From Mesorhizobium sp. NZP2077 (GTDB taxonomy: Bacteria; Pseudomonadota; Alphaproteobacteria; Rhizobiales; Rhizobiaceae), in assembly GCF_013170805.1 (NCBI RefSeq), contig NZ_CP051294.1:62001-126000 (forward strand): a stretch of 64,000 bases of DNA, written 5' to 3'. The notes beneath the pieces are model-generated. The model saw only the letters and a list, made by a program, of their open reading frames with translations. It was not told the origin of the DNA and searched no databases. The position numbers were made by a program, and so were the translations under genes. This document shows positions 1 to 64,000 of the stretch, one piece after another. Every line of letters starts with the position of its first letter. Position 1 is the stretch's first letter.

Positions 1-308
1 AACAGTTCGGTCGTTAAATTAGGAGGCGACTGAACACTGCCGCCTTCGGCGAGAAAGCGGGCGAAGAACTTCAGTGCGTTCCAGCATTGATGACGCGTGG
101 CAGGTGACGACGCCGTATGATGTCCACGGAACGCCTCGGCGTAGGGAGCAACAAGCTCGGCCGGAAGATTGAGTTGCCCGAGGTCGAACCGTTGCACCAG
201 CTCGCCCCACGCATCCCGGAACAGCACGATCGGTCCGCTTTCGATCGACACCGTTGGCTCGGCCTCACCTGATAGCCGACGGTCGATGCGACGGCGCTCA
301 CTACGCAT
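1..308 (-). CDS. TnpB-like site-specific recombinase, N-terminal part (runs off left edge)
   Basis: Reading the minus strand from an ATG at 306-308 gives an uninterrupted frame to the window edge (about 102 codons). It starts MRSERRRIDRR and contains the helix-rich stretch WNALKFFARFL, as expected for the N-terminal core-binding region of a large tyrosine recombinase. The ATG overlaps the stop codon of the upstream recombinase, so the two are translationally coupled. In Tn554-type elements a ~360-aa TnpA is followed by a ~630-aa TnpB in this way. No catalytic residue lies inside the window, so the family call rests on context and length pattern; a plain hypothetical protein remains possible. 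Confidence 0.55.
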   Translation of the reverse strand, partial: MRSERRRIDRRLSGEAEPTVSIESGPIVLFRDAWGELVQRFDLGQLNLPAELVAPYAEAFRGHHTASSPATRHQCWNALKFFARFLAEGGSVQSPPNLTTEL

Positions 309-1443
309 CGTCGATCACGCGCCCGTAGAGGTACTCGATCGTCTCGGCGATCTCGTCTCCATGCAATTCGACGCAGCGCAGATAGATCGCCGTCGTCTCA
401 AGCGAGGCGTGACCAAGCAAGACCTGGAGGACCTTCAGGGGATTGATATCGGGATTGCGTTGCGCTTCCGCCTGTAGCCGCACCAGCATGACCGTCGCGA
501 AGGTGTGACGCAGCCAGTGGGCAGAGCCGTCCAATCCCGCCGCGGCAAAGCCACGCGCGAATACGGCCGACAGCCGGGCTTTGGTGACGGGCAGGCCACG
601 CCTATTGAGGAAGAGGGTCTTCAACGGCGCGTAGTCTGGGTCTCGCCGTCGCAACCGCGTTATCAGCGCCGCGCGGTTTTCTCCGATATACCAGTTTGTG
701 CGGTCGATGAGCCTCAGCGGTGGGTAGATTGTGCGCCTTCTGCTGCCCTTCGTAACGGTGAGCGGGATCCCCACCAGCGGGTGATCCTCCATGTGCAGTT
801 TGTCGCTGCGCGGCACCTGATCCACCGTGAGCGCACACAGCTCCATCCGTCGCATGCCACTGGTCACCGCCCATTCCGCGATCAACCGATAGGGCATGTC
901 GAGAGCGGCCAGCAGTCGGTGAAGATCGCCGAGACGCAGCGGCCGAGGCAAGGTTTCATATTCGGCGACCGTCAGCATATTTCCCGGCGCGGGCTTGCCC
1001 GCCGCGTGGGCAAGAAAGCCCTTTGAGGCAGTTCTGACCGGCGGCGCGTCCCGATAGCTGAACGGAAGTTCGTCAATCATGTTGCGGCGATGCGCCCAGG
1101 CATAGAAGCGGCAGACCGACCGCACCCTGTCATTGATGGTGGATCGCGCATAAGGCCTTCCCGTATACGGGCTCGGCGTCTCGAGCATCCTGTTGCGGTA
1201 GGCCAGAATGGTGCCTTCATCGACCGTGTCCCAAGACAGATCCGATTGTTCGAGCGTGTCGAACCAGTCGTAAAGATGCTCGCCATAGGTTCGGACCGTT
1301 TCCGGCGAGTGTGCCCGCAACTCAGCCTGCTCGATCAGATAAGCGAAGGCAGGTTCGATGATCTGCATCTGATTGGAAAGGAGAAGGGGAAACTCGGCCG
1401 GGATTGGAGGATGGCCAGGCACAGCACGAACGATCATTGCCAT
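301..1443 (-). CDS. Tyrosine recombinase, Tn554 TnpA-like
   Basis: A 380-aa tyrosine recombinase that would cut and rejoin DNA at the ends of its element. The N-terminal half is a SAM-like core-binding domain (ETVRTYGEHLYDW; DRVRSVCRFYAWA). The C-terminal catalytic domain shows the first Arg in SGMRRMELCALT, the HxxR box in HWLRHTFAT, and LLGHASLETTAIY with the nucleophilic Tyr. The open frame continues upstream to 1551, but the start at 1443 (MAMIVRAV) is preferred because the extra residues are low-complexity Arg-rich and overlap an inverted repeat. Its stop overlaps the start of the next recombinase. Size and gene order recall Tn554 TnpA-TnpB; this is inferred, not shown. Confidence 0.85.
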   Translation of the reverse strand: MAMIVRAVPGHPPIPAEFPLLLSNQMQIIEPAFAYLIEQAELRAHSPETVRTYGEHLYDWFDTLEQSDLSWDTVDEGTILAYRNRMLETPSPYTGRPYARSTINDRVRSVCRFYAWAHRRNMIDELPFSYRDAPPVRTASKGFLAHAAGKPAPGNMLTVAEYETLPRPLRLGDLHRLLAALDMPYRLIAEWAVTSGMRRMELCALTVDQVPRSDKLHMEDHPLVGIPLTVTKGSRRRTIYPPLRLIDRTNWYIGENRAALITRLRRRDPDYAPLKTLFLNRRGLPVTKARLSAVFARGFAAAGLDGSAHWLRHTFATVMLVRLQAEAQRNPDINPLKVLQVLLGHASLETTAIYLRCVELHGDEIAETIEYLYGRVIDDA

Positions 1444-1476
1444 GGCGCACGTCTCCAAGGGGTCTGGATCAGCGCC

Positions 1477-1537
1477 GCGCCGGGAAATCCGCTCCGGGCT
1501 TCGGCTACGCCTCCGCCCTGCGCGGATCTCCCGGCGC
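1477..1537. repeat. Imperfect inverted repeat at the recombinase-element end
   Basis: The 16-bp arm at 1477-1492 and the arm at 1522-1537 are inverted copies with one mismatch, separated by 29 bp. It sits between the recombinase start and the truncated DUF932 frame, so it may be a recombinase-binding or end-structure site; a transcription terminator is less likely because no T-run follows. Confidence 0.55.
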
Positions 1538-1611
1538 AATGCTGGAGGCACGCCGATGCTCCCTTCAGGGCGTCTGCGCTATCGTTTCATACAAGACTAT
1601 CAGGACAGTTC

Positions 1612-2268
1612 CGTGACGTGATCTATCCGGGCGTCCTCGACTGGTCGACGGGAATCTACAATCCCAATGTCGATATCTCGAAGGACACAACGACGCTTTA
1701 TGCGTCTGATCGTGACATCTTCTTGTTTCTGGTCGACGACCTCAATCCGATTGAAGCCGGCAGGCTGCCGAACGGAGAGCCGGATCTCTACTTCCGTGGT
1801 TTCTATTGCTGGAACTCCGAAGTTGGTGCCCGTACACTCGGAATCGCCAGCTTCTATCTGCGCGCCGTGTGTCAGAACCGCAATTTGTGGGGCGTCGAAG
1901 ATTTCGAGGAAATCACCATCCGGCACTCCAAATATGCCGCTTCGCGCTTCGCCCTCGAAGCGGAGCCGGCGCTGATCCAGTTCGCGGACTCCTCGCCGAT
2001 GCCCTTTGTCAACGGCATCAAGGCCGCGCGAGAACGGATCGTCGCCCGAGACGATGATGATCGCCAGAGCTTCCTGCGCAGGCGTGGTTTCTCCAAAGCC
2101 GAGACCACCAAGATCATCGACACCGTGCTCATGGAGGAGGGGCGGCCACCCGAGACGGTCTTCGATTTTGTCCAGGGCATTACGCGCGTCGCTCGCGACA
2201 AGCAGCATCAGGACGTGCGGCTGGATATGGAAGGCAAGGCCAAGAAGCTCCTCGACCTCGCAGCCTGA
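1612..2268 (+). pseudogene. DUF932 protein, 3' fragment (5' half removed by insertion)
   Basis: About 218 codons from RDVIYPGVLDW to the stop match the C-terminal part of DUF932 proteins, including LFLVDDLNPIEAG and FRGFYCWNSEVG, plus a C-terminal helical tail. DUF932 proteins are plasmid- and phage-borne, usually near 350-400 aa, and of unknown biochemical role. No start codon with a ribosome site precedes the conserved part. The frame stays open upstream to 1090, but that stretch is antisense to the recombinase and is not DUF932-like. The missing N-terminal half may lie left of the window beyond the Tn554-like element. Confidence 0.7.
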
Positions 2269-2427
2269 ACCATACGATGCGCCCTCCCTCCAAGGTCGAG
2301 TACGCCACTGACTGCGCGGCTGGCGCTCGCGCGAGGCCAGCAGAGGCAGAGGGGGGAGGGGAGGTTTCGTGACGGGCTTGGAGGTTCGGGGAGTGGCCCC
2401 GGGCCGCCCGTCATGGAGACCCTGACC

Positions 2428-4572
2428 ATGGCAAAGGCCATTCAGAAGATCGCAATGAACGCCGCGGAGAACATCCCCTACGACAAGCTGATGCTATCGC
2501 AGAAGAATGTCAGGCGCATCAAGGACGGCGTTTCCGTCGAGCAGCTTGCCGAAGACATCAGCCGGCGCAAGCTCCTGCAAAGCCTGAATGTCCGTCCGGT
2601 GCTCGACGGCGATGGCGAGGAAACCGGCACGTTCGAGGTGCCGGCCGGCGGCCGGCGTTATCTCGCGCTCGGCATCCTCATCAAGCAGAAGCGCCTGGCG
2701 AAGAACGAGCCGATCCCCTGCATCGTCAACCGCAGGCAAGAGACCTCGGCCGAAGAGGATTCGCTTGCCGAAAACCTGCGGCGCGCCGACCTTCATCCGC
2801 TCGACCAGTTCCGAGCCTTCAAGACGCTGAGCGATCAGGGGCTCGATCCGGACGAGATCGGCGCCCGCTTCTTCGTATCGCCGGCGACGGTGAGGCAGCG
2901 CCTGCGGCTGGCATCGGTGTCACTGAGGCTTCTCGATCTCTACGAGAAGGACGAAATCCGGCTCGAGCAGGTCATGGCGTTCTCGATCTCGGACGACCAC
3001 ACGCGCCAGGAGCAGATCTGGGAGCGGATATCCAACTCGCACACGCAGGAACCCTACTACATCAGGCGCCTGCTGACCGAGACGACGGTACGCGCAGACG
3101 ATCGCCGGGCCGTCTATGTCGGCGCGGAAGCCTATGAGGCAGCCGGCGGCGTTGTCCTGCGCGACCTGTTCGAGCAGGATTCCGGCGGCTGGTTCCAGGA
3201 TGCAGCACTGCTCGAGCAGCTGGTCTTCGACAAGCTGAAGGTGGATGCCGAGGCGATCCGTGCTGAAGGCTGGAAATGGGTCGAGGCGGCGATCAGCTTT
3301 CCCTATGGCCACACCTCCGGCATGCGGCGCATCTACGCCGAGGCCCAGGAGCTCAGCGCCGAGGAGATCAAACGCTACGACGCGCTGAAGGCCGAACACG
3401 ACAAGCTCGATGCGGACTATGCCGCGGCCGAGGATGCCGACGAGGCAATTGAGGCGAAGCTCGACCAGCTGGGCGCCGAGCTCGATGCGATCGACGACCG
3501 TCCTCAAAGCTACGACCCCGTCCAGAAGGGCATTGCCGGTGTGTTCGTGACGCTCGCCGCGAACGGCAAGCTCCAGGTCGAGGCCGGTTTCGTGCGCGCC
3601 GAGGACGAGCCCCGGCCTGAGACCGGCGGTGGCGATGAGCGCGAGGAAGGGGACGCCGAGGGCGAAGCCCGGTCTAACGGCGACGACGATGGCGATGGTG
3701 TTGTCGTCAACGGCAAGCCGGTGGATGACAGCTCTGGCGACGACGGCGAGGAGGACGGCATCAAGCCGCTGCCCGATCGGCTCGTCTTCGACCTGACCGC
3801 ACAGCGGACGCTTGCGCTGCGCAATGCGCTCGCCGGCGACGCCGACATCGCCTTCTTCGCGGCACTCCATGCCTTCGTCCTGCAGGTCTTCTATCGCTTC
3901 GCGCCGGACAGCTGCCTTGAGATCAGCCTGAAGAGCGGCAGCTTCAGCCAGGTCGACGGGCTTGCCGAGACCTCCTGGGCAAAGGAAATCGCCGAGCGGC
4001 ACGAAGCCTGGGACCGTGAGCTGCCCGATGAGACGGACGGCCTGTGGGACTTCCTTGTCGGCCTCGACGAGGCAAGCCGCAAGGCGCTGTTCGCCCACTG
4101 CGTCTCGCTGACCCTCAATGCGGTGGTCGAACCGTGGAACAGGCGCCGGGCGCTCGAGCATGCCGACGTGCTGGCCTACTCACTTCAGTTCGATATGGTC
4201 GACGCCGGCTGGACGCCCACGGTCGAGTTCCTCGGGCGCCTCACCAAGGCGCGGATTCTGCAGGCTGTCCGCGAAGCCCGTGGCGAAGACTCCGCGCAGC
4301 TGATCGACCACATGAAGAAGGAGATCATGGCCCGTGAGGCCGCGCGACTTATCGAGGGATCGAACTGGCTGCCGGAGCCGCTGCGCCTCGAGGTCAACGA
4401 CGCGGCTGCCAATGGCGGCGGCGCAATCGCCGGCGAAACGTCGGACGAGACGACGCTCGATGGCGATGAGGCCGAACTGCCGGCCTTCCTCGCCGACGAT
4501 GCGGATCCGTCTTCCGATGAGCCGGTGACCATCGACGGCGACGAGACGGACCATCTCCAGGCCGCCGAATAG
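2428..4572 (+). CDS. Large ParB/RepB-like DNA-binding protein (714 aa)
   Basis: The N-terminal third is a ParB/Srx-fold domain: a KNVRR motif near residue 26, GGRRYLAL near 72 and ENLRRADLHPLDQ near 115. A KorB-like helix-turn-helix follows (IGARFFVSPATVRQRLRL, about 145-165). The remainder is long, acidic and probably modular, with Glu/Asp-rich linkers and a C-terminal helical domain unlike chromosomal ParB (about 300 aa). Such proteins occur on rhizobial plasmids beside DUF932 and SNF2-like genes and are not linked to a parA, so a role in transcription or DNA maintenance is as likely as partition. An ATG at 2413 is in frame, but GGAGA at 2415-2419 is well spaced for the start at 2428. Confidence 0.85.
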   Translation: MAKAIQKIAMNAAENIPYDKLMLSQKNVRRIKDGVSVEQLAEDISRRKLLQSLNVRPVLDGDGEETGTFEVPAGGRRYLALGILIKQKRLAKNEPIPCIVNRRQETSAEEDSLAENLRRADLHPLDQFRAFKTLSDQGLDPDEIGARFFVSPATVRQRLRLASVSLRLLDLYEKDEIRLEQVMAFSISDDHTRQEQIWERISNSHTQEPYYIRRLLTETTVRADDRRAVYVGAEAYEAAGGVVLRDLFEQDSGGWFQDAALLEQLVFDKLKVDAEAIRAEGWKWVEAAISFPYGHTSGMRRIYAEAQELSAEEIKRYDALKAEHDKLDADYAAAEDADEAIEAKLDQLGAELDAIDDRPQSYDPVQKGIAGVFVTLAANGKLQVEAGFVRAEDEPRPETGGGDEREEGDAEGEARSNGDDDGDGVVVNGKPVDDSSGDDGEEDGIKPLPDRLVFDLTAQRTLALRNALAGDADIAFFAALHAFVLQVFYRFAPDSCLEISLKSGSFSQVDGLAETSWAKEIAERHEAWDRELPDETDGLWDFLVGLDEASRKALFAHCVSLTLNAVVEPWNRRRALEHADVLAYSLQFDMVDAGWTPTVEFLGRLTKARILQAVREARGEDSAQLIDHMKKEIMAREAARLIEGSNWLPEPLRLEVNDAAANGGGAIAGETSDETTLDGDEAELPAFLADDADPSSDEPVTIDGDETDHLQAAE

Positions 4573-4593
4573 TCGGCCTCCCGCTCCCCACCA

Positions 4594-4617
4594 GGGCCCG
4601 GCACCTCCGCCGGGCCC
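4594..4617 (+). terminator. GC-rich hairpin after the ParB-like gene
   Basis: Perfect 9-bp stem (4594-4602 with 4609-4617) and a 6-nt loop, 21 bp after the stop. Only a short pyrimidine run follows, so termination may be weak or the hairpin may protect the upstream mRNA. Confidence 0.5.
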
Positions 4618-4639
4618 GCCCCCTTTCATGGAGATCGAC

Positions 4640-5032
4640 ATGTTCGACTGGAACAGAAGCTGCTCCTACGACGAACAGCAGAAGAGACGTTTTCACACGA
4701 CAGCCCGCTCACGGCTGAAGAAGCTCGCTGCCGAGCTTGCACTTCCGCCGGGCAGCTTTTACTTGCGCTCAAATAAGGCGGGCATTGCCATTTCCGGGGA
4801 AATCACCCTGCACCATGACCGCGCCTATATCCAGGTCGGCCAGTTCGGGCTTTCCTCGGGCCATGGCGTCCTGATCCGGACCTGCAAGTCCCGCAAGGAC
4901 TACGCAGGCGGGGCCAACCATTTTGTCGCGCTCGGCATGCTCGATGACATTGCGGCCCTCGCCGCGGCCGTCCGCGCCATCACCGGCATCGGACGGGGTC
5001 CTTCTCTTTCCGCAGACCGCCGCGCCGCCTGA
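4640..5032 (+). CDS. Conserved plasmid hypothetical protein (130 aa)
   Basis: Basic N-terminus (RSRLKKLAAELAL) followed by a compact predicted beta-rich region (GITLHHDRAYIQV-like) and a C-terminal Ala-rich helix. There is no signal peptide or membrane segment and no known motif. It follows the ParB-like gene in the same direction after a hairpin. The ATG at 4640 is preferred over 4628 because GGAGA at 4631-4635 is the better placed ribosome site, the same leader arrangement as the ParB-like gene. Function unknown; the steady high GC at third positions supports that it is coding. Confidence 0.7.
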   Translation: MFDWNRSCSYDEQQKRRFHTTARSRLKKLAAELALPPGSFYLRSNKAGIAISGEITLHHDRAYIQVGQFGLSSGHGVLIRTCKSRKDYAGGANHFVALGMLDDIAALAAAVRAITGIGRGPSLSADRRAA

Positions 5033-5191
5033 GGCCACAGCCCCGACGTATCCGAAGCCTGCAGCGGCGCCGGCTAACCGCACGGCGCCGCAGAGCTCTC
5101 CAAGGAGGGGATATCGGAAGACGATCACGGCAAGCGCGGAACGCCCCCGATCCTCCAGGGGACCATCGAAGACCACCATTCCGATTCACCC

Positions 5192-5218
5192 GAGCCCGGC
5201 CAGCGTGCCGGGCTCTTT
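5192..5218 (+). terminator. Hairpin terminator before the DUF1419 gene
   Basis: 9-bp perfect stem (5192-5200 with 5207-5215), 6-nt loop and a short T-run at 5216-5218. It ends transcription from the ParB-like/hypothetical pair or attenuates the next gene. Confidence 0.55.
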
Positions 5219-5269
5219 CGTCCTCAGGTCATGCCGCGCGGTGTCGATCTGCTTCAGGAGCCAACCGCC

Positions 5270-5872
5270 ATGACCTCAAATCCATCCTTCAGGAAGGTGC
5301 TCGTCGGCGTTGCCACGCGCGAGCACATGTTCCAGCTGTTCAATCGACACAAGGACACCCCCGACCTCGATCCGCTTTCCGGCACGCCGTATTCAGGTGA
5401 GTGGTTCCAGATCGAGGCCTCGTCGTACCATTTTATGCTCGGACTGCTGCCGCCTCTGTTCCAAAGGTCCGGGCTGTTCGGCATTTCGGAATTCAAGGCC
5501 GGCAACGTCACCAGTGTGTTTTTCGAGATCAGGATCCGGGGCCGCGAACGCTGGTATCACGGCTTTTGCGACCTCTCGGATCGGCAATCCCCAGACAAGA
5601 TGCGCGCGGCCATCATCGCCCACGAGACGGGCGCGACCGACAGCATGACCCGTGAGGAAAAGCTCGAGGCCATCTGGAACACGACGCATCCGGACTTCAA
5701 GGGAATAGCCGGCGAAATCAATCCCGACGCCTGGCCCGTCGAGCACTACGGCAAGCGTGCATTGCTGGTCGATGACGGCCGCGACGGCACGATCCTGAAA
5801 CTGCTCGAGGATCTGTCGGACGACGAAATCGACAGCTGCATGCCCGCGATACGCGCACGCAGTAGAAGGTGA
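5270..5872 (+). CDS. DUF1419-like protein (200 aa)
   Basis: Begins MTSNPSFRKVLVG. The first half (TREHMFQLFNRH ... FHMLGLLPPLF-type region and EFKAGNVTSVFFEI) resembles DUF1419 proteins known mainly from rhizobial plasmids; the C-terminal half is acidic and helical. No enzymatic motif, signal peptide or membrane segment is visible. An in-frame ATG at 5231 would add 13 residues, but the downstream start follows a GGAG-like sequence and matches the usual N-terminus of such proteins. It probably has its own promoter after the hairpin at 5192-5218. Function unknown; the family name is from memory of the sequence pattern. Confidence 0.7.
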   Translation: MTSNPSFRKVLVGVATREHMFQLFNRHKDTPDLDPLSGTPYSGEWFQIEASSYHFMLGLLPPLFQRSGLFGISEFKAGNVTSVFFEIRIRGRERWYHGFCDLSDRQSPDKMRAAIIAHETGATDSMTREEKLEAIWNTTHPDFKGIAGEINPDAWPVEHYGKRALLVDDGRDGTILKLLEDLSDDEIDSCMPAIRARSRR

Positions 5873-6166
5873 GGGGGCAACGATGTGGACCCCTCGTAAG
5901 CCGCCGCCACGAGGCGAATATGCGCATCTATCAAGCGCGTTCGACCTGGGCATGCCGAACCTGCGCCTTCGACAATTGCTGGGCGAGGTCCGGAATGCCC
6001 CGCCTCGCGGCCAGCGTTGCGATGGCTTCTGTTTCGTGCGGCTGATCGAAGCGAAGGAAGCCGAAAAGCCGATGGCGCGTCGCGGTCCCTATAGGAAGCG
6101 GACCTAAGCCCACTTGAACGTGACATTGGCTTGCGCGATTGTCGCCGCCGGTGCCACGGGTGAACG

Positions 6167-6364
6167 ATGAAGCGTAAGGACAAGGCCGCGCCTTTTGTGC
6201 CGATAGAAATCCATGTCGGCACGGTCGATGATGAGAGAGGCGTGTTGGGCATCCTCTCAATCCAGACCACGGAAGGCTTGTTGGACATTGCGCTTGATGA
6301 GCAAGCCGCCGATGCCATCTTGAAGGCAGTTAACACCATCAAGGCCAAACTAGGCCCGGCCTAA
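6167..6364 (+). CDS. Small hypothetical protein (65 aa)
   Basis: MKRKDKAAPFVP is followed by a regular alternation of beta strands and an amphipathic helix (ADAILKAVNTIKAKLG). The composition is soluble and protein-like, and a perfect GC hairpin follows 6 bp after the stop. No homologous family is recognised. The 294 bp between the DUF1419 gene and this one show no convincing gene. Confidence 0.5.
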   Translation: MKRKDKAAPFVPIEIHVGTVDDERGVLGILSIQTTEGLLDIALDEQAADAILKAVNTIKAKLGPA

Positions 6365-6370
6365 AAGAAT

Positions 6371-6390
6371 GCCCGGGCGGCATCCCGGGC
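6371..6390 (+). terminator. GC hairpin after the 65-aa gene
   Basis: 7-bp perfect stem (6371-6377 with 6384-6390), 6-nt loop, no T-run. Likely transcript end or mRNA stabiliser. Confidence 0.4.
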
Positions 6391-6445
6391 TAGTTGGAGG
6401 TCTTGGGAGTGCGCGCCGATACACCCTACCCCAATCGGCACAAGG

Positions 6446-6646
6446 CTAACTTGCTTCATCATCATGACGAGCAGATGAAGGCAATACCTGGCGGTTGTCG
6501 AGCGTCAGCCTGTAGCCGTGCGGAAGGTTCTGCAGCACAGTCAGAGCCTCCGCAGCCGAGTAGAAGGTGACAACGGTCATCACCTGATCGCCGTCGATCC
6601 GCTGCAGGCGGTAGACCGGTCTGTGCGGTCTTTCTTCGTCCACCAA
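6446..6646 (-). CDS. Small hypothetical protein (66 aa)
   Basis: MVDEERPHRPVYRLQRI is followed by a predicted beta-alpha-beta pattern (VMTVVTFYSAAEALTVLQNLPHGYRLTLDN). It converges on the 65-aa gene and is divergent from the IS110 transposase; the A+T-rich stretch at 6655-6700 would hold its promoter. It is plausible as a small soluble protein, but no family is recognised. Confidence 0.45.
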   Translation of the reverse strand: MVDEERPHRPVYRLQRIDGDQVMTVVTFYSAAEALTVLQNLPHGYRLTLDNRQVLPSSARHDDEAS

Positions 6647-6852
6647 ACGCTCCCCCGAAATGAGGGATATTAGTAAACGTTCATGAAAGTTTCATGAGAC
6701 CCGCAATTTCAAACATGGGGTAATCGCGGGAGCGAGTCGCCCTAAGGCCGGAAGCGCTCACATGATTGCAGAGCGGGTGGTTGTTCCCCGATAGGATGGA
6801 AGTGCGGGCTCACGAGTGGACGCCGGGCCCAAGCATCGAACGGAGAACAACC

Positions 6853-7878
6853 ATGAGCGAATATATCGGTCTCGACGTGTCGTTGAAAGAGACGGCGATT
6901 TCTGTGCGGCGTGGCGGCAAAAGGATCTGGCGCGGCAAATGTCCCTCTGATCCGAGCTTGGTCGCGGACGTTCTCCGCAAGCGGGCGCCAGCGGCCAAGC
7001 GGGTGGTGTTCGAGACCGGACCCTTGTCGGTGTGGTTCTATCATGCCTTGAGCGCCGAAGGACTTCCGGCGATCTGCATCGACGCCCGGCATGCTAAGGC
7101 CGCGCTGGACATGGCACCGAACAAAACGGACGCCAACGATGCCGACGGCTTGGCGCATCTGGCCGAGGTCGGCTTCTACCGCGAGGTGCGGGTGAAGGGC
7201 TATGACAGCATGCTGAGCCGCACGCTGGTGGCCGCGCGGAGCCGGCTGGTTAAGATCACGACCGAGCTCTCCAACCAGATCCGCGGGCTCATGAAGACGT
7301 TCGGGCTGATCATTCCGCGAAGCAAGGGCGGCAAGTTCGAAGCCGACGTCCGGCGCCTGCTGGCCGATCAGGAAGAGCTTGGCCGGATTGTCCTGCCACT
7401 TCTCGAAGCTTGGCTCAGCATGCGCGCCCGCGCTGCTGAACTCGGACAGCAGCTCGTCGCCAACGCCCGGCACAATGACGCATGCCAGCTATTGATGTCG
7501 ATCCCCGGCGTCGGCACCATCACTGCGACTTCATTCATCGGTGCCATCGAGGATCCATCGAATTTCAAGACATCGCGCGCTGTCGGCGCGTGGCTGGGCT
7601 TGACAACCCGACGCTATCAATCCGGCGAAGTCGATTATGATGGTCATATCTCGCGGCGTGGGGATCCTCATCTGAGAGGGCTTCTCTATGAGGCCGCAGT
7701 CGTGATCCTGACGCGCAGCCGGGCTGACAGCAGTCTGCGCACATGGGGGTTGAAGCTGCGTGACAAGATCGGCTTCAAGCGGGCAGCTGTCGCTGTCGCC
7801 CGCAAGCTCGCTGTCATCATGCATGCGATGCTGAAATCCGGTGAGTTGTTCAATCGGGAAGAAGCCGCCATGGCCTGA
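6853..7878 (+). CDS. IS110-family transposase (DEDD, 341 aa)
   Basis: The N-terminal RuvC-like DEDD domain shows Asp in YIGLDVS (residue 7), Glu in VFETGP (about 54) and the acidic pair in KTDANDADGLA (about 92-98). The C-terminal Tnp_20 domain has SIPGVGTITATSFIGAIED with the conserved catalytic Ser near residue 216, and the gene ends in the usual RKLAVIMHAMLK helix. IS110 enzymes move without terminal inverted repeats and use a structured bridge RNA from the element's non-coding end. An upstream in-frame ATG (6766) exists, but MSEYIGLDVS is the family's start and is preceded by GGAGA. Full length and apparently intact. Confidence 0.95.
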   Translation: MSEYIGLDVSLKETAISVRRGGKRIWRGKCPSDPSLVADVLRKRAPAAKRVVFETGPLSVWFYHALSAEGLPAICIDARHAKAALDMAPNKTDANDADGLAHLAEVGFYREVRVKGYDSMLSRTLVAARSRLVKITTELSNQIRGLMKTFGLIIPRSKGGKFEADVRRLLADQEELGRIVLPLLEAWLSMRARAAELGQQLVANARHNDACQLLMSIPGVGTITATSFIGAIEDPSNFKTSRAVGAWLGLTTRRYQSGEVDYDGHISRRGDPHLRGLLYEAAVVILTRSRADSSLRTWGLKLRDKIGFKRAAVAVARKLAVIMHAMLKSGELFNREEAAMA

Positions 7879-8420
7879 TCCATAAGGAAGTTCGAATGCG
7901 CCTACCCGAGGCGTAACGAGACGTCCCTGCCAGGACGTGGGCCGAGCCATTCCGCTGTGTCAGTTGCATCGTTGGCGTCACAACGCTCGCGATTGCGTTT
8001 CAAACCTTGGAAGGCTCCATCCCTCGCGAAGCCCATCATGCGGCGGCTTCATGTCGACCGCGAAGACGACCGTGCTCCCGGCAAACGACACCTCAATACA
8101 AATTTGGGCTTGCATTTTGGTCTGCGATTAGACGACTGACCCACTACCGAAGATTTGAGGGGAGTCAGTTTCCCACTTCGCCTGACACTTCCCGGGGGCG
8201 CGACTTTGCCGAGCGGCACCGGCCAGCTTGCGCGTGGGAATATCGGCAAGCCATTCGACCGCGGCTTGGATGAGGAAAGGCTGAGATAGCGGCCAGCGTG
8301 CCATCCCCACGAGGATTAATCGGTTGAAAACGACACTTGCCCTCTCGCGGGCTCTTTCTATAAAGCTCTACCCGAGAGACAGCGATCTATCGGCAAATCG
8401 TTTCTCACCAGGAAAGGCAT
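7879..8420 (+). other. Non-coding 3' flank of the IS110 element
   Basis: 542 bp without a convincing gene. Short frames on both strands (for example 8128-8310 minus) lack a ribosome site and family features. The exact IS end cannot be set because IS110 elements lack terminal repeats. The last 80 bp are A+T-richer and end in AGGAAAGG just before the SyrB-like start, so they probably hold that gene's promoter and ribosome site. Confidence 0.5.
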
Positions 8421-9110
8421 ATGAAGCAACAGACCCGTCCATTCATCGTAGAGGTTAAACAAAAGCGCGGCGTTCAAAAACAGGGTCGTCCCATTTGGGG
8501 TGATGTTGACCTGTCCGCTATTGCGGCCGAGGTGGCCAAGGATGCAGAGGTAGTGTTTCTGCCAAATCCTCGGCCGGTTGACACCGTCGTCGGGTCTATC
8601 GATGCAGAAGATCAACCCAATCAGAAAGCGGAGCCTTACATGGCCGATCCTCAGGAAGCTCAATCACGCCAAGGTACTATGGAAGCATCTGCCACGCCGA
8701 ACCCGCTCGAGACGAAAAAGAAAACCTCACGACTGGGAAAGGCAAAGGCTGAAGCCAAACAGCCTCCGCGAAAGAATGGCGCCAAGCCTGCTTCGAAGGC
8801 AGCCGAAGCCCCAGCTGCAGCGGTCCGGACCGGGCGAAAAGTCTACTCCCTGATCGAACGCTCGCAGAGGCTTGCCCAGATCGGTAACTCGATTGCCGGC
8901 GGCGCTACCCTCAAGCACGCCGTCGGTCAGGCGGGTATATCCGAACAGACCTATTATCTCTGGAAGAAGGCCGCAGCGCCTGTCCAGGATGGCGGCGACC
9001 TCAAGGATCTGCTCGCGCTCGAGGAAGAGAACAGGCGACTGAAGAACCTGCTTGCGGACCGTTTGCGCAAAGAGAATGCCGAGTTGAAGAAGAAGTTAGG
9101 CCTCGCCTAA
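8421..9110 (+). CDS. SyrB-like transcriptional regulator (229 aa)
   Basis: The C-terminal ~100 residues carry the SyrB signature: a helix-turn-helix region (ERSQRLAQIGNSI ... AGISEQTYYLWKKA) and then a coiled coil (LEEENRRLKNLLADRLRKENAELKKKLGLA). This is the IS3/IS66 OrfA-type fold reused as a regulator. In Sinorhizobium meliloti SyrB controls syrM and so nodulation and exopolysaccharide genes; here no syrM is visible. The N-terminal 120 residues are a low-complexity Lys/Ala/Pro-rich extension longer than in SyrB. AGGAAAGG lies 6 bp before the ATG. A transposase-derived protein that still serves an IS is an alternative. Confidence 0.75.
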   Translation: MKQQTRPFIVEVKQKRGVQKQGRPIWGDVDLSAIAAEVAKDAEVVFLPNPRPVDTVVGSIDAEDQPNQKAEPYMADPQEAQSRQGTMEASATPNPLETKKKTSRLGKAKAEAKQPPRKNGAKPASKAAEAPAAAVRTGRKVYSLIERSQRLAQIGNSIAGGATLKHAVGQAGISEQTYYLWKKAAAPVQDGGDLKDLLALEEENRRLKNLLADRLRKENAELKKKLGLA

Positions 9111-9149
9111 GTTCACCTCAAACCCGCCAACGAAGGACCCGCGCGACGA

Positions 9150-10343
9150 TCAAACTGGCAGTGGCGGCATATCGCCATCGCCGACCCGCCATACCCAAGA
9201 GCCGATCTCCGGTCGCGCGGCGATCATCTCGTCGAGCGAAGCCTCGAACGTGCCATCTGTTCCGGCCGGGACGACAAAGAACGCAATTGGCTCCTCCCTA
9301 TTCTGAAGCAATGCGTTGGCGATCGGCTGGTCGGGCTGCAGGTCGTAGCGCAATCCCTTTACGCTCTTCTCGCGAAGACGGGCCAGCGCATCGACGAGCC
9401 TCTTCTCAGGGACCGTCTCGTAGGGAATCCAGTTCTCGGACGCCACCATCAGCGCGATCTCCTCGACAATGGCGAGGCCGGCCGGATTGAGCCCGAACGT
9501 CGCGATCGCTATCAGATGTGAACTCGAATCCGCTTCCCACAGCGACAATTCCTTCTCGAAACGTGCCTGCAAACGCCGATGCAATGCGTCATCGATGATG
9601 AAGGGAAAACCGGGCAAATGCCTGATGACAAGTTTCTGACCGGATCGGGCTGGCACGATCTCCTTCACTTCACCGACCAGGACCAGCAACTGTCGCGGCC
9701 CCAATTTCGGCGGTAGTGCTGGAGCAAGGACCGTGTTGCGACGCTGTTCAATCGCTTGCCTGTTCTCGGCCCGGAATGGCTCGGGGACGAACAGGATATC
9801 CGCGAGCGGCCCACCCCTCACCGTCATTTGCCCGGCAGCCTCCAGAAGATGCCAGCGGACATTCCACCAATGTCGCTTGCCGGCCCATCGGGATGTCCAG
9901 ACCGTCAATTCGGCCTCGTGCCAGAGATAGTGAAGAAGGCCACGCAGTGACATCCTCCTGGGATCTCCGGTTACACTGGCGGAGTTTTGGCCAGCAGGCA
10001 CAGACGCTGCCCGACTCCCCGTCTTCGACAGGCTGAAATCGAGTTTCAAAGCCGCCTTGCCACTTTGCTGATCAAGCTGGATCGCGCTGCCCATCAAGGC
10101 GCCCAGCCCGGACAGTTCGTAAGGGGTCTCGTAGGAATCGCAGGAAGACTCGTGCCCGCCGCCGCTGAGCGGCATGCGCTTGATCAGATGGAGGTCGCCG
10201 ATGCGGGCGACGTACATCGGGCAGCCCGGCTCACGGCACAGGCATGATGGACGCTCCTTGCGGGCATAGGCGTTCGCCAGCGCCGCCTGCAGGTCAGGCG
10301 CCCCTTCCTCGTACACCTCACTGCCAATTCTGAACCGTCGCAT
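9150..10343 (-). CDS. DUF1173 family protein (397 aa)
   Basis: Starts MRRFRIGSEVYEEG after GGAGG 5 bp upstream; the open frame extends to 10415, but those codons lack a ribosome site. A Cys cluster near residues 35-43 (CLCREPGCPMYV) with later His and Cys (HESSCDSYETP) suggests metal binding, followed by an alpha/beta region with conserved WTSRWAGKRHWWNVRW. DUF1173 proteins are plasmid-borne in Proteobacteria and of unknown role, often near SNF2/strawberry-notch-like genes, as here: the gene diverges from the large helicase gene across a 185-bp control region. Confidence 0.75.
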   Translation of the reverse strand: MRRFRIGSEVYEEGAPDLQAALANAYARKERPSCLCREPGCPMYVARIGDLHLIKRMPLSGGGHESSCDSYETPYELSGLGALMGSAIQLDQQSGKAALKLDFSLSKTGSRAASVPAGQNSASVTGDPRRMSLRGLLHYLWHEAELTVWTSRWAGKRHWWNVRWHLLEAAGQMTVRGGPLADILFVPEPFRAENRQAIEQRRNTVLAPALPPKLGPRQLLVLVGEVKEIVPARSGQKLVIRHLPGFPFIIDDALHRRLQARFEKELSLWEADSSSHLIAIATFGLNPAGLAIVEEIALMVASENWIPYETVPEKRLVDALARLREKSVKGLRYDLQPDQPIANALLQNREEPIAFFVVPAGTDGTFEASLDEMIAARPEIGSWVWRVGDGDMPPLPV

Positions 10344-10528
10344 GACCTCCGCAGCTCCAGGTCGCCGCCGCATCCCTGTCCGCGCATTCAAGTCATGGCT
10401 TTGCGCTGAGCGCAACCCGTTTGGTGCATTGGCCCCAGAGGGAGAGGGGAGCCGGGAGGAGTGCGGCCCGGCTGGCGCGGAGAGAGTGCCGGCGCGTGGG
10501 CCACTCCCCTCTCGCGAAGGACATCTTC

Positions 10529-13500
10529 ATGAACATCGTTACGACCACACCGGCCGCCGCCCGGACGGCCGCACCCCTTGCCGCGCAGTCACCCGTCGGC
10601 CGCGACAAAGCTCAGGCGGTCTATCAGGCGGGAATGCTGCTTCTGCCTTTCCTCGAGCAGGGAAAGCCGATCACCACCGCCGCACTACGCATCGCCATGT
10701 CAGAAATCTTTGGCGGCACCGATGCGCAAGGTTTTTGGGTCTGGAAGGACGCCTATGAGGCGCTCGAAGCCGCCCAGGTGCTGTTTCTGCGCCGGTTCGG
10801 ACCAGCGATCCTGTCGCGATCGACCACGCCGCAGGCGACGCTGGCAATGATGAAGCGCATCGCCGAACTTCTTCCCAGCCATACGCGACGGTCCGACGAG
10901 AGCCAGGCCATGCAGCAGCTGTCGACGCCGCTGCCGCTCGCCTTCGTCACGGCGCAAGCCGCGGCAATGGCGTCTTCAGACCTCGTTCTAGAACCCTCGG
11001 CCGGAACCGGCCTGCTCGCCGTCCATGCCGAGATCGTGCGGGCCTCGCTCGCCCTCAACGAGTTTGCCGCGACGCGGGCCGATCTCCTCGGTCTGCTGTT
11101 TGCGCGTGTCCCCATATCGCGCCACGACGCGGCCCATATCAACGATCATCTCGATCAAGCCCTTGCGCCGTCCGTCATCATGATGAACCCACCCTTTACC
11201 GTCGGCGCCTATGTAGAAGGCCATGTCGCCGACGCCGCATGGCGGCACCTCTCCTCCGCGTTCGCGCGCCTGCGAGTCGGCGGACGCCTGGTCGCGATCA
11301 CCGGCACGGGGCTTTCTCCCGAAAATCTCAAATGGCGACCCGCCTTCGGACGGCTGCAGCAGCAGGGGACGATCGCCTTCACCGCGGCAATTGACGGCCG
11401 CGTTTATGCCCGCCACGGCACCACCGCCGAGACCCGCCTGACCGTCATCGACAAGGTCCCCGCCGGCGACCCGACCCGCTTTGTCACCTCGCCAGGCAAG
11501 GCCACGGATGTCGAAACACTGCTCTCCTGGATCACGGATGTACCGCCGCGGACACCGGGCGGCTTTCCGGACTCGATCGGCGCCTTGTCGAACGGCATCC
11601 TGCGCAACGCCGCCATGCAGATGGCGGCGCGATCCACGGCGAGAGCCGCACCCATCTCTGTGTCCGCAACCGCACCAAAACCCGTCAGATCGGTCCGGCC
11701 GGCAGTCCGGTCAGCGCCCAGCCCCTCGCTGGCGTCAAGCAGCAGCTCTGCCGTTCCCCTTGCCTACGAGCTGCGCGACTGGATGCCGGAGCAGGGCGGC
11801 CGGCTCACCGACACGATCTACGAACCCTATGCGCTGCAGTCGATCCATATGCCCCGGGCAAAACCGCATCCGACGCCACTCGTGCAGTCGGCGGCAATGG
11901 CCGCGGTTGCACCGCCCAAGCCGTCCTACCGGCCCCTCCTGCCCGACGCGATCATCGACGAAGGTTTGCTGTCCGACGCCCAGCTCGAAAGTGTGATCTA
12001 TTCCGGCGAAGCCCATTCTGGCCATCTCAGCGGGACCTGGACCGTCGACGAAACCTGCGACGTCGTCTCGGCCGCGCCAGAAGGCGCGGAAAACGCGGTA
12101 CGCTTCCGCCGCGGATGGTTTTTGGGCGACGGTACCGGCTGCGGCAAGGGACGACAGGTCGCGGGCATCATCCTCGACAACTGGCTGCAGGGCCGCCGCC
12201 GCGCCATCTGGATCTCCAAGTCCGACAAGTTGTTGGAAGACGCCCAGCGCGATTGGGCAGCACTCGGCCAGGAGCGGCTTCTGGTCCAGCCGCTCTCGCG
12301 CTATCGGCAGGGCACGCCGATCCGCCTTGCCGAAGGCATCCTCTTCACCACCTACGCAACCCTGCGTTCGCAAGAGCGCGACGGCAAAAAATCCCGCATC
12401 GCCCAGATCCTCGACTGGGTCGGACAAGAGGGGAGGAGGGCAGAAGGTCCGACGGGGACTGAAGAAAACCAGGCGGGGAGCGGTGACGCCGCGACAGGGA
12501 CTAAAAAGCCCTTTGATGGCGTCATCGTCTTTGACGAAGCGCACGCCATGGCCAACGCCGCCGGGGGAAAAAGCGATCGCGGCGACGTCGCGCCGTCGCA
12601 GCAGGGCAGGGCGGGCCTGCGGCTACAGCATGCGCTTCCCGACGCCCGTGTCGTCTACGTCTCAGCGACGGGTGCGACCGCCGTGGAAAACCTTGCCTAC
12701 GCCCAGCGGCTCGGCATCTGGGGCAGCGAGGATTTTCCGTTCGCCAACCGCGCCGAATTCGTCGCCGCGATCGAGGACGGCGGCGTCGCGGCGATGGAGG
12801 TGCTCGCCCGCGACCTCAAGTCACTCGGGCTCTACACGTCGCGTTCGCTTTCCTATGACGGCGTCGAATACGACCTTCTCGAGCACGCGCTGACAGAGGA
12901 GCAGATCCGCATCTACAATGCCTATGCCGACGCCTTCCAAGTCATCCACAACAACCTCAACGCGGCGCTCGAGGCGACCAATATCACCAGCGATTCCGCG
13001 ACGCTCAACCGCAACGCCAAAGCGGCGGCGCGCTCGGCCTTCGAGAGCACCAAGCAGCGCTTCTTCAACCATCTGATCACATCGATGATGACGCCGACCC
13101 TGATCGGCGCGATCGAGCAGGACCGTTCCGATGGTCATTCGGCAGTCGTGCAGATCGTCTCCACCGGCGAGGCGCTGATGGAACGGAGGCTGGCCGACAT
13201 CCCCACGGAGGAATGGTCGGACCTCCATGTCGACGTCACGCCGCGCGAGTACGTCGGCGGGTACTTGATGCACTCCTTCCCGACGCAGCTGTTCGAAGAG
13301 TACTCGGACGCCGAGGGCAACGTCACTTCGCGGCCCGTCCATGACGCGGACGGCAATCCCGTCCAATGCCGCGAAGCGGTGCGCCGGCGCGACGAGATGA
13401 TCGAAAAACTCGCGTCGCTGCCACCGGTCGGCAGCGCGCTCGACCAGATCCTCCATCACTTCGGCACCGATGTCGTTGCCGAGGTTACAGGCCGCTCGCG

Positions 13501-15067
13501 GCGCATCGTGAAGAAGACCGGCCGCGACGGCGTCGACCGGCTGGCCGTCGAGAACCGTCCCGGCTCGGCCAATCTCGCTGAGACGCAGGCGTTCATGGAT
13601 GACGACAAAAGCGTGCTGGTTTTTTCCGACGCCGGCGGCACCGGCCGCTCCTATCACGCCGATCTCGGCGCAAAAAACCAGAGACTGCGCAAGCACTACC
13701 TGCTCGAGGCCGGCTGGCGCGCCGACAACGCCATTCAGGGTCTCGGGAGGACGCACCGCACCAACCAGGCGAGGCCGCCGCTATTCCGGCCCATGGCCGC
13801 CAATGTGAAGGCCGGCAAGCGGTTCCTGTCGACGATAGCCAGGCGGCTCGACACGCTGGGCGCGATCACGCGTGGCCAGCGCCAGACTGGCGGGGCAGGG
13901 CTGTTTCGCGCCGAGGACAATCTTGAAAGCCCCTATGCCCGCGCCGCGCTACGCCAATTTTACTATCTGCTCCACCAGGGCAAGATACAGGGCTGCTCGC
14001 TCACCACCTTCGAAGCGGTCACCGGCCTGTCGCTGACCTCCGACGAGGGTGGATTGCGCGACGAGCTGCCGCCGATCACGACCTGGCTCAACCGCCTGCT
14101 GGCGCTGCGCATCGAGACCCAGAACCTGCTGTTTGAAGTGTTCGAGCAGCTGATGACGGCGAAGGTCGAAGGCGCCATCGCTGCCGGCAACTATGACAAG
14201 GGACTGGAGACGATCACGGCGGAGAGCATCGTCGTCACGGATCGTAGGACTATTTACACACACCCGGTCTCGGGCGCGCAGTCGCATGTGCTTACCGTCG
14301 CGCGCAAGGACCGCATCCGACCGCTCGGCCTTGTCGATGCACTGGCGATTGCGCGCGTGGAGCCCCAATCCCTCATGCTGGTGAACACCCGTTCGAGCCG
14401 CGCGGCGATACAGCTTCCGACGGCGAGCCTGATGCTCGACGACGGGACCGTCGAACACCGCGTCCGCCTGCTGCGGCCAACCGACGAGCTGCGCTTTGGC
14501 CTCGACGCCCTTGCCGAAACCCACTGGCAGCCGACTGAGCGAAACCTGTTCTGTGACCTCTGGCAGACTGAAGTCGCCGCCGTCCCGGAGTTCACGACGA
14601 GCAACTTCCACATTGTCACCGGCCTGCTGTTGCCGATCTGGCGGCGGCTACCGGACGATGACTGCCAGGTCTACCGAATCCAGACCGATGCCGGCGAGCG
14701 CATCATCGGGCGTCACATCGCATCGACGCTGGTGGCGACCCTGTTCCGGAATCTGGGTCTCGACGATGTGCCGACGCTCGCGCCAGAAGAGGCCTGGACC
14801 GGGCTCGTGGAAGGCAAGATCGGATTGCAGCTTGCCGACGGACTGATCCTGCGCCGCAGCCGGGTCATGAACCACTACCGTGTCGAGTTGATCGGCTTCA
14901 CCGATGCGATGGTTCCCCGGCTGAAGGCGCTGGGGCTGATCTCCGAAATCATCTCCTGGAAGCTGAGGCTGTTCATCCCGACGGCCGCCCAAGGATCCGA
15001 CATCCTGACCTCCCTCTTCGACCGTCATACGCTGGTCGGTGTCACCGGCCGTACGGCAGCGGCTTGA
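10529..15067 (+). CDS. Methyltransferase plus strawberry-notch-like helicase protein (1512 aa)
   Basis: A very large two-part protein. Residues ~140-300 form a class I methyltransferase domain: motif I EPSAGTGLL near 155 and the amino-methylase motif NPPF near 219. From ~480 onward comes a strawberry-notch/SF2 helicase: Walker A in GDGTGCGKGRQ (~533), DEAH in VFDEAHAMANAAG (~668), motif III in VSATGATA (~711), and the C-terminal domain with FSDAGGTGRSYHADL and QGLGRTHRTNQ (motif VI, ~1071). Bacterial relatives are plasmid- or phage-borne and thought to act on DNA, perhaps in anti-restriction or establishment; that role is inferred. The ATG at 10529 follows GAAGGA; an upstream in-frame start (10421) lacks one. 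The stop is 12 bp before the Toprim gene, which implies an operon. Confidence 0.9.
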   Translation: MNIVTTTPAAARTAAPLAAQSPVGRDKAQAVYQAGMLLLPFLEQGKPITTAALRIAMSEIFGGTDAQGFWVWKDAYEALEAAQVLFLRRFGPAILSRSTTPQATLAMMKRIAELLPSHTRRSDESQAMQQLSTPLPLAFVTAQAAAMASSDLVLEPSAGTGLLAVHAEIVRASLALNEFAATRADLLGLLFARVPISRHDAAHINDHLDQALAPSVIMMNPPFTVGAYVEGHVADAAWRHLSSAFARLRVGGRLVAITGTGLSPENLKWRPAFGRLQQQGTIAFTAAIDGRVYARHGTTAETRLTVIDKVPAGDPTRFVTSPGKATDVETLLSWITDVPPRTPGGFPDSIGALSNGILRNAAMQMAARSTARAAPISVSATAPKPVRSVRPAVRSAPSPSLASSSSSAVPLAYELRDWMPEQGGRLTDTIYEPYALQSIHMPRAKPHPTPLVQSAAMAAVAPPKPSYRPLLPDAIIDEGLLSDAQLESVIYSGEAHSGHLSGTWTVDETCDVVSAAPEGAENAVRFRRGWFLGDGTGCGKGRQVAGIILDNWLQGRRRAIWISKSDKLLEDAQRDWAALGQERLLVQPLSRYRQGTPIRLAEGILFTTYATLRSQERDGKKSRIAQILDWVGQEGRRAEGPTGTEENQAGSGDAATGTKKPFDGVIVFDEAHAMANAAGGKSDRGDVAPSQQGRAGLRLQHALPDARVVYVSATGATAVENLAYAQRLGIWGSEDFPFANRAEFVAAIEDGGVAAMEVLARDLKSLGLYTSRSLSYDGVEYDLLEHALTEEQIRIYNAYADAFQVIHNNLNAALEATNITSDSATLNRNAKAAARSAFESTKQRFFNHLITSMMTPTLIGAIEQDRSDGHSAVVQIVSTGEALMERRLADIPTEEWSDLHVDVTPREYVGGYLMHSFPTQLFEEYSDAEGNVTSRPVHDADGNPVQCREAVRRRDEMIEKLASLPPVGSALDQILHHFGTDVVAEVTGRSRRIVKKTGRDGVDRLAVENRPGSANLAETQAFMDDDKSVLVFSDAGGTGRSYHADLGAKNQRLRKHYLLEAGWRADNAIQGLGRTHRTNQARPPLFRPMAANVKAGKRFLSTIARRLDTLGAITRGQRQTGGAGLFRAEDNLESPYARAALRQFYYLLHQGKIQGCSLTTFEAVTGLSLTSDEGGLRDELPPITTWLNRLLALRIETQNLLFEVFEQLMTAKVEGAIAAGNYDKGLETITAESIVVTDRRTIYTHPVSGAQSHVLTVARKDRIRPLGLVDALAIARVEPQSLMLVNTRSSRAAIQLPTASLMLDDGTVEHRVRLLRPTDELRFGLDALAETHWQPTERNLFCDLWQTEVAAVPEFTTSNFHIVTGLLLPIWRRLPDDDCQVYRIQTDAGERIIGRHIASTLVATLFRNLGLDDVPTLAPEEAWTGLVEGKIGLQLADGLILRRSRVMNHYRVELIGFTDAMVPRLKALGLISEIISWKLRLFIPTAAQGSDILTSLFDRHTLVGVTGRTAAA

Positions 15068-15079
15068 GGGGCCGCGACC

Positions 15080-15265
15080 ATGACCGGCTCGGCTTCCGAT
15101 CTGGCACACCGCCTTGGCGATCATGCCGAGGCGGTGTGCCGCGAATATCTTTCCAACGGTCATCGCTCGGGCAATCACTGGATTGTCGGCGACGTGCGCA
15201 ACACGCGCGGCCGCTCCATGCACGTCCGCCTGAAAGCCAATGCGAAAGGACCAGCAGGCAAATGG
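15080..15265 (+). pseudogene. Toprim gene A, 5' fragment (codons 1-62)
   Basis: MTGSASDLAHRLGDHAEAVC through GPAGKW aligns residue for residue with the first 65 residues of the intact Toprim proteins downstream (ELARRLARDAEAVC ... AAGHW). Right after the Trp codon (15263-15265) the sequence enters the inverted repeat and the homology ends; the frame then runs to a meaningless stop at 15376. Joined to 23547-24410 it would give 349 aa, matching the 348 and 352 aa of its paralogues. It is therefore the disrupted partner of the upstream helicase gene. Confidence 0.85.
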
Positions 15266-15694
15266 GTCGAATATGTTGCGCCGGGGATTATGTTGCGCGC
15301 CAGCGATGGGGCCTGGTTCTGGCGGCGGTCGACGGCCTTTGCGCAACATAATCTCAGTGCGCGGGAGGTCGGATGATGCCCCGCGATGCTTCCGAGCTGG
15401 CGCGCCGTCTCGCCCGCGATGCCGAGGCAGTCTGCCGCCACTACCTCTCCAACGGCCGGCGTCAGGGTCGCTATTGGATGGTGGGCGATGTTCGCAACAC
15501 GCCGGGCCGGTCGATGTTCGTCCGGCTCAGCGGCCCGGAAGCCGGTCCCGGCGCTGCCGGGCACTGGACCGATGCCGCCTCCGCTCAGCACGGCGATCTT
15601 CTCGACGTGATCCGCGAGAGCTGCGATCTCGCGCACTTTCGCGATGTCACCGACGAAGCACGGCGCTTCCTCAGCCTGCCGCGCCCGGAACCGG
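15265..15694 (+). repeat. 430-bp inverted repeat, left copy
   Basis: Identical by inspection to the reverse complement of 20467-20896, starting at GGTCGAATATG and ending at CCGGAACCGG. It includes about 108 bp upstream of Toprim B and its first 107 codons. Beyond the repeat the two Toprim genes diverge immediately. See the findings for the predicted invertibility. Confidence 0.92.
15270..15353. repeat. Recombination-site-like repeats TATGTTGCGC inside the inverted repeat
   Basis: TATGTTGCGC occurs at 15271-15280 and 15289-15298 as a direct repeat, and GATTATGTTGCGC (15286-15298) is repeated perfectly inverted as GCGCAACATAATC at 15341-15353, 42 bp apart. The pattern of short dyad arms resembles tyrosine-recombinase core sites. 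The same arrangement is present in mirror image near 20808-20891. Confidence 0.6.
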
Positions 15695-16419
15695 CGCTGC
15701 CATCGGACGCGGCGGTCCGGCGCGAACTGGTCCCGCAAGGCTCGGCCGAAGCCGCGAGGCGTTTGTTCGCAGCGTCACGGCCGATTAGCCGGACGCTCGT
15801 CGAGACCTACCTCTGCAATCGCGGTATCATATCGGTGGAGGATGCCGGCGCACTGCGCTTCCACCCGCAATGCTGGTATCGACCGTCTGACGAGGATCGA
15901 CCCGGCACGCCAGAAGCCCTTCCGGCAATGATCGCCGCCGTTACCGATCTGACTGGACGGCAGACGGGCGCGCACCGCACCTGGCTCGATGGGGCGACAC
16001 GCAACAAGGCCGACATCGCCACACCCCGCCGCGCGATGGGCGAGTTGCTCGGCCATGCCGTGCGTTTTGGCGCTGCCGACAAAGTCCTCGCTGTTGGCGA
16101 AGGCATCGAAACCATGCTGTCGCTGCGATGCGCGCAACCGGCCATGCCGGCGGCGGCCGCGCTTTCCGCCAACCACCTCGCTGGCCTGCTGCTCCCGGCA
16201 ACGCTGCATCGACTCTATATAGCCCGCGACGCCGATGCGGCGGGTGACATGGCCTTCGCGGCATTGACCGAGCGGGCCGGAGCGGTTGGCATTGAAGCGC
16301 TGCCCCTGTCTCCGCGAACGAGCGACTTCAACGAGGATCTCCGCAGATTTGGGCTCGCTGGGCTTCGAGCGGCGTTGCGAGTCCAGTTCGCACCGCAGGA
16401 CGCGCATTTGCTGAGATAG
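15373..16419 (+). CDS. Toprim-domain protein B (348 aa)
   Basis: The N-terminal ~110 residues form a DUF7146-like primase-associated region (RRQGRYWMVGDVRNTPGRSM; HGDLLDVIRESCDL). The C-terminal Toprim domain shows the acidic Glu in LAVGEGIETMLSL (~residue 243) and Asp-x-Asp in YIARDADAAGDMA (~283-285), the metal-binding residues of primase/topoisomerase-type enzymes. It probably acts on DNA or primes synthesis on the transferred element. MM start: the second ATG (15376) is equally likely; GGAGG lies 8 bp upstream. It duplicates split gene A, and its N-terminal part is identical to that of Toprim C while the C-terminal part is only similar. Confidence 0.85.
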   Translation: MMPRDASELARRLARDAEAVCRHYLSNGRRQGRYWMVGDVRNTPGRSMFVRLSGPEAGPGAAGHWTDAASAQHGDLLDVIRESCDLAHFRDVTDEARRFLSLPRPEPALPSDAAVRRELVPQGSAEAARRLFAASRPISRTLVETYLCNRGIISVEDAGALRFHPQCWYRPSDEDRPGTPEALPAMIAAVTDLTGRQTGAHRTWLDGATRNKADIATPRRAMGELLGHAVRFGAADKVLAVGEGIETMLSLRCAQPAMPAAAALSANHLAGLLLPATLHRLYIARDADAAGDMAFAALTERAGAVGIEALPLSPRTSDFNEDLRRFGLAGLRAALRVQFAPQDAHLLR

Positions 16420-16478
16420 CTTTCTTCACCGCGCCCTGTGCAGAAGTTTGGGCTTCCACCCAACATGGAGGCACAAAT

Positions 16479-17726
16479 ATGTTTGAAGAAATATTCTTTC
16501 CTCGCAACGCTAAGAAATATCGAGCAGCTCCCCTGTTTGAAGAGCGAGAACAATATCTCATTCACCGTAGGGATTTGGGCGCGACACGATCAAGCTTGCG
16601 GAAATGCGCCAATAATCAACTGAGTTTGATGCACCTCCTGAATCTGCAAGAAGACCGCAGAGCGTGTCCTTCGCAGGTCGAAGCAGCCGCCGCGAGTTGG
16701 TCTCAGCCGAAAGGACGCAGATGCGACTGGTTGGCATCACCCAAGACTACAGCCCGCTTTGTAGCCGACGCAGTCAGCTGGCTCCGCTTTCTCGGCTGGC
16801 TCGAAGAAACCGAAACGGACAACCGTCGATGCGGTGCCGAGGTTGGGGCCTACGAATTATGGATGCGCCGCGATCGCGGACTGTCCGAAGCGACGATACG
16901 AGGTTACCGAGCGGCGGCCGATCAGTTTCTCGAATGGCTGACGTTGGCAAAAATCCCATTGGGTTCGATCAGCGTCGTCGACGTCGACGATGCCGTCATC
17001 GCTAAGAAGGCGCAGGGAACTAGGGGTCGAAGGACGATCCATGATTACGCACAACGCCTTCGTGCATTCATCCGATACTCCGAAGCTCAGCGCTGGTGTG
17101 CGCCCGGCATCGCCGACGGTATCATGCCGCCGCGCTTCGATCGCGACGAAGGCATCCCGAGGGGCCTGAATCGGGAAGACGTTCTACGCCTACTGGCGAC
17201 GACGGAAGGCAATCGGTTAGCGGACAAGCGTGACCGCGCAATTTTGATGCTGTTCATCGCTTACGGCCTCCGCGCGGGTGAAGTTTGCGGTTTGCGTCTG
17301 GATGACCTCGATTGGGAAAACGAGATCATCCGGGTCCGCTGTCCGAAGACGAGCAGGACACAAATCTATCCTTTGTCACTAGCGGTGGGTGGCGCCATCG
17401 TCCGATATATCCGCGAAGCTCGGCCGTCCCGCTTTGGCCGCGAGCTTTTCTTCACAACCTGCGCGCCAATCCGGCCCGTCTATCCCAGTGTTTTGGGAGC
17501 GACGGTGCGACGCCGCCTAGCTGCCCTGGGTATCGTCACCGGAAAGCGGGGAACCCACGCGTTGCGTCACGCGGCTGCCCAGCATCTTCTGGATCAGGGC
17601 ATGCCGATGAAAGTGATCGGGGACTTTCTTGGGCACCGAGATCCATCCTCCACCGCGATATACGCAAAGGTCAATCTCGCAGCTCTGCGCGAGGTGGCGG
17701 CTCTCGATATGGAGGGTCTGGCATGA
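16479..17726 (+). CDS. RIT tyrosine recombinase A (415 aa)
   Basis: The first recombinase of the trio. It has a long N-terminal extension (~90 aa, with LFEEREQYLIHRR), then a core-binding domain (LSEATIRGYRAAADQFLEWL) and a catalytic domain with Arg in AYGLRAGEVCGLRLDDLDW, HALRHAAAQHLL, and FLGHRDPSSTAIYAKV carrying the nucleophile. GGAGG 7 bp before the ATG fixes the start. It overlaps the second gene by 4 bp (ATGA), which implies coupled translation and a heteromeric recombination complex, as proposed for RIT elements. All catalytic residues are present, so it is probably active. Confidence 0.9.
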   Translation: MFEEIFFPRNAKKYRAAPLFEEREQYLIHRRDLGATRSSLRKCANNQLSLMHLLNLQEDRRACPSQVEAAAASWSQPKGRRCDWLASPKTTARFVADAVSWLRFLGWLEETETDNRRCGAEVGAYELWMRRDRGLSEATIRGYRAAADQFLEWLTLAKIPLGSISVVDVDDAVIAKKAQGTRGRRTIHDYAQRLRAFIRYSEAQRWCAPGIADGIMPPRFDRDEGIPRGLNREDVLRLLATTEGNRLADKRDRAILMLFIAYGLRAGEVCGLRLDDLDWENEIIRVRCPKTSRTQIYPLSLAVGGAIVRYIREARPSRFGRELFFTTCAPIRPVYPSVLGATVRRRLAALGIVTGKRGTHALRHAAAQHLLDQGMPMKVIGDFLGHRDPSSTAIYAKVNLAALREVAALDMEGLA

Positions 17727-18673
17727 TACTGCGCGATGCGATCGAGCAATATGTCGCCTGGCGACGCGCCCATGGAGCTAAACTCACAAGCGTTGCCAAT
17801 CTTCTGCGTGACTTTCTCAGATATGCCGATGGGGACGCCAACTGCGATCAAGTGAGCGCCGCTCAGGTTCTGGCCTTCCTGGCGGGAAAGAGACCGTTGG
17901 CTTGGCACCGGGTGAACAAACATTACGCCCTTTCCGGCTTTTGGCGATTTGCGATCAGCCGCGGCCACGCAACAGGCTCGCCGCTTCCGTCCAGCGAACC
18001 GAAAGCGCCGCCTCGTACGCCGCCATATATCTATACACATGACGATCTGCGGCGGCTCTTCGATCCCGAAACCATTGCGAACAGCCGACGCGGTGCTGTT
18101 CAGCTCGACGCCGTGACCCTCCGCACGCTGCTTCTCATGCTATATGGAGCAGGGTTGCGCTTCAGCGAAGCGACGGGCCTCACTCTGGCGGACGTCGATC
18201 TCGACGAAGCCATTCTAACCATACGCGCGACGAAGTTCTACAAAAGCCGACTGGTTCCGATCGGACCCCAACTGGCAACGGTGCTGGCGAACTACATGCC
18301 TGTGCGACGGCGCGGCCGATGTGCACAGGGAGAGACTTCGTTCCTCCTGGCAAACCGGGACGGCACACGCCTCGCCAGCAGCACGGTGCAGAGCGCATTT
18401 GACGCATTGCGGCGCAGCGCTGGGGTTCCCGGGTCGGCGGGCGGCCGGCGAACCCCGCGACTGCACGACTTGAGACACAGCTTCGCCGTTCACAGCCTGA
18501 CATCCTGGTATCGTCAGGGAGCGGATGTCCAACGGTTGCTGCCCGTACTCTCCACTTATCTGGGCCATTCCGATCTGGAGGGCACCAAGGTCTATCTGTC
18601 GATGACCCCGGAGCTTCTGCAGCAGGCTGCGCTACGCTTTGCTTCCTATGCGGAGGGAGGCCGACATGCCTGA
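17723..18673 (+). CDS. RIT tyrosine recombinase B (316 aa)
   Basis: The second of the trio. Core-binding domain at residues 1-90 (MILRDAIEQYVAWRRAHG ... HYALSGFWRFA); catalytic domain with Arg in YGAGLRFSEATGLTLADVDL, HDLRHSFAVHSL and YLGHSDLEGTKVYLSM. An open frame extends upstream to 17312, but it is antisense-like coding over recombinase A; the ATG at 17723 overlaps the previous stop and gives the family's usual length. The active-site set R-K-HxxR-H-Y appears complete. Confidence 0.9.
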   Translation: MILRDAIEQYVAWRRAHGAKLTSVANLLRDFLRYADGDANCDQVSAAQVLAFLAGKRPLAWHRVNKHYALSGFWRFAISRGHATGSPLPSSEPKAPPRTPPYIYTHDDLRRLFDPETIANSRRGAVQLDAVTLRTLLLMLYGAGLRFSEATGLTLADVDLDEAILTIRATKFYKSRLVPIGPQLATVLANYMPVRRRGRCAQGETSFLLANRDGTRLASSTVQSAFDALRRSAGVPGSAGGRRTPRLHDLRHSFAVHSLTSWYRQGADVQRLLPVLSTYLGHSDLEGTKVYLSMTPELLQQAALRFASYAEGGRHA

Positions 18674-19661
18674 ATTCGTAACCCTTGGCCCATGGCTCCG
18701 GCGCTTCCTGTCCGAATACATCGTCACCGAACGCAATCTGGCCCGGAACACCCGCGCCAGTTATCGCGACACGTTCAGCCTATTACTGCCGTTCGTCAGC
18801 CGTAAGCTGCGCAAATCCGTCGACCGGTTGGCCGTGCGCGATCTCAGCTCGGCACTGGTGCTGCAGTTCCTCGCATATCTCGAGGAAGATCGCGGATGCT
18901 CGGCTCGGACCCGCAACCAGAGGCTTGCTGCAATCCGCGCGTTCGCTCGCTTCATAGGCAGCCGGGATCCCGCCCATGTCGAGTGGTGCGGCCATATCCG
19001 GGCCATCGCGTCGAAGAAATCCCTGTCGCAACCGGTCGGATGGCTCACCAGAACGGAAATGGAGTCCATGCTCGCCGTCCCCGACCGCAAAACCAGGAGG
19101 GGCCAAAGCGAGTATGCGCTTCTGCTCTTTCTCTACAACACTGGAGCGCGTGTCTCTGAGGCCGCGCAGCTGAAAGTGGGCGATCTCCAGATCGGGGGCG
19201 GCAACGGCGGTCACGACCTCGCCACCCTGCACGGAAAGGGCGGAAAGACGCGCCAATGTCCATTGTGGCCGGAAACGGAACGAGTGCTGGCTCCCGAGAT
19301 ACATGGACGCGCGATCGATGATGCGGTCTTTGTCAGCCGGCTTGGAACCGCGTTCACCCGCTTCGGCGTCTATCGCCTTATCGAGCGCTGCGCCGCGCGC
19401 GTTCCGAAGCTGGCTGGCAGAACGATAACCCCCCATGTCATCCGGCATACGACGGCTTGCCATCTGGTCCTGGCCGGCGTGGACATCAACACGATCCGTG
19501 CATGGCTAGGCCACGTCTCGATCAGCACCACCAATATCTACGCCGAGATCGACCTGACGCTCAAGGCCAATGCGGTGGCTCTTTGCGAGGTCGGTGAATC
19601 AAGACCCGGTCGATCTTGGAAGGAGGACAAGGATCTCATGACCTTTCTGAAATCCTTATAA
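18666..19661 (+). CDS. RIT tyrosine recombinase C (331 aa)
   Basis: The third of the trio. The N-terminus MPEFVTLGPWLRRFLSEYI leads into a core-binding domain (RNTRASYRDTFSLLLPFV); the catalytic domain has Arg in YNTGARVSEAAQLKVGDL, HVIRHTTACHLV and WLGHVSISTTNIYAEI. The start at 18666 overlaps the preceding stop by 8 bp; the alternative start at 18639 would overlap more and is less like the family. It ends 5 bp before a large hairpin. Proteins of this group are usually the most XerC-like of the three. Confidence 0.9.
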   Translation: MPEFVTLGPWLRRFLSEYIVTERNLARNTRASYRDTFSLLLPFVSRKLRKSVDRLAVRDLSSALVLQFLAYLEEDRGCSARTRNQRLAAIRAFARFIGSRDPAHVEWCGHIRAIASKKSLSQPVGWLTRTEMESMLAVPDRKTRRGQSEYALLLFLYNTGARVSEAAQLKVGDLQIGGGNGGHDLATLHGKGGKTRQCPLWPETERVLAPEIHGRAIDDAVFVSRLGTAFTRFGVYRLIERCAARVPKLAGRTITPHVIRHTTACHLVLAGVDINTIRAWLGHVSISTTNIYAEIDLTLKANAVALCEVGESRPGRSWKEDKDLMTFLKSL

Positions 19662-19666
19662 GGCAG

Positions 19667-19719
19667 GCGCTATATCGTGGCGGGCGCTCCGCCGATGAAT
19701 CGCCCGCACGATATAGCGC
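19667..19719. repeat. Long hairpin at the right end of the RIT operon
   Basis: A 20-nt arm at 19667-19686 pairs with 19701-19719 with a single bulged base and a 14-nt loop. It starts 5 bp after the last recombinase stop. It could terminate the recombinase operon in both directions (Toprim C ends at 19730 on the other strand) or be the element's terminal structure; no long T-run is present. Confidence 0.7.
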
Positions 19720-19729
19720 TATGCGTGGT

Positions 19730-20788
19730 TCAGCCCACCCCCAGCGCTGGTCTGGAGAATCGCTCAACATCCTTCGGTCGTAGTTGCGTCACCAACTTCG
19801 CGCGAAGTGTCGACAGACCGGCGTGGCAAAGATCGTCGTTGAAGTCGTTCAAATACGGCGACAGCACGCGCGGCTCGATCGCCGCCGCCTCGGCCTTGGC
19901 CGTCAACGCCGCCACCGTAGCGTCACCCGCAGGGTCTGCGTCCCGCAAGATGTAGAGCACGCGCAAATGCTCCGGAAAGAGCATGGCGGCGAGATGGTTG
20001 GAGGAGAGCGCCGCCGCCAGTGGCAAGTTGGGCAAGGCCTCGCGCACGGACAGCACGGTCTCGATACCCTCACCGACGGCCAGCACATCTTCGGGAACTC
20101 CGAACCGCACTGCGTGGCCGAGCAAATGGCCCATAGCCCGTCGCGGGGTCGCTAAGGGTGCCTTGCCTCCGTCAGGATCCAGCCAGGTGCGGTGGACCCC
20201 GGTGATCGTGCCGGCAAGGTCGGCGACGGCGGCGATCAACGCCGGCCATGCCGTGTGGGTGGCTGGTGGGTCAGCCTCGTCCGGTCGATAATAGCAGCGT
20301 GGGTGAAACCGGAGGCATGCAAGCCCCGCCACGCCGATCAGGCGCCGGCCATGAAGGTAACGCTCTGCCATTGTCCCGCTGATCGGCCTCGACGCGGCGA
20401 AAAGGCGCCTCGCGGCGTCCGACGATCCAGCGGCGACAGGCGTTCGATCGAGATTCTCAGCCTGGACCGGTTCCGGGCGCGGCAGGCTGAGGAAGCGCCG
20501 TGCTTCGTCGGTGACATCGCGAAAGTGCGCGAGATCGCAGCTCTCGCGGATCACGTCGAGAAGATCGCCGTGCTGAGCGGAGGCGGCATCGGTCCAGTGC
20601 CCGGCAGCGCCGGGACCGGCTTCCGGGCCGCTGAGCCGGACGAACATCGACCGGCCCGGCGTGTTGCGAACATCGCCCACCATCCAATAGCGACCCTGAC
20701 GCCGGCCGTTGGAGAGGTAGTGGCGGCAGACTGCCTCGGCATCGCGGGCGAGACGGCGCGCCAGCTCGGAAGCATCGCGGGGCATCAT
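19730..20788 (-). CDS. Toprim-domain protein C (352 aa)
   Basis: The same architecture as Toprim B: the N-terminal 107-109 residues are identical because they lie in the 430-bp inverted repeat, and the rest is a different homologue. Toprim residues: Glu in LAVGEGIETVLSV and the Asp pair in YILRDADPAGDATV. The C-terminus is unique (RFSRPALGVG). It converges on the RIT operon. Its upstream region outside the repeat is the IS91-like element, so unlike the B copy it cannot be read from the helicase operon and must rely on a promoter within the repeat or beyond. Confidence 0.85.
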   Translation of the reverse strand: MMPRDASELARRLARDAEAVCRHYLSNGRRQGRYWMVGDVRNTPGRSMFVRLSGPEAGPGAAGHWTDAASAQHGDLLDVIRESCDLAHFRDVTDEARRFLSLPRPEPVQAENLDRTPVAAGSSDAARRLFAASRPISGTMAERYLHGRRLIGVAGLACLRFHPRCYYRPDEADPPATHTAWPALIAAVADLAGTITGVHRTWLDPDGGKAPLATPRRAMGHLLGHAVRFGVPEDVLAVGEGIETVLSVREALPNLPLAAALSSNHLAAMLFPEHLRVLYILRDADPAGDATVAALTAKAEAAAIEPRVLSPYLNDFNDDLCHAGLSTLRAKLVTQLRPKDVERFSRPALGVG

Positions 20789-20896
20789 CCGACCTCCCGC
20801 GCACTGAGATTATGTTGCGCAAAGGCCGTCGACCGCCGCCAGAACCAGGCCCCATCGCTGGCGCGCAACATAATCCCCGGCGCAACATATTCGACC
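20467..20896 (-). repeat. 430-bp inverted repeat, right copy
   Basis: Perfect inverted copy of 15265-15694. It ends at 20896, where the IS91-like element begins. Paired positions sum to 36161 throughout. Confidence 0.92.
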
Positions 20897-20906
20897 TAGG
20901 ACTAAC

Positions 20907-20928
20907 CCGCTCCGCCACGGCGGAGCGG
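20907..20928. repeat. Near-perfect palindrome at the IS91-like left end
   Basis: 10-bp GC-rich arms with a 2-nt centre, 11 bp inside the junction with the 430-bp repeat. Possible terminal hairpin of the rolling-circle element. Confidence 0.6.
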
Positions 20929-21063
20929 CAAGGGGGGTGTACGCCGACGGCGCGGTCTTGATGGCGTCCTCTGTCGTGCCGGTCAGGCGTTCAATAGGAG
21001 CTCCAACTGCGCGAGCATGGGGTGGCTGCTTGCAGCCCATTCCATCGGACAAAGGAGCTTGTC

Positions 21064-21945
21064 ATGACCCAACTTCGGCAACGCATGAGCGAGGACATGC
21101 AGGTGCGCAACTTCGCGCTCAACACCCAGCTCTCCTATCTGCAACAGGTGTCGCTGTTCGCCCGCCACTTCGGCAAGTCGCCGGACGTGCTCGGGCGCGA
21201 GGACATTCGGACCTATCAGGTCTATCTGACCAACGAGAAGAAGCTGGCGTCCGGTTCGATCCACACCGCCATCGCTGCGCTGCGCTTTCTCTACAGTGTG
21301 ACGCTCGAAAGGGACTGGGCGCCTGAAGAGGTCCTCCCGTTTCCCAAGAAGCCGCAGAAGCTGCCGATCATCCTCAGCCCCGAGGAAGTTCAGCAATTCC
21401 TCGGCTGCGTCCTCAACGTCAAACACCACGCCATCCTGACCACCTGCTATGCCGCCGGCTTGCGCATCTCGGAGGCGGTTCAGCTGAAGACCACGGACAT
21501 CGACAGCCAGAGAATGGTCATCCGCGTCGAGCAGGGCAAAGGCCAGAAGGACCGCTACGTGATGCTGTCGCCCAAGCTGCTGGAGATCCTGCGCAGCTAT
21601 TGGAAGGTGTGCCGGCCAGAGGCGAGGCTCTTCCCCGGCGATCGCGCCGGCCAGCCGATCACCAGGGATGCGGTGGGACAAGCCTGCGCGAAAGCGCGCG
21701 ACCTCTCCCGCTTGCCCAAACCGGTCACGCCGCACAGCCTGCGGCACGCCTTTGCCGTCCATCTATTGGAGGCCGGCGCCGACGTGCGCACCATTCAACT
21801 GCTGCTCGGTCACCGCAGCCTCGCGACCACCGCCCATTACCTGCGGATTGCCACCAACAAGGTCTGCGCCACGTCGAGCCCGTACGAGCTCTTACCGCGT
21901 CCGGCCCCCACCCCGCCGCCGCCGGCCAAGCCTCAGTACTTCTGA
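21064..21945 (+). CDS. Tyrosine recombinase associated with IS91-like transposase (293 aa)
   Basis: XerC/D-like: core-binding domain MTQLRQRMSEDMQVRNF ... IRTYQVYLTNEKK, then a catalytic domain with Arg in YAAGLRISEAVQLKTTDID, HSLRHAFAVHLLEAG, and LLGHRSLATTAHYLRI. The start is set by AAAGGAG just upstream of the ATG at 21064. The Pro-rich tail (APTPPPPAKPQYF) is characteristic of the recombinase that commonly precedes IS91-type transposases. Whether it helps transposition or resolves cointegrates is not established. Confidence 0.9.
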   Translation: MTQLRQRMSEDMQVRNFALNTQLSYLQQVSLFARHFGKSPDVLGREDIRTYQVYLTNEKKLASGSIHTAIAALRFLYSVTLERDWAPEEVLPFPKKPQKLPIILSPEEVQQFLGCVLNVKHHAILTTCYAAGLRISEAVQLKTTDIDSQRMVIRVEQGKGQKDRYVMLSPKLLEILRSYWKVCRPEARLFPGDRAGQPITRDAVGQACAKARDLSRLPKPVTPHSLRHAFAVHLLEAGADVRTIQLLLGHRSLATTAHYLRIATNKVCATSSPYELLPRPAPTPPPPAKPQYF

Positions 21946-21955
21946 GCTCAAGCCG

Positions 21956-23155
21956 ATGGCCCGCTCGGGGCCGGAGGTGGCGGATATATTCCGCCGCTAT
22001 GGCGAAGCCTATCGCGTGCAGCATGACGCGTCGCTCAGCACCGCGCAGCGTCGCGTCATGACGGCGATCGAACTCTGCCGCACCGCCGCGCTCGGCGGGC
22101 ATATCGAGCAGTGCGATCAATGCGGCCACCAGCGCATCGCCTTCAACAGCTGCCGCGACAGACATTGTCCCCGCTGCCAATCGCTGGCCCGCGCGCAATG
22201 GCTGGAGGACCGTCGCGCCGAGCTTCTCGACACACAGTACTTCCACGTCGTCTTCACGCTGCCGGGTGACATTGCCGCCATCGCCTATCAGAACAAGGCG
22301 CTCGTCTACGGTCTGCTCTTCCGCGCCACCGCCGAGACACTGCGCACCATTGCCGCCGATCCCAAACACCTGGGTGCCGAGATCGGCTTCTTCGCCGTGC
22401 TGCACACCTGGGGCCAGAACTTGCTGCACCATCCCCACCTGCACTGCGTCGTCCCAGGCGGTGGCCTTTCTGCCGACGGCACGCGATGGATTGCCTGCAA
22501 ACCCGGCTTCTTCCTGCCGGTCCGGGTGCTCTCACGCCTGTTCCGACGCTTGTTTCTGGAGCACCTGGAGAAAGCCTTCGCGGCCGGCCAGTTGAAGTTC
22601 TTCTCTAGCTTGCAGGCCTTGAGCGAGCGCGACGCCTTCCGGCGCTATCTGGCGCCCCTTCGAAAGGCCGAGTGGGTGATCTTCGCCAAGCCGCCCTTCG
22701 CCGGACCCGAACAGGTCCTCGACTACGTCGGCCGCTATACGCACCGCGTCGCCATTTCCAACAATCGCCTCGTCGCCATCGAGGATGGCACCGTTCGTTT
22801 CCGCTGGAAGGACTATCGGCACGGCAATCGGCAAAAGGTCATGACCGTCTCGGCCGACGAGTTCATGCGCCGCTTCCTGCTGCATGTCCTGCCCGACGGC
22901 TTCCATCGCATCCGCTATTACGGCTTCCTCGGCAATCGCCATCGCGCGCAAAAGCTCGCCCACTGCCGCGACCTGCTCGGCATGCCGGCTCCAGAGGCGT
23001 CGAACAGCTGCTCGGCGAAGGACTACCGCGACCGCTACGAGGACCTTACCGGGCATTCCCTCCGGCAATGCCCGGCCTGTCATCAGGGGCGGATGATCGT
23101 CATCGAAACGTTCGACGGCGTCACCGGACCCCCGCCATACCGGGATACATCATGA
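21956..23155 (+). CDS. IS91-family HUH (Y2) transposase (399 aa)
   Basis: The N-terminal zinc-binding domain has CDQCGH (~residue 53) and HCPRC (~70). The HUH motif is HLHCVV (~160) and the paired catalytic tyrosines lie in DYVGRYTHR (~256-260). It transposes by a rolling-circle-like mechanism using one active Tyr at a time. The start at 21956 (MARSGPEVADIFRRYG) is 10 bp after the recombinase stop; the longer open frame upstream overlaps that gene and is not real. A second Cys pair near the C-terminus (CPACHQGRM) may bind a second zinc. Appears intact. Confidence 0.92.
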   Translation: MARSGPEVADIFRRYGEAYRVQHDASLSTAQRRVMTAIELCRTAALGGHIEQCDQCGHQRIAFNSCRDRHCPRCQSLARAQWLEDRRAELLDTQYFHVVFTLPGDIAAIAYQNKALVYGLLFRATAETLRTIAADPKHLGAEIGFFAVLHTWGQNLLHHPHLHCVVPGGGLSADGTRWIACKPGFFLPVRVLSRLFRRLFLEHLEKAFAAGQLKFFSSLQALSERDAFRRYLAPLRKAEWVIFAKPPFAGPEQVLDYVGRYTHRVAISNNRLVAIEDGTVRFRWKDYRHGNRQKVMTVSADEFMRRFLLHVLPDGFHRIRYYGFLGNRHRAQKLAHCRDLLGMPAPEASNSCSAKDYRDRYEDLTGHSLRQCPACHQGRMIVIETFDGVTGPPPYRDTS

Positions 23156-23440
23156 AAGAAGCGCTCAGCTTTCGTCGTCACCGTATCGCCCGGGCCGTTC
23201 GGCCGCAAAACCGAGCCGGTCCCGCGAAGGTGCGCGCCGTCACCCCCGGGCAGCCTCTCCCGGCAGGGCGCGGCGCCGGTCCTCACCTTGCCGCAACCGA
23301 TATCCGTGCCGCTTTCGGCGCACCGACCCCTGCAATCGCCGCGTCCACGACCGCATCCGCGCCCACGCCATGCCGGTTCATGGGCACGGCCTCAATTGAA
23401 CGCCCATAGCGGCCACCTGTGCCCGCGGCTTAGTCCAACA

Positions 23441-23518
23441 CGTTTTTAGCTCACCGTCGCGATCCACCACAGCGCGCTCTCGCCAGCCGCCTTTCTGCGC
23501 GACGCCAAGCTAAAAACG
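23441..23518. repeat. 11-bp inverted repeat in the IS91-like 3' tail
   Basis: CGTTTTTAGCT at 23441-23451 and its exact reverse complement at 23508-23518, 56 bp apart, in the non-coding tail. Likely part of the rolling-circle origin or end. Confidence 0.6.
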
Positions 23519-23524
23519 CTCTGC

Positions 23525-23546
23525 ATTATGTGCAGTTGAACATAAG
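23525..23546. repeat. Dyad TTATGT-ACATAA at the insertion's right border
   Basis: The 22 bp ending exactly at the Toprim A junction form a dyad with outer arms TTATGT and ACATAA. It is similar to the TATGTTGCGC motifs at the left border, so it may be the recombination or insertion site. Confidence 0.5.
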
Positions 23547-24410
23547 ACCGATGAGCAAAGCGGCGAACATGGCGACCTGCTCGACGTGATCGAGGCGAGC
23601 TGCGACCTCACGGACTTCCGCGAGGTCGCGGACGAGGCGCGTCGCTTCCTCGCCATGCCGCGGTCCCGACTGCAGTCTCAGACCCTTGGAGCGCAGCGCC
23701 AACCTGCCGCGGCACGCGGTTCGCCCGACGCCGCGCGTCGCCTGTTCGCCATGTCGCAGCCGATCGCCGGTACGCTGGCCGAGCGTTACATTGCCGGCCG
23801 CGGCATTCTGCTTTCCACGCGCGAGCGCGCCCTGCGCTTCCATCCCGCCTGCTATTACCGGGATCTCGTGACGGGCGAGACGCGGACGCTTCCCGCCCTG
23901 ATCGCGGCGGTCAGCGGCCTCGATGGTCGCATCACCGGCCTGCAACGCACCTGGTTAGATCCGGCAGGCAACGGCAAGGCGCATCTCGTCGATCCCCGTC
24001 GCTCGCTGGGCCACCTTCTGGGTAACGGCATCTGGCTTGGCCTCCAGCCCGGTACGCCTGTTCCGGTCATGGCTGCCGGCGAGGGTTTTGAGACGATGGC
24101 CTCGCTCCGGACGGTGATGCCGGCCCTGCCGGTGGCAGCCGCCACCTCGGCCAATCACCTCGCCGGCCTGATCTTCCCGCCCGGCTGTACCCGCCTCTAC
24201 ATCGCGGCCGATGCGGACGCCGCCGGCCGGCATGGCATCGAGCGTCTCAGCCGGCGAGCAGGCGAGGCCGGGATCCTCGCCCTGGTGCTGCAGCCGCGGC
24301 TCGGCGACTTCAACGACGATCTGCGCCATCTCGGCCCGGCCCCTCTAGCGGCATGGCTCAGCGACCAGCTCGTCCCGGAAGATGCCCGTCTCTTCCGTCC
24401 GTCCGGATGA
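23547..24410 (+). pseudogene. Toprim gene A, 3' fragment
   Basis: In frame from TDEQSGEHGDLLDVI to the stop: 287 codons matching residues 66 onward of Toprim B and C, including the Toprim Glu in MAAGEGFETMASL and the Asp pair in YIAADADAAGRHG. A GTG at 23586 could start a 274-aa truncated protein that keeps the whole Toprim domain, so residual function is possible. It was originally continuous with 15080-15265, directly after the helicase gene. Confidence 0.85.
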
Positions 24411-24664
24411 CCGTCTCGGGCCGGCCGGCGGCAGGGCCGCGTCCGGAAGGCCCGCAGGCATGGCGCCGGTCCAACGGAGAGGCCGCGCCCGGGCCTGCCA
24501 GAGCGGCGACCCCGCCACACGGCGGCCTGGCCGTCAACGGCCGTTGGCCGTCCGGCGCTTCGCTGGGCCGCTGCGCTGCGCTTGCGGTGACGGCCCTTCC
24601 GCCGCGTGGCCGGGGCCGACCGTCAGGCCGCGAAAGGCGCGGCCGCAGCCGACGGAGACAGACC

Positions 24665-25606
24665 ATGACTTTCGACCTTCCTTTCGACGACGCCTACGAG
24701 CCCTACCACGCCTCCTCGCCGACCGACCGCGTCATCCTCGAACTGCAGATGTACGGCCATCGCCCGCATCAGGACGAACCTGATCCCCGTCCGCTGCCTG
24801 ACGACGAGGTGATCCGGGTAGGCCTCGCCGGGATCGTCGAGACCTTCGCCGGCATGCTCGGCGACACCAGGCTCGAACCCGATCTCGACGACCTGCTCTG
24901 GTCTTTTACCAACGTCTTCCATCGCGCCGCCGAACGCGTCGCCCGCAGCCTCGACCGCAATGAGGAGGCGCAGCGTTCGAGCCAGCAGGAGCAGGACGGC
25001 TCGGAGGTGAAGTCCGTCGAGCTGGAACGGCTCACGGGCGAAGGCATCACCTACATCGAGCGTCGCAACGTGCTGGAAATCATGCGTGACGAAGCCGCCG
25101 ACCTCTACGAGGCGCAGACCGGATCGGCATGGCGGCCGCGCACTGGATCCAAGGTCTCCCATCAGGCGATGACAGCGGCGGTGATCGACTCCAGAGACTT
25201 CCTCGCCGCGCGCCGCCGCGCAGACACCGAGGTACTGGTGCCGGCCGGCACCAAGATCGCTTTCGCCGGCGGCCTCGACTTTAACGATCACGACCGGATC
25301 TGGGACGCGCTCGACAAGGCCCGTGAGAAGCATCCAGACATGGTCCTGCTCCACGGTGGCAGCCCGCGCGGGGCCGAGCGCATCGCCGCCTGCTGGGCCG
25401 AGAACCGGAAGGTCACCCAGATCGCCTTCAAGCCGGACTGGAACCGTCACGCCAAGGCCGCTCCGTTCCGCCGCAACGACCAGCTGCTCTCGGTGGTGCC
25501 CCACGGCCTGATCGTCTTTCCCGGCTCCGGCATTACTGACAACCTTGCCGATAAGGCCCGTCGGCTCGGCATCCCCGTCTGGCGGTTCGCGGAGGGTGGC
25601 GCGTAA
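24665..25606 (+). CDS. DUF2493 / YspA-like SLOG protein (313 aa)
   Basis: The C-terminal ~130 residues carry the DUF2493 signature: KIAFAGGLDFNDHDRIWDALDKA, then LLHGGSPRGAERIAACWA and a late GSGITDNLADKARRLGI. This is a Rossmann-like SLOG fold thought to bind nucleotide-type ligands. The N-terminal ~170 residues are helical and acidic. A start at 24665 (MTFDLPFDDAYE) follows GGAGACAG; the open frame upstream of it crosses GC-rich repetitive leader sequence (24411-24664) that looks non-coding. Found commonly on rhizobial plasmids beside the helicase and Toprim genes; exact role unknown. Confidence 0.8.
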   Translation: MTFDLPFDDAYEPYHASSPTDRVILELQMYGHRPHQDEPDPRPLPDDEVIRVGLAGIVETFAGMLGDTRLEPDLDDLLWSFTNVFHRAAERVARSLDRNEEAQRSSQQEQDGSEVKSVELERLTGEGITYIERRNVLEIMRDEAADLYEAQTGSAWRPRTGSKVSHQAMTAAVIDSRDFLAARRRADTEVLVPAGTKIAFAGGLDFNDHDRIWDALDKAREKHPDMVLLHGGSPRGAERIAACWAENRKVTQIAFKPDWNRHAKAAPFRRNDQLLSVVPHGLIVFPGSGITDNLADKARRLGIPVWRFAEGGA

Positions 25607-25768
25607 AGCCCGGTTTCCTCGCAACCGCACTATCGAACCCGACCGGGCGCGGTCGGGTTCGGCCCGCGCGAAGCCCACGAAAGCCGCGCGCGAAGCACGG
25701 CACCCTCCGATCGTATCGACGCGGTGGAGTGTCCCGCCAGGCGACGTGTATTGCGTTCCGCGTTATAT

Positions 25769-25784
25769 GGACGTATATACGTCC
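25769..25784. promoter_or_regulatory. 16-bp palindromic operator of the DUF1778-GNAT module
   Basis: GGACGTATATACGTCC is a perfect palindrome 18 bp before the antitoxin start and just before its ribosome site. Ribbon-helix-helix antitoxins of this family autorepress by binding such dyads. Confidence 0.75.
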
Positions 25785-25802
25785 GCAGCACAGGAGTGCG
25801 CC

Positions 25803-26087
25803 ATGGCCACCACAGGCACGAGGAAGGAAACCCCCGTTTCGATGCGGTTTCGTGACGATGATCTCACCATCATCGACCGCGGCGCGGAGCTGCTTGGCCT
25901 GTCGCGCACGGAGTTTATGCGGCGCGCAGCACTCCAAGAGGCGCAGGCGGCCATCCTCAACGAAACCGTCATCCGCGTGTCCCCGGAAGCCTATGACGCT
26001 TTCATGCAGGCGATCTCAGCCCCTGCCGCCGCCCCCCCGCCGAAGGCGGCGGAGCGGCTGCGTCGGTCCCCGCCATGGGACCGCTAG
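25803..26087 (+). CDS. DUF1778 ribbon-helix-helix antitoxin (94 aa)
   Basis: KETPVSMRFRDDDLTIIDRGAELLG is the ribbon-helix-helix of TacA-type antitoxins, with LSRTEFMRRAALQEAQAAILNE as the second helix. The C-terminal tail (VSPEAYDAFMQAISAP) is the part that usually wraps and blocks the acetyltransferase toxin. GGAG lies 7 bp before the ATG at 25803. It is immediately followed (0 bp) by the GNAT gene, and a palindromic operator precedes it, which is the normal layout of a TacAT-type toxin-antitoxin operon. Confidence 0.88.
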   Translation: MATTGTRKETPVSMRFRDDDLTIIDRGAELLGLSRTEFMRRAALQEAQAAILNETVIRVSPEAYDAFMQAISAPAAAPPPKAAERLRRSPPWDR

Positions 26088-26594
26088 GTGGCGCTTTCAG
26101 GCATCGAACTCCTCGACGACGCGCACCGCCTCGACAGCTTCGATTGCGGCAAGCCGGCGCTCAACGCGTGGCTGGCCGGCTTCGCGCGAACGAACCAGGC
26201 CCGCGGGTTTACCCGCGTTCTGATCGTTCACGACGAGGGAACAGTCGTCGGCTATTACGGCCTTGCGCCGGGCGTGATCCAGCCAAACAGCGCACCGCGC
26301 GCCATCCGCACCGGACGCCCGCCCGATCCGATCCCCTGCCTGCTGATTGGCCAACTCGCCGTCGACCATCGCTATGCCGGACAAGGCATCGGCAGCGGCC
26401 TGGTCAAGGACGCGCTTCGCCGCTGCGTCGCCGGCGCCGACATTGTCGCCGGCCGCGCGGTGGTGGTGAGGGCGATCGACGCCGAGGCCGAGCGCTACTG
26501 GCAGAGCTGGGGTTTTGTCCCGTCGCGAGACAACCCGTCTATCCTGATGCGCTCGATCCAGGATGTGAGCCTCTGGCTGGCTGAAGGCCGCTAG
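26088..26594 (+). CDS. GNAT acetyltransferase toxin, TacT-like (168 aa)
   Basis: GTG start directly after the antitoxin stop. GNAT features: a beta-strand core with GTVVGYYGLAPGVI, the acetyl-CoA loop LIGQLAVDHRYAGQGIGSGLVKDAL (Q/RxxGxG/A form), and a C-terminal YWQSWGFVPS carrying the conserved catalytic-type Tyr. TacT-type toxins acetylate the amino group of charged tRNA and stop translation. Translational coupling with the antitoxin upstream supports the pairing. An ordinary N-acetyltransferase is the alternative but less likely. Confidence 0.87.
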   Translation: MALSGIELLDDAHRLDSFDCGKPALNAWLAGFARTNQARGFTRVLIVHDEGTVVGYYGLAPGVIQPNSAPRAIRTGRPPDPIPCLLIGQLAVDHRYAGQGIGSGLVKDALRRCVAGADIVAGRAVVVRAIDAEAERYWQSWGFVPSRDNPSILMRSIQDVSLWLAEGR

Positions 26595-26791
26595 TCCACG
26601 CGCGTAGCGCTTCCGGCAGCGGCAGGGTCCGGGCGCGCCGGTCTGCGGCCGGCCGGGCTCTAGTCGCGGCGTCCCGCCGCTCCCCGCGCCGGCTTCGCCG
26701 TCTCGGCCTTCGGGTGACGATCCCTCGCGCAGGGCCAGAGGGAGAGGGCGGCCGGCGCGGGGGCGGGACGCTGGAGAGAAGGGAAGTCACG

Positions 26792-27325
26792 ATGTCGATG
26801 ATATTCATAGGGGGATCAAGCGAGATATTCGAACTGCCGGAACCTGCCATCACTCGCATCGGCGCAATCGTTGCTGCCGAGCACGGCGTGCTGATTGGCG
26901 ACGCCTCTGGAGCCGATGCCGAGGCGCAGGGCCTGCTCGCGGGCTACAAGTACGAGCATGTCGGCGTCTTCCATGCCGGCAAGGAACCCCAAAACAATCT
27001 GGGCGACTGGGCCGCCTACCATGTTCCTTCTCCTGACGATGCCAGAGGATACTGGGTCCACGCCGCCAAAGACCGGGAGATGGCGGGGCGCGCTGACTTT
27101 GGCATGATGGTCTGGGACGGCGCATCACCCGGCACGGCCGTCAACGTGCTTCGGCTCGCCATGGCGAACAAGCCGTGCGTCATTTATGACCTGGCCAGGG
27201 GCAGCATGGCGACCACGTACAATGTGGAAGACTGGTGCGCCATGCTCCGCCATGCTGGTCCGGACGTCCGCCGGCAGGTCGAAGCCCGCATGACGCCGGA
27301 GGAGCGTCTGGCGTTGCCAGGATGA
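26792..27325 (+). CDS. Rossmann/SLOG-like hypothetical protein (177 aa)
   Basis: MSMIFIGGSSEIFELPE opens with a glycine-rich strand-loop; GVLIGDASGADAEAQGLL and later ADFGMMVWDGASPGTAVNVLRL resemble the ligand loops of SLOG/LOG-like Rossmann proteins. It has no signal peptide or membrane segments. GGAAG precedes the ATG at 26792; the frame upstream (to 26714) lies in GC-rich leader sequence. With the DUF2493 gene it is the second SLOG-like gene in 2.7 kb. Function unknown. Confidence 0.65.
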   Translation: MSMIFIGGSSEIFELPEPAITRIGAIVAAEHGVLIGDASGADAEAQGLLAGYKYEHVGVFHAGKEPQNNLGDWAAYHVPSPDDARGYWVHAAKDREMAGRADFGMMVWDGASPGTAVNVLRLAMANKPCVIYDLARGSMATTYNVEDWCAMLRHAGPDVRRQVEARMTPEERLALPG

Positions 27326-27434
27326 TGTACGCGGTCCACCGGCTGTCCGGCAGGCTCGATCCGATATGCTTGATCCGGCTCCGAGCTAACTCCACTTGTT
27401 TGAGCGGCCGGAGCCGACCCCTTGCGAGACCGGT

Positions 27435-27797
27435 CTACGCGCAGAGCCGCAGGGCGTTGTGCACCATGATTATCTTGCCCGTCTCGCATCTGAAGCGGGT
27501 GCGAGCGTGGCGAACATCCTGGTTTGCGCGGTCATCATCGTGGCTTCGAAGCATTGCTACCGAGGGCCGTGACGTTCGCTGCCAGTCGGCTCCGATCTCG
27601 AAAACGCTGTGCCGCCATCCCGACCAGAAAGGCGGTTCACGCGCAATGCTGCTGTTCGAGGTATTGACGACGCATGCGACACGACCCGGGAGGTGCGCGG
27701 CAAGCATCCCGGCGATCCGGCAGCATTGCGTCGGGGTCAAGCGATGGCGGCCTGGGTTCTTGTCCATCTGCCGCATCCGGGGCCATTCCCGTTTCAT
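27435..27797 (-). CDS. Doubtful hypothetical protein (120 aa)
   Basis: Minus-strand frame MKREWPRMRQMDKNPGRH... ending IIMVHNALRLCA, with a weak AGGCG before the ATG. It has no known motif and an unusual Arg/Cys/His-rich composition; it may be a chance frame. It is the best candidate in the 707-bp gap between the SLOG-like gene and DUF736. Confidence 0.25.
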   Translation of the reverse strand: MKREWPRMRQMDKNPGRHRLTPTQCCRIAGMLAAHLPGRVACVVNTSNSSIAREPPFWSGWRHSVFEIGADWQRTSRPSVAMLRSHDDDRANQDVRHARTRFRCETGKIIMVHNALRLCA

Positions 27798-27867
27798 GTC
27801 GCCTTTGTAGACGACCGCCTGCTTTGTGCGGTCAACCCCCGTTGGGGGTACACTCGGCGAATATTCA

Positions 27868-27944
27868 GGAAAATTCGATTTCTTTTTTTTGTCTGCGGGC
27901 AGGCGAAGGGCCTGCCCGCTATTTTTCGGCAAATAGAATTTTCC
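27868..27944. terminator. Nested hairpin upstream of DUF736
   Basis: An outer 9-bp inverted repeat (27868-27876 with 27936-27944) encloses an inner 9-bp GC stem (27895-27903 with 27911-27919). The inner stem is followed by TATTTTT and preceded by an eight-T run, so it can end transcription in both directions. It isolates the DUF736 promoter from upstream genes. Confidence 0.65.
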
Positions 27945-28032
27945 AGAATTTTCGCCGAGATGACCGCAGCAGGACGGCCCTCTCCTTTGGCGCCATCGGG
28001 AATGGTCCCGATGCAACCGAAGGAGAACTACC

Positions 28033-28356
28033 ATGGCCACCACGATCGCAAACCTCACCACCAAGGCCGACGGCTCGATGGAAGGCGTCTTTGCCACGCT
28101 CCGGGTCAACGCCCCGATCACCCTTATCCCGAACACCAACAAGTCGCGCGAGGACGCGCCCGACTACCGGATCGTCAACAAGCGCACGGGCTTCGAGATC
28201 GGAGCCGGCTGGCACCGCATCTCCCAGCGTTCGGGCGAGGAGTACCTCTCGGTCAAGCTGGAAGCCCCCGAGATCGGCGTGATCTTCGGCAATCTCGCCC
28301 CCGCCCCGGGTGGCGAGGAGAACAAGAAGGTCATCCTCTGGAACAATCCCCAGTGA
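28033..28356 (+). CDS. DUF736 protein (107 aa)
   Basis: MATTIANLTTKADGSMEGVFATL ... TNKSREDAPDYRIV ... EIGAGWHRISQRSGEEYLSVKLEAPEIG matches the DUF736 family, small all-beta proteins found almost only on plasmids and integrative elements of alphaproteobacteria. Strong GAAGGAG before the ATG. It is transcribed with the 96-aa gene 71 bp downstream, up to the strong terminator at 28783. No biochemical role is known; single-stranded-DNA or relaxosome-related functions have only been guessed. Confidence 0.88.
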   Translation: MATTIANLTTKADGSMEGVFATLRVNAPITLIPNTNKSREDAPDYRIVNKRTGFEIGAGWHRISQRSGEEYLSVKLEAPEIGVIFGNLAPAPGGEENKKVILWNNPQ

Positions 28357-28427
28357 CAGCCACGAACGGGCCGGCTTCGAAAGGGGCCGGCCCCTTCACC
28401 TCACCTTCCCGGAACAAGGAGGCTACG

Positions 28428-28718
28428 ATGAGCCGCTATACGATCACAGTCACTGGCACCGTCACCGGACACGGCCGCTCCGACCGCGAGGCCATCATCG
28501 GCTACGACCCGCCGCTGAGAACCTACTTCCTGCAGGCATTCCCCCACGAAGAGACCGACGAACCGGCGCTGTGGCTTGGCACTCACGATCAGGCCTTTGA
28601 GATGCTTGACGATCTTCACCACGCCGCCATGGCGCTCGGCTATGATTTCATGCCGCTGCCGTCCGATGTCGCCACAAAGCTGGCGAATGACAAGGCTGCT
28701 ACCCGGGATCGTCCGTAG
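28428..28718 (+). CDS. Conserved plasmid hypothetical protein (96 aa)
   Basis: MSRYTITVTGTVTGHGRSD, YDPPLRTYFLQAFPHEETDEPALWLG and a C-terminal helix. It is a small soluble protein often next to DUF736. AAGGAGG lies just before the ATG. The longer frame open upstream to 27609 is not coding, because it passes through the terminator and the DUF736 gene in another phase. Confidence 0.7.
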   Translation: MSRYTITVTGTVTGHGRSDREAIIGYDPPLRTYFLQAFPHEETDEPALWLGTHDQAFEMLDDLHHAAMALGYDFMPLPSDVATKLANDKAATRDRP

Positions 28719-28782
28719 CGTGGAGGGATCCTCTGTGAATTCCTGATACGCCTCTTAGCCTGATTAGGCGAACGCACTCATA

Positions 28783-28821
28783 GGGCCAGCGACGGGGCGC
28801 CCCGTCGCTGGCCCTTTTTTT
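28783..28821 (+). terminator. Strong rho-independent terminator
   Basis: A 32-nt perfect palindromic stem-loop (28783-28814) is followed by seven Ts (28815-28821). It closes the DUF736 operon and the whole plus-strand block. Confidence 0.92.
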
Positions 28822-28852
28822 GCCCGTGGCAGTGGGCCGCAACAGTCCCTCA

Positions 28853-28957
28853 TCACCCTGACCGCGCGGTAATGACGATCACTCCTTCGTTCTCAGCGAT
28901 GGCCTCGACGACCAATCCCGCCGGGATCAAGGACGACAGACGCAAATTTCTCACCAT
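28853..28957 (-). pseudogene. ISL3-type transposase N-terminal relic
   Basis: A 34-codon minus-strand frame reading MVRNLRLSSLIPAGLVVEA ... VIVITARSG then stop. This opening is typical of rhizobial ISL3-family transposases, which normally continue into a Cys4 zinc domain; here it ends before the first Cys. Only the first tenth of the gene remains, so an old IS insertion has been almost erased. Recognition is by pattern memory only. Confidence 0.5.
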
Positions 28958-29024
28958 GGTGCTGATTCCCCTCAGAAAACAGCACCACGCCGTCATGCAA
29001 AATCATCAAATGTGAGTCAGACCC

Positions 29025-29297
29025 TTATTGTGGGCCGATTGACATCGGGTAAGTGGATCGCGGCTGATAGCCGCGCATCCGCTTGGCGCGCAGCAGCTGG
29101 AGGAAAAGCTCGACAGCTTCGCCCTCGGTATCGAAAGAGTGCTGTACCGTGCGGCCGGTGGTTCCAATCCGACCCCAACGGCGGACCAGGCAGGTCTGGC
29201 CGAACAGTGTCTTCTCGATCGACAGCGCATAGAAGCGTGCCATGTTCCGATCCGCGTCGCGGCGTTCGATACAGAGGCGATAGAGCTGCGCGATCAT
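29025..29297 (-). CDS. WGR-domain protein (90 aa)
   Basis: The core LFGQTCLVRRWGRIGTTGRTVQHSF followed by EAVELFLQLLRAKRMRGYQP is a WGR domain, a DNA/nucleic-acid-associated module found in PARPs and in small rhizobial proteins of this size. The gene is a lone domain without partners. It lies between the ISL3 relic and the ParA operon on the same strand. The 214 bp upstream hold no clear gene. Confidence 0.8.
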   Translation of the reverse strand: MIAQLYRLCIERRDADRNMARFYALSIEKTLFGQTCLVRRWGRIGTTGRTVQHSFDTEGEAVELFLQLLRAKRMRGYQPRSTYPMSIGPQ

Positions 29298-29511
29298 TGC
29301 GGACAGAATCGCGCAGCCGGACGCGCGCGTCCAATGAATGGTTTGAATCAGCGGACGCGGATCGATTCACTCTCGTGATGGATGGAACCGAACGTCAGTC
29401 GTTCAGCAGCCTCTTTGATGGCCTTCCCCGAAGAGATGTAGCCAATCCTCGTTGGGCCCGAGTCATGGGCGGTCGGTCATAACGAAAATCGACTCTGATT
29501 GGCGGGTCTGG

Positions 29512-29853
29512 CTACTTTGGCTGCCGAGCAAGGAACTCCGTTATCAGGCCCTGCACCACCTCCTGCATGGTTGTTCTGTTGCGCGCGCAATGGACCTGCA
29601 GCTCGATCATCTGCGAGACCGGAATGCGTGTGTGCAGCCGGGCTGTCCCGCCGTCTGCCTTTGGCCTTTCGAGCTCCGCCTTCGCCTCTCTGGCAGACTG
29701 GGTTCTCGTCTGCTGCTCCAGGTTGTCCGTTTCGCTGATGCTGGATTCCACAATGGCAGCCATGTTGCGCGAGAACGGATCATCCGAACGGGCACGCGGT
29801 TTCAAGGCAGGCAGCGGCAATTGGTTTGCGGTCCGATCGCTTTTCTCGTTCAT
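29512..29853 (-). CDS. ParA partner protein, ribbon-helix-helix-like (113 aa)
   Basis: Disordered polar N-terminus, then a C-terminal segment TARLHTRIPVSQMIELQVHCARNRTTMQEVVQGLITEFL consistent with a ribbon-helix-helix DNA-binding fold. Its ATG overlaps the ParA stop (ATGA), so the two are coupled. Small RHH proteins of this kind act as the centromere-binding partner of short ParA ATPases (ParG/Omega type), and commonly repress their own operon. The assignment is by size, fold and position, not by recognised homology. Confidence 0.65.
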   Translation of the reverse strand: MNEKSDRTANQLPLPALKPRARSDDPFSRNMAAIVESSISETDNLEQQTRTQSAREAKAELERPKADGGTARLHTRIPVSQMIELQVHCARNRTTMQEVVQGLITEFLARQPK

Positions 29854-30542
29854 TGCGGGGTGGCTCCGTTCAGTTTGCGGATGATTTCGGCGGTCAGGGC
29901 ATTCGTCTGGTCGCGAGCGTCCTGCACCGCCTTGTTCACGGGCTGGACTTCGTAAAGCGTCCCGGCGGTTGCGATTGAGGCGAAGGTCGGCCGTTGCGAC
30001 AAAAACGTCTCAAGCACGCTGGTATCGGCCTGCCGCAGCAGCTGGATCGCGGTGCGAAAGGCCATCGTGTTGTGCTCGATCCCCGAAACCATGTTGAGCA
30101 TCACCGCGTAGGGAATTTCGCGATGGCGTCCGCCAAGCGAGCGGATGTGCCGGATCAGACCGAGGCATTGCTTGACATCGAAGACGTGCGCTTTCGTCGG
30201 GATCAGCACGAAGTCGGCGTTGGCGACGGCCGGTCCGAGGGCGGCCACGGCCGTGCCTTGGACGTCGACCAGCAGCAGGTCCTCGGCGTCGGATTGCGCC
30301 AGGCGATCGATCAGTTCGTCGGTCGAGTTGATGGGGATGACGTCGATGTTTGAAAGAGCGTACCCGGCGCGGCGACTGTTTTTGCTCCACTCCAGCGCCG
30401 ACAGTTGCGGATCGGTGTCGAGCACCGTCACCCGATGACCGGCGGCGGCGAACTCGCCAGCGAGCAGGATGGTGGTCATGGTCTTGCCGACCCCGCCTTT
30501 GGGAGAGGCCACTGTGATTTGCACCGCGCGTTGTTCCGGCAT
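29850..30542 (-). CDS. parA: ParA-family partition ATPase (230 aa)
   Basis: Deviant Walker A in ASPKGGVGKTMTT (~residues 12-24), LDTDPQLSALEWS (Walker A') and LLLVDVQGTA as the Walker B region. The short length without an N-terminal HTH marks a type Ib ParA that relies on a small partner for DNA binding, here the coupled downstream gene. An ATG at 30542 with GGGA upstream is preferred over a TTG at 30554. It is divergent from the mobilisation genes; TTGGCG-type dyads just upstream are probable operators. Role: segregation or positioning of the element. Confidence 0.88.
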   Translation of the reverse strand: MPEQRAVQITVASPKGGVGKTMTTILLAGEFAAAGHRVTVLDTDPQLSALEWSKNSRRAGYALSNIDVIPINSTDELIDRLAQSDAEDLLLVDVQGTAVAALGPAVANADFVLIPTKAHVFDVKQCLGLIRHIRSLGGRHREIPYAVMLNMVSGIEHNTMAFRTAIQLLRQADTSVLETFLSQRPTFASIATAGTLYEVQPVNKAVQDARDQTNALTAEIIRKLNGATPQ

Positions 30543-30566
30543 TGTTTTTCCCAATGTTGCGTCACC

Positions 30567-30601
30567 TTGGCGTCAAAACGCATAGGCGATTTGGCGCCAA
30601 A
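30567..30601. promoter_or_regulatory. Paired TTGGCGYCAA dyads upstream of parA
   Basis: TTGGCGTCAA at 30567-30576 and TTGGCGCCAA at 30591-30600 (extended to the 12-bp perfect palindrome 30590-30601), exactly 24 bp apart. They are probable binding sites for the ParA partner, serving as operator or centromere. Confidence 0.6.
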
Positions 30602-30722
30602 GTGACTTTCTTGCATTATGCCAATGCGCCGATGCTGTAATCTGCCAAGGCACATAAGTGCCTAGGTGATAACATGAATTTGCGGATTTGGTGCAATATT
30701 CCGGGATGCATAATTGGTTCTG

Positions 30723-30752
30723 GACTAGCAAAACATCGGATCAGTATAATGT
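30723..30752 (+). promoter_or_regulatory. Sigma70-like promoter toward mobC
   Basis: TGGACT at 30723-30728, 18-bp spacer and a perfect TATAAT at 30747-30752, pointing at the mobilisation operon. Confidence 0.5.
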
Positions 30753-30778
30753 TGCATAGTGAATTGACAAGATACGCA

Positions 30779-30796
30779 ATTTGGGTCCAAATTGGC
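30779..30796. promoter_or_regulatory. 18-bp palindrome before mobC
   Basis: Perfect 8-bp arms CAATTTGG and CCAAATTG around a GT centre, downstream of the promoter. Probably the operator or relaxosome site bound by the RHH-type MobC protein. Confidence 0.6.
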
Positions 30797-30868
30797 TGAG
30801 CAGGTCGTCGCTTCGCTTCGACCTGGACCGTCTTCGACGTGAGGCCCATCCGCCATAGCGAGGGAATT

Positions 30869-31279
30869 TTGCACACCAGCGCCGCCCACAAGGACACCCG
30901 AAAGCGCTCCCGGATCGATATTGGGCCGGACGCGGGCGCGCTCCTGGATGAGGCCTGCAAGGTGTTCCAGCTTGACCGAGCGGAGACGTTGCGGCGCATT
31001 ATCCGGGCCAGCCTGGATGTCGGTCCCGCTCTGTCCGCTGAGAATTCACGCACTGTCGCGGCGTTGGCCTCGCAAGTCCGGATGGTCGGCCGAAACCTCG
31101 GCCAGCTTCTCCATGCCATCCATTCCGGCCACGCTGCCCCCATCGAGGCGGCGTTGCCGATATGGGAAGCGCTGGATGAGAGGGTGAAAGCTGTCGACGC
31201 CGAATTGACGGCGATGACGATCGCGCATGGCCTGAAACTTCGGAAGGCGGCGCATCTGCTGGATGGTGAGGGCGCGTGA
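30869..31279 (+). CDS. mobC: MobC-like relaxosome accessory protein (136 aa)
   Basis: An N-terminal RHH-like segment (RSRIDIGPDAGALLDEACKVFQLDRAETLRRIIRASL) is followed by the MobC-type helix pair VRMVGRNLGQLLHAIHSG. Such proteins open DNA at oriT and guide the relaxase. Start choice: a TTG at 30869 has AGGG 5 bp upstream; an in-frame GTG at 30839 has no ribosome site and would add 10 residues. The stop overlaps the relaxase GTG by 3 bp, so they form one operon. Confidence 0.8.
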   Translation: MHTSAAHKDTRKRSRIDIGPDAGALLDEACKVFQLDRAETLRRIIRASLDVGPALSAENSRTVAALASQVRMVGRNLGQLLHAIHSGHAAPIEAALPIWEALDERVKAVDAELTAMTIAHGLKLRKAAHLLDGEGA

Positions 31280-33546
31280 ACCTCGACCAGTCGTCCATAC
31301 AGGCCATAGCCGATCGGATTCGCGCGAGCGCGGCTTTTGAAGAAGAGAACCGCAAGCGCCGGCATCGGGCCATGTTGTCCTTTGCTGGAAATGACGATGA
31401 TTGGTTGTTCAAGACGGTTCGCGGCCGGACAGGGGAGGGCGGTCTCGGGGGACGCCAGACAGCGGAACCGGCCGTGCCGCGCTCGTCTGCGCGAGAGCTG
31501 GAGCCGCCGCGCGGTAAAGCCGGGCGACTAAACCTCGCCCTGCCAACGAAGTGGCGGAAGCTCGCCGGCGGACCTCGGCCGAGGGCCGCTGCCGACAGGC
31601 TGGCGGCCGGGTATCAGCCGGCCGTTCTGAAGGTGATTTCCTACGGGCATGGCGTCACTAGGGCAGCCGCCATCGGTCAATATATCCAGAAGGAGGGCGT
31701 CGCGCTCGAGACGTATGACGCGCGTATCCTGGCAACGCGGGAAGCCGTCGCCGAGGAAATGAAACAGTGGGGCGAGGGTTTCGACAAGCGGCGGGAGAGC
31801 GAGGATGTGGCGACGTTTCGGCTTTCGCTGGCAGGGCAGGAGAATGCCGAGCGCCTTTCACAGGCAGTTCAGGCAGGTTTCGCCGGCCACGGTTTCGCCT
31901 ATCGTATCGACACACTGCAGGACGGATCGAGCGTCGCGCGCGTCGTCGCGACCATGGCCGGACACAGCGTCGTGCGGGGTGAGAACGGGGACGACAAGGT
32001 GAAGCATCGGTTTCACTTTTCCGATCGACGCCAGCAGGATCGCCAGTTCTCGGCACCAACCCGGGCCATGATCGCCTCGCGGATCTCCGATGCGCTTGGG
32101 GTCAAGGAGGATACCGTTTCGGTGAAGCCAATTGGGGAGCCCAGCCACGGCAAGGCCGGTGTCGTGTTCCAGCTCGCGCGCCTTACCCATGACGCAGCGG
32201 CGATCGGCGCCGACGGCGCCGCGATCGCGTCTGAGGAGGCGGTTCGGCAGACCGCGCAGTCCTGGGACAAGACCCTGAATTCCTACAAGCCTCGCGACAC
32301 CATGCACATGATCCTGTCGGCCAAGGCGGGCGAGGACAGGCAAGCTCTGGTGAGGGCCGCACGTGGGTTCCTGCATGAGCAGTTCCCCAATCACAAATTC
32401 GCCTTCGGCATGCATGCCGATATGGCGGAGGAGGGCGGCCATATTCATGTCCATGCCATCGTCGTCGTGAAAGGTGAGGACGGTGAGCGATTGCGACCAG
32501 GTCCGGCCCAGCTTCGCGAATGGCGCGCGCTCTATGCCCAGCACGCACAAGCGCAGGGCATGAAAATCGTCGCGACTTCCGCGGCCTATCGAGCGTCATC
32601 ACAAAGCTATGGTCCGCGCGACAAGGCGATTGTGGCCACGGCCGAAAAGCCGCGGCCGGGCAGGGAGGCGCGGGACCGCGCCTATGCCCGTGCAAACCCG
32701 CACGTCATCGAGAAAGCCCGCCAGCGGATCAATCACGCAAAGGCCAACCCGGTAAAGATTCCGATTTCGGCGCGCCAGCTGCAGGCCACCCAGGCAAGCC
32801 TTCGGGACTGGCACTCAGTTGCTGCTTCCCAGCCGGATAACGCGACAGCGAGTCAATTCATTGATCGGATGACGCAAGCTTTCCGATCCGGTACTGTTGT
32901 CGTCGCTATTCGAGATGGAAAGGGTGTTCAAATGAGTTCAGATGCCACCGCGGACCAGATGCGGGAAAACCTAAAACAGATCAACGAGACCGTTAACAAG
33001 ACAGCGGCCATGATGAACGGCCAGACGAAAGCGGAGTTCTTACGGCGCGCAGCGCCCACCATGGAGCTGCTTGCGATCCGGACGGATCTCAAATCCCTGC
33101 AGGAAGGTGGCGTCACGCATGTCAGTGAAGACCAGGCCCATCGGATTGCCGGCACGCGCGCCGAAGCTTTGATCCATCGCGCCCAGGAGATCGAGGCCGC
33201 TGAGCGGCTTGAGGCCGATCGCGCTCGCGAGATCCGTAATCGCGCCATCGAGCAGGAGATTCGTGACGAACGAGCCGGATCGGCTGATCCGACCTCGCTT
33301 GAGGAGGTTGCGCAAGACCGCGAAATGGTGCGCAATGCCGAAAGCATCGCTGCGAAGGAAGCCCGCGAGGCACAAGCCGCAAGCGAAGCCGCGCGTTCAT
33401 TGGCGCAGAATCCTAACGAGCGGCTTGATCCCGAGATCGTCAAAGGCGAACGGCTCGAAGAACTGCAGCGCCTGCAGTCGAGGAGCATCAACACCGCTCC
33501 GGTCGAAGGCGAAGAGCCTGATTCACAGAAGCCGCAAAAGCAGTAG
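31276..33546 (+). CDS. MOBP/VirD2-like relaxase (756 aa)
   Basis: Nicks oriT and pilots the transferred strand. The N-terminal ~100 residues form a lead-in rather than the nuclease. The relaxase domain is at ~115-430: GHGVTRAAAIGQYIQKEG carries the candidate catalytic Tyr, and EEGGHIHVHAIVVV (~388) is the HxH metal motif of relaxases. The C-terminal third is a long charged helical region (EIEAAERLEADRAREIRNR ...), probably for VirD4 recruitment. GTG start coupled to mobC. The catalytic domain lies about 110 residues from the start, whereas most MOBP relaxases begin with it. Confidence 0.9.
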   Translation: MNLDQSSIQAIADRIRASAAFEEENRKRRHRAMLSFAGNDDDWLFKTVRGRTGEGGLGGRQTAEPAVPRSSARELEPPRGKAGRLNLALPTKWRKLAGGPRPRAAADRLAAGYQPAVLKVISYGHGVTRAAAIGQYIQKEGVALETYDARILATREAVAEEMKQWGEGFDKRRESEDVATFRLSLAGQENAERLSQAVQAGFAGHGFAYRIDTLQDGSSVARVVATMAGHSVVRGENGDDKVKHRFHFSDRRQQDRQFSAPTRAMIASRISDALGVKEDTVSVKPIGEPSHGKAGVVFQLARLTHDAAAIGADGAAIASEEAVRQTAQSWDKTLNSYKPRDTMHMILSAKAGEDRQALVRAARGFLHEQFPNHKFAFGMHADMAEEGGHIHVHAIVVVKGEDGERLRPGPAQLREWRALYAQHAQAQGMKIVATSAAYRASSQSYGPRDKAIVATAEKPRPGREARDRAYARANPHVIEKARQRINHAKANPVKIPISARQLQATQASLRDWHSVAASQPDNATASQFIDRMTQAFRSGTVVVAIRDGKGVQMSSDATADQMRENLKQINETVNKTAAMMNGQTKAEFLRRAAPTMELLAIRTDLKSLQEGGVTHVSEDQAHRIAGTRAEALIHRAQEIEAAERLEADRAREIRNRAIEQEIRDERAGSADPTSLEEVAQDREMVRNAESIAAKEAREAQAASEAARSLAQNPNERLDPEIVKGERLEELQRLQSRSINTAPVEGEEPDSQKPQKQ

Positions 33547-33662
33547 TTGCCTCGCCATGCAGCACTAAGTGAGCTCGTTTTTCCCTAAGCCGGGCTCTGG
33601 CTGGGGCTCCGTTCGGCACTCGCTCGCGCAAAACGCAAATGTGCTCATTTGACACTTCGTGA

Positions 33663-33944
33663 TTATGCAGCCTGTTTTACCCGGATTTCTATAACCAGGT
33701 GTGCGGAGGCGGCGATGTTGACAAGTGCGTCAAGCGAGAATTTGGCGAGCTTACCGCGCAGCAGATCATTGGTGCGAGGGCGCGTCAGACCGAGCCGCTT
33801 GGCGGCTTCCTCCTGAGGAATGTCCCAACGCTGGACTGCCTTACGGATTTCGTAGAGCAGCGCCGAGCGCGCCTTGAGGTTTGCAGCCTCTTGTTTGGTG
33901 TCCGCCAGGGCGTCCCAGACGTTCTCATAGATTTCTACGTTCAT
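33663..33944 (-). CDS. HigA-like XRE antitoxin (93 aa)
   Basis: MNVEIYENVWDALADTKQEAANLKARSALLYEIRKAVQ followed by an XRE helix-turn-helix (IPQEEAAKRLGLTRPRTNDLLRGKL). This layout is the XRE antitoxin of HigBA/phage-derived Gp49-like pairs, where the toxin gene comes first. The ATG at 33944 overlaps the toxin stop (ATGA) and has GGAAGG upstream; an in-frame ATG at 33959 is also possible. It neutralises the toxin and represses the operon through the dyad at 34274. Confidence 0.88.
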   Translation of the reverse strand: MNVEIYENVWDALADTKQEAANLKARSALLYEIRKAVQRWDIPQEEAAKRLGLTRPRTNDLLRGKLAKFSLDALVNIAASAHLVIEIRVKQAA

Positions 33945-34264
33945 CGTTCTGCCTTCCATCGTTTTAGCCGTTGAGCCGCCAGATCAAGGTCTTTCTTGGA
34001 TGTGGCCTGTGTCTTCTTCTGGAACGCATGAAGCACCAAAACGCGGTCCTCCAGGGTTGCCAGATAGATGACGCGGAACGCTCCCGATGCCTCCCGGACT
34101 CTGATTTCCCTGACGCCGGCCCCCACGATCTGCATAGGCTTCCAGTCGTCGGGATCGTCGCCGCGCTGGACAAGTTCGAGCTGCCAGCCGGCCTCTATCC
34201 GCGCATCGTCAGGAAACGCTCGAACATCCGCCCTACTGCTTCCAAGCCATTCAATCACCTTCAT
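33941..34264 (-). CDS. HigB/RelE-like toxin, Gp49 family (107 aa)
   Basis: MKVIEWLGSSRADVRAFPDDARIEAGWQLELVQRG ... GVREIRVREASGAFRVIYLATLEDRVLVLHAFQKKTQATSKKDLDLAAQRLKRW is the canonical sequence pattern of RelE/HigB-type ribosome-dependent mRNA interferases (Arg in FRVIY and the KKT-x-K tail). The toxin gene precedes the antitoxin, as in HigBA. It stabilises the element after segregation. A well-placed dyad in the promoter supports autoregulation. Confidence 0.9.
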   Translation of the reverse strand: MKVIEWLGSSRADVRAFPDDARIEAGWQLELVQRGDDPDDWKPMQIVGAGVREIRVREASGAFRVIYLATLEDRVLVLHAFQKKTQATSKKDLDLAAQRLKRWKAER

Positions 34265-34273
34265 CGAGGTGCA

Positions 34274-34293
34274 CTGTATCGGTTTTGATACAG
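34274..34293. promoter_or_regulatory. Operator of the HigBA-like module
   Basis: CTGTATC and GATACAG are perfect 7-bp inverted arms with a 6-bp centre, 9 bp upstream of the toxin start. The rest of 34294-34484 shows no gene. Confidence 0.65.
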
Positions 34294-34484
34294 GTCGGCT
34301 AGAGTGAAAATCAATCGCATTTTACGGACCAGCAATCAGCTCACGTCCCCACCAAGACCCGGGAGGCGCAACGAAACGGTTAGATGCGCCCGCCATCGGA
34401 TTAGGGACGCTTGGTCTCGTTCTCACGCTCGACACAGCAACGAAGGCACAAACCGCGCATTTGTATTCAACCGACTTTCACGTC

Positions 34485-36809
34485 CTAGCGATCGCCGTGA
34501 CGTCTAATTTGATCCTGCAGCGCCTCAAGAGCGGCTGGCGGTACCCCTTCGACATCTCCGCTATCCACTGACGGTGACAGGGAAGGAGCGCCGGCCTCCA
34601 CTTCCTGATCGAGCGATGCGAGCAGCGCGGCGATCGACGTGGACTTGTTTCCCGGCCGGACTTGGAATTGCAAGACACCCGCCTTGCCTTCAGACGCACT
34701 CGGGTCGGACGTCTTTGATGCTGCCGGCGCCGATCGCTGGCCAAGGGTGGGAAGCGGCCGCGGCGCATCATCGGCCGTCTGGTCGGTCCGCTTCGGCTTC
34801 AACTCCGGAACTTCAGCGGCGACCTCGCTCTTTGCTTCAGCCTCACCGCCCGTTGGAAGGCCTGAGCTTGGCAGCGCCTGTGGTGCGTCCGCGCTGTCGC
34901 TTTTTACTTTCGGCTTTAACGCGACGGGATCAACCCTTTCAGCCGCCGCACCAGTCGCAGGCGGCACCGCATCGGCATGGGCTGTATGGCCTGAAACCGG
35001 CGCTTCGACGGTATCGGGTTCCCCCAACTCGAAAGGTGCCGCTGGCGCGGTGTTAGCCGCTTCGACGTCCGCCATCGAGCGCAGCGGAAGATCCTGCCAT
35101 CGTGAGAGAGGGGGAACCTTCAAGCGCCGGTGCCGAAATTCCCGGTAGGTCGCCTTATAGGGAGCGTCCTTATAATAGGTGATCTTGCGCACCATGAAAC
35201 CAGGGGGGCTTGAGACCAGAACCACGGCCTGCTTCGCCGGCATTTGCCGAAGCTCCGCCGCCGTCCGGAATGGCCTTTCCTGATAACTTAAACTCTTGTC
35301 TCGGCCCCCAAATATACCTTGACCAGCCCTGATGATCGGTGTGGCCACCTCGATCGTGGTCGGTCCCAGCATTACAGAGACATGTTCCGAGGTCTCCACG
35401 TCGTTCATGCGGATGAAAAGCTTCACCTGACACGCGGACACCGTGGTCTGCCGCGTCGCTTTTCCATAGACTTCGTCAAGCTGGGCAAGATCCTGCAGGA
35501 TCAGGACCATGCGAAAGCCATAGCCCGCGTTGATCGCCAGCTTGGAAACGATAGACTCCATTTTGCCGAGCTGGCGAAACTCGTCGATCATCACCAGGAC
35601 CTGATAGGGCTCGTCCGGGCCTGGCGAGGAAGCCATCAGCACATCATGGATTTGCTGAACCAGGAGTTTGATGATGGGCCGGAACACGTCGAGCTGCGCC
35701 ACCGAGCAGCCGATGAAGAGAGCCGTCGGGTCCTTGCGAAACTTCGAGATATCGAAATCGGTCGACGCCGTAGCGGCTGCAACGAGATCGTTGGTCCAGG
35801 GGCTGAGAGCCGCCGTCATGTTGAAGTAGGCCGAGTTTCGCGTTTCCTTTTCCAGCGCAATGAACTGGTTGAGCCCGTGCACGACCCACGAAGGCAGATA
35901 TTTTTCCTCGTCATTGCGGATATTCGTCAGCACCCTGAGAAAATCCACGCCGGTCGAAAGAAGCATCGCGACGGCGCGCAAATGACGCTGCCCCTCATAG
36001 CGTGGTGACGTCAACACATAGCCGATCATGGCCGAAAGCAGCTGCCGGCCGGCGCGCGCCCAGATCTCGGAACTTCCTGTCGCGTCGGGGATGATGAAGG
36101 AGGAGACCACCGCGCAGTCCGTCGGCATGCGCGCATCGCGCCGAATGAAATCCAGCGGATTATAGCGATGCGAATCCTGCTCGCCGGGCGAAAAGAAAAA
36201 GACCTTGTCGCCGAGAGCCTGCCGGTGTGCACCGAACGCCTCGAAGTTCTCCCGCTTAGGATCGAACCACACCGAGGATCCTCGCCACATATAACCGTTC
36301 GGAATGACAAAGCTGACGCCCTTGCCGGATCGGGTCGGCCCGACCACCAAGACGTGCGCGGGATCGTCCGAGCGGATCGTCGCCCCACCCATCTTGCCGA
36401 GGATCAAGCCTTGCTTTGCCAGCAGGTTTTTCCTTTCGGCGTCCATGATCGTGCCGAACCGCGCATCGCCGTAGTGCTTTGGCTTGCGGTTGATCAGGCT
36501 TGCAAAGATCAGGCCGACGCCGATCGCCACCACAACCGCGACCGCGATCGCGCCCCGGATGATCGTCTCGCCCTGCGTGGGATGATAGGCCAGGCGCTGG
36601 CTGAAATGCTGCCAGGCAACGAACAGGCCGCTTAGGCTGCGTTGCGCGTTCTGGTATTTTAGAAGCCCCCAGCGCGAGGCGCCTTCAGAGGGGAGGGCGG
36701 GATTCCACCGCCATGTCGCCACCAGCTCGTAGGCTAGGCTCCAAAGGGCAAAGAAGGCGGCGAGGCCGATGAGGCCGAGGAGAAGCCTATAAGTGAATAC
36801 GCGAGACAT
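34485..36809 (-). CDS. virD4: VirD4-type coupling ATPase (774 aa)
   Basis: Two N-terminal membrane segments (LLLGLIGLAAFFALWSLA; AIAVAVVVAIGVGLIFASLI), then Walker A in GPTRSGKGVSFV (~155) and Walker B in VLVMIDEFRQLG (~400), with YQERPFRTAAELRQM typical of TraG/VirD4. It links the relaxosome to the VirB channel. The C-terminal ~170 residues are a Pro/Ala-rich acidic tail absent from most VirD4 proteins, perhaps for substrate recognition. Last gene of the virB operon; its start overlaps virB11 by 23 bp. Confidence 0.95.
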   Translation of the reverse strand: MSRVFTYRLLLGLIGLAAFFALWSLAYELVATWRWNPALPSEGASRWGLLKYQNAQRSLSGLFVAWQHFSQRLAYHPTQGETIIRGAIAVAVVVAIGVGLIFASLINRKPKHYGDARFGTIMDAERKNLLAKQGLILGKMGGATIRSDDPAHVLVVGPTRSGKGVSFVIPNGYMWRGSSVWFDPKRENFEAFGAHRQALGDKVFFFSPGEQDSHRYNPLDFIRRDARMPTDCAVVSSFIIPDATGSSEIWARAGRQLLSAMIGYVLTSPRYEGQRHLRAVAMLLSTGVDFLRVLTNIRNDEEKYLPSWVVHGLNQFIALEKETRNSAYFNMTAALSPWTNDLVAAATASTDFDISKFRKDPTALFIGCSVAQLDVFRPIIKLLVQQIHDVLMASSPGPDEPYQVLVMIDEFRQLGKMESIVSKLAINAGYGFRMVLILQDLAQLDEVYGKATRQTTVSACQVKLFIRMNDVETSEHVSVMLGPTTIEVATPIIRAGQGIFGGRDKSLSYQERPFRTAAELRQMPAKQAVVLVSSPPGFMVRKITYYKDAPYKATYREFRHRRLKVPPLSRWQDLPLRSMADVEAANTAPAAPFELGEPDTVEAPVSGHTAHADAVPPATGAAAERVDPVALKPKVKSDSADAPQALPSSGLPTGGEAEAKSEVAAEVPELKPKRTDQTADDAPRPLPTLGQRSAPAASKTSDPSASEGKAGVLQFQVRPGNKSTSIAALLASLDQEVEAGAPSLSPSVDSGDVEGVPPAALEALQDQIRRHGDR

Positions 36810-37833
36810 TCTGGGGAACCTTTCTGGCGGCTCTCCATTCGGTCATGCGGTTGAACCAGATCGCCGAAGTTCCGCGCCAGCCGCCCCGGCGCGTTTGTTG
36901 GATCACAATCGGCAGGACCGACCGCACGTAATCGATGATCTCTGCCTTGCTCAGCCCGAGCCCAGCCTGCATGACCATCAAGGCCAGCTGCTCAAACGCA
37001 CCGGTCGGGCTGTCCGCATGGATCGTCGTGATCGATCCGGGATGACCTGTGTTGACGGCGCGCAAGAACGAATAGGCTTCCGCTCCCCGGATCTCGCCCA
37101 GGAAGATTCGATCCGGCCGCAACCGCATGGCGGCTTGCAGCAGCGTTTCAACGGTCACGTGCGCCAGGCCCTGGTCGCCCTTTGATGCAACGAGGGGCAG
37201 ATAGTTGGGCTGGTGTGGTTTAACCTCCCGCGTATCCTCAATGGTGAGGATCCGCTCATCCGAAGGCACCTCGTGCAAAATCGCGTTCAAAAACGTCGTT
37301 TTGCCCGACGATGTGCCTCCTGAAAGCAAGATCGAATACCGTTCCCGCACGGCCAGGCGGAGGAAATCCTCGATCTTGCCGGCGTCGAGATATTCGCAAA
37401 GGGCGCTGTCGGTCTCGCTCAGTTCGCCGGGATCCTGGACGGAGATCGTATCGAACGACCCCCGCTTCCGGTAATCATCAAGGCGCATATCCTTCACGAC
37501 CTGCTTGCGGATCGCGAAGGCGCCTCCTGTCGGCGTCGCCGGCGCAAGCACGCCCTGGAAGCGTTCGCCGCCGGGGAGGGCGGCTGAAAGCAATGGATTT
37601 TCCTCGCTGATCGATTGCGAGGATGACGCCGCTATACGTTCCATGAGGTAAGTGATCGCGGCGCGGTCGAGCTCGGGGACGTCGAAGGGCTCCATATGTG
37701 TCGAGCCAACAATTTCGACCCACACAAGTCCAGGCCCGTTTGCACAGATTTCGACCACGCGATCGTCGTCGAGCCAGCGCCGCACCGGCGCCAGCGCCTT
37801 ATTTAGGAAGACGGTTCTTTGCTGCCCGCTCAC
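36787..37833 (-). CDS. virB11: VirB11 secretion ATPase (348 aa)
   Basis: Hexameric AAA-type ATPase that switches the channel between pilus assembly and DNA export. Walker A LLSGGTSSGKTTFLN (~170), Asp box LTIEDTREVKP, Walker B-type DRIFLGEIRGAEAYSFLRAVNTGHPGS and His box TTIHADSP are all present. It overlaps virB10 (35 bp) and virD4 (23 bp), so the three are made together. Confidence 0.95.
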   Translation of the reverse strand: MSGQQRTVFLNKALAPVRRWLDDDRVVEICANGPGLVWVEIVGSTHMEPFDVPELDRAAITYLMERIAASSSQSISEENPLLSAALPGGERFQGVLAPATPTGGAFAIRKQVVKDMRLDDYRKRGSFDTISVQDPGELSETDSALCEYLDAGKIEDFLRLAVRERYSILLSGGTSSGKTTFLNAILHEVPSDERILTIEDTREVKPHQPNYLPLVASKGDQGLAHVTVETLLQAAMRLRPDRIFLGEIRGAEAYSFLRAVNTGHPGSITTIHADSPTGAFEQLALMVMQAGLGLSKAEIIDYVRSVLPIVIQQTRRGGWRGTSAIWFNRMTEWRAARKVPQNVSRIHL

Positions 37834-39136
37834 GTCGTATCTCCGTCAACGCCTCGCGTACCGGGTCCGGATAGAACTCCGAAAAATCGAGGTCCCGGCG
37901 GACGAACACCATGATGCGCGACCCCTGATCGACATGGATCGTGGGCGCGATATTGATCGAATTGCGAAGCGCCTCTTCGGCAATGCGGTTGAGGCTTTGC
38001 GAGACCTGTTGCGCGCCGATCTGACGGGCGCTCTGCAGGTATTGGTTGGGCTGCGTCTGGTTTGTCACCGTCTGTCCGGTCTGCGGGTCCGTGTAGGTCT
38101 GGTTGGTGTTCGACCCATTCTGGTCGTTGCCGAGGTTGGCGATGAATTGCGTCGCACCGCCCACGACACTTAGAAGGATCGCCGAGCCGAACCGCTCGAA
38201 ATAATGGTTGTCGACCTCGCCCGGCATGCCGCTGCGACCGAGCTCGTCGGTGCCCGTCGAACCGAGCTGCACCGACATACCGTCCGATCGAAGCAGGCGT
38301 GTCCACACTATGAACACCCGCGTTTGGCCGGTTGCAATGCCACTGCGATATTCACCGATAAGGCGGGAGCCAGCGGGGATCAAAACCCTGCGACCGTCGA
38401 AGGACCACACATCCTCCGACACGACGGCCCGAACCATACCGGCAAGATCGCTCTGGATGGCGGTCTCGAGTACGCCCTTGATCATCGTCCCTTGGGCGAC
38501 CAGAGCGTCCGTGCGCGGGTTCATCGTGGCCTTCGATGTATCCGCTCCGCTCTGGCTCGCCCTTGCCAAAAAACGCCGATTGGGGTCCTCCTCGCCCTCG
38601 CCTGCGTTTCCGGCCGCCGCTGCATCCGTACCATTGCCGCCCAATGCTGACGCACTGCCAGGCGCATCGCCGCTATCGACGACGAGCTGCTTGGCGCGCA
38701 AGCGCTCCCATTTGCGGCGCTCCTCCTCTTCTTGCCTGCGCCGTTCTTCCTCAGCCAGGCGACGGGCCTCGGAATCATCCTGCACCTGTGGTGGAGCCGC
38801 AGGCGGCTGCAAGGCTGGTGGAGGGGGAGGCGGAGCCTCGACGGTCGCCGGCGGCTCTTCGGGAGCCGTCGGAATTTTCAGGGTGCCGTTATCAAGCTGG
38901 GGGCGCGGCGTATCGAGCCCCGGTGCGGGAAACTGTGTGGTGTGAAACTCCTCGCCATCCGACGCCGTCAACAGCGGCTTGTCTGGCGCACGCGTCGCCG
39001 CATAGATCATCCAGCCGGCGAAGACCACCGCACCCAGCGGAACCGCGATCTTGAAGAATGTGCTTGCCCCGAATTTTGGCGCGGCGACCGCCGTGCCTTC
39101 CTCAGCGAGCATTCTGTACTCATTGGGAGATGGCAT
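37799..39136 (-). CDS. virB10: VirB10/TrbI channel protein (445 aa)
   Basis: Spans both membranes: cytoplasmic N-terminus, a single membrane helix (FKIAVPLGAVVFAGWMIYAAT, ~28-48), a Pro-rich periplasmic region (~75-125), a Glu/Arg-rich coiled stretch and the TrbI core (GTMIKGVLETAIQSDLAGMVRAVVSEDVWSFDGRRVLIPAGSRLIGEYRSG). It senses ATP energy from VirB11/VirD4 and gates the outer-membrane pore. The start overlaps the end of virB9. Confidence 0.94.
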   Translation of the reverse strand: MPSPNEYRMLAEEGTAVAAPKFGASTFFKIAVPLGAVVFAGWMIYAATRAPDKPLLTASDGEEFHTTQFPAPGLDTPRPQLDNGTLKIPTAPEEPPATVEAPPPPPPALQPPAAPPQVQDDSEARRLAEEERRRQEEEERRKWERLRAKQLVVDSGDAPGSASALGGNGTDAAAAGNAGEGEEDPNRRFLARASQSGADTSKATMNPRTDALVAQGTMIKGVLETAIQSDLAGMVRAVVSEDVWSFDGRRVLIPAGSRLIGEYRSGIATGQTRVFIVWTRLLRSDGMSVQLGSTGTDELGRSGMPGEVDNHYFERFGSAILLSVVGGATQFIANLGNDQNGSNTNQTYTDPQTGQTVTNQTQPNQYLQSARQIGAQQVSQSLNRIAEEALRNSINIAPTIHVDQGSRIMVFVRRDLDFSEFYPDPVREALTEIRRERAAKNRLPK

Positions 39137-39956
39137 CGGGTCCCCTCACTTTCCGAACAGTTCCACCGCCGACACGCTGCGGTTCGTAAGGTTCAAGCCC
39201 GGTCGGTTCGTTCACATTGTTCAGTCTCAGATTGAAGACGCAGGTTGCTTCGGTGCCGTTGCGCAGGGTCCATTGGTAATTGACCTTGTCGACGACGATG
39301 TACGGGCCCTCGCGGCGATAATTCACAAGGGTCTCATTGCGCTCGCTATCAACGACATGGATCGCCGGCACTTCCCTTGCTGGATCGAAGCGGAACCAGG
39401 TCTTCACGCCGTCGTCGTAGATCACGAGCGGCTTATTTGCCGACGACCCCTTATAGGCATAGGACGAGTTGGCGTTTTCGGCCTTGAAACCCTGCCGGTT
39501 CGGCTGCGCCGCCCGAGCCCGGGCTTCGTCCATCAGCGCCGCGTCCGACGCCTCTTCGGGATAGCGAAACTTGATCGCATAGACCTGTTGTGCAACCGGC
39601 CGAAACTCGCCGTTGAGGAAGAACACATAGCTGCGCTTGTTCGTCAGGACATTGAGATTCCCGCCCGCATTCTTCTCGATCGGCTTCACAAAGAGCACAT
39701 TGCCCTTCTTGTTGGGTTCGATGCTCCAGGCCGGGACGTCGCCAGCGCCGAGGGTTTCGATTTTCTCGTCATCGCCGAATTCGATCATCGTCGAGGCGCC
39801 ATAGCTGGCCGGCACCGACACCACATCGTCCTTCTGATACCAGACGAAGCGAATGCGACTGTCACGAGATCCCGCCCGAGGGGTCTGTTCGGCAAGGGCC
39901 GGCTGAACCGCGCAAACGCCGAGCCCGATTGCCATCAGGATGCCGGCGACCTTCAT
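39120..39956 (-). CDS. virB9: VirB9/TrbG outer-membrane core protein (278 aa)
   Basis: Signal peptide MKVAGILMAIGLGVCAVQPALA, then the VirB9 fold (RFVWYQKDDVVSVPASYGASTMIEFGDDEKIETLGAGD; KTWFRFDPAREVPAIHVVD) and a C-terminal beta domain. It forms the outer-membrane ring with VirB10 and normally a VirB7 lipoprotein. It overlaps virB8 by 4 bp and virB10 by 17 bp. Confidence 0.94.
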   Translation of the reverse strand: MKVAGILMAIGLGVCAVQPALAEQTPRAGSRDSRIRFVWYQKDDVVSVPASYGASTMIEFGDDEKIETLGAGDVPAWSIEPNKKGNVLFVKPIEKNAGGNLNVLTNKRSYVFFLNGEFRPVAQQVYAIKFRYPEEASDAALMDEARARAAQPNRQGFKAENANSSYAYKGSSANKPLVIYDDGVKTWFRFDPAREVPAIHVVDSERNETLVNYRREGPYIVVDKVNYQWTLRNGTEATCVFNLRLNNVNEPTGLEPYEPQRVGGGTVRKVRGPDAISQ

Positions 39957-40684
39957 TGCGGTGTCTCCGCGGTGGGTGCCGGCGCCGTCTCCTGATCGCG
40001 CCGATATTCGAGCACCTGGAAGCCGAGCGGATTTTCAAAGCGGATCTCGTTTTTGGCCGGAACGCCGGTGTAGCGGAACCGGATCAACGACACCCAATGC
40101 CGCTGCACGGTGTTCGCTTGGCTCTTTTCCTCCGTCATGAACCGGACCAGGGCGGTCCTTTGATTGGGAAATGTCACGGACTTCACGGTCACGGCCACGA
40201 CGGTGTTTCGCCCGTAGAGCACGACGGGGTTCGTCACTTTGTTCGCCGGGCTGAAAAGCTCGACGAGCTCCCTCGAGGCATCGCCGGCGCTCAGCAATTG
40301 CGCGAGATCGAAGTTGTCCTTCAGCGCCTTCGGATCGTAGGTCTCGCGAGCCTTCACATAACGGACGATATCGAACATCCCCATCGACTCGTCCTGCTGC
40401 AAAGGACCGTCGGCCAGCGGCCGCTTGACCTCGACAAACCCGGTGGATTTGTCGACCACCACCATGTAGGGCTCATAAGTCTTGAGCGGCAGCGCAAGGA
40501 TCAGCGCGCCCACGGCTGCAACGGCAATGACCGAGGTGACGCTTGCCACGCACCACGCCAGAGATCGCGACCAGCGATTGCGTCGCGCGATATCTTTTTC
40601 CCAGATTGCCGCATCCACGTAGTAGGGCAAAGGAGACTCGGTTTCCTTCGCCAGTCGCCCAGCGCTTTCCTTCACATCGCTCAT
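39953..40684 (-). CDS. virB8: VirB8 inner-membrane assembly protein (243 aa)
   Basis: A short cytoplasmic tail, a membrane helix (LAWCVASVTSVIAVAAVGALILAL, ~38-61) and a periplasmic NTF2-like domain with KTYEPYMVVVDKSTGFVEVKRPL and FRYTGVPAKNEIRFENPLGFQVLEYRRDQE, as in VirB8 proteins. Scaffold for the translocation channel. Starts 13 bp after virB6, too close to hold a virB7 gene. Confidence 0.93.
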   Translation of the reverse strand: MSDVKESAGRLAKETESPLPYYVDAAIWEKDIARRNRWSRSLAWCVASVTSVIAVAAVGALILALPLKTYEPYMVVVDKSTGFVEVKRPLADGPLQQDESMGMFDIVRYVKARETYDPKALKDNFDLAQLLSAGDASRELVELFSPANKVTNPVVLYGRNTVVAVTVKSVTFPNQRTALVRFMTEEKSQANTVQRHWVSLIRFRYTGVPAKNEIRFENPLGFQVLEYRRDQETAPAPTAETPQ

Positions 40685-40697
40685 TGGTGCCCCAAAC

Positions 40698-41768
40698 CTA
40701 TCCGGGATCCGTCAGCTTTCGGGAAAGCCGTGCATATTCCGCTGAATTCTCATACCTTCTCTGTGCGAGGCTCACGCGCGCCCGCTCGCGACCCGCCAGG
40801 CGTTCCTGCCGCGTGCTCCAGCCCAAGCGTCCCATCAGCCTGCGCTGACCGGCTTGGCCCATCGCTGCGAAGGCGCCGCCGTAGAAGCGCCCAAACGAAG
40901 GTGTTCCAATACCAATTCCGCCTGCGAGCGAGGCGGCAACGTTGGTGATCTGCGACAGCAGCAGCACACCGACGAGGCAGATCAGGATCAGCGGCGCGGC
41001 TTCGGTCAAGGTCGTTGTCGCAGCACCATTCGACCGGTTGACCGCGTCGAAATAGGTCTGGGTGATCGAGATGAAGAAGGCACAGAAGGCGTAGACCAGA
41101 ATCTGCACACACATGTACTGCACGATCGCGGTTACCCAGCCGGCGAAGAACCGGGTCGTGTAGCCGAACAGCATAAGAATGATGAACACTGGGGCGAGTG
41201 CCAGCAAAAGCCAAAGAAAGATCTTCGACAGGATGATGAGGAAGATCGCATAGCCGATGAGCAGCGCGCCGACGACAAGGATGATCGCCGCCAGTACGTA
41301 GCCGCCGAAGTTCAACACGCCAAGGCTCTTGATAAAGGCGGCAGTGGAATTGGCGAGCGAATCCCAGATGTTTTGCAGGGCCGTCTGCACGGAGTTGACG
41401 GAGTTCAGCCCGGCCGATGTCCCGGTCACATTGGCCGAAACGCTCGTGAGAAGGCTGTTCCCGATCGCGGCAGGTGTCTCATTCGCGAACGAATAGGCAT
41501 ATGTTTGAAAGTCCCCCCAGCTCGTCGCCAGAGCGTAGATGACGAAGGCGCGGAACAGGCGCCAGATCATCTCTTTTCCCGATCCCGTCGAGGTTCCCTG
41601 CCAGATGCTGATGGCCCAGACTATCACGTACAGCGTCAGCATCAGGCCGGCGACGCCTCCCTGTCCGCCGCCGGTCAGGGCCGACGCCAGGTTCTGGTAG
41701 GCTTGCGATACATAGTTATTGCCGAACTTGTCGACCTGTTGCAGAAGCGTGGTGATATTGAAGTTCAT
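40698..41768 (-). CDS. virB6: VirB6 polytopic membrane protein (356 aa)
   Basis: At least five membrane helices, including VAGLMLTLYVIVWAISIW, YVLAAIILVVGALLIGYAIFLIIL and IFLWLLLALAPVFIILMLFGYT, with a periplasmic loop between the first pairs, as in VirB6/TrbL-type proteins that form the inner-membrane DNA path. The C-terminal tail is basic (RERARVSLAQRRYENS). Its start overlaps the small lipoprotein gene by 4 bp. Confidence 0.92.
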   Translation of the reverse strand: MNFNITTLLQQVDKFGNNYVSQAYQNLASALTGGGQGGVAGLMLTLYVIVWAISIWQGTSTGSGKEMIWRLFRAFVIYALATSWGDFQTYAYSFANETPAAIGNSLLTSVSANVTGTSAGLNSVNSVQTALQNIWDSLANSTAAFIKSLGVLNFGGYVLAAIILVVGALLIGYAIFLIILSKIFLWLLLALAPVFIILMLFGYTTRFFAGWVTAIVQYMCVQILVYAFCAFFISITQTYFDAVNRSNGAATTTLTEAAPLILICLVGVLLLSQITNVAASLAGGIGIGTPSFGRFYGGAFAAMGQAGQRRLMGRLGWSTRQERLAGRERARVSLAQRRYENSAEYARLSRKLTDPG

Positions 41769-41998
41769 TTTTTCGACGTCCCCCCTGGAAACAGAGATGG
41801 ATCGCTATTGAGTGCCTTCATCGGACCGCACTCGAATGGCTTCTTCGCTTCTGTTCTTGGTTCGGGCGCCGCGAACGCCATCGGCTGCATCGGTCCCTCG
41901 TCGCGCGAGCACGGAGCCTTGAGCGGCTTGTGGCCACACCCGGAGGTCGCGACGGCGCCAATGATGGCGGCCGCTGATAGAAGAAAGCGCATCGTCAT
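41765..41998 (-). CDS. Small lipoprotein, candidate entry-exclusion protein (77 aa)
   Basis: Signal peptide with a lipobox-like VATSGC near residue 21, then a short Pro-rich mature part (~57 aa, two further Cys). In IncW R388 and IncN pKM101 the entry-exclusion lipoprotein gene lies exactly here, between virB5 and virB6. A VirB7 equivalent is the main alternative, since no other virB7 is visible. Overlaps both neighbours by 4 bp. Confidence 0.7.
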   Translation of the reverse strand: MTMRFLLSAAAIIGAVATSGCGHKPLKAPCSRDEGPMQPMAFAAPEPRTEAKKPFECGPMKALNSDPSLFPGGTSKK

Positions 41999-42708
41999 TG
42001 GCCGGACTTGTATTCGAGCCCCCGCGAGGCTTGCGTGATCAGGTTCATACGATCGATGTTTTCCTGATTGGCGGCCGCCGTAGCGGTATTCACCGCGCCG
42101 ATCAGTTCGTTCACGGTCAGACCCGTTTGCACCATGATCTGGCTGTTCTGATCGATCGAGCCCTTGATGTCCTGCGCCGTGCCGATCCGTTGAGCGCCCG
42201 ACTGAAAAGCGCTGGAACGGGTCTTCACCCCATTTTGCGAGGAGTCCACCAGCCCGGTAACAGTGGCCGCGACGTTCACCAGGGCGCTGTAGTTCTTATC
42301 CATCTGCGTCGTTTGGCCATTGATCAGGCCCGAAATGGTTTTCACCAGCTGCAAGCCATTGATCATGTTCGAAACGATGCCCTGCGATCCATTGCCGAGG
42401 CCGGCGAACGACAACGAGCCGCCCGAGATCACGCTAGCAAGCGAAGGCGCGTCCCCCATGGAGAAGCCGCCATTGCCCAAGGCCATCTGCGCGAGCTGGC
42501 CGGCCTGGCTCGACCGGTCGCCCGTGACGGCCTGCAGCGTCTTTTGCGTATAGTTCATGATGTTGCGGTCGGTGCTGAGGATCTCGCTCGTGGCCGATGC
42601 AATCTGCCGAGCCTGTTCCAGATTAGCCTCGTCGATCGTAGGCACTTGCGCAAAGGCGATACCGCCAAGGCCAAGCAAGAGTGCTGCTGTTAACGGAATT
42701 CCACGCAT
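41995..42708 (-). CDS. virB5: VirB5-like minor pilin (237 aa)
   Basis: Signal peptide MRGIPLTAALLLGLGGIAFA; the mature protein is almost all helical, Gln/Asn-rich, with a C-terminal segment IDQNSQIMVQTGLTVNELIGAVNTATAAANQENIDRMN. Position between virB4 and virB6 and size fit VirB5, the pilus-tip adhesin. Sequence conservation of VirB5 is low, so the call leans on context. The same Asn-x-Gln-Thr-Gly-Leu-Thr module recurs in the neighbouring upstream gene. Confidence 0.8.
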   Translation of the reverse strand: MRGIPLTAALLLGLGGIAFAQVPTIDEANLEQARQIASATSEILSTDRNIMNYTQKTLQAVTGDRSSQAGQLAQMALGNGGFSMGDAPSLASVISGGSLSFAGLGNGSQGIVSNMINGLQLVKTISGLINGQTTQMDKNYSALVNVAATVTGLVDSSQNGVKTRSSAFQSGAQRIGTAQDIKGSIDQNSQIMVQTGLTVNELIGAVNTATAAANQENIDRMNLITQASRGLEYKSGQ

Positions 42709-42719
42709 AGCGCTTTCTC

Positions 42720-43619
42720 CTATTGAGCCTGATATTGCTTGACGGTCGACATCAGTTCGTCGGTCGTCATTGTGACGGGGGCGCTGTTGGCGTCCCTTTG
42801 GATTTGCGAAAGCACGGGCGAGACGTTTTCAACCGTGTCGGTCGTGCGCGGCGCCGTGCATGCGCCGTCCGTCGACGGGCAGCATGGGTTGCCGGCCGTG
42901 CCGCCGCCGCTTGTAGCCCCGGGACAGCTTGTCGAGCCACCCGAGCCAGGCGGCGGGCCCGAGCCAGGCGGCGGGGACGCGGGAGTGGGCACCACCAGGC
43001 CGGAGGATCCCCGACTTGTCAGTGTGGCAGTGCCGATGTTCCGCACGTTGAAAGCTTGGGCGAAGAACCCTGTCGCCTGGATCACCTCGTTGAAGGTCAG
43101 CCCGCCTTGGGCGCGGATTGCGCTGTTGCGGTCGAAGGCTTCCATGACCGTTTTGTCGGTCCCGATATCCTGACCCATGGTCTCGAAGGACTGCTTATTG
43201 GGGGCCACCGTTGACATGCTGCCATTCATGCCCCCTAGAATCTGACTGGTGATATCCAACTGGCCCCTTTCACCGGCATTGCCGCCGACAGCGCCCGATC
43301 CCGACCCGGTCGAGGCGAACGCCGAAGAGCCCTTGATGTCCGGATTGGCCTGTTCCAAGGACGCCTGGCCACTCGCCGGATCGACCGAAGCCTTCGGGCT
43401 CTTCACGTTCTGCGCCTTTTTGGGCGTCGTCACCGAGCAATTGACGCCCTGCGTGGCGGACTTCGTGTCCTCCTGGATGAGCTTGATCTGAACCTTGTCG
43501 GCCTTGTCCTCGCTCCGCTGCGACAAGATCGGGCTGTCAGAAACCGGCACGGCCGCCATCGCCGTCGATCCCGCGAAAATCGTCACAAGGGCGGCCATCG
43601 CGCCCATAATGGTCTTCAT
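42720..43619 (-). CDS. Secreted conjugation protein, VirB5-like paralogue (299 aa)
   Basis: Signal peptide MKTIMGAMAALVTIFAGSTAMA. The middle holds AFDRNSAIRAQGGLTFNEVIQATGFFAQAFN, clearly similar to the C-terminal module of VirB5 next door, followed by a Pro/Gly/Ser-rich linker with four Cys (SCPGATSGGGTAGNPCCPS). It is therefore a second, larger VirB5-type or pilus-associated subunit. Its ATG overlaps the virB4 stop (ATGA). The open frame 33 bp upstream belongs to virB4 sequence. Confidence 0.7.
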   Translation of the reverse strand: MKTIMGAMAALVTIFAGSTAMAAVPVSDSPILSQRSEDKADKVQIKLIQEDTKSATQGVNCSVTTPKKAQNVKSPKASVDPASGQASLEQANPDIKGSSAFASTGSGSGAVGGNAGERGQLDITSQILGGMNGSMSTVAPNKQSFETMGQDIGTDKTVMEAFDRNSAIRAQGGLTFNEVIQATGFFAQAFNVRNIGTATLTSRGSSGLVVPTPASPPPGSGPPPGSGGSTSCPGATSGGGTAGNPCCPSTDGACTAPRTTDTVENVSPVLSQIQRDANSAPVTMTTDELMSTVKQYQAQ

Positions 43620-46027
43620 TCCGGGTCCCTCCCAAGAAAGATTGGCAACCAAACCTGCGGATCGTCGCCGACGCGCGCGCGCAGCGCGTCGAGCTCCTGA
43701 ACCGTCTCAATTCGTCCGGAGAGGATCTTGATCGCGTCAGGCATCGCGCCCAGATTGAGGCGCGCAATGACGCTGTCCTGATCATGCTTGATCAGGAATT
43801 TGCGGGCTTCGGGCGGGGTTTCGCGGATCCATTTGATCTCGCGCTCAGACAGCCCGAACGCCCTGTGCGATTCCTCGTCGGCCTTCGGGTTGGGGAAAAA
43901 AATATTGGTCGGCGTCTGTTCGATCAGCGTGTTGGCAATCGACGACTTCACAATATCCGCCGCAGACTGCGTGCCGAAGCCGATGATGCCATTGAGCTTA
44001 CGAATGGTTTTCAGCTTGTCCTTGATGAAGTAGCTGAAAATATCATTGTCCAGGAGCTTCCAGCCTTCATCGAGGAAGATCATGACCGGTTGCCCGTCAA
44101 GCAGCTCCTCGATGCGATGGAAGATATAGAGCAAGGCCGCCGTGCTGGTCGTTGCGTCGCTCAACACGCTCGTCATGTCGAAGCCGAAAATGGACGACAT
44201 CGAAAACGAGTCTTCCGCGTTGTTGAACAACCAACCGCGCTGATCCGGCCTCATCCATGGCTGCAAGCGCGAATAGAGATCGTCATCGCCGGCGCGCATC
44301 GCACCGCGCAACAGCTCGGCGAACTCCTCCATGGTTCGACCTTCGGGCGGCGCGCTCGCCACCTGGGCGATCGCGTTGCGGATGACTTGCTCCTCGCGCG
44401 TCGAGTGGGCGTGTCCGTCGGATCGACGCAGCATGAAGCTGAAAAGCTGGAAGAGGAATTCGCGATTGCGCGGCGTATCGGGCAGGCGCAACGGATTGAA
44501 GCCGGAAGGCTCCCCGGCCTTCAGAACCTCATAGCGGCCGCCAAGCGACCGCACGAAGATATCCAGGCCACGATCCTTGTCGATCATCACCAGCTTGGGG
44601 CGCGGCGTGATGCGCTGCGCCTGTGCCGCGAGAAAGCCGAGCAGTACCGTCTTGCCCGAGCCCGAGGGACCGTTCAGGGTGAAGTTGCCGAGGTCTCGAA
44701 CATGGAAGTTGAAGAAGTAGGCCGTTTGCGACGTCGTCTCCAGGACGCTTATCGGCGTTCCCCAATGAACCCCGCCAGTCCGGCCGCTCGGATAGTTATG
44801 GAAGGCCGAGAAGCCCGCCATGTTCTTCGATGAGATCATCGACTTGCGCGCCACATAGGCGAAATTGCCAGGCAGCGTGGCCCAGAACGCAGGTTCACAA
44901 TTCAGGTCCTCGCGAACCCACAGGGCGGACACCTCTGTCAGCGCCGTGCCGACATCGGTCACGCAGCGCACCACGTCGTCCATGGTTTTCCCGAGGCACA
45001 GCACCGTCAGATGATGCAAGCCATAGAGCGCTTCCGAGGACAGAAGCTCATCGCGCGCTTCACCGAGTTGATCGGCCACGATCGAGCCGGCTTCATCCGA
45101 CATGTCGATCTTGCGCCCGACCCGCTCCATCTGGGTCAGCGCCTGGGGCTTGTCGATGATGGCGAAGGATTGCGTCACGATGAATTCGTGCGGCACCTTC
45201 AGCATGGGGTTGAGCATCCCTGGTCCCGTAATGGAGGGGTACTCGCCGACCGAAATGATGGCGCCGTATCGCGTTTCGCCAGGGAACGCCCCGCGAATTT
45301 CCAGCGCATTCGGGCCAAAGAACAGCCGCTTCGTCGCTAGCGCCTCCGCGAGTTTCATGCGCGGCAGTGCCATCGGCCGCGGCAATCCGCCATTGACGAG
45401 CTGCACCAGGAATTCCAGCGGTTCGGAATGCCAAACGTCACTGCGCTTGACGACGGTGAGAACCCGCGCGCCATACGCCTGCAGGCTCTCTCGGACGGCT
45501 TTCATCACGTCCGTGAGTTCGATCAGCGCCCGCTCCTCGCTCGAAGAGCGACCGTCCGCAGCCCTTCGTCCCGAAAGCTTGCGGATCACGAGATCCGCGG
45601 TCCCGACCGTGCCTTGCAGCTCGCGCCGCACGATCGTCAGGTAGATGTCGTTCACAAACATGCGCTGGGTGCGCAGGGCCGCCGTGTAGCGCTGGTCCAG
45701 CTCTTGGCAGAACTTATTCTCGAAGCTCGACTCGATCGCCGGCTTCACCTCGCGGCGCAGGATATGCGAGTAGATCGCATAGCGAGAGTTCGCCAACCCC
45801 CGAATGAGATCGTTGCGGCCGAGCAGGCGCGAATTGATCTCGGCGATATCGATCGTCTCGAAGCACAGTCCGCTCATGTGAACGAAGGACATCAACATGC
45901 CGTCCTGCGTCTTGATCACCTCGTCGGACATATGCCGCGAATAGGGTATGTGGGCCGAAACCGGATTCTCCCGACGAGACACGGCCCCGAAACTCAGTTC
46001 ATCGCGAAGAGCCCGTGCGATCGCCAC
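43616..46027 (-). CDS. virB4: VirB4 secretion ATPase (803 aa)
   Basis: The largest channel ATPase, needed for pilus assembly and export. Walker A FTLNGPSGSGKTVLLGF (~452), Walker B VMIFLDEGWKLLDN and GFGTQSAADIVKS are present, and the N-terminal VirB4 domain begins ALRDELSFGAVSRRENPVSAHIPYSRHM. No ATG lies before this conserved start; GTG at 46025-46027, one base from the virB3 stop, is the likely initiation codon. The longer frame to 46150 overlaps virB3 and is discarded. Confidence 0.94.
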   Translation of the reverse strand: MAIARALRDELSFGAVSRRENPVSAHIPYSRHMSDEVIKTQDGMLMSFVHMSGLCFETIDIAEINSRLLGRNDLIRGLANSRYAIYSHILRREVKPAIESSFENKFCQELDQRYTAALRTQRMFVNDIYLTIVRRELQGTVGTADLVIRKLSGRRAADGRSSSEERALIELTDVMKAVRESLQAYGARVLTVVKRSDVWHSEPLEFLVQLVNGGLPRPMALPRMKLAEALATKRLFFGPNALEIRGAFPGETRYGAIISVGEYPSITGPGMLNPMLKVPHEFIVTQSFAIIDKPQALTQMERVGRKIDMSDEAGSIVADQLGEARDELLSSEALYGLHHLTVLCLGKTMDDVVRCVTDVGTALTEVSALWVREDLNCEPAFWATLPGNFAYVARKSMISSKNMAGFSAFHNYPSGRTGGVHWGTPISVLETTSQTAYFFNFHVRDLGNFTLNGPSGSGKTVLLGFLAAQAQRITPRPKLVMIDKDRGLDIFVRSLGGRYEVLKAGEPSGFNPLRLPDTPRNREFLFQLFSFMLRRSDGHAHSTREEQVIRNAIAQVASAPPEGRTMEEFAELLRGAMRAGDDDLYSRLQPWMRPDQRGWLFNNAEDSFSMSSIFGFDMTSVLSDATTSTAALLYIFHRIEELLDGQPVMIFLDEGWKLLDNDIFSYFIKDKLKTIRKLNGIIGFGTQSAADIVKSSIANTLIEQTPTNIFFPNPKADEESHRAFGLSEREIKWIRETPPEARKFLIKHDQDSVIARLNLGAMPDAIKILSGRIETVQELDALRARVGDDPQVWLPIFLGRDPE

Positions 46028-46028
46028 G

Positions 46029-46337
46029 TCACACCCGGTAACTGCGCGCCCCCCAGAAGCTGGCGCTCCGGGGCGGCATCTTTCGTGAACGGATGAACAT
46101 GATCTCGATGAACATGGGATCGCGCATGATCGCGATCCTGGTAACCGCATAGAGCGGCACGCAGATACAGAGCATGATCAGATTATGGGTTGCAAGGAAC
46201 ACGACAGCGGTCAGCACGCCGATGAACCCCGCTAGCTCGTAGGGGATGCCGAGCACCGTCGGCGCTCGGGTCAAGCCCTTGACCAGCGGAGTGATCAACA
46301 GTCTGGGCTCGCCAGGATCGATCCGGCCGTCTGCCAT
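46029..46337 (-). CDS. virB3: VirB3 inner-membrane protein (102 aa)
   Basis: RLLITPLVKGLTRAPTVLGIPY followed by one or two membrane helices (LAGFIGVLTAVVFLATHNLIMLCICVPLY) and a basic tail with MRDPMFIEIMFIRSRK, the usual VirB3 pattern. The start MADGRIDPGEP at 46337 is chosen on family length; the longer open frame covers virB2. Confidence 0.9.
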   Translation of the reverse strand: MADGRIDPGEPRLLITPLVKGLTRAPTVLGIPYELAGFIGVLTAVVFLATHNLIMLCICVPLYAVTRIAIMRDPMFIEIMFIRSRKMPPRSASFWGARSYRV

Positions 46338-46342
46338 GCCGA

Positions 46343-46651
46343 TCACCTTCCGACCGCGGATTGAAAGAATTCGACGATCTGGGCCGAGCCGAAGACCAGC
46401 ACGATACCCAAGACCCAGCTTCCGGCCACAAACCATGACAGGCGTGCCGCCCAGGCCATGAAGCCCATGAAAATGCAGAACAGAACCGCCAAAGCCGTCG
46501 CGATCGGCCCGGTCAGGGTCTGCACCAACGTCTGCAGTGTGCTTTGCACCGGCTGGAGATTTCCGCCCCCAGCCATCGCCTGCGTTGCCAAGAGCATGAG
46601 CGGCATCGCCACACCAGTGCCGCGTGCAGCAAACATCTTCCACAAGGTCAT
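46343..46651 (-). CDS. virB2: VirB2 major pilin (102 aa)
   Basis: A long signal sequence ending ...MLLATQAMAGGG, then two hydrophobic helices (GPIATALAVLFCIFMGFMAWAA; FVAGSWVLGIVLVFGSAQIVEF), the pattern of VirB2 pilins. It would form the conjugative pilus. A preceding ATG at 46654 is equally possible. Lies 12 bp after virB1 and 5 bp before virB3. Confidence 0.9.
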   Translation of the reverse strand: MTLWKMFAARGTGVAMPLMLLATQAMAGGGNLQPVQSTLQTLVQTLTGPIATALAVLFCIFMGFMAWAARLSWFVAGSWVLGIVLVFGSAQIVEFFQSAVGR

Positions 46652-46663
46652 CAAAGCTTCTCC

Positions 46664-47521
46664 TCAGTCAAAGTTTTGCACCATCCCGCCTTGCCAGACC
46701 GGCGCCGTCGCTTCGCGAGACGTCATTGTGCTGCCATTGCGGGAATTGGTGTGGGATGTCGGATCATTTCGTTGATCGGCCGCGGCGGCCGCAGCCGGTT
46801 GAACGCCGGCCAGGTCAAGGCTCACCGGCCCGGCGGGCATCACTGCCTCAGACCCGACCGATGGCCATTGGTAGAAATCGTTGATGACGTTGGCGACGTA
46901 GCCAACCGTCTCGGGGTAGGGCGGCACGCCCTTATATTTGAGAACCGCGATCTCGCCGGCATTGTAGGCGGCGAGCATGTATATCGGGTTCGGAAATTTG
47001 CGATGCAGATCCCGCAGAAAGCCGATCCCACCTTTCACATTGTCCGCTGGATCGCAGATATTGACACCGTAGCTTACCGCCGTGGACGGCAGAAGCTGCA
47101 TCAGGCCATAGGCCCCTTTGGGCGATAGCGCGCCGGAATTGAAGCGGCTTTCGGCCCGGGCAACCGCGAGGACGAGGGGCGGGGCAAAGCCTTGCTGGCG
47201 CGCGACGGCTTCGACGATCCGCTGCCCTTCTTCCTTCGACAGGGCAGCTACGCCGGGGCATGGGTTGTCAGCCAAGGTCGATGTCACCGTAGCGGCCGCG
47301 CGGTCAGCACCTCCCGCCGCACCGATCCGCTGCACGTCCTGGCTTTCAACCTGGTAGGCCGGCATCACCCGGCCATTCACGACGACGGCAGCATTAACGC
47401 TCCGCGTGGCAGGTGCCGTAACTCGGTCCTGGAATTTCTGCGCAGCTTCCTGTGCAGGCGCCGCTTGGCACGTCGCCAGGATCGCACCCGCTGCAAGTAC
47501 CGTTTTGCGGGATCTAATCAT
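46664..47521 (-). CDS. virB1: VirB1 lytic transglycosylase (285 aa)
   Basis: Signal peptide MIRSRKTVLAAGAILATCQAAPA; SLT domain with the catalytic Glu in VLAVARAESRFNSGALSPKGAYGLMQLLPSTA and YMLAAYNAGEIAVLKYKG. It opens peptidoglycan for channel assembly. First gene of the operon; start at 47521 is fixed by the signal peptide. A Gly/Ser/Asn-rich C-terminal tail may be the cleaved VirB1* portion. Confidence 0.93.
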   Translation of the reverse strand: MIRSRKTVLAAGAILATCQAAPAQEAAQKFQDRVTAPATRSVNAAVVVNGRVMPAYQVESQDVQRIGAAGGADRAAATVTSTLADNPCPGVAALSKEEGQRIVEAVARQQGFAPPLVLAVARAESRFNSGALSPKGAYGLMQLLPSTAVSYGVNICDPADNVKGGIGFLRDLHRKFPNPIYMLAAYNAGEIAVLKYKGVPPYPETVGYVANVINDFYQWPSVGSEAVMPAGPVSLDLAGVQPAAAAAADQRNDPTSHTNSRNGSTMTSREATAPVWQGGMVQNFD

Positions 47522-47610
47522 TAAAATAATCCTGCACCGTTGCCGATTCTCTAATGCTGAATTAATACAATGAATCGATGAACTGCAATCGCGAAATTGA
47601 GGCAGGCACA

Positions 47611-48150
47611 ATGAAAATGAGCAAGGTTCTTCCCGTTGTGGCGTTTTTGCCGACCTTGGCGGCTCTGTCCCCGGCGCCGGCCCATGCGGATGATTTCGGC
47701 TGCAAGGTCTTGCTGTGCATCCTCAACCCGCAGGGTTGGGCGAGCGTCGGGGAATGTGTGCCTCCGGTCGAGCGCGCTTTCCGTATGGTCGCGCATGGGG
47801 AGCCCTGGCCCCAGTGCCCCGAGGCCGGCAGTTCCGGTCGTATCGGATATGAGAAATTCAAACCCTGCCCAGACGGCACGATCGCCGTCTCGCCCGAGAC
47901 GGAATCGGGCGGGAGCGACAACAGCTCTCGCTCACAAACTGTCTACAAGCCCGACAATAGCGGCGCTTTCTGTGCTGCGCGGAATGCAACGAATGCCTCT
48001 TGGGGCACGAACCCGAGAGGTTCGGGTTACGGTGCGCGTCCAACATCGGCCGTGACGCGGCGCGAGCAGAGGACGGAGCCAAACTATCTCGATCTCACGA
48101 CGACCGACGGCAAACAACGGTTCTGGTTCAATCTGAGCAGGTATCAATAA
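47611..48150 (+). CDS. Secreted conserved conjugation-associated protein (179 aa)
   Basis: Signal peptide MKMSKVLPVVAFLPTLAALSPAPAHA, then FGCKVLLCILNPQGWASVGECVPPVERAF, a four-Cys periplasmic motif that I associate with small proteins near VirB-type conjugation loci; precise family not recalled. It is divergent from virB1 across an 89-bp promoter region and overlaps the next gene by one base (TAATG). Probably periplasmic, disulphide bonded. Confidence 0.65.
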   Translation: MKMSKVLPVVAFLPTLAALSPAPAHADDFGCKVLLCILNPQGWASVGECVPPVERAFRMVAHGEPWPQCPEAGSSGRIGYEKFKPCPDGTIAVSPETESGGSDNSSRSQTVYKPDNSGAFCAARNATNASWGTNPRGSGYGARPTSAVTRREQRTEPNYLDLTTTDGKQRFWFNLSRYQ

Positions 48151-48749
48151 TGAAACCTGGCTTCGCCGCCGCCGGCATTCTCGCGGCCGTCCTCGCCTGT
48201 GTTCCGGCACTGGCCGAGGACAAATCCAATCCCTGGTTTCCGATCCCCGCCACAGCATCGTTCAGCACCGGCGACAGCTGGACCTATGCCGGTGAAACCC
48301 ACCGTCTCTACGGCGTTCAAGCCTGTCTGCGAGGCACATATTTCACAAATAGGGCAGGGGGGCATGTCGATTGCGGGGAGGCAAGCCTTGCAATGCTCGT
48401 CTCTCTCATCCGGGATCTCAAACCTCAATGCTACACGGCTGCCTGGCAGGCCGCGACCAAAACGCGCTTCGTCGTTTGCGTCGCGCAGCCTACTTCAGGA
48501 TCCGCGGCCGGTTCTCGCATCGATCTCGGCACGGCGCTGCTCTCGACCGGCTGGGCGTTCGCGGCTGTCACTCCGAACGGCGCTCCGGTCCATGCTCCCT
48601 ATATCGTCGCGCAGGAGGTCGCTAAAAAGCAGCACCTTGGCCTGTGGCAGTTTGCCGACGTGCCCGATCCGAATGCCATCATCCTCCGCGATATCCGAAA
48701 CGCTTCTAACCAGACTAGTCAGCCCTCGAATCCGCCTGCAAATCGATAA
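48150..48749 (+). CDS. SNase-like secreted protein (199 aa)
   Basis: Signal peptide ending VPALAED. The fold resembles staphylococcal nuclease-type OB domains (ETHRLYGVQACLRGTYF ... CGEASLAMLVSLI ... VCVAQP ... GTALLSTGWAFAAVTPNGAPVHAPYIVAQEVAKKQHLGLWQFADVPDPNAI), but the usual catalytic Arg/Asp pattern is not obvious, so it may be an inactive binder. Coupled to the preceding secreted gene; acts in the periplasm or cell surface during conjugation, by inference. Confidence 0.72.
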   Translation: MKPGFAAAGILAAVLACVPALAEDKSNPWFPIPATASFSTGDSWTYAGETHRLYGVQACLRGTYFTNRAGGHVDCGEASLAMLVSLIRDLKPQCYTAAWQAATKTRFVVCVAQPTSGSAAGSRIDLGTALLSTGWAFAAVTPNGAPVHAPYIVAQEVAKKQHLGLWQFADVPDPNAIILRDIRNASNQTSQPSNPPANR

Positions 48750-48773
48750 CCAGTCCCCGGCGCGTTGGGACTG

Positions 48774-49115
48774 TTAGAGTTTGAAGCGGCCAAGGCGCCG
48801 ATCGTTGAGGCGGTACTGCCAGATGAGGTTCGGATCCTTGGGGTTGACGCCGGATGTCGACCAAGGGGAGCGATCGGGCTTTGCAGCGTCATGTAAAGGA
48901 AGATCGTCATCACAGCGCGACAGCTGTAACGAGGAGGGAAGACGATAACGTCCGAGTTTGCGCGTCAGAAACGCGATGACACAGACGGCGGCGAGGGACA
49001 GGATCAAGAAAGCAGTGGAAAAGCTGAGCATGCGAAGGCCGGCTTCCCGATCGGGCAGGGCGAAGAAAGCGAGCACGCCGCCGGCGAAAATTGCGAACGC
49101 GAACCTCATGAACAT
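48774..49115 (-). CDS. Small membrane protein (113 aa)
   Basis: Two hydrophobic helices (FAFAIFAGGVLAFFALP; MLSFSTAFLILSLAAVCVIAFL) then a polar tail. GGAGG lies 9 bp upstream of the ATG. Converges on the secreted pair. A perfect 14-bp inverted repeat (49140-49184) lies in its promoter. No family recognised. Confidence 0.55.
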   Translation of the reverse strand: MFMRFAFAIFAGGVLAFFALPDREAGLRMLSFSTAFLILSLAAVCVIAFLTRKLGRYRLPSSLQLSRCDDDLPLHDAAKPDRSPWSTSGVNPKDPNLIWQYRLNDRRLGRFKL

Positions 49116-49139
49116 GAGAGAGAGCCTCCTATTTCGATG

Positions 49140-49184
49140 TTGATCATTATAATATCACATATTGGGCGTCATTATAATGATCAA
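49140..49184. repeat. 14-bp perfect inverted repeat
   Basis: TTGATCATTATAAT at 49140-49153 and ATTATAATGATCAA at 49171-49184, 17 bp apart, in A+T-rich DNA unlike its surroundings. It lies in the promoter of the small membrane protein gene and overlaps the stop of the gene upstream. Confidence 0.75.
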
Positions 49185-49498
49185 TGGAGATAAGATGGCC
49201 CCTCATCGATCAAGCGTTGTTCGACGGCGGGCTGCATGCTGCCGCTTTCGGCGGTACCGGCTTCAGACTGCGGCGGATTACCCGTCGCCTTTTCCAGCTC
49301 GAACAGGGATAGAGATTGGATCCTAGCCGACTCCGCCGGGCCAAGCCTTGCGTAATCGGCAAATGCCAATTCTAAGCTGCGCAGCCGCCTAATATCGTTA
49401 CATAGCCAGGAAATCATCCCCGCTCTTGAAACAGCGGCGTCGAGGTTTCGCTTCTGGTCGACCTGAACCAGGTCATTCGAAATGGTATGGGGCAACAA
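49181..49498 (-). CDS. Hypothetical protein (105 aa)
   Basis: MLPHTISNDLVQVDQKRNLDAAVSRAG ... FELEKATGNPPQSEAG, mostly helical and soluble, with no known motif. A ribosome site is not clear. The codon usage is plausible but the evidence is modest. The upstream 284 bp (49499-49782) are A+T-rich control DNA of the XRE regulator. Confidence 0.4.
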   Translation of the reverse strand: MLPHTISNDLVQVDQKRNLDAAVSRAGMISWLCNDIRRLRSLELAFADYARLGPAESARIQSLSLFELEKATGNPPQSEAGTAESGSMQPAVEQRLIDEGPSYLH

Positions 49499-49782
49499 TT
49501 GCAGGGCCTGCCTGCCTGCCTCAGGGGCAGAGAGCAGGGTTGTCCCTCCGGATGATCATTTAATTATTCATTGTCAACAGGGGCATGCAGATCGAAATGC
49601 TATCGTGTTTGGAATGATTTTAGCGACGGCCAAAAGCTATACGCCGTCACTTTGCGGGAGTATGGGGAGGATGCGCGACACTTTAGTAGGCCAATGAGTC
49701 ATCGTTTCGGCTAACAGCCTGAGCACTAGACATTTTACAAAAAATGGCCGTCATATTCCGACTGATAAGCAGGAGTGCAACC

Positions 49783-50235
49783 GTGCCGATATTTAAGAAC
49801 AAGACAGAAGACAGCGATGGTTGGCTTTCGATCCTGCTCGCGCTGCGACTTCGCCAAATCGAGAACGAGTACCCGGACTATGCGAGTTTTGCCGACGCTA
49901 CGGGGCTATCGCGCGGCACGCTCTACCAGTTGCGGACGGGGAAGGGGAACCCGACATTCGTCACCCTGGAGCGGCTGGCACGGCATCTGAAGGTGCCGGT
50001 GTGGACGCTCGTTGGTCGGACTGGTGACGACGACAGCGTGAAGCGGGACATCGAGACGTTCGGCTTCAACTTCAACGAGATTGCGCGGCATATCGAGGCC
50101 ACGCGTGCTGTGAAGCGCTCGATGACGGAGTTCAGTGGTGTACCTTCTTTGAAAGAGGCAGCCAGCCCCGCTGGGGCAACCTCCGAGAAGAAGCGGCCGC
50201 CTCAGGCCAAAAAAGGACGCAGGACAAGCCAGTAG
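49783..50235 (+). CDS. XRE-family regulator (150 aa)
   Basis: An N-terminal helix-turn-helix (LRLRQIENEYPDYASFADATGLSRGTLYQLRTGKGNPTFVTLERLARHLKVPVWTLVG) is followed by a linker and a basic, Pro/Lys-rich tail. GTG at 49783 has AGGAG upstream; an ATG at 49744 is in frame but unsupported by a ribosome site. It sits in an A+T-richer stretch beside conjugation genes, so it may control the adjacent secreted-protein genes or transfer. Confidence 0.85.
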   Translation: MPIFKNKTEDSDGWLSILLALRLRQIENEYPDYASFADATGLSRGTLYQLRTGKGNPTFVTLERLARHLKVPVWTLVGRTGDDDSVKRDIETFGFNFNEIARHIEATRAVKRSMTEFSGVPSLKEAASPAGATSEKKRPPQAKKGRRTSQ

Positions 50236-50380
50236 CATACAAGAAATGTAGAAGCTGCTAAACTACCAGCGTAGATTCATTTGCTACGATAAGCAGAAAA
50301 TACATTTTATATTTCTTTGACTCGCATCAGGAAATCCGCCAGCGTCGATGTAATGTTATCATTTTGCTGAAGGGTCCACG

Positions 50381-50713
50381 ATGCAAGCGAATATCTGGCA
50401 AGTCGCAGGAGACGACGCGCTTTACAGGGAGGCGGCAGCGTTCGTCGATTGCCACCCGAAACCATGGGTGGAAGAGGTTTCGGAATTTCTGCGGAAGAAA
50501 GGCAAGCCCGAGGCGATCACGTTGGTGATCGGACAGTTCATCGTGGCGGCTCTGTTCGAAGGACGATACGCGGATCTGCTGTACTGGTCGCTGGTTGCGG
50601 CCGAAGTGAACTGCGTTGTGATGGAGCAATGGCCTGATGATGTGCGCCAGGAGCTGGCGAGCCATCTGAAACGGGGATTTGGAAAGCTCTCGTCGCGAAA
50701 TCTCTCCCATTGA
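50381..50713 (+). CDS. Hypothetical protein (110 aa)
   Basis: MQANIWQVAGDDALYREAAAFVDCHPKPWVEEVSEFLRKKGKPEAITLVIGQFIVAALFEGRYADLLYWSLV is a soluble helical protein without recognised domains. It follows the regulator by 145 bp in the same direction. The alternative frame on the other strand (50327-50710) lacks a ribosome site. Confidence 0.55.
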   Translation: MQANIWQVAGDDALYREAAAFVDCHPKPWVEEVSEFLRKKGKPEAITLVIGQFIVAALFEGRYADLLYWSLVAAEVNCVVMEQWPDDVRQELASHLKRGFGKLSSRNLSH

Positions 50714-50755
50714 AGGCGGCGGGCCGACGGCGTGGCCTTCAACGGGAAGATGGGG

Positions 50756-51466
50756 TTACACCTGACCAGAGGCGACATTGATATCGTTGCCGGTCGGGCC
50801 TGGAGCAGCAGAGGCGAGTTTTGTGTCGCCTCCTGTATTGAAATCCCCCGGCCCCAGGCACGCGGCCGTGTCACCTTCATGGCAGCTGGCGTCGGCCATG
50901 GAGCGTGCGTTCTTCGCCATATCGCAGATCGTTGTCCCGTTGATATCGGAGAATCCGCTACAGCGGCCTGAGCGAACCATCTGCTGGCAATTGCCAGTCC
51001 CCAATTGAATACAGGCCGCAATAAATGAGCCATCGACCTTCTGACCGTCGAAGGTCCCCATCTGGATGAGCTGCTTGACGGGCGCGGAGTTATAGCCGTC
51101 GTTTGTAAGCTTGGCCCAGGTGTCGACCTGAAACTGGAGGGATTGGCAGCCAAACTCGGAACGCGACATGCCTGCGTAGTTTTTGATGTTGGTGTTGTTC
51201 AGCTGGAAAATGCCGGTGCAGCAAGAGCCATTGTAGACGCCTTTGTTGCCGCCGGATTCGAAGCGACCGAGGCCGCCAAGGCTGCACGATGTGGTTTTCA
51301 GCTCGTCGTGCAGGGACGAATTCTTGACGGCATCTGTGATGTCCTGTGCGGAGTAGTCGGTGCGCTCGCAATATTGTGCGCCGGCTGCATATGCTGCCGT
51401 CACCGAATTGCAGACTAGAAGGCCGGCCGCAAGGACGCTGCTGAGTTTGGAGTAGAAACGATACAT
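50756..51466 (-). CDS. Secreted lysozyme-like protein (236 aa)
   Basis: Signal peptide MYRFYSKLSSVLAAGLLVCNSVTAAYA. FESGGNKGVYNGSCCTGIFQLNNTNIKNYAGMSRSEF has the Glu-Ser-Gly-Gly and Gly-Ile-Phe-Gln pattern of lysozyme/transglycosylase folds, and many paired Cys suggest a disulphide-rich periplasmic enzyme, perhaps a second peptidoglycan hydrolase for conjugation. Start ATG 51466, with GAGGTG upstream. It lies 11 bp after the next secreted gene in one operon. Catalytic activity is unproven. Confidence 0.65.
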   Translation of the reverse strand: MYRFYSKLSSVLAAGLLVCNSVTAAYAAGAQYCERTDYSAQDITDAVKNSSLHDELKTTSCSLGGLGRFESGGNKGVYNGSCCTGIFQLNNTNIKNYAGMSRSEFGCQSLQFQVDTWAKLTNDGYNSAPVKQLIQMGTFDGQKVDGSFIAACIQLGTGNCQQMVRSGRCSGFSDINGTTICDMAKNARSMADASCHEGDTAACLGPGDFNTGGDTKLASAAPGPTGNDINVASGQV

Positions 51467-51477
51467 AGGAATGCACC

Positions 51478-52011
51478 TCATGGAAGCTTGGCGCTGGTTG
51501 TGCATCGAGACCACTCCTTGCCGCCGACGAAGGAACGAAAATGGATCTCTTTGGCGTTCGCTTTGACGTCGATTTCGGTTCGATCGTTACGGTTGGCCTG
51601 GGGTCGATCGTCATCGGACAGATCGACGTAGCAGGCTTCCGCGCGTGCAACGATTTTGCCGCTGTCTGGATCAATGATGCGCGCCTCGCATAGGTCAGGC
51701 TCTATGGAAGAGCCGGCGTTGTTTGCGCCAGTCTCGCATTTGCGGGTCGAGGCGATCGAGACGATGAAGGTATGCGATCCGACTTTGATGGGCTTCGACA
51801 GGATATCGAGTGGCGGTATCTGCCCGGCCGGAATGGTTCTGTGCAGCTCGTCACGCCAATAGGCGGCATTCGAGGCGATGATATCGGACCATGCGGTCTG
51901 TATGGCCGGCTGCGCGTCTGTGGTCGTAAGCGACTGGTAGCCTAGAGGCTCCCATGCGTGTGCGGAGATGGCAGACATGGGGATAATCGCGAGGGCGGTA
52001 AGCGTGGACAT
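51478..52011 (-). CDS. Secreted hypothetical protein (177 aa)
   Basis: Signal peptide MSTLTALAIIPMSAISAHA; the mature part has ETGANNAGSSIEPDLCEARIIDPDSGKIVARAEACYV with conserved Cys. GGAGG before the ATG at 52011. An in-frame ATG at 52158 with an excellent AAGGAG is also present and would add 49 residues before the signal peptide; it may mark a leader or a second start. No family recognised. Confidence 0.6.
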   Translation of the reverse strand: MSTLTALAIIPMSAISAHAWEPLGYQSLTTTDAQPAIQTAWSDIIASNAAYWRDELHRTIPAGQIPPLDILSKPIKVGSHTFIVSIASTRKCETGANNAGSSIEPDLCEARIIDPDSGKIVARAEACYVDLSDDDRPQANRNDRTEIDVKANAKEIHFRSFVGGKEWSRCTTSAKLP

Positions 52012-52216
52012 GGTAAACCTCCTGACACCGCCGTGGCCGCCGCCAGGAGCCCCGGTCAAGGCCGCGCATCGCGCGTCGTGAGGGAAGCCTTGATCCGCTG
52101 GCGATGGCCGGTGGCAGGCTGGTGTACTGACTAAGGTCAGGATTTCCATGTCGATCATGGTTGTGCTCCTTCCGAGTATCGAGGTTGCCGGAAACACGCC
52201 GGCATCGCGACTTCCC

Positions 52217-52807
52217 CTAGGGTTGCGGGACAGGGACCCGGAATTGGCATTCCGGGGCGATTTCACCTTGGAATACGATGCCGGCGCGAATGCTTTTGGC
52301 CTGAACATCATATGCACCCATCGCACCATTCCGAGCGAGGTCGGGGCGCACGTTGTTTGGTTGCGCGCCATATTCGATGAAACAGCCGGAGCCAGCGTCA
52401 GCGACCGTTGATCGGCCGTTCTGGTAGATCGCCAAGCGCATGGGACATCGTTTCAGCGTGGCATTGCCGACAGGATCGGTGCGGATCGGCGAGCAGCCGG
52501 TGAGCGTGTGCAGGACCGAGAGGACGACGGTTTTGGTCGGGCTGCGAATGACGATGTGACTCTCGGAAGCCGGCGCGTTGGCGACCGCAAAGCGCGTATC
52601 GCCTTTGGCCGCGTAGGCGTCGTTGTTCTTCTTCAGTCGGTCGGCCCATAGGGAGGCGTAGGGCACAGCTTCCGAGTTCGGGAGCTCGAGATCGGCGTAG
52701 GCGACGGCGCGCCAGGCGTTCGGATCATGCGTGCGCGACTGAGCCGAAGCGTCGGGCGCCAATGTAAGGGCAGCCGCGACTGCGATAAATGTCAGGCGTC
52801 CATGCAT
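52217..52807 (-). CDS. Secreted hypothetical protein (196 aa)
   Basis: Signal peptide MHGRLTFIAVAAALTLAPDASA, mature part with Cys (LTGCSPIRTDP ... KRCPMRL ... GSGCFIEYG ... PECQFRVPVPQP). Two of the three secreted genes here share a similar Cys-rich, all-beta looking composition. Divergent from the acyltransferase gene (43 bp). Function unknown. Confidence 0.6.
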   Translation of the reverse strand: MHGRLTFIAVAAALTLAPDASAQSRTHDPNAWRAVAYADLELPNSEAVPYASLWADRLKKNNDAYAAKGDTRFAVANAPASESHIVIRSPTKTVVLSVLHTLTGCSPIRTDPVGNATLKRCPMRLAIYQNGRSTVADAGSGCFIEYGAQPNNVRPDLARNGAMGAYDVQAKSIRAGIVFQGEIAPECQFRVPVPQP

Positions 52808-52850
52808 TCCTTGCCTCGCTTTTATGCCCTATGATTAAATCAATGTTGTG

Positions 52851-53945
52851 ATGATTGTCGAGCGTGATATTTGGATGCGACAAGAAGCCCGGCTATCGGG
52901 GCTGGATGAATTGCGAGGCCTGGCGATCGGGCTGGTGGTGCTGTCGCATGTCGGGCCGGTCTTCGGAGAAGGCGGGACGGCCGCGGCTCTGCTGTTTGCC
53001 CCGGCATGGAGCGTCGGGGTCGACCTGTTCTTTGTGATTTCCGGCCTGGTGGTGGAACGCTCATTGCGAAGCCTGCGCCTCGAGCGGGGAGCGCTCGAGG
53101 CGGCCTTCGCCTTCTATGTCAGGCGTGCTATGCGGATCGTGCCGCTGGCCTGGTGCGTCGGCGCCATCCTCTCGATCGGGTTGATCCTGCCGGGAAGCGG
53201 CGTTGAGCCTGCAGACGCGAAGGCGGCATTCGCCTTCATCTCGAATGCGCATTGGGCGGCCTGTTTCGGGGGCGCCAAAGGATGCGGGAACGCCTTTGCG
53301 TTTGGGCCATTCTGGTCGATCGCCGCCGAAATGCAATTTTATCTACTGGCTCCGCTCCTGGTGTTCTTGCTACCGCCGCGGGCGCTCGTCGCGCTAGCCG
53401 GACTCGTTCTCGTGGTCGGGGCGTTCACGCTGCGGCCATGGGGCGGGACGCTTTGGACGTTCCGCATCGATGCAATCGCGGTCGGGCTGGCGATCGGAGC
53501 AACCATGGGCACAAGCGCATGGCCATGGCTGGCGGAAAACCTGCTGGCGATCGGCAACATGGAAACGGCGTTCTGGATGACGGTCGGGGCCTTCATGCTG
53601 GCGATCTTGCCGCCGGCGACACATGGCGTGGCGACTGCCGCATTGGCGCTGACGTGCGGGTGGATCGTGACAAGGGCGACCTTGCGGAATGGTTCTGTGA
53701 ACTGGCCAGGGCGGATTCTGCGCCGCCTGGGAGACATTTCGTATGCGCTCTATCTGATCCATCTGCCGGTGCTGGCGCTGTTCAACTGGTCCCTTGGCCA
53801 ATTCCTGGGCGCTCCGGCGACGGCAACGTTCTCGATCGCGATTGCGATCGGGCTGTCTCATGTACTGACAGCGGCGATCGGAGATCCGCTGCGCCAGCTT
53901 GGCCGCCAATGGTCAAATCGAACAGTCCGGGAGGTGTCGCCGTGA
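52851..53945 (+). CDS. Acyltransferase family 3 (OafA/YrhL-like) membrane protein (364 aa)
   Basis: LDELRGLAIGLVVLSHVGPVFGEGG is the conserved N-terminal helix of acyltransferase-3 proteins with the catalytic His region, and about ten hydrophobic helices follow, ending LPVLALFNWSLGQFLGAP. Such enzymes transfer acyl groups to cell-surface carbohydrates or peptidoglycan. Coupled to the next gene by a GTG overlapping its stop. Start: GTG 52848 or ATG 52851. Role here, perhaps surface modification affecting mating, is inferred. Confidence 0.85.
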   Translation: MIVERDIWMRQEARLSGLDELRGLAIGLVVLSHVGPVFGEGGTAAALLFAPAWSVGVDLFFVISGLVVERSLRSLRLERGALEAAFAFYVRRAMRIVPLAWCVGAILSIGLILPGSGVEPADAKAAFAFISNAHWAACFGGAKGCGNAFAFGPFWSIAAEMQFYLLAPLLVFLLPPRALVALAGLVLVVGAFTLRPWGGTLWTFRIDAIAVGLAIGATMGTSAWPWLAENLLAIGNMETAFWMTVGAFMLAILPPATHGVATAALALTCGWIVTRATLRNGSVNWPGRILRRLGDISYALYLIHLPVLALFNWSLGQFLGAPATATFSIAIAIGLSHVLTAAIGDPLRQLGRQWSNRTVREVSP

Positions 53946-54220
53946 CGGAAGAAAATCGTCAGTGGTCGCTTGGTGGTGAAGACGTCAATCAAATTCCGCG
54001 AGGAGCGAGGGCGCTGGCGGAGCAGCTATTGACCGAGACCGACGGCGATGCCGTGGCAGCGCTCGTCGCGGCATGCTGCGTCATTGGAGCCATGCGCTCG
54101 GCGGTATCGAGGGGTATGGTGCGCAACGGATCGCCGTCAGGGATCAATATCGCGCAAGTGCTGGACGTGTTCGTACGAAACGAGCCCCCAGCAGAAGAGC
54201 AGAGCCTAACCGATAGATGA
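53942..54220 (+). CDS. Hypothetical protein (92 aa)
   Basis: MTEENRQWSLGGEDVNQIPRGARALAEQLLTETDGDAVAALVAACCVIGAMRSAVSRGMVRNG... GTG start overlaps the acyltransferase stop, so it is co-translated. Ala-rich soluble helical protein, no motif. Function unknown. Confidence 0.6.
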   Translation: MTEENRQWSLGGEDVNQIPRGARALAEQLLTETDGDAVAALVAACCVIGAMRSAVSRGMVRNGSPSGINIAQVLDVFVRNEPPAEEQSLTDR

Positions 54221-54739
54221 CCTCGACCGTGAAGTAGCGGCGATGTTGGGAGGCTGTGCGGCCTGCCGCTCGCTCCCCCAGAATGCTGAACGCACGATAC
54301 CAGCAGAATCTTCGTGGGCGACCGTCAGCAATGCCGAGCACTGACGCTGATTTCGCCAGGAAAGAGATTGAACTAGAGCCTTGCGAAACGCTTGGTCGAA
54401 CGACAGATCGATCTCGCATAGCGAATGCCTTTGAAATAGTCGCTCGCCTGGCCTGTTCTTCCTAAAAGAAAAGTGCGGGAAGCATGATTTTGGCCGGTGA
54501 GCGATGCGGCCTCCGTGCTGAAGGTCGCCATGACTGCTGGCGCGACCACACGCAATACGCTCGAAGTCGCCGAAGAGTCGCCATCTTCGAACTGGGATCT
54601 GCACGAAAGAGACGTGGTGGAAGCGTACCTCTCATACGCCGCGGACAATCTTGGCGACGCTGGCGCCTTGCCGTTGGTTTGGCCGTCGGCTTCTGTGCGC
54701 GTCTGGCCAGCCGACACGCGGCAGTGTGACGGCCGCCGC
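54221..54739 (+). other. 519-bp stretch with one doubtful coding start
   Basis: A frame from GTG 54497 reads MSDAASVLKVAMTAGATTRN and about 70 protein-like codons, but it continues antisense through the lipoprotein gene to 55264, so it is at best a truncated gene. Nothing else convincing is seen in this interval. Confidence 0.3.
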
Positions 54740-55345
54740 TTAGTAGCGGCTGCCAAACCAGCCCTTGCTCTTGGGTGGCGAGGGTTCCTGATAAGCCCAC
54801 GGGACGGATTTGTAGGACGGCCTCGGGTCTTGGACGCGCCAAGCCTTCTGCCAGTAGTAGAAATTGAGGGGTACTCGGGCGAGCACGCGACCATCGGCAG
54901 ACAGGAGGTCGGAAGCGCAGGCGACGACGGGGCCGTCGTAGTGTTGCACGCGGCCGGTATAGCCGTTGAGCGCTCCGGGCCGGCACGCAAAGACACGAAC
55001 GCCTGCAGCGATCGTGTCCGGGGCTTCCGCAGGGACGGAGATCGTCTTGATGCCTTCCTCGGTGATGAGCGTGCGCACAGGCACGGAACTCCAATGCGAG
55101 CGGCGCAAGGCGTTATTCGCCTGAGCTTCGGTCGGGTAGCCGGTTCGCTGGGTAATGACCGGCGGGAAGCGGCCCCAGTCGGGCGCATATTCTTGCTGGC
55201 TGCGACTGACGCGATCCGGTTTCCAATAGGAGTCCGTAACCGAAACGGGGCCGGCCGAATGTGAAGCATCCGGCACTCGCTCGGCGCAACCGGCGAGCAA
55301 GGCCGCGGATGCGACGAGGTGGAGGATGTGACGAAAAGAACTCAT
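54740..55345 (-). CDS. Secreted lipoprotein (201 aa)
   Basis: Signal peptide with lipobox LLAGC (residue 18), ...HLVASAALLAGCAERVPD. The mature part is Trp/Tyr-rich (WKPDRVSRSQQEYAPDWGRFPPV; FYYWQKAWRVQDPRPS). The longer frame to 55459 adds a non-signal N-terminus and is rejected. A nested dyad at 55483-55531 upstream marks a regulated promoter. Family unknown. Confidence 0.7.
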   Translation of the reverse strand: MSSFRHILHLVASAALLAGCAERVPDASHSAGPVSVTDSYWKPDRVSRSQQEYAPDWGRFPPVITQRTGYPTEAQANNALRRSHWSSVPVRTLITEEGIKTISVPAEAPDTIAAGVRVFACRPGALNGYTGRVQHYDGPVVACASDLLSADGRVLARVPLNFYYWQKAWRVQDPRPSYKSVPWAYQEPSPPKSKGWFGSRY

Positions 55346-55482
55346 GTCGTGCTCGGAGGTCATGGGTTTGCAGGTGAGGATTTCCGGCGGAGCCAAGGCA
55401 TCTGGAAGGTGCTGGCCCAAATGCGGTGCACGAAGCAAAAGTTGATTGCTGGTTCCCATGGGTCACTCCTCTTCAGATTCAT

Positions 55483-55531
55483 TGAGTCAGTAAACTATCT
55501 TGCAAATCGCTGTGCAAGTGTCTCTGACTCA
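55483..55531. promoter_or_regulatory. Nested dyads upstream of the lipoprotein gene
   Basis: An outer perfect pair TGAGTCAG (55483-55490) and CTGACTCA (55524-55531) encloses CTTGCA (55499-55504) and TGCAAG (55513-55518). The inner 20 bp resemble a LuxR-type box, which fits the LuxR gene 700 bp away. Confidence 0.55.
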
Positions 55532-55684
55532 TATCCCACGAGGGGAGGAGGGTGCTCTATCCGGATCCGCGCCCGATGGGCCGGATAGGGCCTCGGTGTC
55601 GAGTTGACGCGGGGCCGTCAAGCAATCGATACTCTGAATGCGCGCTATTGCCGCGGCGGTCGCAGCGGCATCCGCTGAACGAAC

Positions 55685-56029
55685 TCAGCGGCTTCGTGGG
55701 CGGCCTTGCCTGATGTCGCTGCGAGCCTGTCGAAGCCGCTGTTCGAGCGCCAAATAGCGAGCCGTAATCGAGTTCAGCTTTGTGAAAAACTGCCTGCTCT
55801 GCGCAGGATTGCCCGGCGCAGGCGGAGGGAAGAAGGCAAAAAGAGCTTCCCGGTCAGCGTCTAATTGTTCTAGCTCCGAGCAGAGACGGCAAATCTCGTG
55901 GTCGTCCGTTGCGGAACGCTGATGTGATGCACGGCGGTTGGCACGTGTGGAGTTAGTTTGCCGAGCCACATCGTTTGACGAAGGTACAATCGTATCCAAG
56001 GCGTTTCCTCCACGCCGGGTTGTGGTCAT
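55685..56029 (-). CDS. Hypothetical protein (114 aa)
   Basis: A polar N-terminus, a Cys pair near residue 48 (EICRLCSELEQL) and a C-terminal coiled coil (QFFTKLNSITARYLALEQRLRQARSD). ATG at 56029; no clear ribosome site. It is divergent from the luxR gene. Plausible but unconfirmed. Confidence 0.45.
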   Translation of the reverse strand: MTTTRRGGNALDTIVPSSNDVARQTNSTRANRRASHQRSATDDHEICRLCSELEQLDADREALFAFFPPPAPGNPAQSRQFFTKLNSITARYLALEQRLRQARSDIRQGRPRSR

Positions 56030-56077
56030 CCAATCTGGAATAATGCGGGTTGCAACCTATGTATACTGGCGGTTTTG

Positions 56078-56095
56078 CCTGTCACTTTTGACAGG
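56078..56095. promoter_or_regulatory. lux-box-like dyad upstream of luxR
   Basis: CCTGTCACTTTTGACAGG: 7-bp perfect arms around a 4-bp centre, about 95 bp before the luxR start. Length and arms resemble the 18-20-bp boxes bound by acyl-homoserine-lactone regulators. Confidence 0.6.
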
Positions 56096-56190
56096 TCGTG
56101 AGACGCTGGAATCCAGCGAGGAGCAACCTAGTCAGATAGCCGCGCGACTGGCTTGGAGAGGCACGTCGATAGCAAGAAGGTAAGCTGAAT

Positions 56191-56928
56191 ATGGCGCAAT
56201 TTGACTCAAATGTTCACGACATGACGGAGGGTATTCGCGCAGTTGCCTCTCCTGCCGACGCAGCGGACCTTCTGAACACAATTGTCGAGAGTTACGGCCT
56301 TGAGACGGCGGCCTTTCTTACCGTCAGGCCGGTTTACGAGGAACCGAGTAAGCCGTTCTGTTTGACCACCTATTCGCCTGAGTGGGTGAAACGCTACATC
56401 GAGAAGGATTTTTTCGACATCGATCCCGTGCTTCGCTACGGGCTGCGTGCTGTGACATTGGTTGATTGGAAGGAGATCGACCTATCGGACAAGGCCGTGC
56501 GCACGTTCTTTGGTGAAGCGAGGCAACATGGTGTCGGGAAGCATGGCGTCACGTTCCCGGTTAGGGGTGTCGACGGCGACCGCGGCATTCTGAGCGTGAC
56601 GAGCAACGAGAACGCAGCGGCGTGGCAGGCGTTCCTCAAATCCGAGGTTCGCGACCTCCAGCATCTCGCCGGCGAATTTCACAATGCTATCGGTCGAATC
56701 CAAGGAAGGCGACTCCATCGGACGGTCTGCTCCGATAGAGAGATCGAGTGCCTGAGATGGTACGCTAGGGGAGAGAAGGTCAAACGGACCGCAGAGATAC
56801 TGTCGCTATCCCCTCGCACGGTCCGATTTCATCTTGATCTGGCACGGGCCAAGCTGGGTGCCAAAAGCTTGGCCCATGCGGTTGCGATCGCGGCCGAGCG
56901 CGGCCTTTTCTTTCAAAGACTGTTCTGA
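56191..56928 (+). CDS. LuxR-type quorum-sensing regulator (245 aa)
   Basis: Autoinducer-binding domain (residues ~20-165) with conserved Tyr61, Trp65, Asp78-Pro79 and Trp93 (SPEWVKRYIEKDFFDIDPV ... VDWKEI) that form the acyl-homoserine-lactone pocket. C-terminal LuxR HTH: CSDREIECLRWYARGEKVKRTAEILSLSPRTVRFHLDLARAKLG. No luxI synthase gene lies in the window, so it may respond to signals made elsewhere. The lux-box-like dyad upstream suggests autoregulation. It could couple conjugation to cell density, as TraR does. Confidence 0.9.
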   Translation: MAQFDSNVHDMTEGIRAVASPADAADLLNTIVESYGLETAAFLTVRPVYEEPSKPFCLTTYSPEWVKRYIEKDFFDIDPVLRYGLRAVTLVDWKEIDLSDKAVRTFFGEARQHGVGKHGVTFPVRGVDGDRGILSVTSNENAAAWQAFLKSEVRDLQHLAGEFHNAIGRIQGRRLHRTVCSDREIECLRWYARGEKVKRTAEILSLSPRTVRFHLDLARAKLGAKSLAHAVAIAAERGLFFQRLF

Positions 56929-57091
56929 TCGGTAGCCAAGCGCTTCGCGGAGGCCGCCGGCAAAACTCGTTCCGTTTCGTGTAGCTGGGAATGATAGAAT
57001 GACTGGATCATGGGAAAGAAGGGAGACGTCGCTCTGGACAACCTGATCAGGAAGGCACCGCAGGGGTAGAATGCTGGCCAAACCAAGTGTC

Positions 57092-57448
57092 CTATTCGCA
57101 AACCACACGGTACCGCTTGCCGGGCTCGCTGATATTCTTGCAGACAAGCGGCTTGTGTGGCTCGGAAGAGGAGAGCGGAGGGCTTGCGGCCGGCGATGCC
57201 CGTCTGTTTGATGTCTTGAGACTTGCCGTACGGCGCGGTTTGAGCCGTTCCGGCTCCTGTGGCGCAACCGGAAACACGCTGGTTTCGATCTGTTGCCGCC
57301 GCAGGCGTAGCGGCTCTTTGTCAAAGAATCGCCTGGCATCAAGCGATCTCGGAATAATCACCGTACCATCATCGCTGTGCGCGCAGCCGCTCCCCAACAG
57401 TAAGGCCAGCCCCAGGAAAAAAGGCAGTATCCGTCCAAACATAAGCAT
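57092..57448 (-). CDS. Small lipoprotein (118 aa)
   Basis: A signal with MLMFGRILPFFLGLALLLGSGCAHSDD (lipobox near residue 22), then a basic, Pro/Ser-rich mature part ending CKNISEPGKRYRVVCE. The start at 57448 or 57442 is chosen by the signal peptide; the open frame to 57541 is not. Function unknown. It lies downstream of groEL in the same direction, separated by 115 bp. Confidence 0.6.
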   Translation of the reverse strand: MLMFGRILPFFLGLALLLGSGCAHSDDGTVIIPRSLDARRFFDKEPLRLRRQQIETSVFPVAPQEPERLKPRRTASLKTSNRRASPAASPPLSSSEPHKPLVCKNISEPGKRYRVVCE

Positions 57449-57562
57449 TATCCTTGGCGGGCATACCCCGGCTTGCGGGTCGCCGACAACCGGCGCAATG
57501 GACACGAAGAAAGGGCGGCATCGATGCCGCCCTTTCCGCATCTGAAGGCTGAATGGGTTGGA

Positions 57563-59221
<1,659 letters not shown>

Positions 59222-59280
59222 TCAGCTCCTGGCAGGGGCTTGGGGTAAGCCCGAAATTCAGTTGACGGTGAGGCCGATAT

Positions 59281-59577
59281 TCAGCCGATGATGCCCATGA
59301 TGTCGGATTCCTTCATGATCAGAAGGTCTTCGCCATTGAGCTTGACTTCGGTGCCCGACCACTTGCCGAACAGGATGCGGTCGCCTTTCTTGACGTCCAG
59401 CGGAACCAGCTTGCCGGCTTCGTCGCGGGCGCCGGAACCGACGGCGATGATCTCGCCTTCCTGCGGCTTTTCCTTCGCCGTATCCGGGATGATGATGCCG
59501 CCAGCGGTTTTGGATTCGGATTCGACCCGACGAACGACCACGCGGTCATGAAGCGGGCGGAACTTCGACTTTGCCAT
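59281..59577 (-). CDS. groES: Co-chaperonin GroES (98 aa)
   Basis: [41 protein letters not shown] ... [17 protein letters not shown], with the mobile loop intact. Caps GroEL. The longer frame to 59676 crosses the CIRCE element, so the ATG at 59577 is used. Confidence 0.98.
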
Positions 59578-59665
59578 TTTTACTTCCTCGATGAGAATGG
59601 TGTGAACAGTTCCTCGATCCGGCGAAGCCGGACAAACCAGTACTGCCCGGCGATGCCGGACCAAC

Positions 59666-59692
59666 TTGGCACTCACCTATGGCGAGTGCTAA
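59666..59692 (-). promoter_or_regulatory. CIRCE element of groESL
   Basis: TTGGCACTC, nine bases, GAGTGCTAA: the 9-9-9 inverted repeat bound by the HrcA repressor, with one mismatch in one arm from TTAGCACTC. It implies heat-inducible, HrcA-dependent control of groES-groEL. Confidence 0.95.
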
Positions 59693-60485
59693 CAACGCGG
59701 GGGATAGGCTCCTGGCATAGGAGAGTCAAGACGCTCGTGAGGCGATTGCAGACAGCCGGTACGATGATTTGGCCGGCTGTCCTATCGCCGAGGCGACCGC
59801 AGCGCCAGCAGCGGCCGTCGTTCGGCGGGCCCGTAGCTGTCGGTCAGCTCGAGACCGAAATCACCGAAAGGTCTTGGCGTCCCAGATCGGTCGAAAAACG
59901 GCGTTTCTGCGAAGCAGCAAACCGAGCCAGCCGGTGGCTTGGCAGCCCCATGACTGAAATGGGGTGCGGGCGGAACACACTACTCAGCCGCCCGGATCGA
60001 TGATGCGAAAACAGGCCTAATATTCCGTAAACAGGAAGGCTGGCGGCGCACCGATTGCAATTGCGCTGACGTAGGGTAAGCTTGGCCCGTCCTGGATCGT
60101 CAATCCCATTGCAGATTCGGGCACTCCCGATCTTGCCGCCTTCGGGCGGCCCTTTTGTTTCAATGACAGGGAGCCGTCGGCAGCAGACTGCTGGCGACGG
60201 CCGACGTTGAGTGTCAGCCTGTAGGCGCTGTGCGAGTTCGTTCTGGCTCGCCAGTATCAGACGCGGGCAACGACATCGGCGCAGGGATCCGCGTTTTTTT
60301 GACATCGGGAATGTCGCCGTCAATTGCGGGAGGTCGAGGAAGGGCTGTCGGTGCTTGAGGCCCGTGGTGATTGCGCCGACGTCGTGATTGCCTGCAGCGT
60401 CAGCGCAACTGAGTGCTATGGCGAAGGGACCGGCATCCGCGTCACGGTTCCTTCGTCCAACTGCTGGCAATGGATCGCGAACATC
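59693..60485. other. 793-bp non-coding region with hairpins
   Basis: No convincing gene. It holds a 9-bp stem-loop (59751-59759 with 59773-59781) and, at 60135-60150, a GCCGCC/GGCGGC hairpin with a TTCG loop followed by CCTTTTGTTT, a terminator on the plus strand. An sRNA ending there cannot be excluded. Confidence 0.5.
60135..60160 (+). terminator. Rho-independent terminator with TTCG loop
   Basis: 6-bp GC stem with a TTCG tetraloop (60135-60150) and a T-rich tail. No plus-strand gene precedes it within the region, so it may end an untranslated RNA. Confidence 0.6.
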
Positions 60486-61433
60486 TCAGGACAAGATTTC
60501 CAACAAGTCCGCCTCAAGCGGCGTCCAGTCGTTCTGTGCCAGCGCGCCACGGCGCTCGAGCGCCGATAAGACGTCGGCAAACCGCTGCTCCAGCGGTGCC
60601 GCCGGGGACCACCCGTAGGCATTCATAAACCGGCTCGGGTCGACCGCGCAGTCGATATCGCGGAAAGGAAACCAGGTTCTTGGCCGTCGCTCGCCAGCCG
60701 CCGAGCCGACGCAATGCATCTTGACCTCTCGGCCCGCGACGCTCGCCAGAAGTACGGTCAGCCCGGCCGATGTCACCAACTCAGGATCGGCGAGATTGTA
60801 GGCAGCGAAAATCGGCCCGAGCGCATCCTTGGTCCCGGACAACCAGGTCGTGATGGCCGCGCCGAGATCGTCTTCATGCAGAAACTGATAAACCGCGCTG
60901 CCGGAACCGGGCACCAGAACCGGGCGCCCATGCCGGATGCGTCGGAAAAACCAGCTTTCGCGATCGAGATCGTTGTTGGGGCCGAATATGTAAGGTGGGC
61001 GAAATGTCGCGCAAACGGGAAAGCGCGCCTCGCGATAGACCTCTTCAACCTCGACCTTGCCGCGCCCGTACTCGGCCCAGGCTGACCCGCCACCGGCCAG
61101 GTCGATTTCCCGCGCCGGGGTCGCCGCCCCATCGGAATAAACTGCGGCGCTCGAGATGACTGCCGCCCGCGTGACCCGCCCGGCCAAAGCCGTCACCATG
61201 ATGCGAGCCTGCTCGCCGGTATAAGCGTTGGTGTCGATGACACAGTCGAACTCCCGGTCGAGTAAGGCGCTCGTGACGGCTTTGGCGTCGTTGCGGTCGG
61301 CGATCAGCTGTTCGACTCCGATGAGCGGGCGAGTACCCCGATTGAGCACGCTCACCGCGTGCCCTTCGGCGACCAAGGCACGCACCACCGCGTGTCCGAC
61401 GAATCCGGATCCCCCAATAACCAGCGTTCTCAT
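60486..61433 (-). CDS. NAD-dependent epimerase/dehydratase (315 aa)
   Basis: An extended short-chain dehydrogenase: MRTLVIGGSGFVGHAVVRAL is the GxxGxxG dinucleotide motif, SSAAVYSDG is the Ser strand and YGRGK corresponds to the YxxxK catalytic pair. Such enzymes usually act on nucleotide sugars. No neighbouring sugar pathway genes are seen, so the substrate is unknown. The 244 bp upstream (61434-61677) hold no clear gene. Confidence 0.88.
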   Translation of the reverse strand: MRTLVIGGSGFVGHAVVRALVAEGHAVSVLNRGTRPLIGVEQLIADRNDAKAVTSALLDREFDCVIDTNAYTGEQARIMVTALAGRVTRAAVISSAAVYSDGAATPAREIDLAGGGSAWAEYGRGKVEVEEVYREARFPVCATFRPPYIFGPNNDLDRESWFFRRIRHGRPVLVPGSGSAVYQFLHEDDLGAAITTWLSGTKDALGPIFAAYNLADPELVTSAGLTVLLASVAGREVKMHCVGSAAGERRPRTWFPFRDIDCAVDPSRFMNAYGWSPAAPLEQRFADVLSALERRGALAQNDWTPLEADLLEILS

Positions 61434-61677
61434 GCCTCGTTGCTCCAGGCTCGTAATATCAATCCCCCTTCAGTGTCCGGCGGGTCGGCAGCGTTTCTTA
61501 GATCAGGATTGTCGGACACCGGCCGTTCCTGCGCCTGGCTTGGAGTTTGACGCGCCAAATCTCTTCTGTTGGTCGGAACCGCGGGGAAGCCGGGAGACGT
61601 AGCGCATTGATGCGGAGGATTTATGAACGGCCATCATGTATCGTGGTGATTGGTGAGCCGGCTTGCGGCGTAGCCTT

Positions 61678-62064
61678 TCAGAGACGCCGAACCGGGCCCG
61701 GATAGCGCGCCACGAGATCGTCGACCGTGATCAGCGTGATGCCTTCCACGATGGACTGAGCGATCAGGATACGATCGAACGGATCTTTATGGATCGGCGG
61801 AAGTCCATCGACCGCGACTGCATGCTCGCTGGTGATCGGCAGTTCATGATAGCCATTGTCGAACAATCCTCGCCGCAGCAGGCGCGGATCGACCGTAAAA
61901 TCCGAACGGCCGAGACCTCGTTTGATGGCGACTTCCCAAAGGCTGGCAGCACTGAACAGCAGCTCGTTGTCTGGGTTCTCAATCTCGGCTATCGCCTCCA
62001 GCGGGAGCCGATCCGGTTCACCTGCCGCCCACAACAGAAGATGTGTGTCCAGCAACAGCTTCAT
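61678..62064 (-). CDS. vapC: PIN-domain toxin, VapC-like (128 aa)
   Basis: MKLLLDTHLLLWAAGEP has the first catalytic Asp; later SAASLWEVAIKRG (Glu), DPFDRILIAQS (Asp) and LITVDDLVARY (Asp) complete the PIN active site. A ribonuclease usually cutting tRNA or rRNA. Its start overlaps the antitoxin stop by 4 bp. Confidence 0.92.
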   Translation of the reverse strand: MKLLLDTHLLLWAAGEPDRLPLEAIAEIENPDNELLFSAASLWEVAIKRGLGRSDFTVDPRLLRRGLFDNGYHELPITSEHAVAVDGLPPIHKDPFDRILIAQSIVEGITLITVDDLVARYPGPVRRL

Positions 62065-62306
62065 GCGTCACCGTCGAACAGCTTTTCGATTTCCTCGCTG
62101 CCCATGCGGTCGAAGTCTTCGGGAACCGAGAATGCACCGGCCATAAACCCGATCCGCCGTATCGCGCCAGCGTCGGGCTGATCGATCGGGACAACCTTGA
62201 CAAGGGGCCTGCCGGATTTGGCAATGATAAAAGGCTCGCCTTTGGCCGCCTTGTCGACCAGACGAGAGAGATGGGTTTTCGCTTCGTGGATGTTAACCGT
62301 CTGCAT
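62061..62306 (-). CDS. Phd/YefM-family antitoxin (81 aa)
   Basis: MQTVNIHEAKTHLSRLVDKAAKGEPFIIAKSGRPLVKVVPI is the Phd/YefM fold that binds DNA and the toxin; the C-terminal tail reaches the PIN active site. ATG at 62306 is chosen over 62318 (MVNH) on family length. Upstream A+T-rich DNA is the promoter. Confidence 0.9.
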   Translation of the reverse strand: MQTVNIHEAKTHLSRLVDKAAKGEPFIIAKSGRPLVKVVPIDQPDAGAIRRIGFMAGAFSVPEDFDRMGSEEIEKLFDGDA

Positions 62307-62500
62307 GTGGTTCACCATTTAACCTTAGTCCGATGAACTTAGTTTATCTTACCCTCTTCTACAAGGGTTTGCTGCAAGCCCGCCGGCGGGACCTTCAGCC
62401 GGACCTAGTCGGTGGCGCGGGGCCAGATAGTACAGCAGACAGCGCTGGGGTACTCCAGCGCCTCGCGTGTCGTAAGAGACGGTCGTAGCCCGGAATGAGA

Positions 62501-64000
62501 TCAACGCCTGGAGAAAAATGGCGTCGAATGATCCCGCCTGCGGGTGGGCCCCGTCGGCCGCTCAATCGAAATGTTGGTGCGCGGTGGAAGTTCGCCGGCG
62601 TGCAATTCGAGGAGCCGCTGGTCCAAGTCCTTGTCCGCCGCGGTAAGGCGATGGTTGAGGCGCAGATAGTCCATCCAGGTCGGCGTGCGGAATGTTTCTG
62701 TCCAAAGCGATGGATCCTGAAGATCGCGCTGCAGGGTCCAATGCCGAGCGCCGACGCGGCTTTGTACTCGGCGCCGTTCTCGCATCTGGTCCAGGAAAGC
62801 CTCGACATTTCTCTCAGGTATTGAATACTCGATCTTGACGACGATCGGGCCGCTTCTCGACGTCAAGTCGACGGCGACCTCCGGCGCTTTGAATACCAAA
62901 GGATCCTGTTCTTGCTCTTTCCATTGACGGATGGGCAACAGGAACCCGGTGGCGGCGACCAGCAAGAGAGCTCCAGCGGAGCCCTCCAGGGACAGTGTCG
63001 GGGAATAATTCTCGGCCACCGTACCCCAAAGCCAACTGCCGGCCGCGATGCCTCCGTACGTCAAGGCATAATAGATCGAGAGAGTGCGACCAACGACCCA
63101 CCTTGGGCTGGCCAATTGGACGCTCACGCCAAGCCCGGTCCAGGTGATGACCCAGCCGGCGCCGCCGAGTGCCAGCGCAATGGCCGCCACCGCCAGCGAA
63201 GGCGTGAGTGCAAGGGAAAGACAACACGCCGCGCAGGCAATGCTCGCGAGCGTTATAAGACGTTCCTGGGACATCATCCGCCTGAAGTAGCTGTTGCAGA
63301 TGCCGGCCAGAAAAGCGCCGGCTCCGAAGCCGGCCATCAGGATCCCGTAGACGATCGGTCCCCCGCCCAGCTGATCGCGAGCGACCAGAGGCAGCAGCGC
63401 GAGTATCGAAATGCTCGTCAAGCCAAACAGGGTTCCGCGCGCAGTCGCCGCCTTGATTTCCGACGACATCGCCGTGAAGCGCACCCCGTCATGGATCGCC
63501 GTTGCCATCGACTCGCGCGGCAGCGGTGAAGAGCGAACATTCCACTTGCAGCGCCATATGGCGCAAAGTGGCGACAGATAGCTGAGCGTGGTGAGAGCGA
63601 AGGCCGTCACCGGTCCAAAGGAGGCGACGACAATGCCGCCGAGCGCCGGGCCTACGCTTCGCACAGTATTGAAGCCGACCGAGATGAGCGTGACGGCAGC
63701 TGGAACGTCGCGCCTGTCGACGATGTCGCCAACCGACGCCTGCCAGGCGGGATCATTGAAAGCGGCGCCGCATCCAATCAAAAAGCTGAAGCCAAGTATG
63801 GTCCATGGATCGACAAGGCCTAGCGCGACAAGACCAGTCAGCACGGCAGATGCCACCGCCATCAGGCACCGACCTGCGAACATGACCCTGCGACGGCTGA
63901 AATTGTCGGCGATGGCGCCGGCGAAGACCGATAAGATAAACGCCGGCAGCGTTGATGAAGCCTGCACCAGCGCGACCATCAGATCGGAAGTCGAGATTGT
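62501..64000 (-). CDS. MFS_3-type exporter with C-terminal extra domain, 5' end outside window
   Basis: The frame continues past 63979 to the window edge (in frame ...TISTSDL before MVALVQASS), so the true start, and probably one or two membrane helices, lies further right. The visible part has many helices (LPAFILSVFAGAIADNFSRRRV; WTILGFSFLIGCGAAFNDPAWQ; TSISILALLPLVARDQLG) and a ~110-residue soluble tail (VVKIEYSIPERNVEAFLDQMRERRRV), a dimeric alpha/beta barrel-like extension known in MFS_3 exporters. Probable small-molecule or peptide efflux; substrate unknown. Confidence 0.85.
   Translation of the reverse strand, partial: TISTSDLMVALVQASSTLPAFILSVFAGAIADNFSRRRVMFAGRCLMAVASAVLTGLVALGLVDPWTILGFSFLIGCGAAFNDPAWQASVGDIVDRRDVPAAVTLISVGFNTVRSVGPALGGIVVASFGPVTAFALTTLSYLSPLCAIWRCKWNVRSSPLPRESMATAIHDGVRFTAMSSEIKAATARGTLFGLTSISILALLPLVARDQLGGGPIVYGILMAGFGAGAFLAGICNSYFRRMMSQERLITLASIACAACCLSLALTPSLAVAAIALALGGAGWVITWTGLGVSVQLASPRWVVGRTLSIYYALTYGGIAAGSWLWGTVAENYSPTLSLEGSAGALLLVAATGFLLPIRQWKEQEQDPLVFKAPEVAVDLTSRSGPIVVKIEYSIPERNVEAFLDQMRERRRVQSRVGARHWTLQRDLQDPSLWTETFRTPTWMDYLRLNHRLTAADKDLDQRLLELHAGELPPRTNISIERPTGPTRRRDHSTPFFSRR

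Follow-up and report, generated by a model that had tools for sequence, protein, structure and literature searches.

Elements of the Tn554 type, and those ICEs and phages that repair a gene end as they integrate, have a fixed target inside a gene; in some cases it is the 3′ part of the target that is restored, in others the 5′ part. Recombinase-in-trio (RIT) elements are characterized, in the available sections of PMC3414803 and PMC2864759, by three overlapping tyrosine recombinase genes (ritABC) and a palindromic inverted end sequence, and have been reported within genes such as radC. The RITs of Van Houdt and colleagues are described, in the part accessible, as approximately 3.5 kb in length with short inverted ends, and in 2012 RIT mobility was still awaiting experimental demonstration according to the section of PMC3414803 concerned. 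The available text of PMC10214605 and PMC5385486 describes SE elements as multi-recombinase elements whose circle-junction spacer ends on one side of the insertion, and the GInt paper adds that damage to the target can be eased by a promoter pointing outward. TraC1 and SogL, finally, are examples of Toprim primases from conjugative elements (PMC5512222, in part).

The window, the whole 64,000-nucleotide stretch of DNA analyzed here, contains an insert that resembles the RITs of the published sections in its ritABC trio, its palindromic inverted ends, and its position inside a gene. In contrast to those RITs, members of the window family enclose, within each terminus, a full copy of the gene they target; cargo is present in some of them. 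The relevant features are:

10529..15067, + strand: helicase gene of the strawberry-notch type, immediately preceding the target gene (Pfam AAA_34, Helicase_C_4; annotated "strawberry notch family protein")
15080..15270, + strand: native Toprim 5′ fragment, codons 1 to ~63 (ORF 15080-15376)
15265..15694, + strand: left arm of the inverted repeat, predicted RIT-type terminus (15265-15372) and codons 1-107 of Toprim copy A
15373..16419, + strand: Toprim copy A, 348 aa, adjoining the native 5′ fragment; no internal stop; Pfam DUF7146, Toprim_3; DaN- motif
16479..17726, + strand: ritA tyrosine recombinase (Pfam Phage_integrase)
17723..18673, + strand: ritB tyrosine recombinase, overlapping ritA (domain match and record annotation)
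18666..19661, + strand: ritC tyrosine recombinase, overlapping ritB (domain match and record annotation; relatives found)
19730..20788, − strand: Toprim copy B, 352 aa, the far copy, facing inward; Toprim_3/DUF7146; codons 1-107 as in copy A, different C-terminal half
20467..20896, − strand: right arm of the inverted repeat, predicted RIT-type terminus (20789-20896) and codons 1-107 of copy B
20897..23525, + strand: IS91-family element that separates the right terminus from the RIT spacer, boundaries approximate (domain matches and record annotation); its genes are a tyrosine recombinase (21064-21945) and a Y2 transposase (21956-23155)
23525..23546, no strand: RIT attachment spacer TTATGTGCAGTTGAACATAA, with its core at 23526-23545; the ACCGA core comes next
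23549..24410, + strand: native Toprim 3′ fragment (Pfam DUF7146 and Toprim_3)

A first-pass annotation of this DNA had proposed an invertible cassette, in which perfect 430-bp inverted repeats enclose a recombinase trio. The repeats are indeed perfect, 15265-15694 being the reverse complement of 20467-20896 at 430/430 bases (expected number of exact matches of this length in 64 kb of independent bases, ~10^-237), and three tyrosine recombinases lie between them at 16479-19661. Each repeat was said to hold a leader of ~108 bp and 107 common Toprim codons that continue into different C-terminal halves. This description is borne out: identity between copies A and B falls directly after codon 107, the C-terminal parts are 57% identical at the amino acid level, and dS is 0 over 107 codons versus 1.67 over 238 codons. 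The 108-bp leader of each arm resembles a RIT terminus (GATTATGTTGCGC facing GCGCAACATAATC), and each arm is read here as a predicted ~108-bp RIT-type terminus joined to the start of a Toprim gene.

By its architecture, the insert belongs among the RIT elements, although as a variant rather than a typical member of the class. Its three recombinase genes are adjacent, run in one direction, and overlap by 4 and 8 bp. The window RitC matches, at 52% over 86%, a recombinase encoded by plasmid pHG1 (NC_005241) of Cupriavidus necator H16, which the section of PMC3414803 concerned mentions in connection with RITs. The termini are inverted and palindromic with TTATGTTGCG-like boxes, similar to those of plain RITs (L061/L063/L064, L094), which have terminus and spacer anatomy in common with the window family but lack Toprim genes. 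In the window, a Toprim gene separates each terminus from the trio. The element departs from the ~3.5-kb, trio-only form: it extends over 5.6 kb between its outer ends and includes two Toprim genes, and relatives with cargo are longer still.

Where Tn554-type elements, ICEs, and phages restore a gene end by fusion, the window family carries a whole autonomous copy, twice and in inverted orientation. Like the SE and GInt elements, as partly described in PMC10214605 and PMC5385486, it is a multi-recombinase element, and as in SEs a spacer lies on one side of the insertion; unlike them, it has no further small gene (srap/ginD), and its spacer is a ~20-bp palindrome compared with 6 bp in SE. Target-gene copies are not mentioned in the available RIT descriptions of PMC3414803 and PMC2864759 or in the available SE/GInt descriptions of PMC10214605 and PMC5385486.

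The first-pass annotation overlooked a third, native Toprim gene, which the insert cuts in two. In sister plasmids the site is empty: L111, of Mesorhizobium sp. B2-1-8, and L110, of Aminobacter sp. MDW-2, keep the gene order around an uninterrupted Toprim gene. Across 64 codons, the native 5′ fragment has 92–94% amino acid identity with the intact Toprim genes that sister plasmids carry, and it can be aligned to L110/L111 as far as 15270. The remainder of the gene (~23549-24410) sits behind the IS91-family element and groups with the intact Toprim of L111 and L110 (100% support). The insertion site is a core ACCGA, or a variant of it, just past a Trp codon near codon 65 (Phe in some hosts).

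An element ends in the same Toprim codons at 25 loci, one of which (L029) has only 21 bp of the native gene. Inward-facing Toprim copies flank the trio on both sides in 24 loci, some of them broken and some cut by contig ends; many contigs in this clade end inside the repeats. Complete plasmids (L006–L009) display the same architecture as the window. At two loci (L019, L066) the element is flanked on each side by a native 5′ fragment, and another has no native fragment (L075); these three were left out of orientation and integrity counts. A distant Toprim in another place (L059) was left out of the Toprim alignments. Mobility is evident from one clear pair, L023 and L024, whose elements are 99.7% identical over the 1262 bp compared while the host genes are very different (native 3′ fragments 62%). 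Searches for viral relatives by tblastn gave none in viral_contigs, and only RitC matches below 60% in phages. PADLOC assigned none of the four proteins tested to a defense system, and no Rfam family reached its gathering score within 14500-25000.

The locus is probably best explained by a RIT-family transposon specialized for one target, which splits a conjugative-primase-like Toprim gene, brings a replacement, and has ends homogenized by recombination. The three tyrosine recombinases would move a unit in which each end comprises a terminus and a complete Toprim gene, the ends being inverted; transposition may proceed via a circle. Insertion at the fixed site (ACCGA-type core) of the plasmid Toprim gene would cut that gene in two, and the complete copy now beside the native 5′ fragment, copy A in the window, is the proposed replacement. 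The damage is probably repaired in this way by the element's own copy, which would restore primase function. Because the adjoining copy is complete and would take over from the broken gene, the element could travel on the plasmid and leave it functional. Replacement would work for either direction of the element, since both ends have a copy. The ends would recombine by gene conversion, sometimes with crossover, so that terminus and N-terminal half stay alike while the C-terminal halves drift apart under purifying selection.

Homogenization of the N-terminal halves is seen beyond the window. Within-element dS for N- and C-terminal halves is 0.06 and 1.25 in L028, and 0.03 and 1.32 in L034. In seven of nine elements the two N-terminal halves are closer to each other than to any other of the nine, the exceptions being L035 and L038. 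Ten ritA-side C-terminal halves form one clade, separate from their ritC-side partners (100% support). The pattern of identical N-terminal and different C-terminal halves recurs with different breakpoints, at codon ~107 in the window and from ~80 to ~170 elsewhere. Since the N-terminal halves are homogenized while the C-terminal halves diverge, the arms do recombine, presumably by homologous recombination rather than through the recombinases. Strict within-element pairing of N-terminal halves on an N-part tree failed, and the dS comparison was used in its place.

In the lineage tested, purifying selection acts on both element-borne copies, with a median dN/dS of 0.28 for ritA-side copies (36/36 pairs, nine copies) and 0.25 for ritC-side copies (35/36 pairs, nine copies). 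Of the 19 loci in which the near copy, the one adjoining the native 5′ fragment, could be judged, 16 have it at full length and free of stops. The far copy is intact in 12 of 20, a difference that is not significant (p = 0.155 by Fisher's test; p = 0.125, two-sided, for the discordant loci, which number 6 against 1). Loci not covered by sequence are absent from the near count (L024, L027, L029, L043) and from the far count (L033, L036, L044). In L023 the near copy is lost and the far copy intact, a case that counts against replacement, as do the elements lacking any full Toprim copy (L017, L022, L019) and the doubled native 5′ fragment of L019 and L066. Among the elements whose ritA-side C-terminal halves form their own clade, the three with a known orientation (L021, L028, L029) have ritC as the near side, yet the ritA-side copies are conserved; rescue by the near copy leaves this conservation unexplained.

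The first-pass annotation held that homologous recombination between the 430-bp arms would flip the trio and choose which C-terminal half lies behind the helicase operon; inversion driven by the recombinases would be another route. The geometry permits homologous inversion, the perfect arms are homogenized and hence recombine, and the C-terminal halves differ by a dS of 1.67 with both sides under purifying selection in the tested lineage. The comparison of other genomes that the annotation had called for gave both orientations of the trio with respect to the split gene, 9 ritA-side and 14 ritC-side among 23 loci. However, the element is mobile and sits within a split gene, and orientation follows phylogeny: on the RIT tree (19 of the 23 loci; L067, L076, L093, and L104 left out) there are 3 changes versus 5.88 expected for shuffled labels, with only 19 of 2000 shuffles as low. 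The closest pair of opposite orientation is just 86.7% identical in ritC, and the five closest pairs (96.8–99.8%) are each alike in orientation, with none of the close pairs opposed. Some of these five pairs may represent one inherited insertion. In L006, L008, L009, L092, and L093 the arms of 1.1–1.2 kb are 99.8–100% identical, and inversion there would alter almost nothing. NZ_CP033363.1 and G000, the only two assemblies compared, agree in orientation and probably derive from a single isolate. The cassette is a transposon within a split gene; a fast expression switch is not supported and we regard it as unlikely. The phylogenetic stickiness of orientation also indicates that recent insertion is not random in direction. 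The asymmetric center of the spacer was considered as a marker of in-place inversion versus re-insertion, but its direction, judged by eye, is mixed relative to trio and target and decides nothing between them.

It is similarly improbable that the Toprim genes are passive by-products, that is, hitchhiking duplicates on a plasmid that needs no primase, with the arms acting as long terminal repeats that aid transposition. In the plain RITs L055, L057, and L094 the termini, 90, 123, and 91 bp long, also remain 93–96% identical, so alike ends need no selection on Toprim, and L017, L022, and L019 (the last outside the count) persist in the gene or locus without any full Toprim copy, the element lying within the gene in L017 and L022. 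Against this stand the purifying selection on both copies and the retention of GEGxE and DxDxAG, with the Toprim catalytic Glu and DxD, in 46/46 element copies. In L104 (M. amorphae pM0123d) the trio has decayed, but the Toprim copy that adjoins the native 5′ fragment has outlived it and is intact. The 100% identity of the window arms would also suit an error of assembly, or a duplication too recent to need repeated conversion, but this is highly implausible, given the recurrence of the pattern with different breakpoints, the agreement of plasmid record and window over 15000-24500, and the complete plasmids L006–L009; an assembly artifact is rejected on the last two grounds.

Returning to the transposon that replaces its target, it is tempting, if more tentative, to speculate that this lineage captured its own target gene at both ends, and so can insert either way and replace the gene at once. 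It would then be a conjugative-plasmid parasite that repairs its own damage. Recombination between the ends, continually shuffling common N-terminal halves with two different C-terminal halves, would also make it a slow source of chimeric primases, with orientation determining how they are used. Mobile DNA that harms its vehicle should be selected against, and the family suggests a general escape, namely to carry the target gene in an orientation-independent manner. It ties the poorly understood RIT class to a precise target, attachment site, and vehicle, which makes transposition testable, and offers a natural case of terminal repeats growing into coding sequence and evolving in concert.

By their motifs, the window Toprim copies fit a conjugative Toprim primase and are predicted to have primase activity. 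A search with the single sequence highlighted no solved relative of the Toprim protein; the best match in a profile search was a DNA primase (2au3, E = 0.038). Like TraC1 and SogL, as partly described in PMC5512222, the family combines a Toprim_3 domain with T4SS plasmids and a DaN- motif; both window copies have this motif, and so do 25 of 28 full-length copies (it is absent from L023, one L028 copy, and L033). Unlike TraC1 and SogL, these genes also serve as the end-genes of a transposon, and in the window they stand beside the strawberry-notch helicase. Of the 16 loci with sufficient sequence, only 10 have this helicase immediately before the target, and the target is therefore not always part of that operon.

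The perfect 430-bp inverted repeats reported in the first-pass annotation were borne out by direct sequence comparison, as was their content: each arm comprises 108 bp followed by codons 1–107 of a Toprim_3/DUF7146 protein, and the recombinase trio between them consists of three overlapping tyrosine recombinase genes. The two complete Toprim_3/DUF7146 proteins in the window have 348 and 352 residues, with 57% identity between their C-parts. A third Toprim gene begins directly after the strawberry-notch helicase, and its start matches the intact Toprim of Aminobacter sp. MDW-2 (L110) and Mesorhizobium sp. B2-1-8 (L111) at 92–94% over 64 codons; the rest of this native gene is the last frame listed here, plus a little sequence upstream.

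15080–15376: 98-residue frame, start of the native Toprim gene
15373–16419: element Toprim copy A
16479–19661: ritABC trio
19730–20788: element Toprim copy B, facing copy A
20897–23525: IS91-family element
23586–24410: frame, remainder of the native Toprim gene

Because the Toprim gene is whole in the L110 and L111 plasmids (in L111 within the same gene order as in the window), alignment of the window to them stops at 15270 and resumes at 23561 or 23571, and a C-part tree places the native 3′ fragment with the L110/L111 genes (100% support), apart from the element copies, the segment from approximately 15271 to 23548 is, on sequence comparison, an insertion within the native Toprim gene. The 364.8-kb contig, of which the window is bases 62001–126000, matches plasmid pMSNZP2077NSa (NZ_CP033363.1), typed as conjugative, MOBP, MPF_T. 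In length the two records (G000:C2, 364822 bp; NZ_CP033363.1, 364809 bp) are 13 bp apart, with full agreement over 15000–24500.

By its sequence, the insert is a recombinase-in-trio (RIT) element, a group reportedly surveyed by Ricker et al. in 2013 (Plasmid). Its arm ends resemble those of plain RITs, with boxes of the TTATGTTGCG type, of which two are direct and the third inverted. One Acidobacteriota MAG holds three nearly identical plain RITs (L061, L063, L064); these lack Toprim, and their inverted termini directly adjoin ritA and ritC. Their palindromic spacer, GTTATGTTGAGTGCCACATAAC, is found on the side of ritC in L061 but of ritA in L063 and L064. The L064 locus also has, 4 kb away from its RIT (L064 3346–3365), a palindrome that resembles the spacer and whose arms match, possibly the footprint of an excised RIT. 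The window's plasmid holds a second RIT (L094 9391–12802; G000:C2 ~205391–208802), also plain and without Toprim, with 91-bp termini and RitC at 66%, adjoining another copy of the IS91-family element.

In the family, the 5′ junction typically reads ...TGG-ACCGA-TTATGTTGCG and the other side ...CGCAACATAA-TCGGT-CTTATGT(N8)ACATAAG-ACCGA-native, with core variants GTCGA in the window and ACGGA in L007 and L008. Wherever the spacer was found in the clade (15 loci), it is on the side of the C-fragment, regardless of trio direction. In the circle that we infer, both ends would be joined through the spacer almost symmetrically, and such a junction would permit insertion either way round. The window's right terminus is parted from the spacer by the IS91-family element, which may hinder excision. 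In 7/7 copies examined (window 20897–23525, L094 ~6762–9390, and L112–L116; from 92 plasmid records matching the region), this element, which carries an extra tyrosine recombinase, has by eye a RIT-type terminus immediately on one side and a RIT-type palindromic spacer immediately on the other; from this placement it looks to home to RIT attachment junctions.

A native Toprim fragment abuts the element end in 25 loci, at the same codons every time (L029: 21 bp only). In window-protein numbering, native N-fragments stop at codons 67–72 and C-fragments start at 61–64. Among the 16 loci whose upstream sequence is long enough, 10 have the strawberry-notch helicase as the immediate upstream neighbour; it was not found there in L017, L066, L067, L076, L092, and L093. 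In L066 (7456–12367) and L019 the element lies between two native 5′ fragments in inverted orientation, probably through recombination between two element copies; in L066 these fragments sit in 3.9-kb flanks only 80% identical.

Of 19 loci in which the Toprim copy beside the native 5′ fragment could be judged, 16 have it at full length and without stops (exceptions L017, L022, L023); the far copy is intact in 12/20 judgeable loci. This difference is not significant (Fisher p 0.155; 6 versus 1 discordant loci, p 0.125). L066, with a full copy on one side, and L019, with none, were excluded from these counts. In M. amorphae pM0123d an intact element copy follows the native 5′ fragment, with ritA present only as fragments. 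Copies on both sides are under purifying selection in the lineage tested (median dN/dS 0.28 and 0.25; nine copies each), and all 46 element copies retain the catalytic motifs. The DaN- motif, which PMC5512222 gives as the mark of Toprim_3, described there as the primase domain in elements that transfer in a T4SS-like way, is present in both window copies and 25/28 full-length copies. Taken together, these observations lead us to infer a conjugative primase as the target, with the copies at the ends serving to replace it. A complete Toprim homologue (63%) on another contig (G000:C1:6355724-6356758) gives the strain another possible primase.

RitC relatives, some distant, occur at 68 loci in one-genome-per-species contigs. 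Toprim sequence lies near the trio or its remnant in 33 (L059 excluded); 27 of the other 35 are contigs of 3–7.3 kb. At E≤1e-120 they are rare: 2/397 genomes of the same order, own genome included, and 2/390 and 4/395 in two further sets, centres included. Among the 5000 matches listed from the plasmid collection, four other records have RitC at 77–89% identity and all others are below 60%. Complete members comprise Aminobacter aminovorans pAA02, Sagittula sp. MA-2 p4, Haematobacter massiliensis pOT1-5, L028, Rhodobacter xanthinilyticus pEJ01 (far copy frameshifted), and L092 and L093, both in one chromosome of genome G378. In the RitABC tree, a clade with support 1.00 unites the Toprim-bearing loci with one plain RIT (L056); the branch separating L056 from the remainder has support 0.13. 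The portions consulted of the open-access papers PMC3414803, PMC2864759, PMC10214605, PMC5385486, and PMC5512222 describe no RIT with target-gene copies and no Toprim at RIT ends, which does not establish absence from print.

Synonymous divergence between window copies A and B is 0 over the first 107 codons and 1.67 over the rest; corresponding N-part/rest values are 0.06/1.25 (L028), 0.03/1.32 (L034), 0.37/0.96 (L035), 0.24/0.85 (L038), and 0.26/0.62 (L014). Arms of 1.1–1.2 kb are 99.8–100% identical in L006, L008, L009, and both G378 copies, and 99.8% in L007, where the far copy has a frameshift. In 7/9 elements (exceptions L035, L038) the distance between the two N-halves is smaller than that from either to any copy in the remaining eight. 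The breakpoint varies between elements, from codon ~80 to ~170. The ritA-side C-halves of ten elements form one clade (100% support) that excludes their ritC-side partners; it is nested among ritC-side copies in that tree and separate in an earlier one. Given the N-half likeness, differing breakpoints, and C-half clade, the sequences indicate repeated copying of the outer parts from one end to the other, later than the separation of the C-halves. The route may be RecA-type conversion in place, crossover inversion, or a palindromic circle junction.

Inversion through the arms, proposed in the annotation to swap the C-half behind the operon, is geometrically possible. Both orientations do occur in the family: the ritA side is nearest the native 5′ fragment in the window, L007, L009, L023, L024, L043, L092, L093, and L104, and the ritC side in 14 other loci. 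Frequent switching is nevertheless unlikely, because orientation follows the tree (3 changes versus 5.88 expected; 19/2000 shuffles as low; 19 of 23 loci) and the five closest pairs all agree, although some may share one inherited insertion (e.g., L008 and L044, which can be aligned in their flanks too); the closest opposite pair has ritC 86.7% identical. The tree implies at least three changes over the family's time scale, through inversion or re-insertion.

One pair of loci points to mobility: the elements of L023 (Methylocapsa) and L024 (Rhodopila MAG) are 99.7% identical over the 1262 bp compared, versus 62% for their native 3′ fragments. The elements of L017 and L022 are 99.05% identical and their native 5′ flanks (108 bp) do not differ, yet the native 3′ fragments share only 59% identity and the spacer centres have opposite orientations, a pattern suggesting either chimeric MAG contigs or exchange at the element. 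Cargo occupies the stretch separating the trio from a Toprim copy in L009 (urease and NikR genes), L006 (SLC13 permease and potassium channel), L040 (sulfate permease), and L043 (MFS transporter). Other short contigs, with the outer end outside the contig, have transporter, CrcB/DUF190, methyltransferase, and oxidoreductase genes adjacent to the trio.
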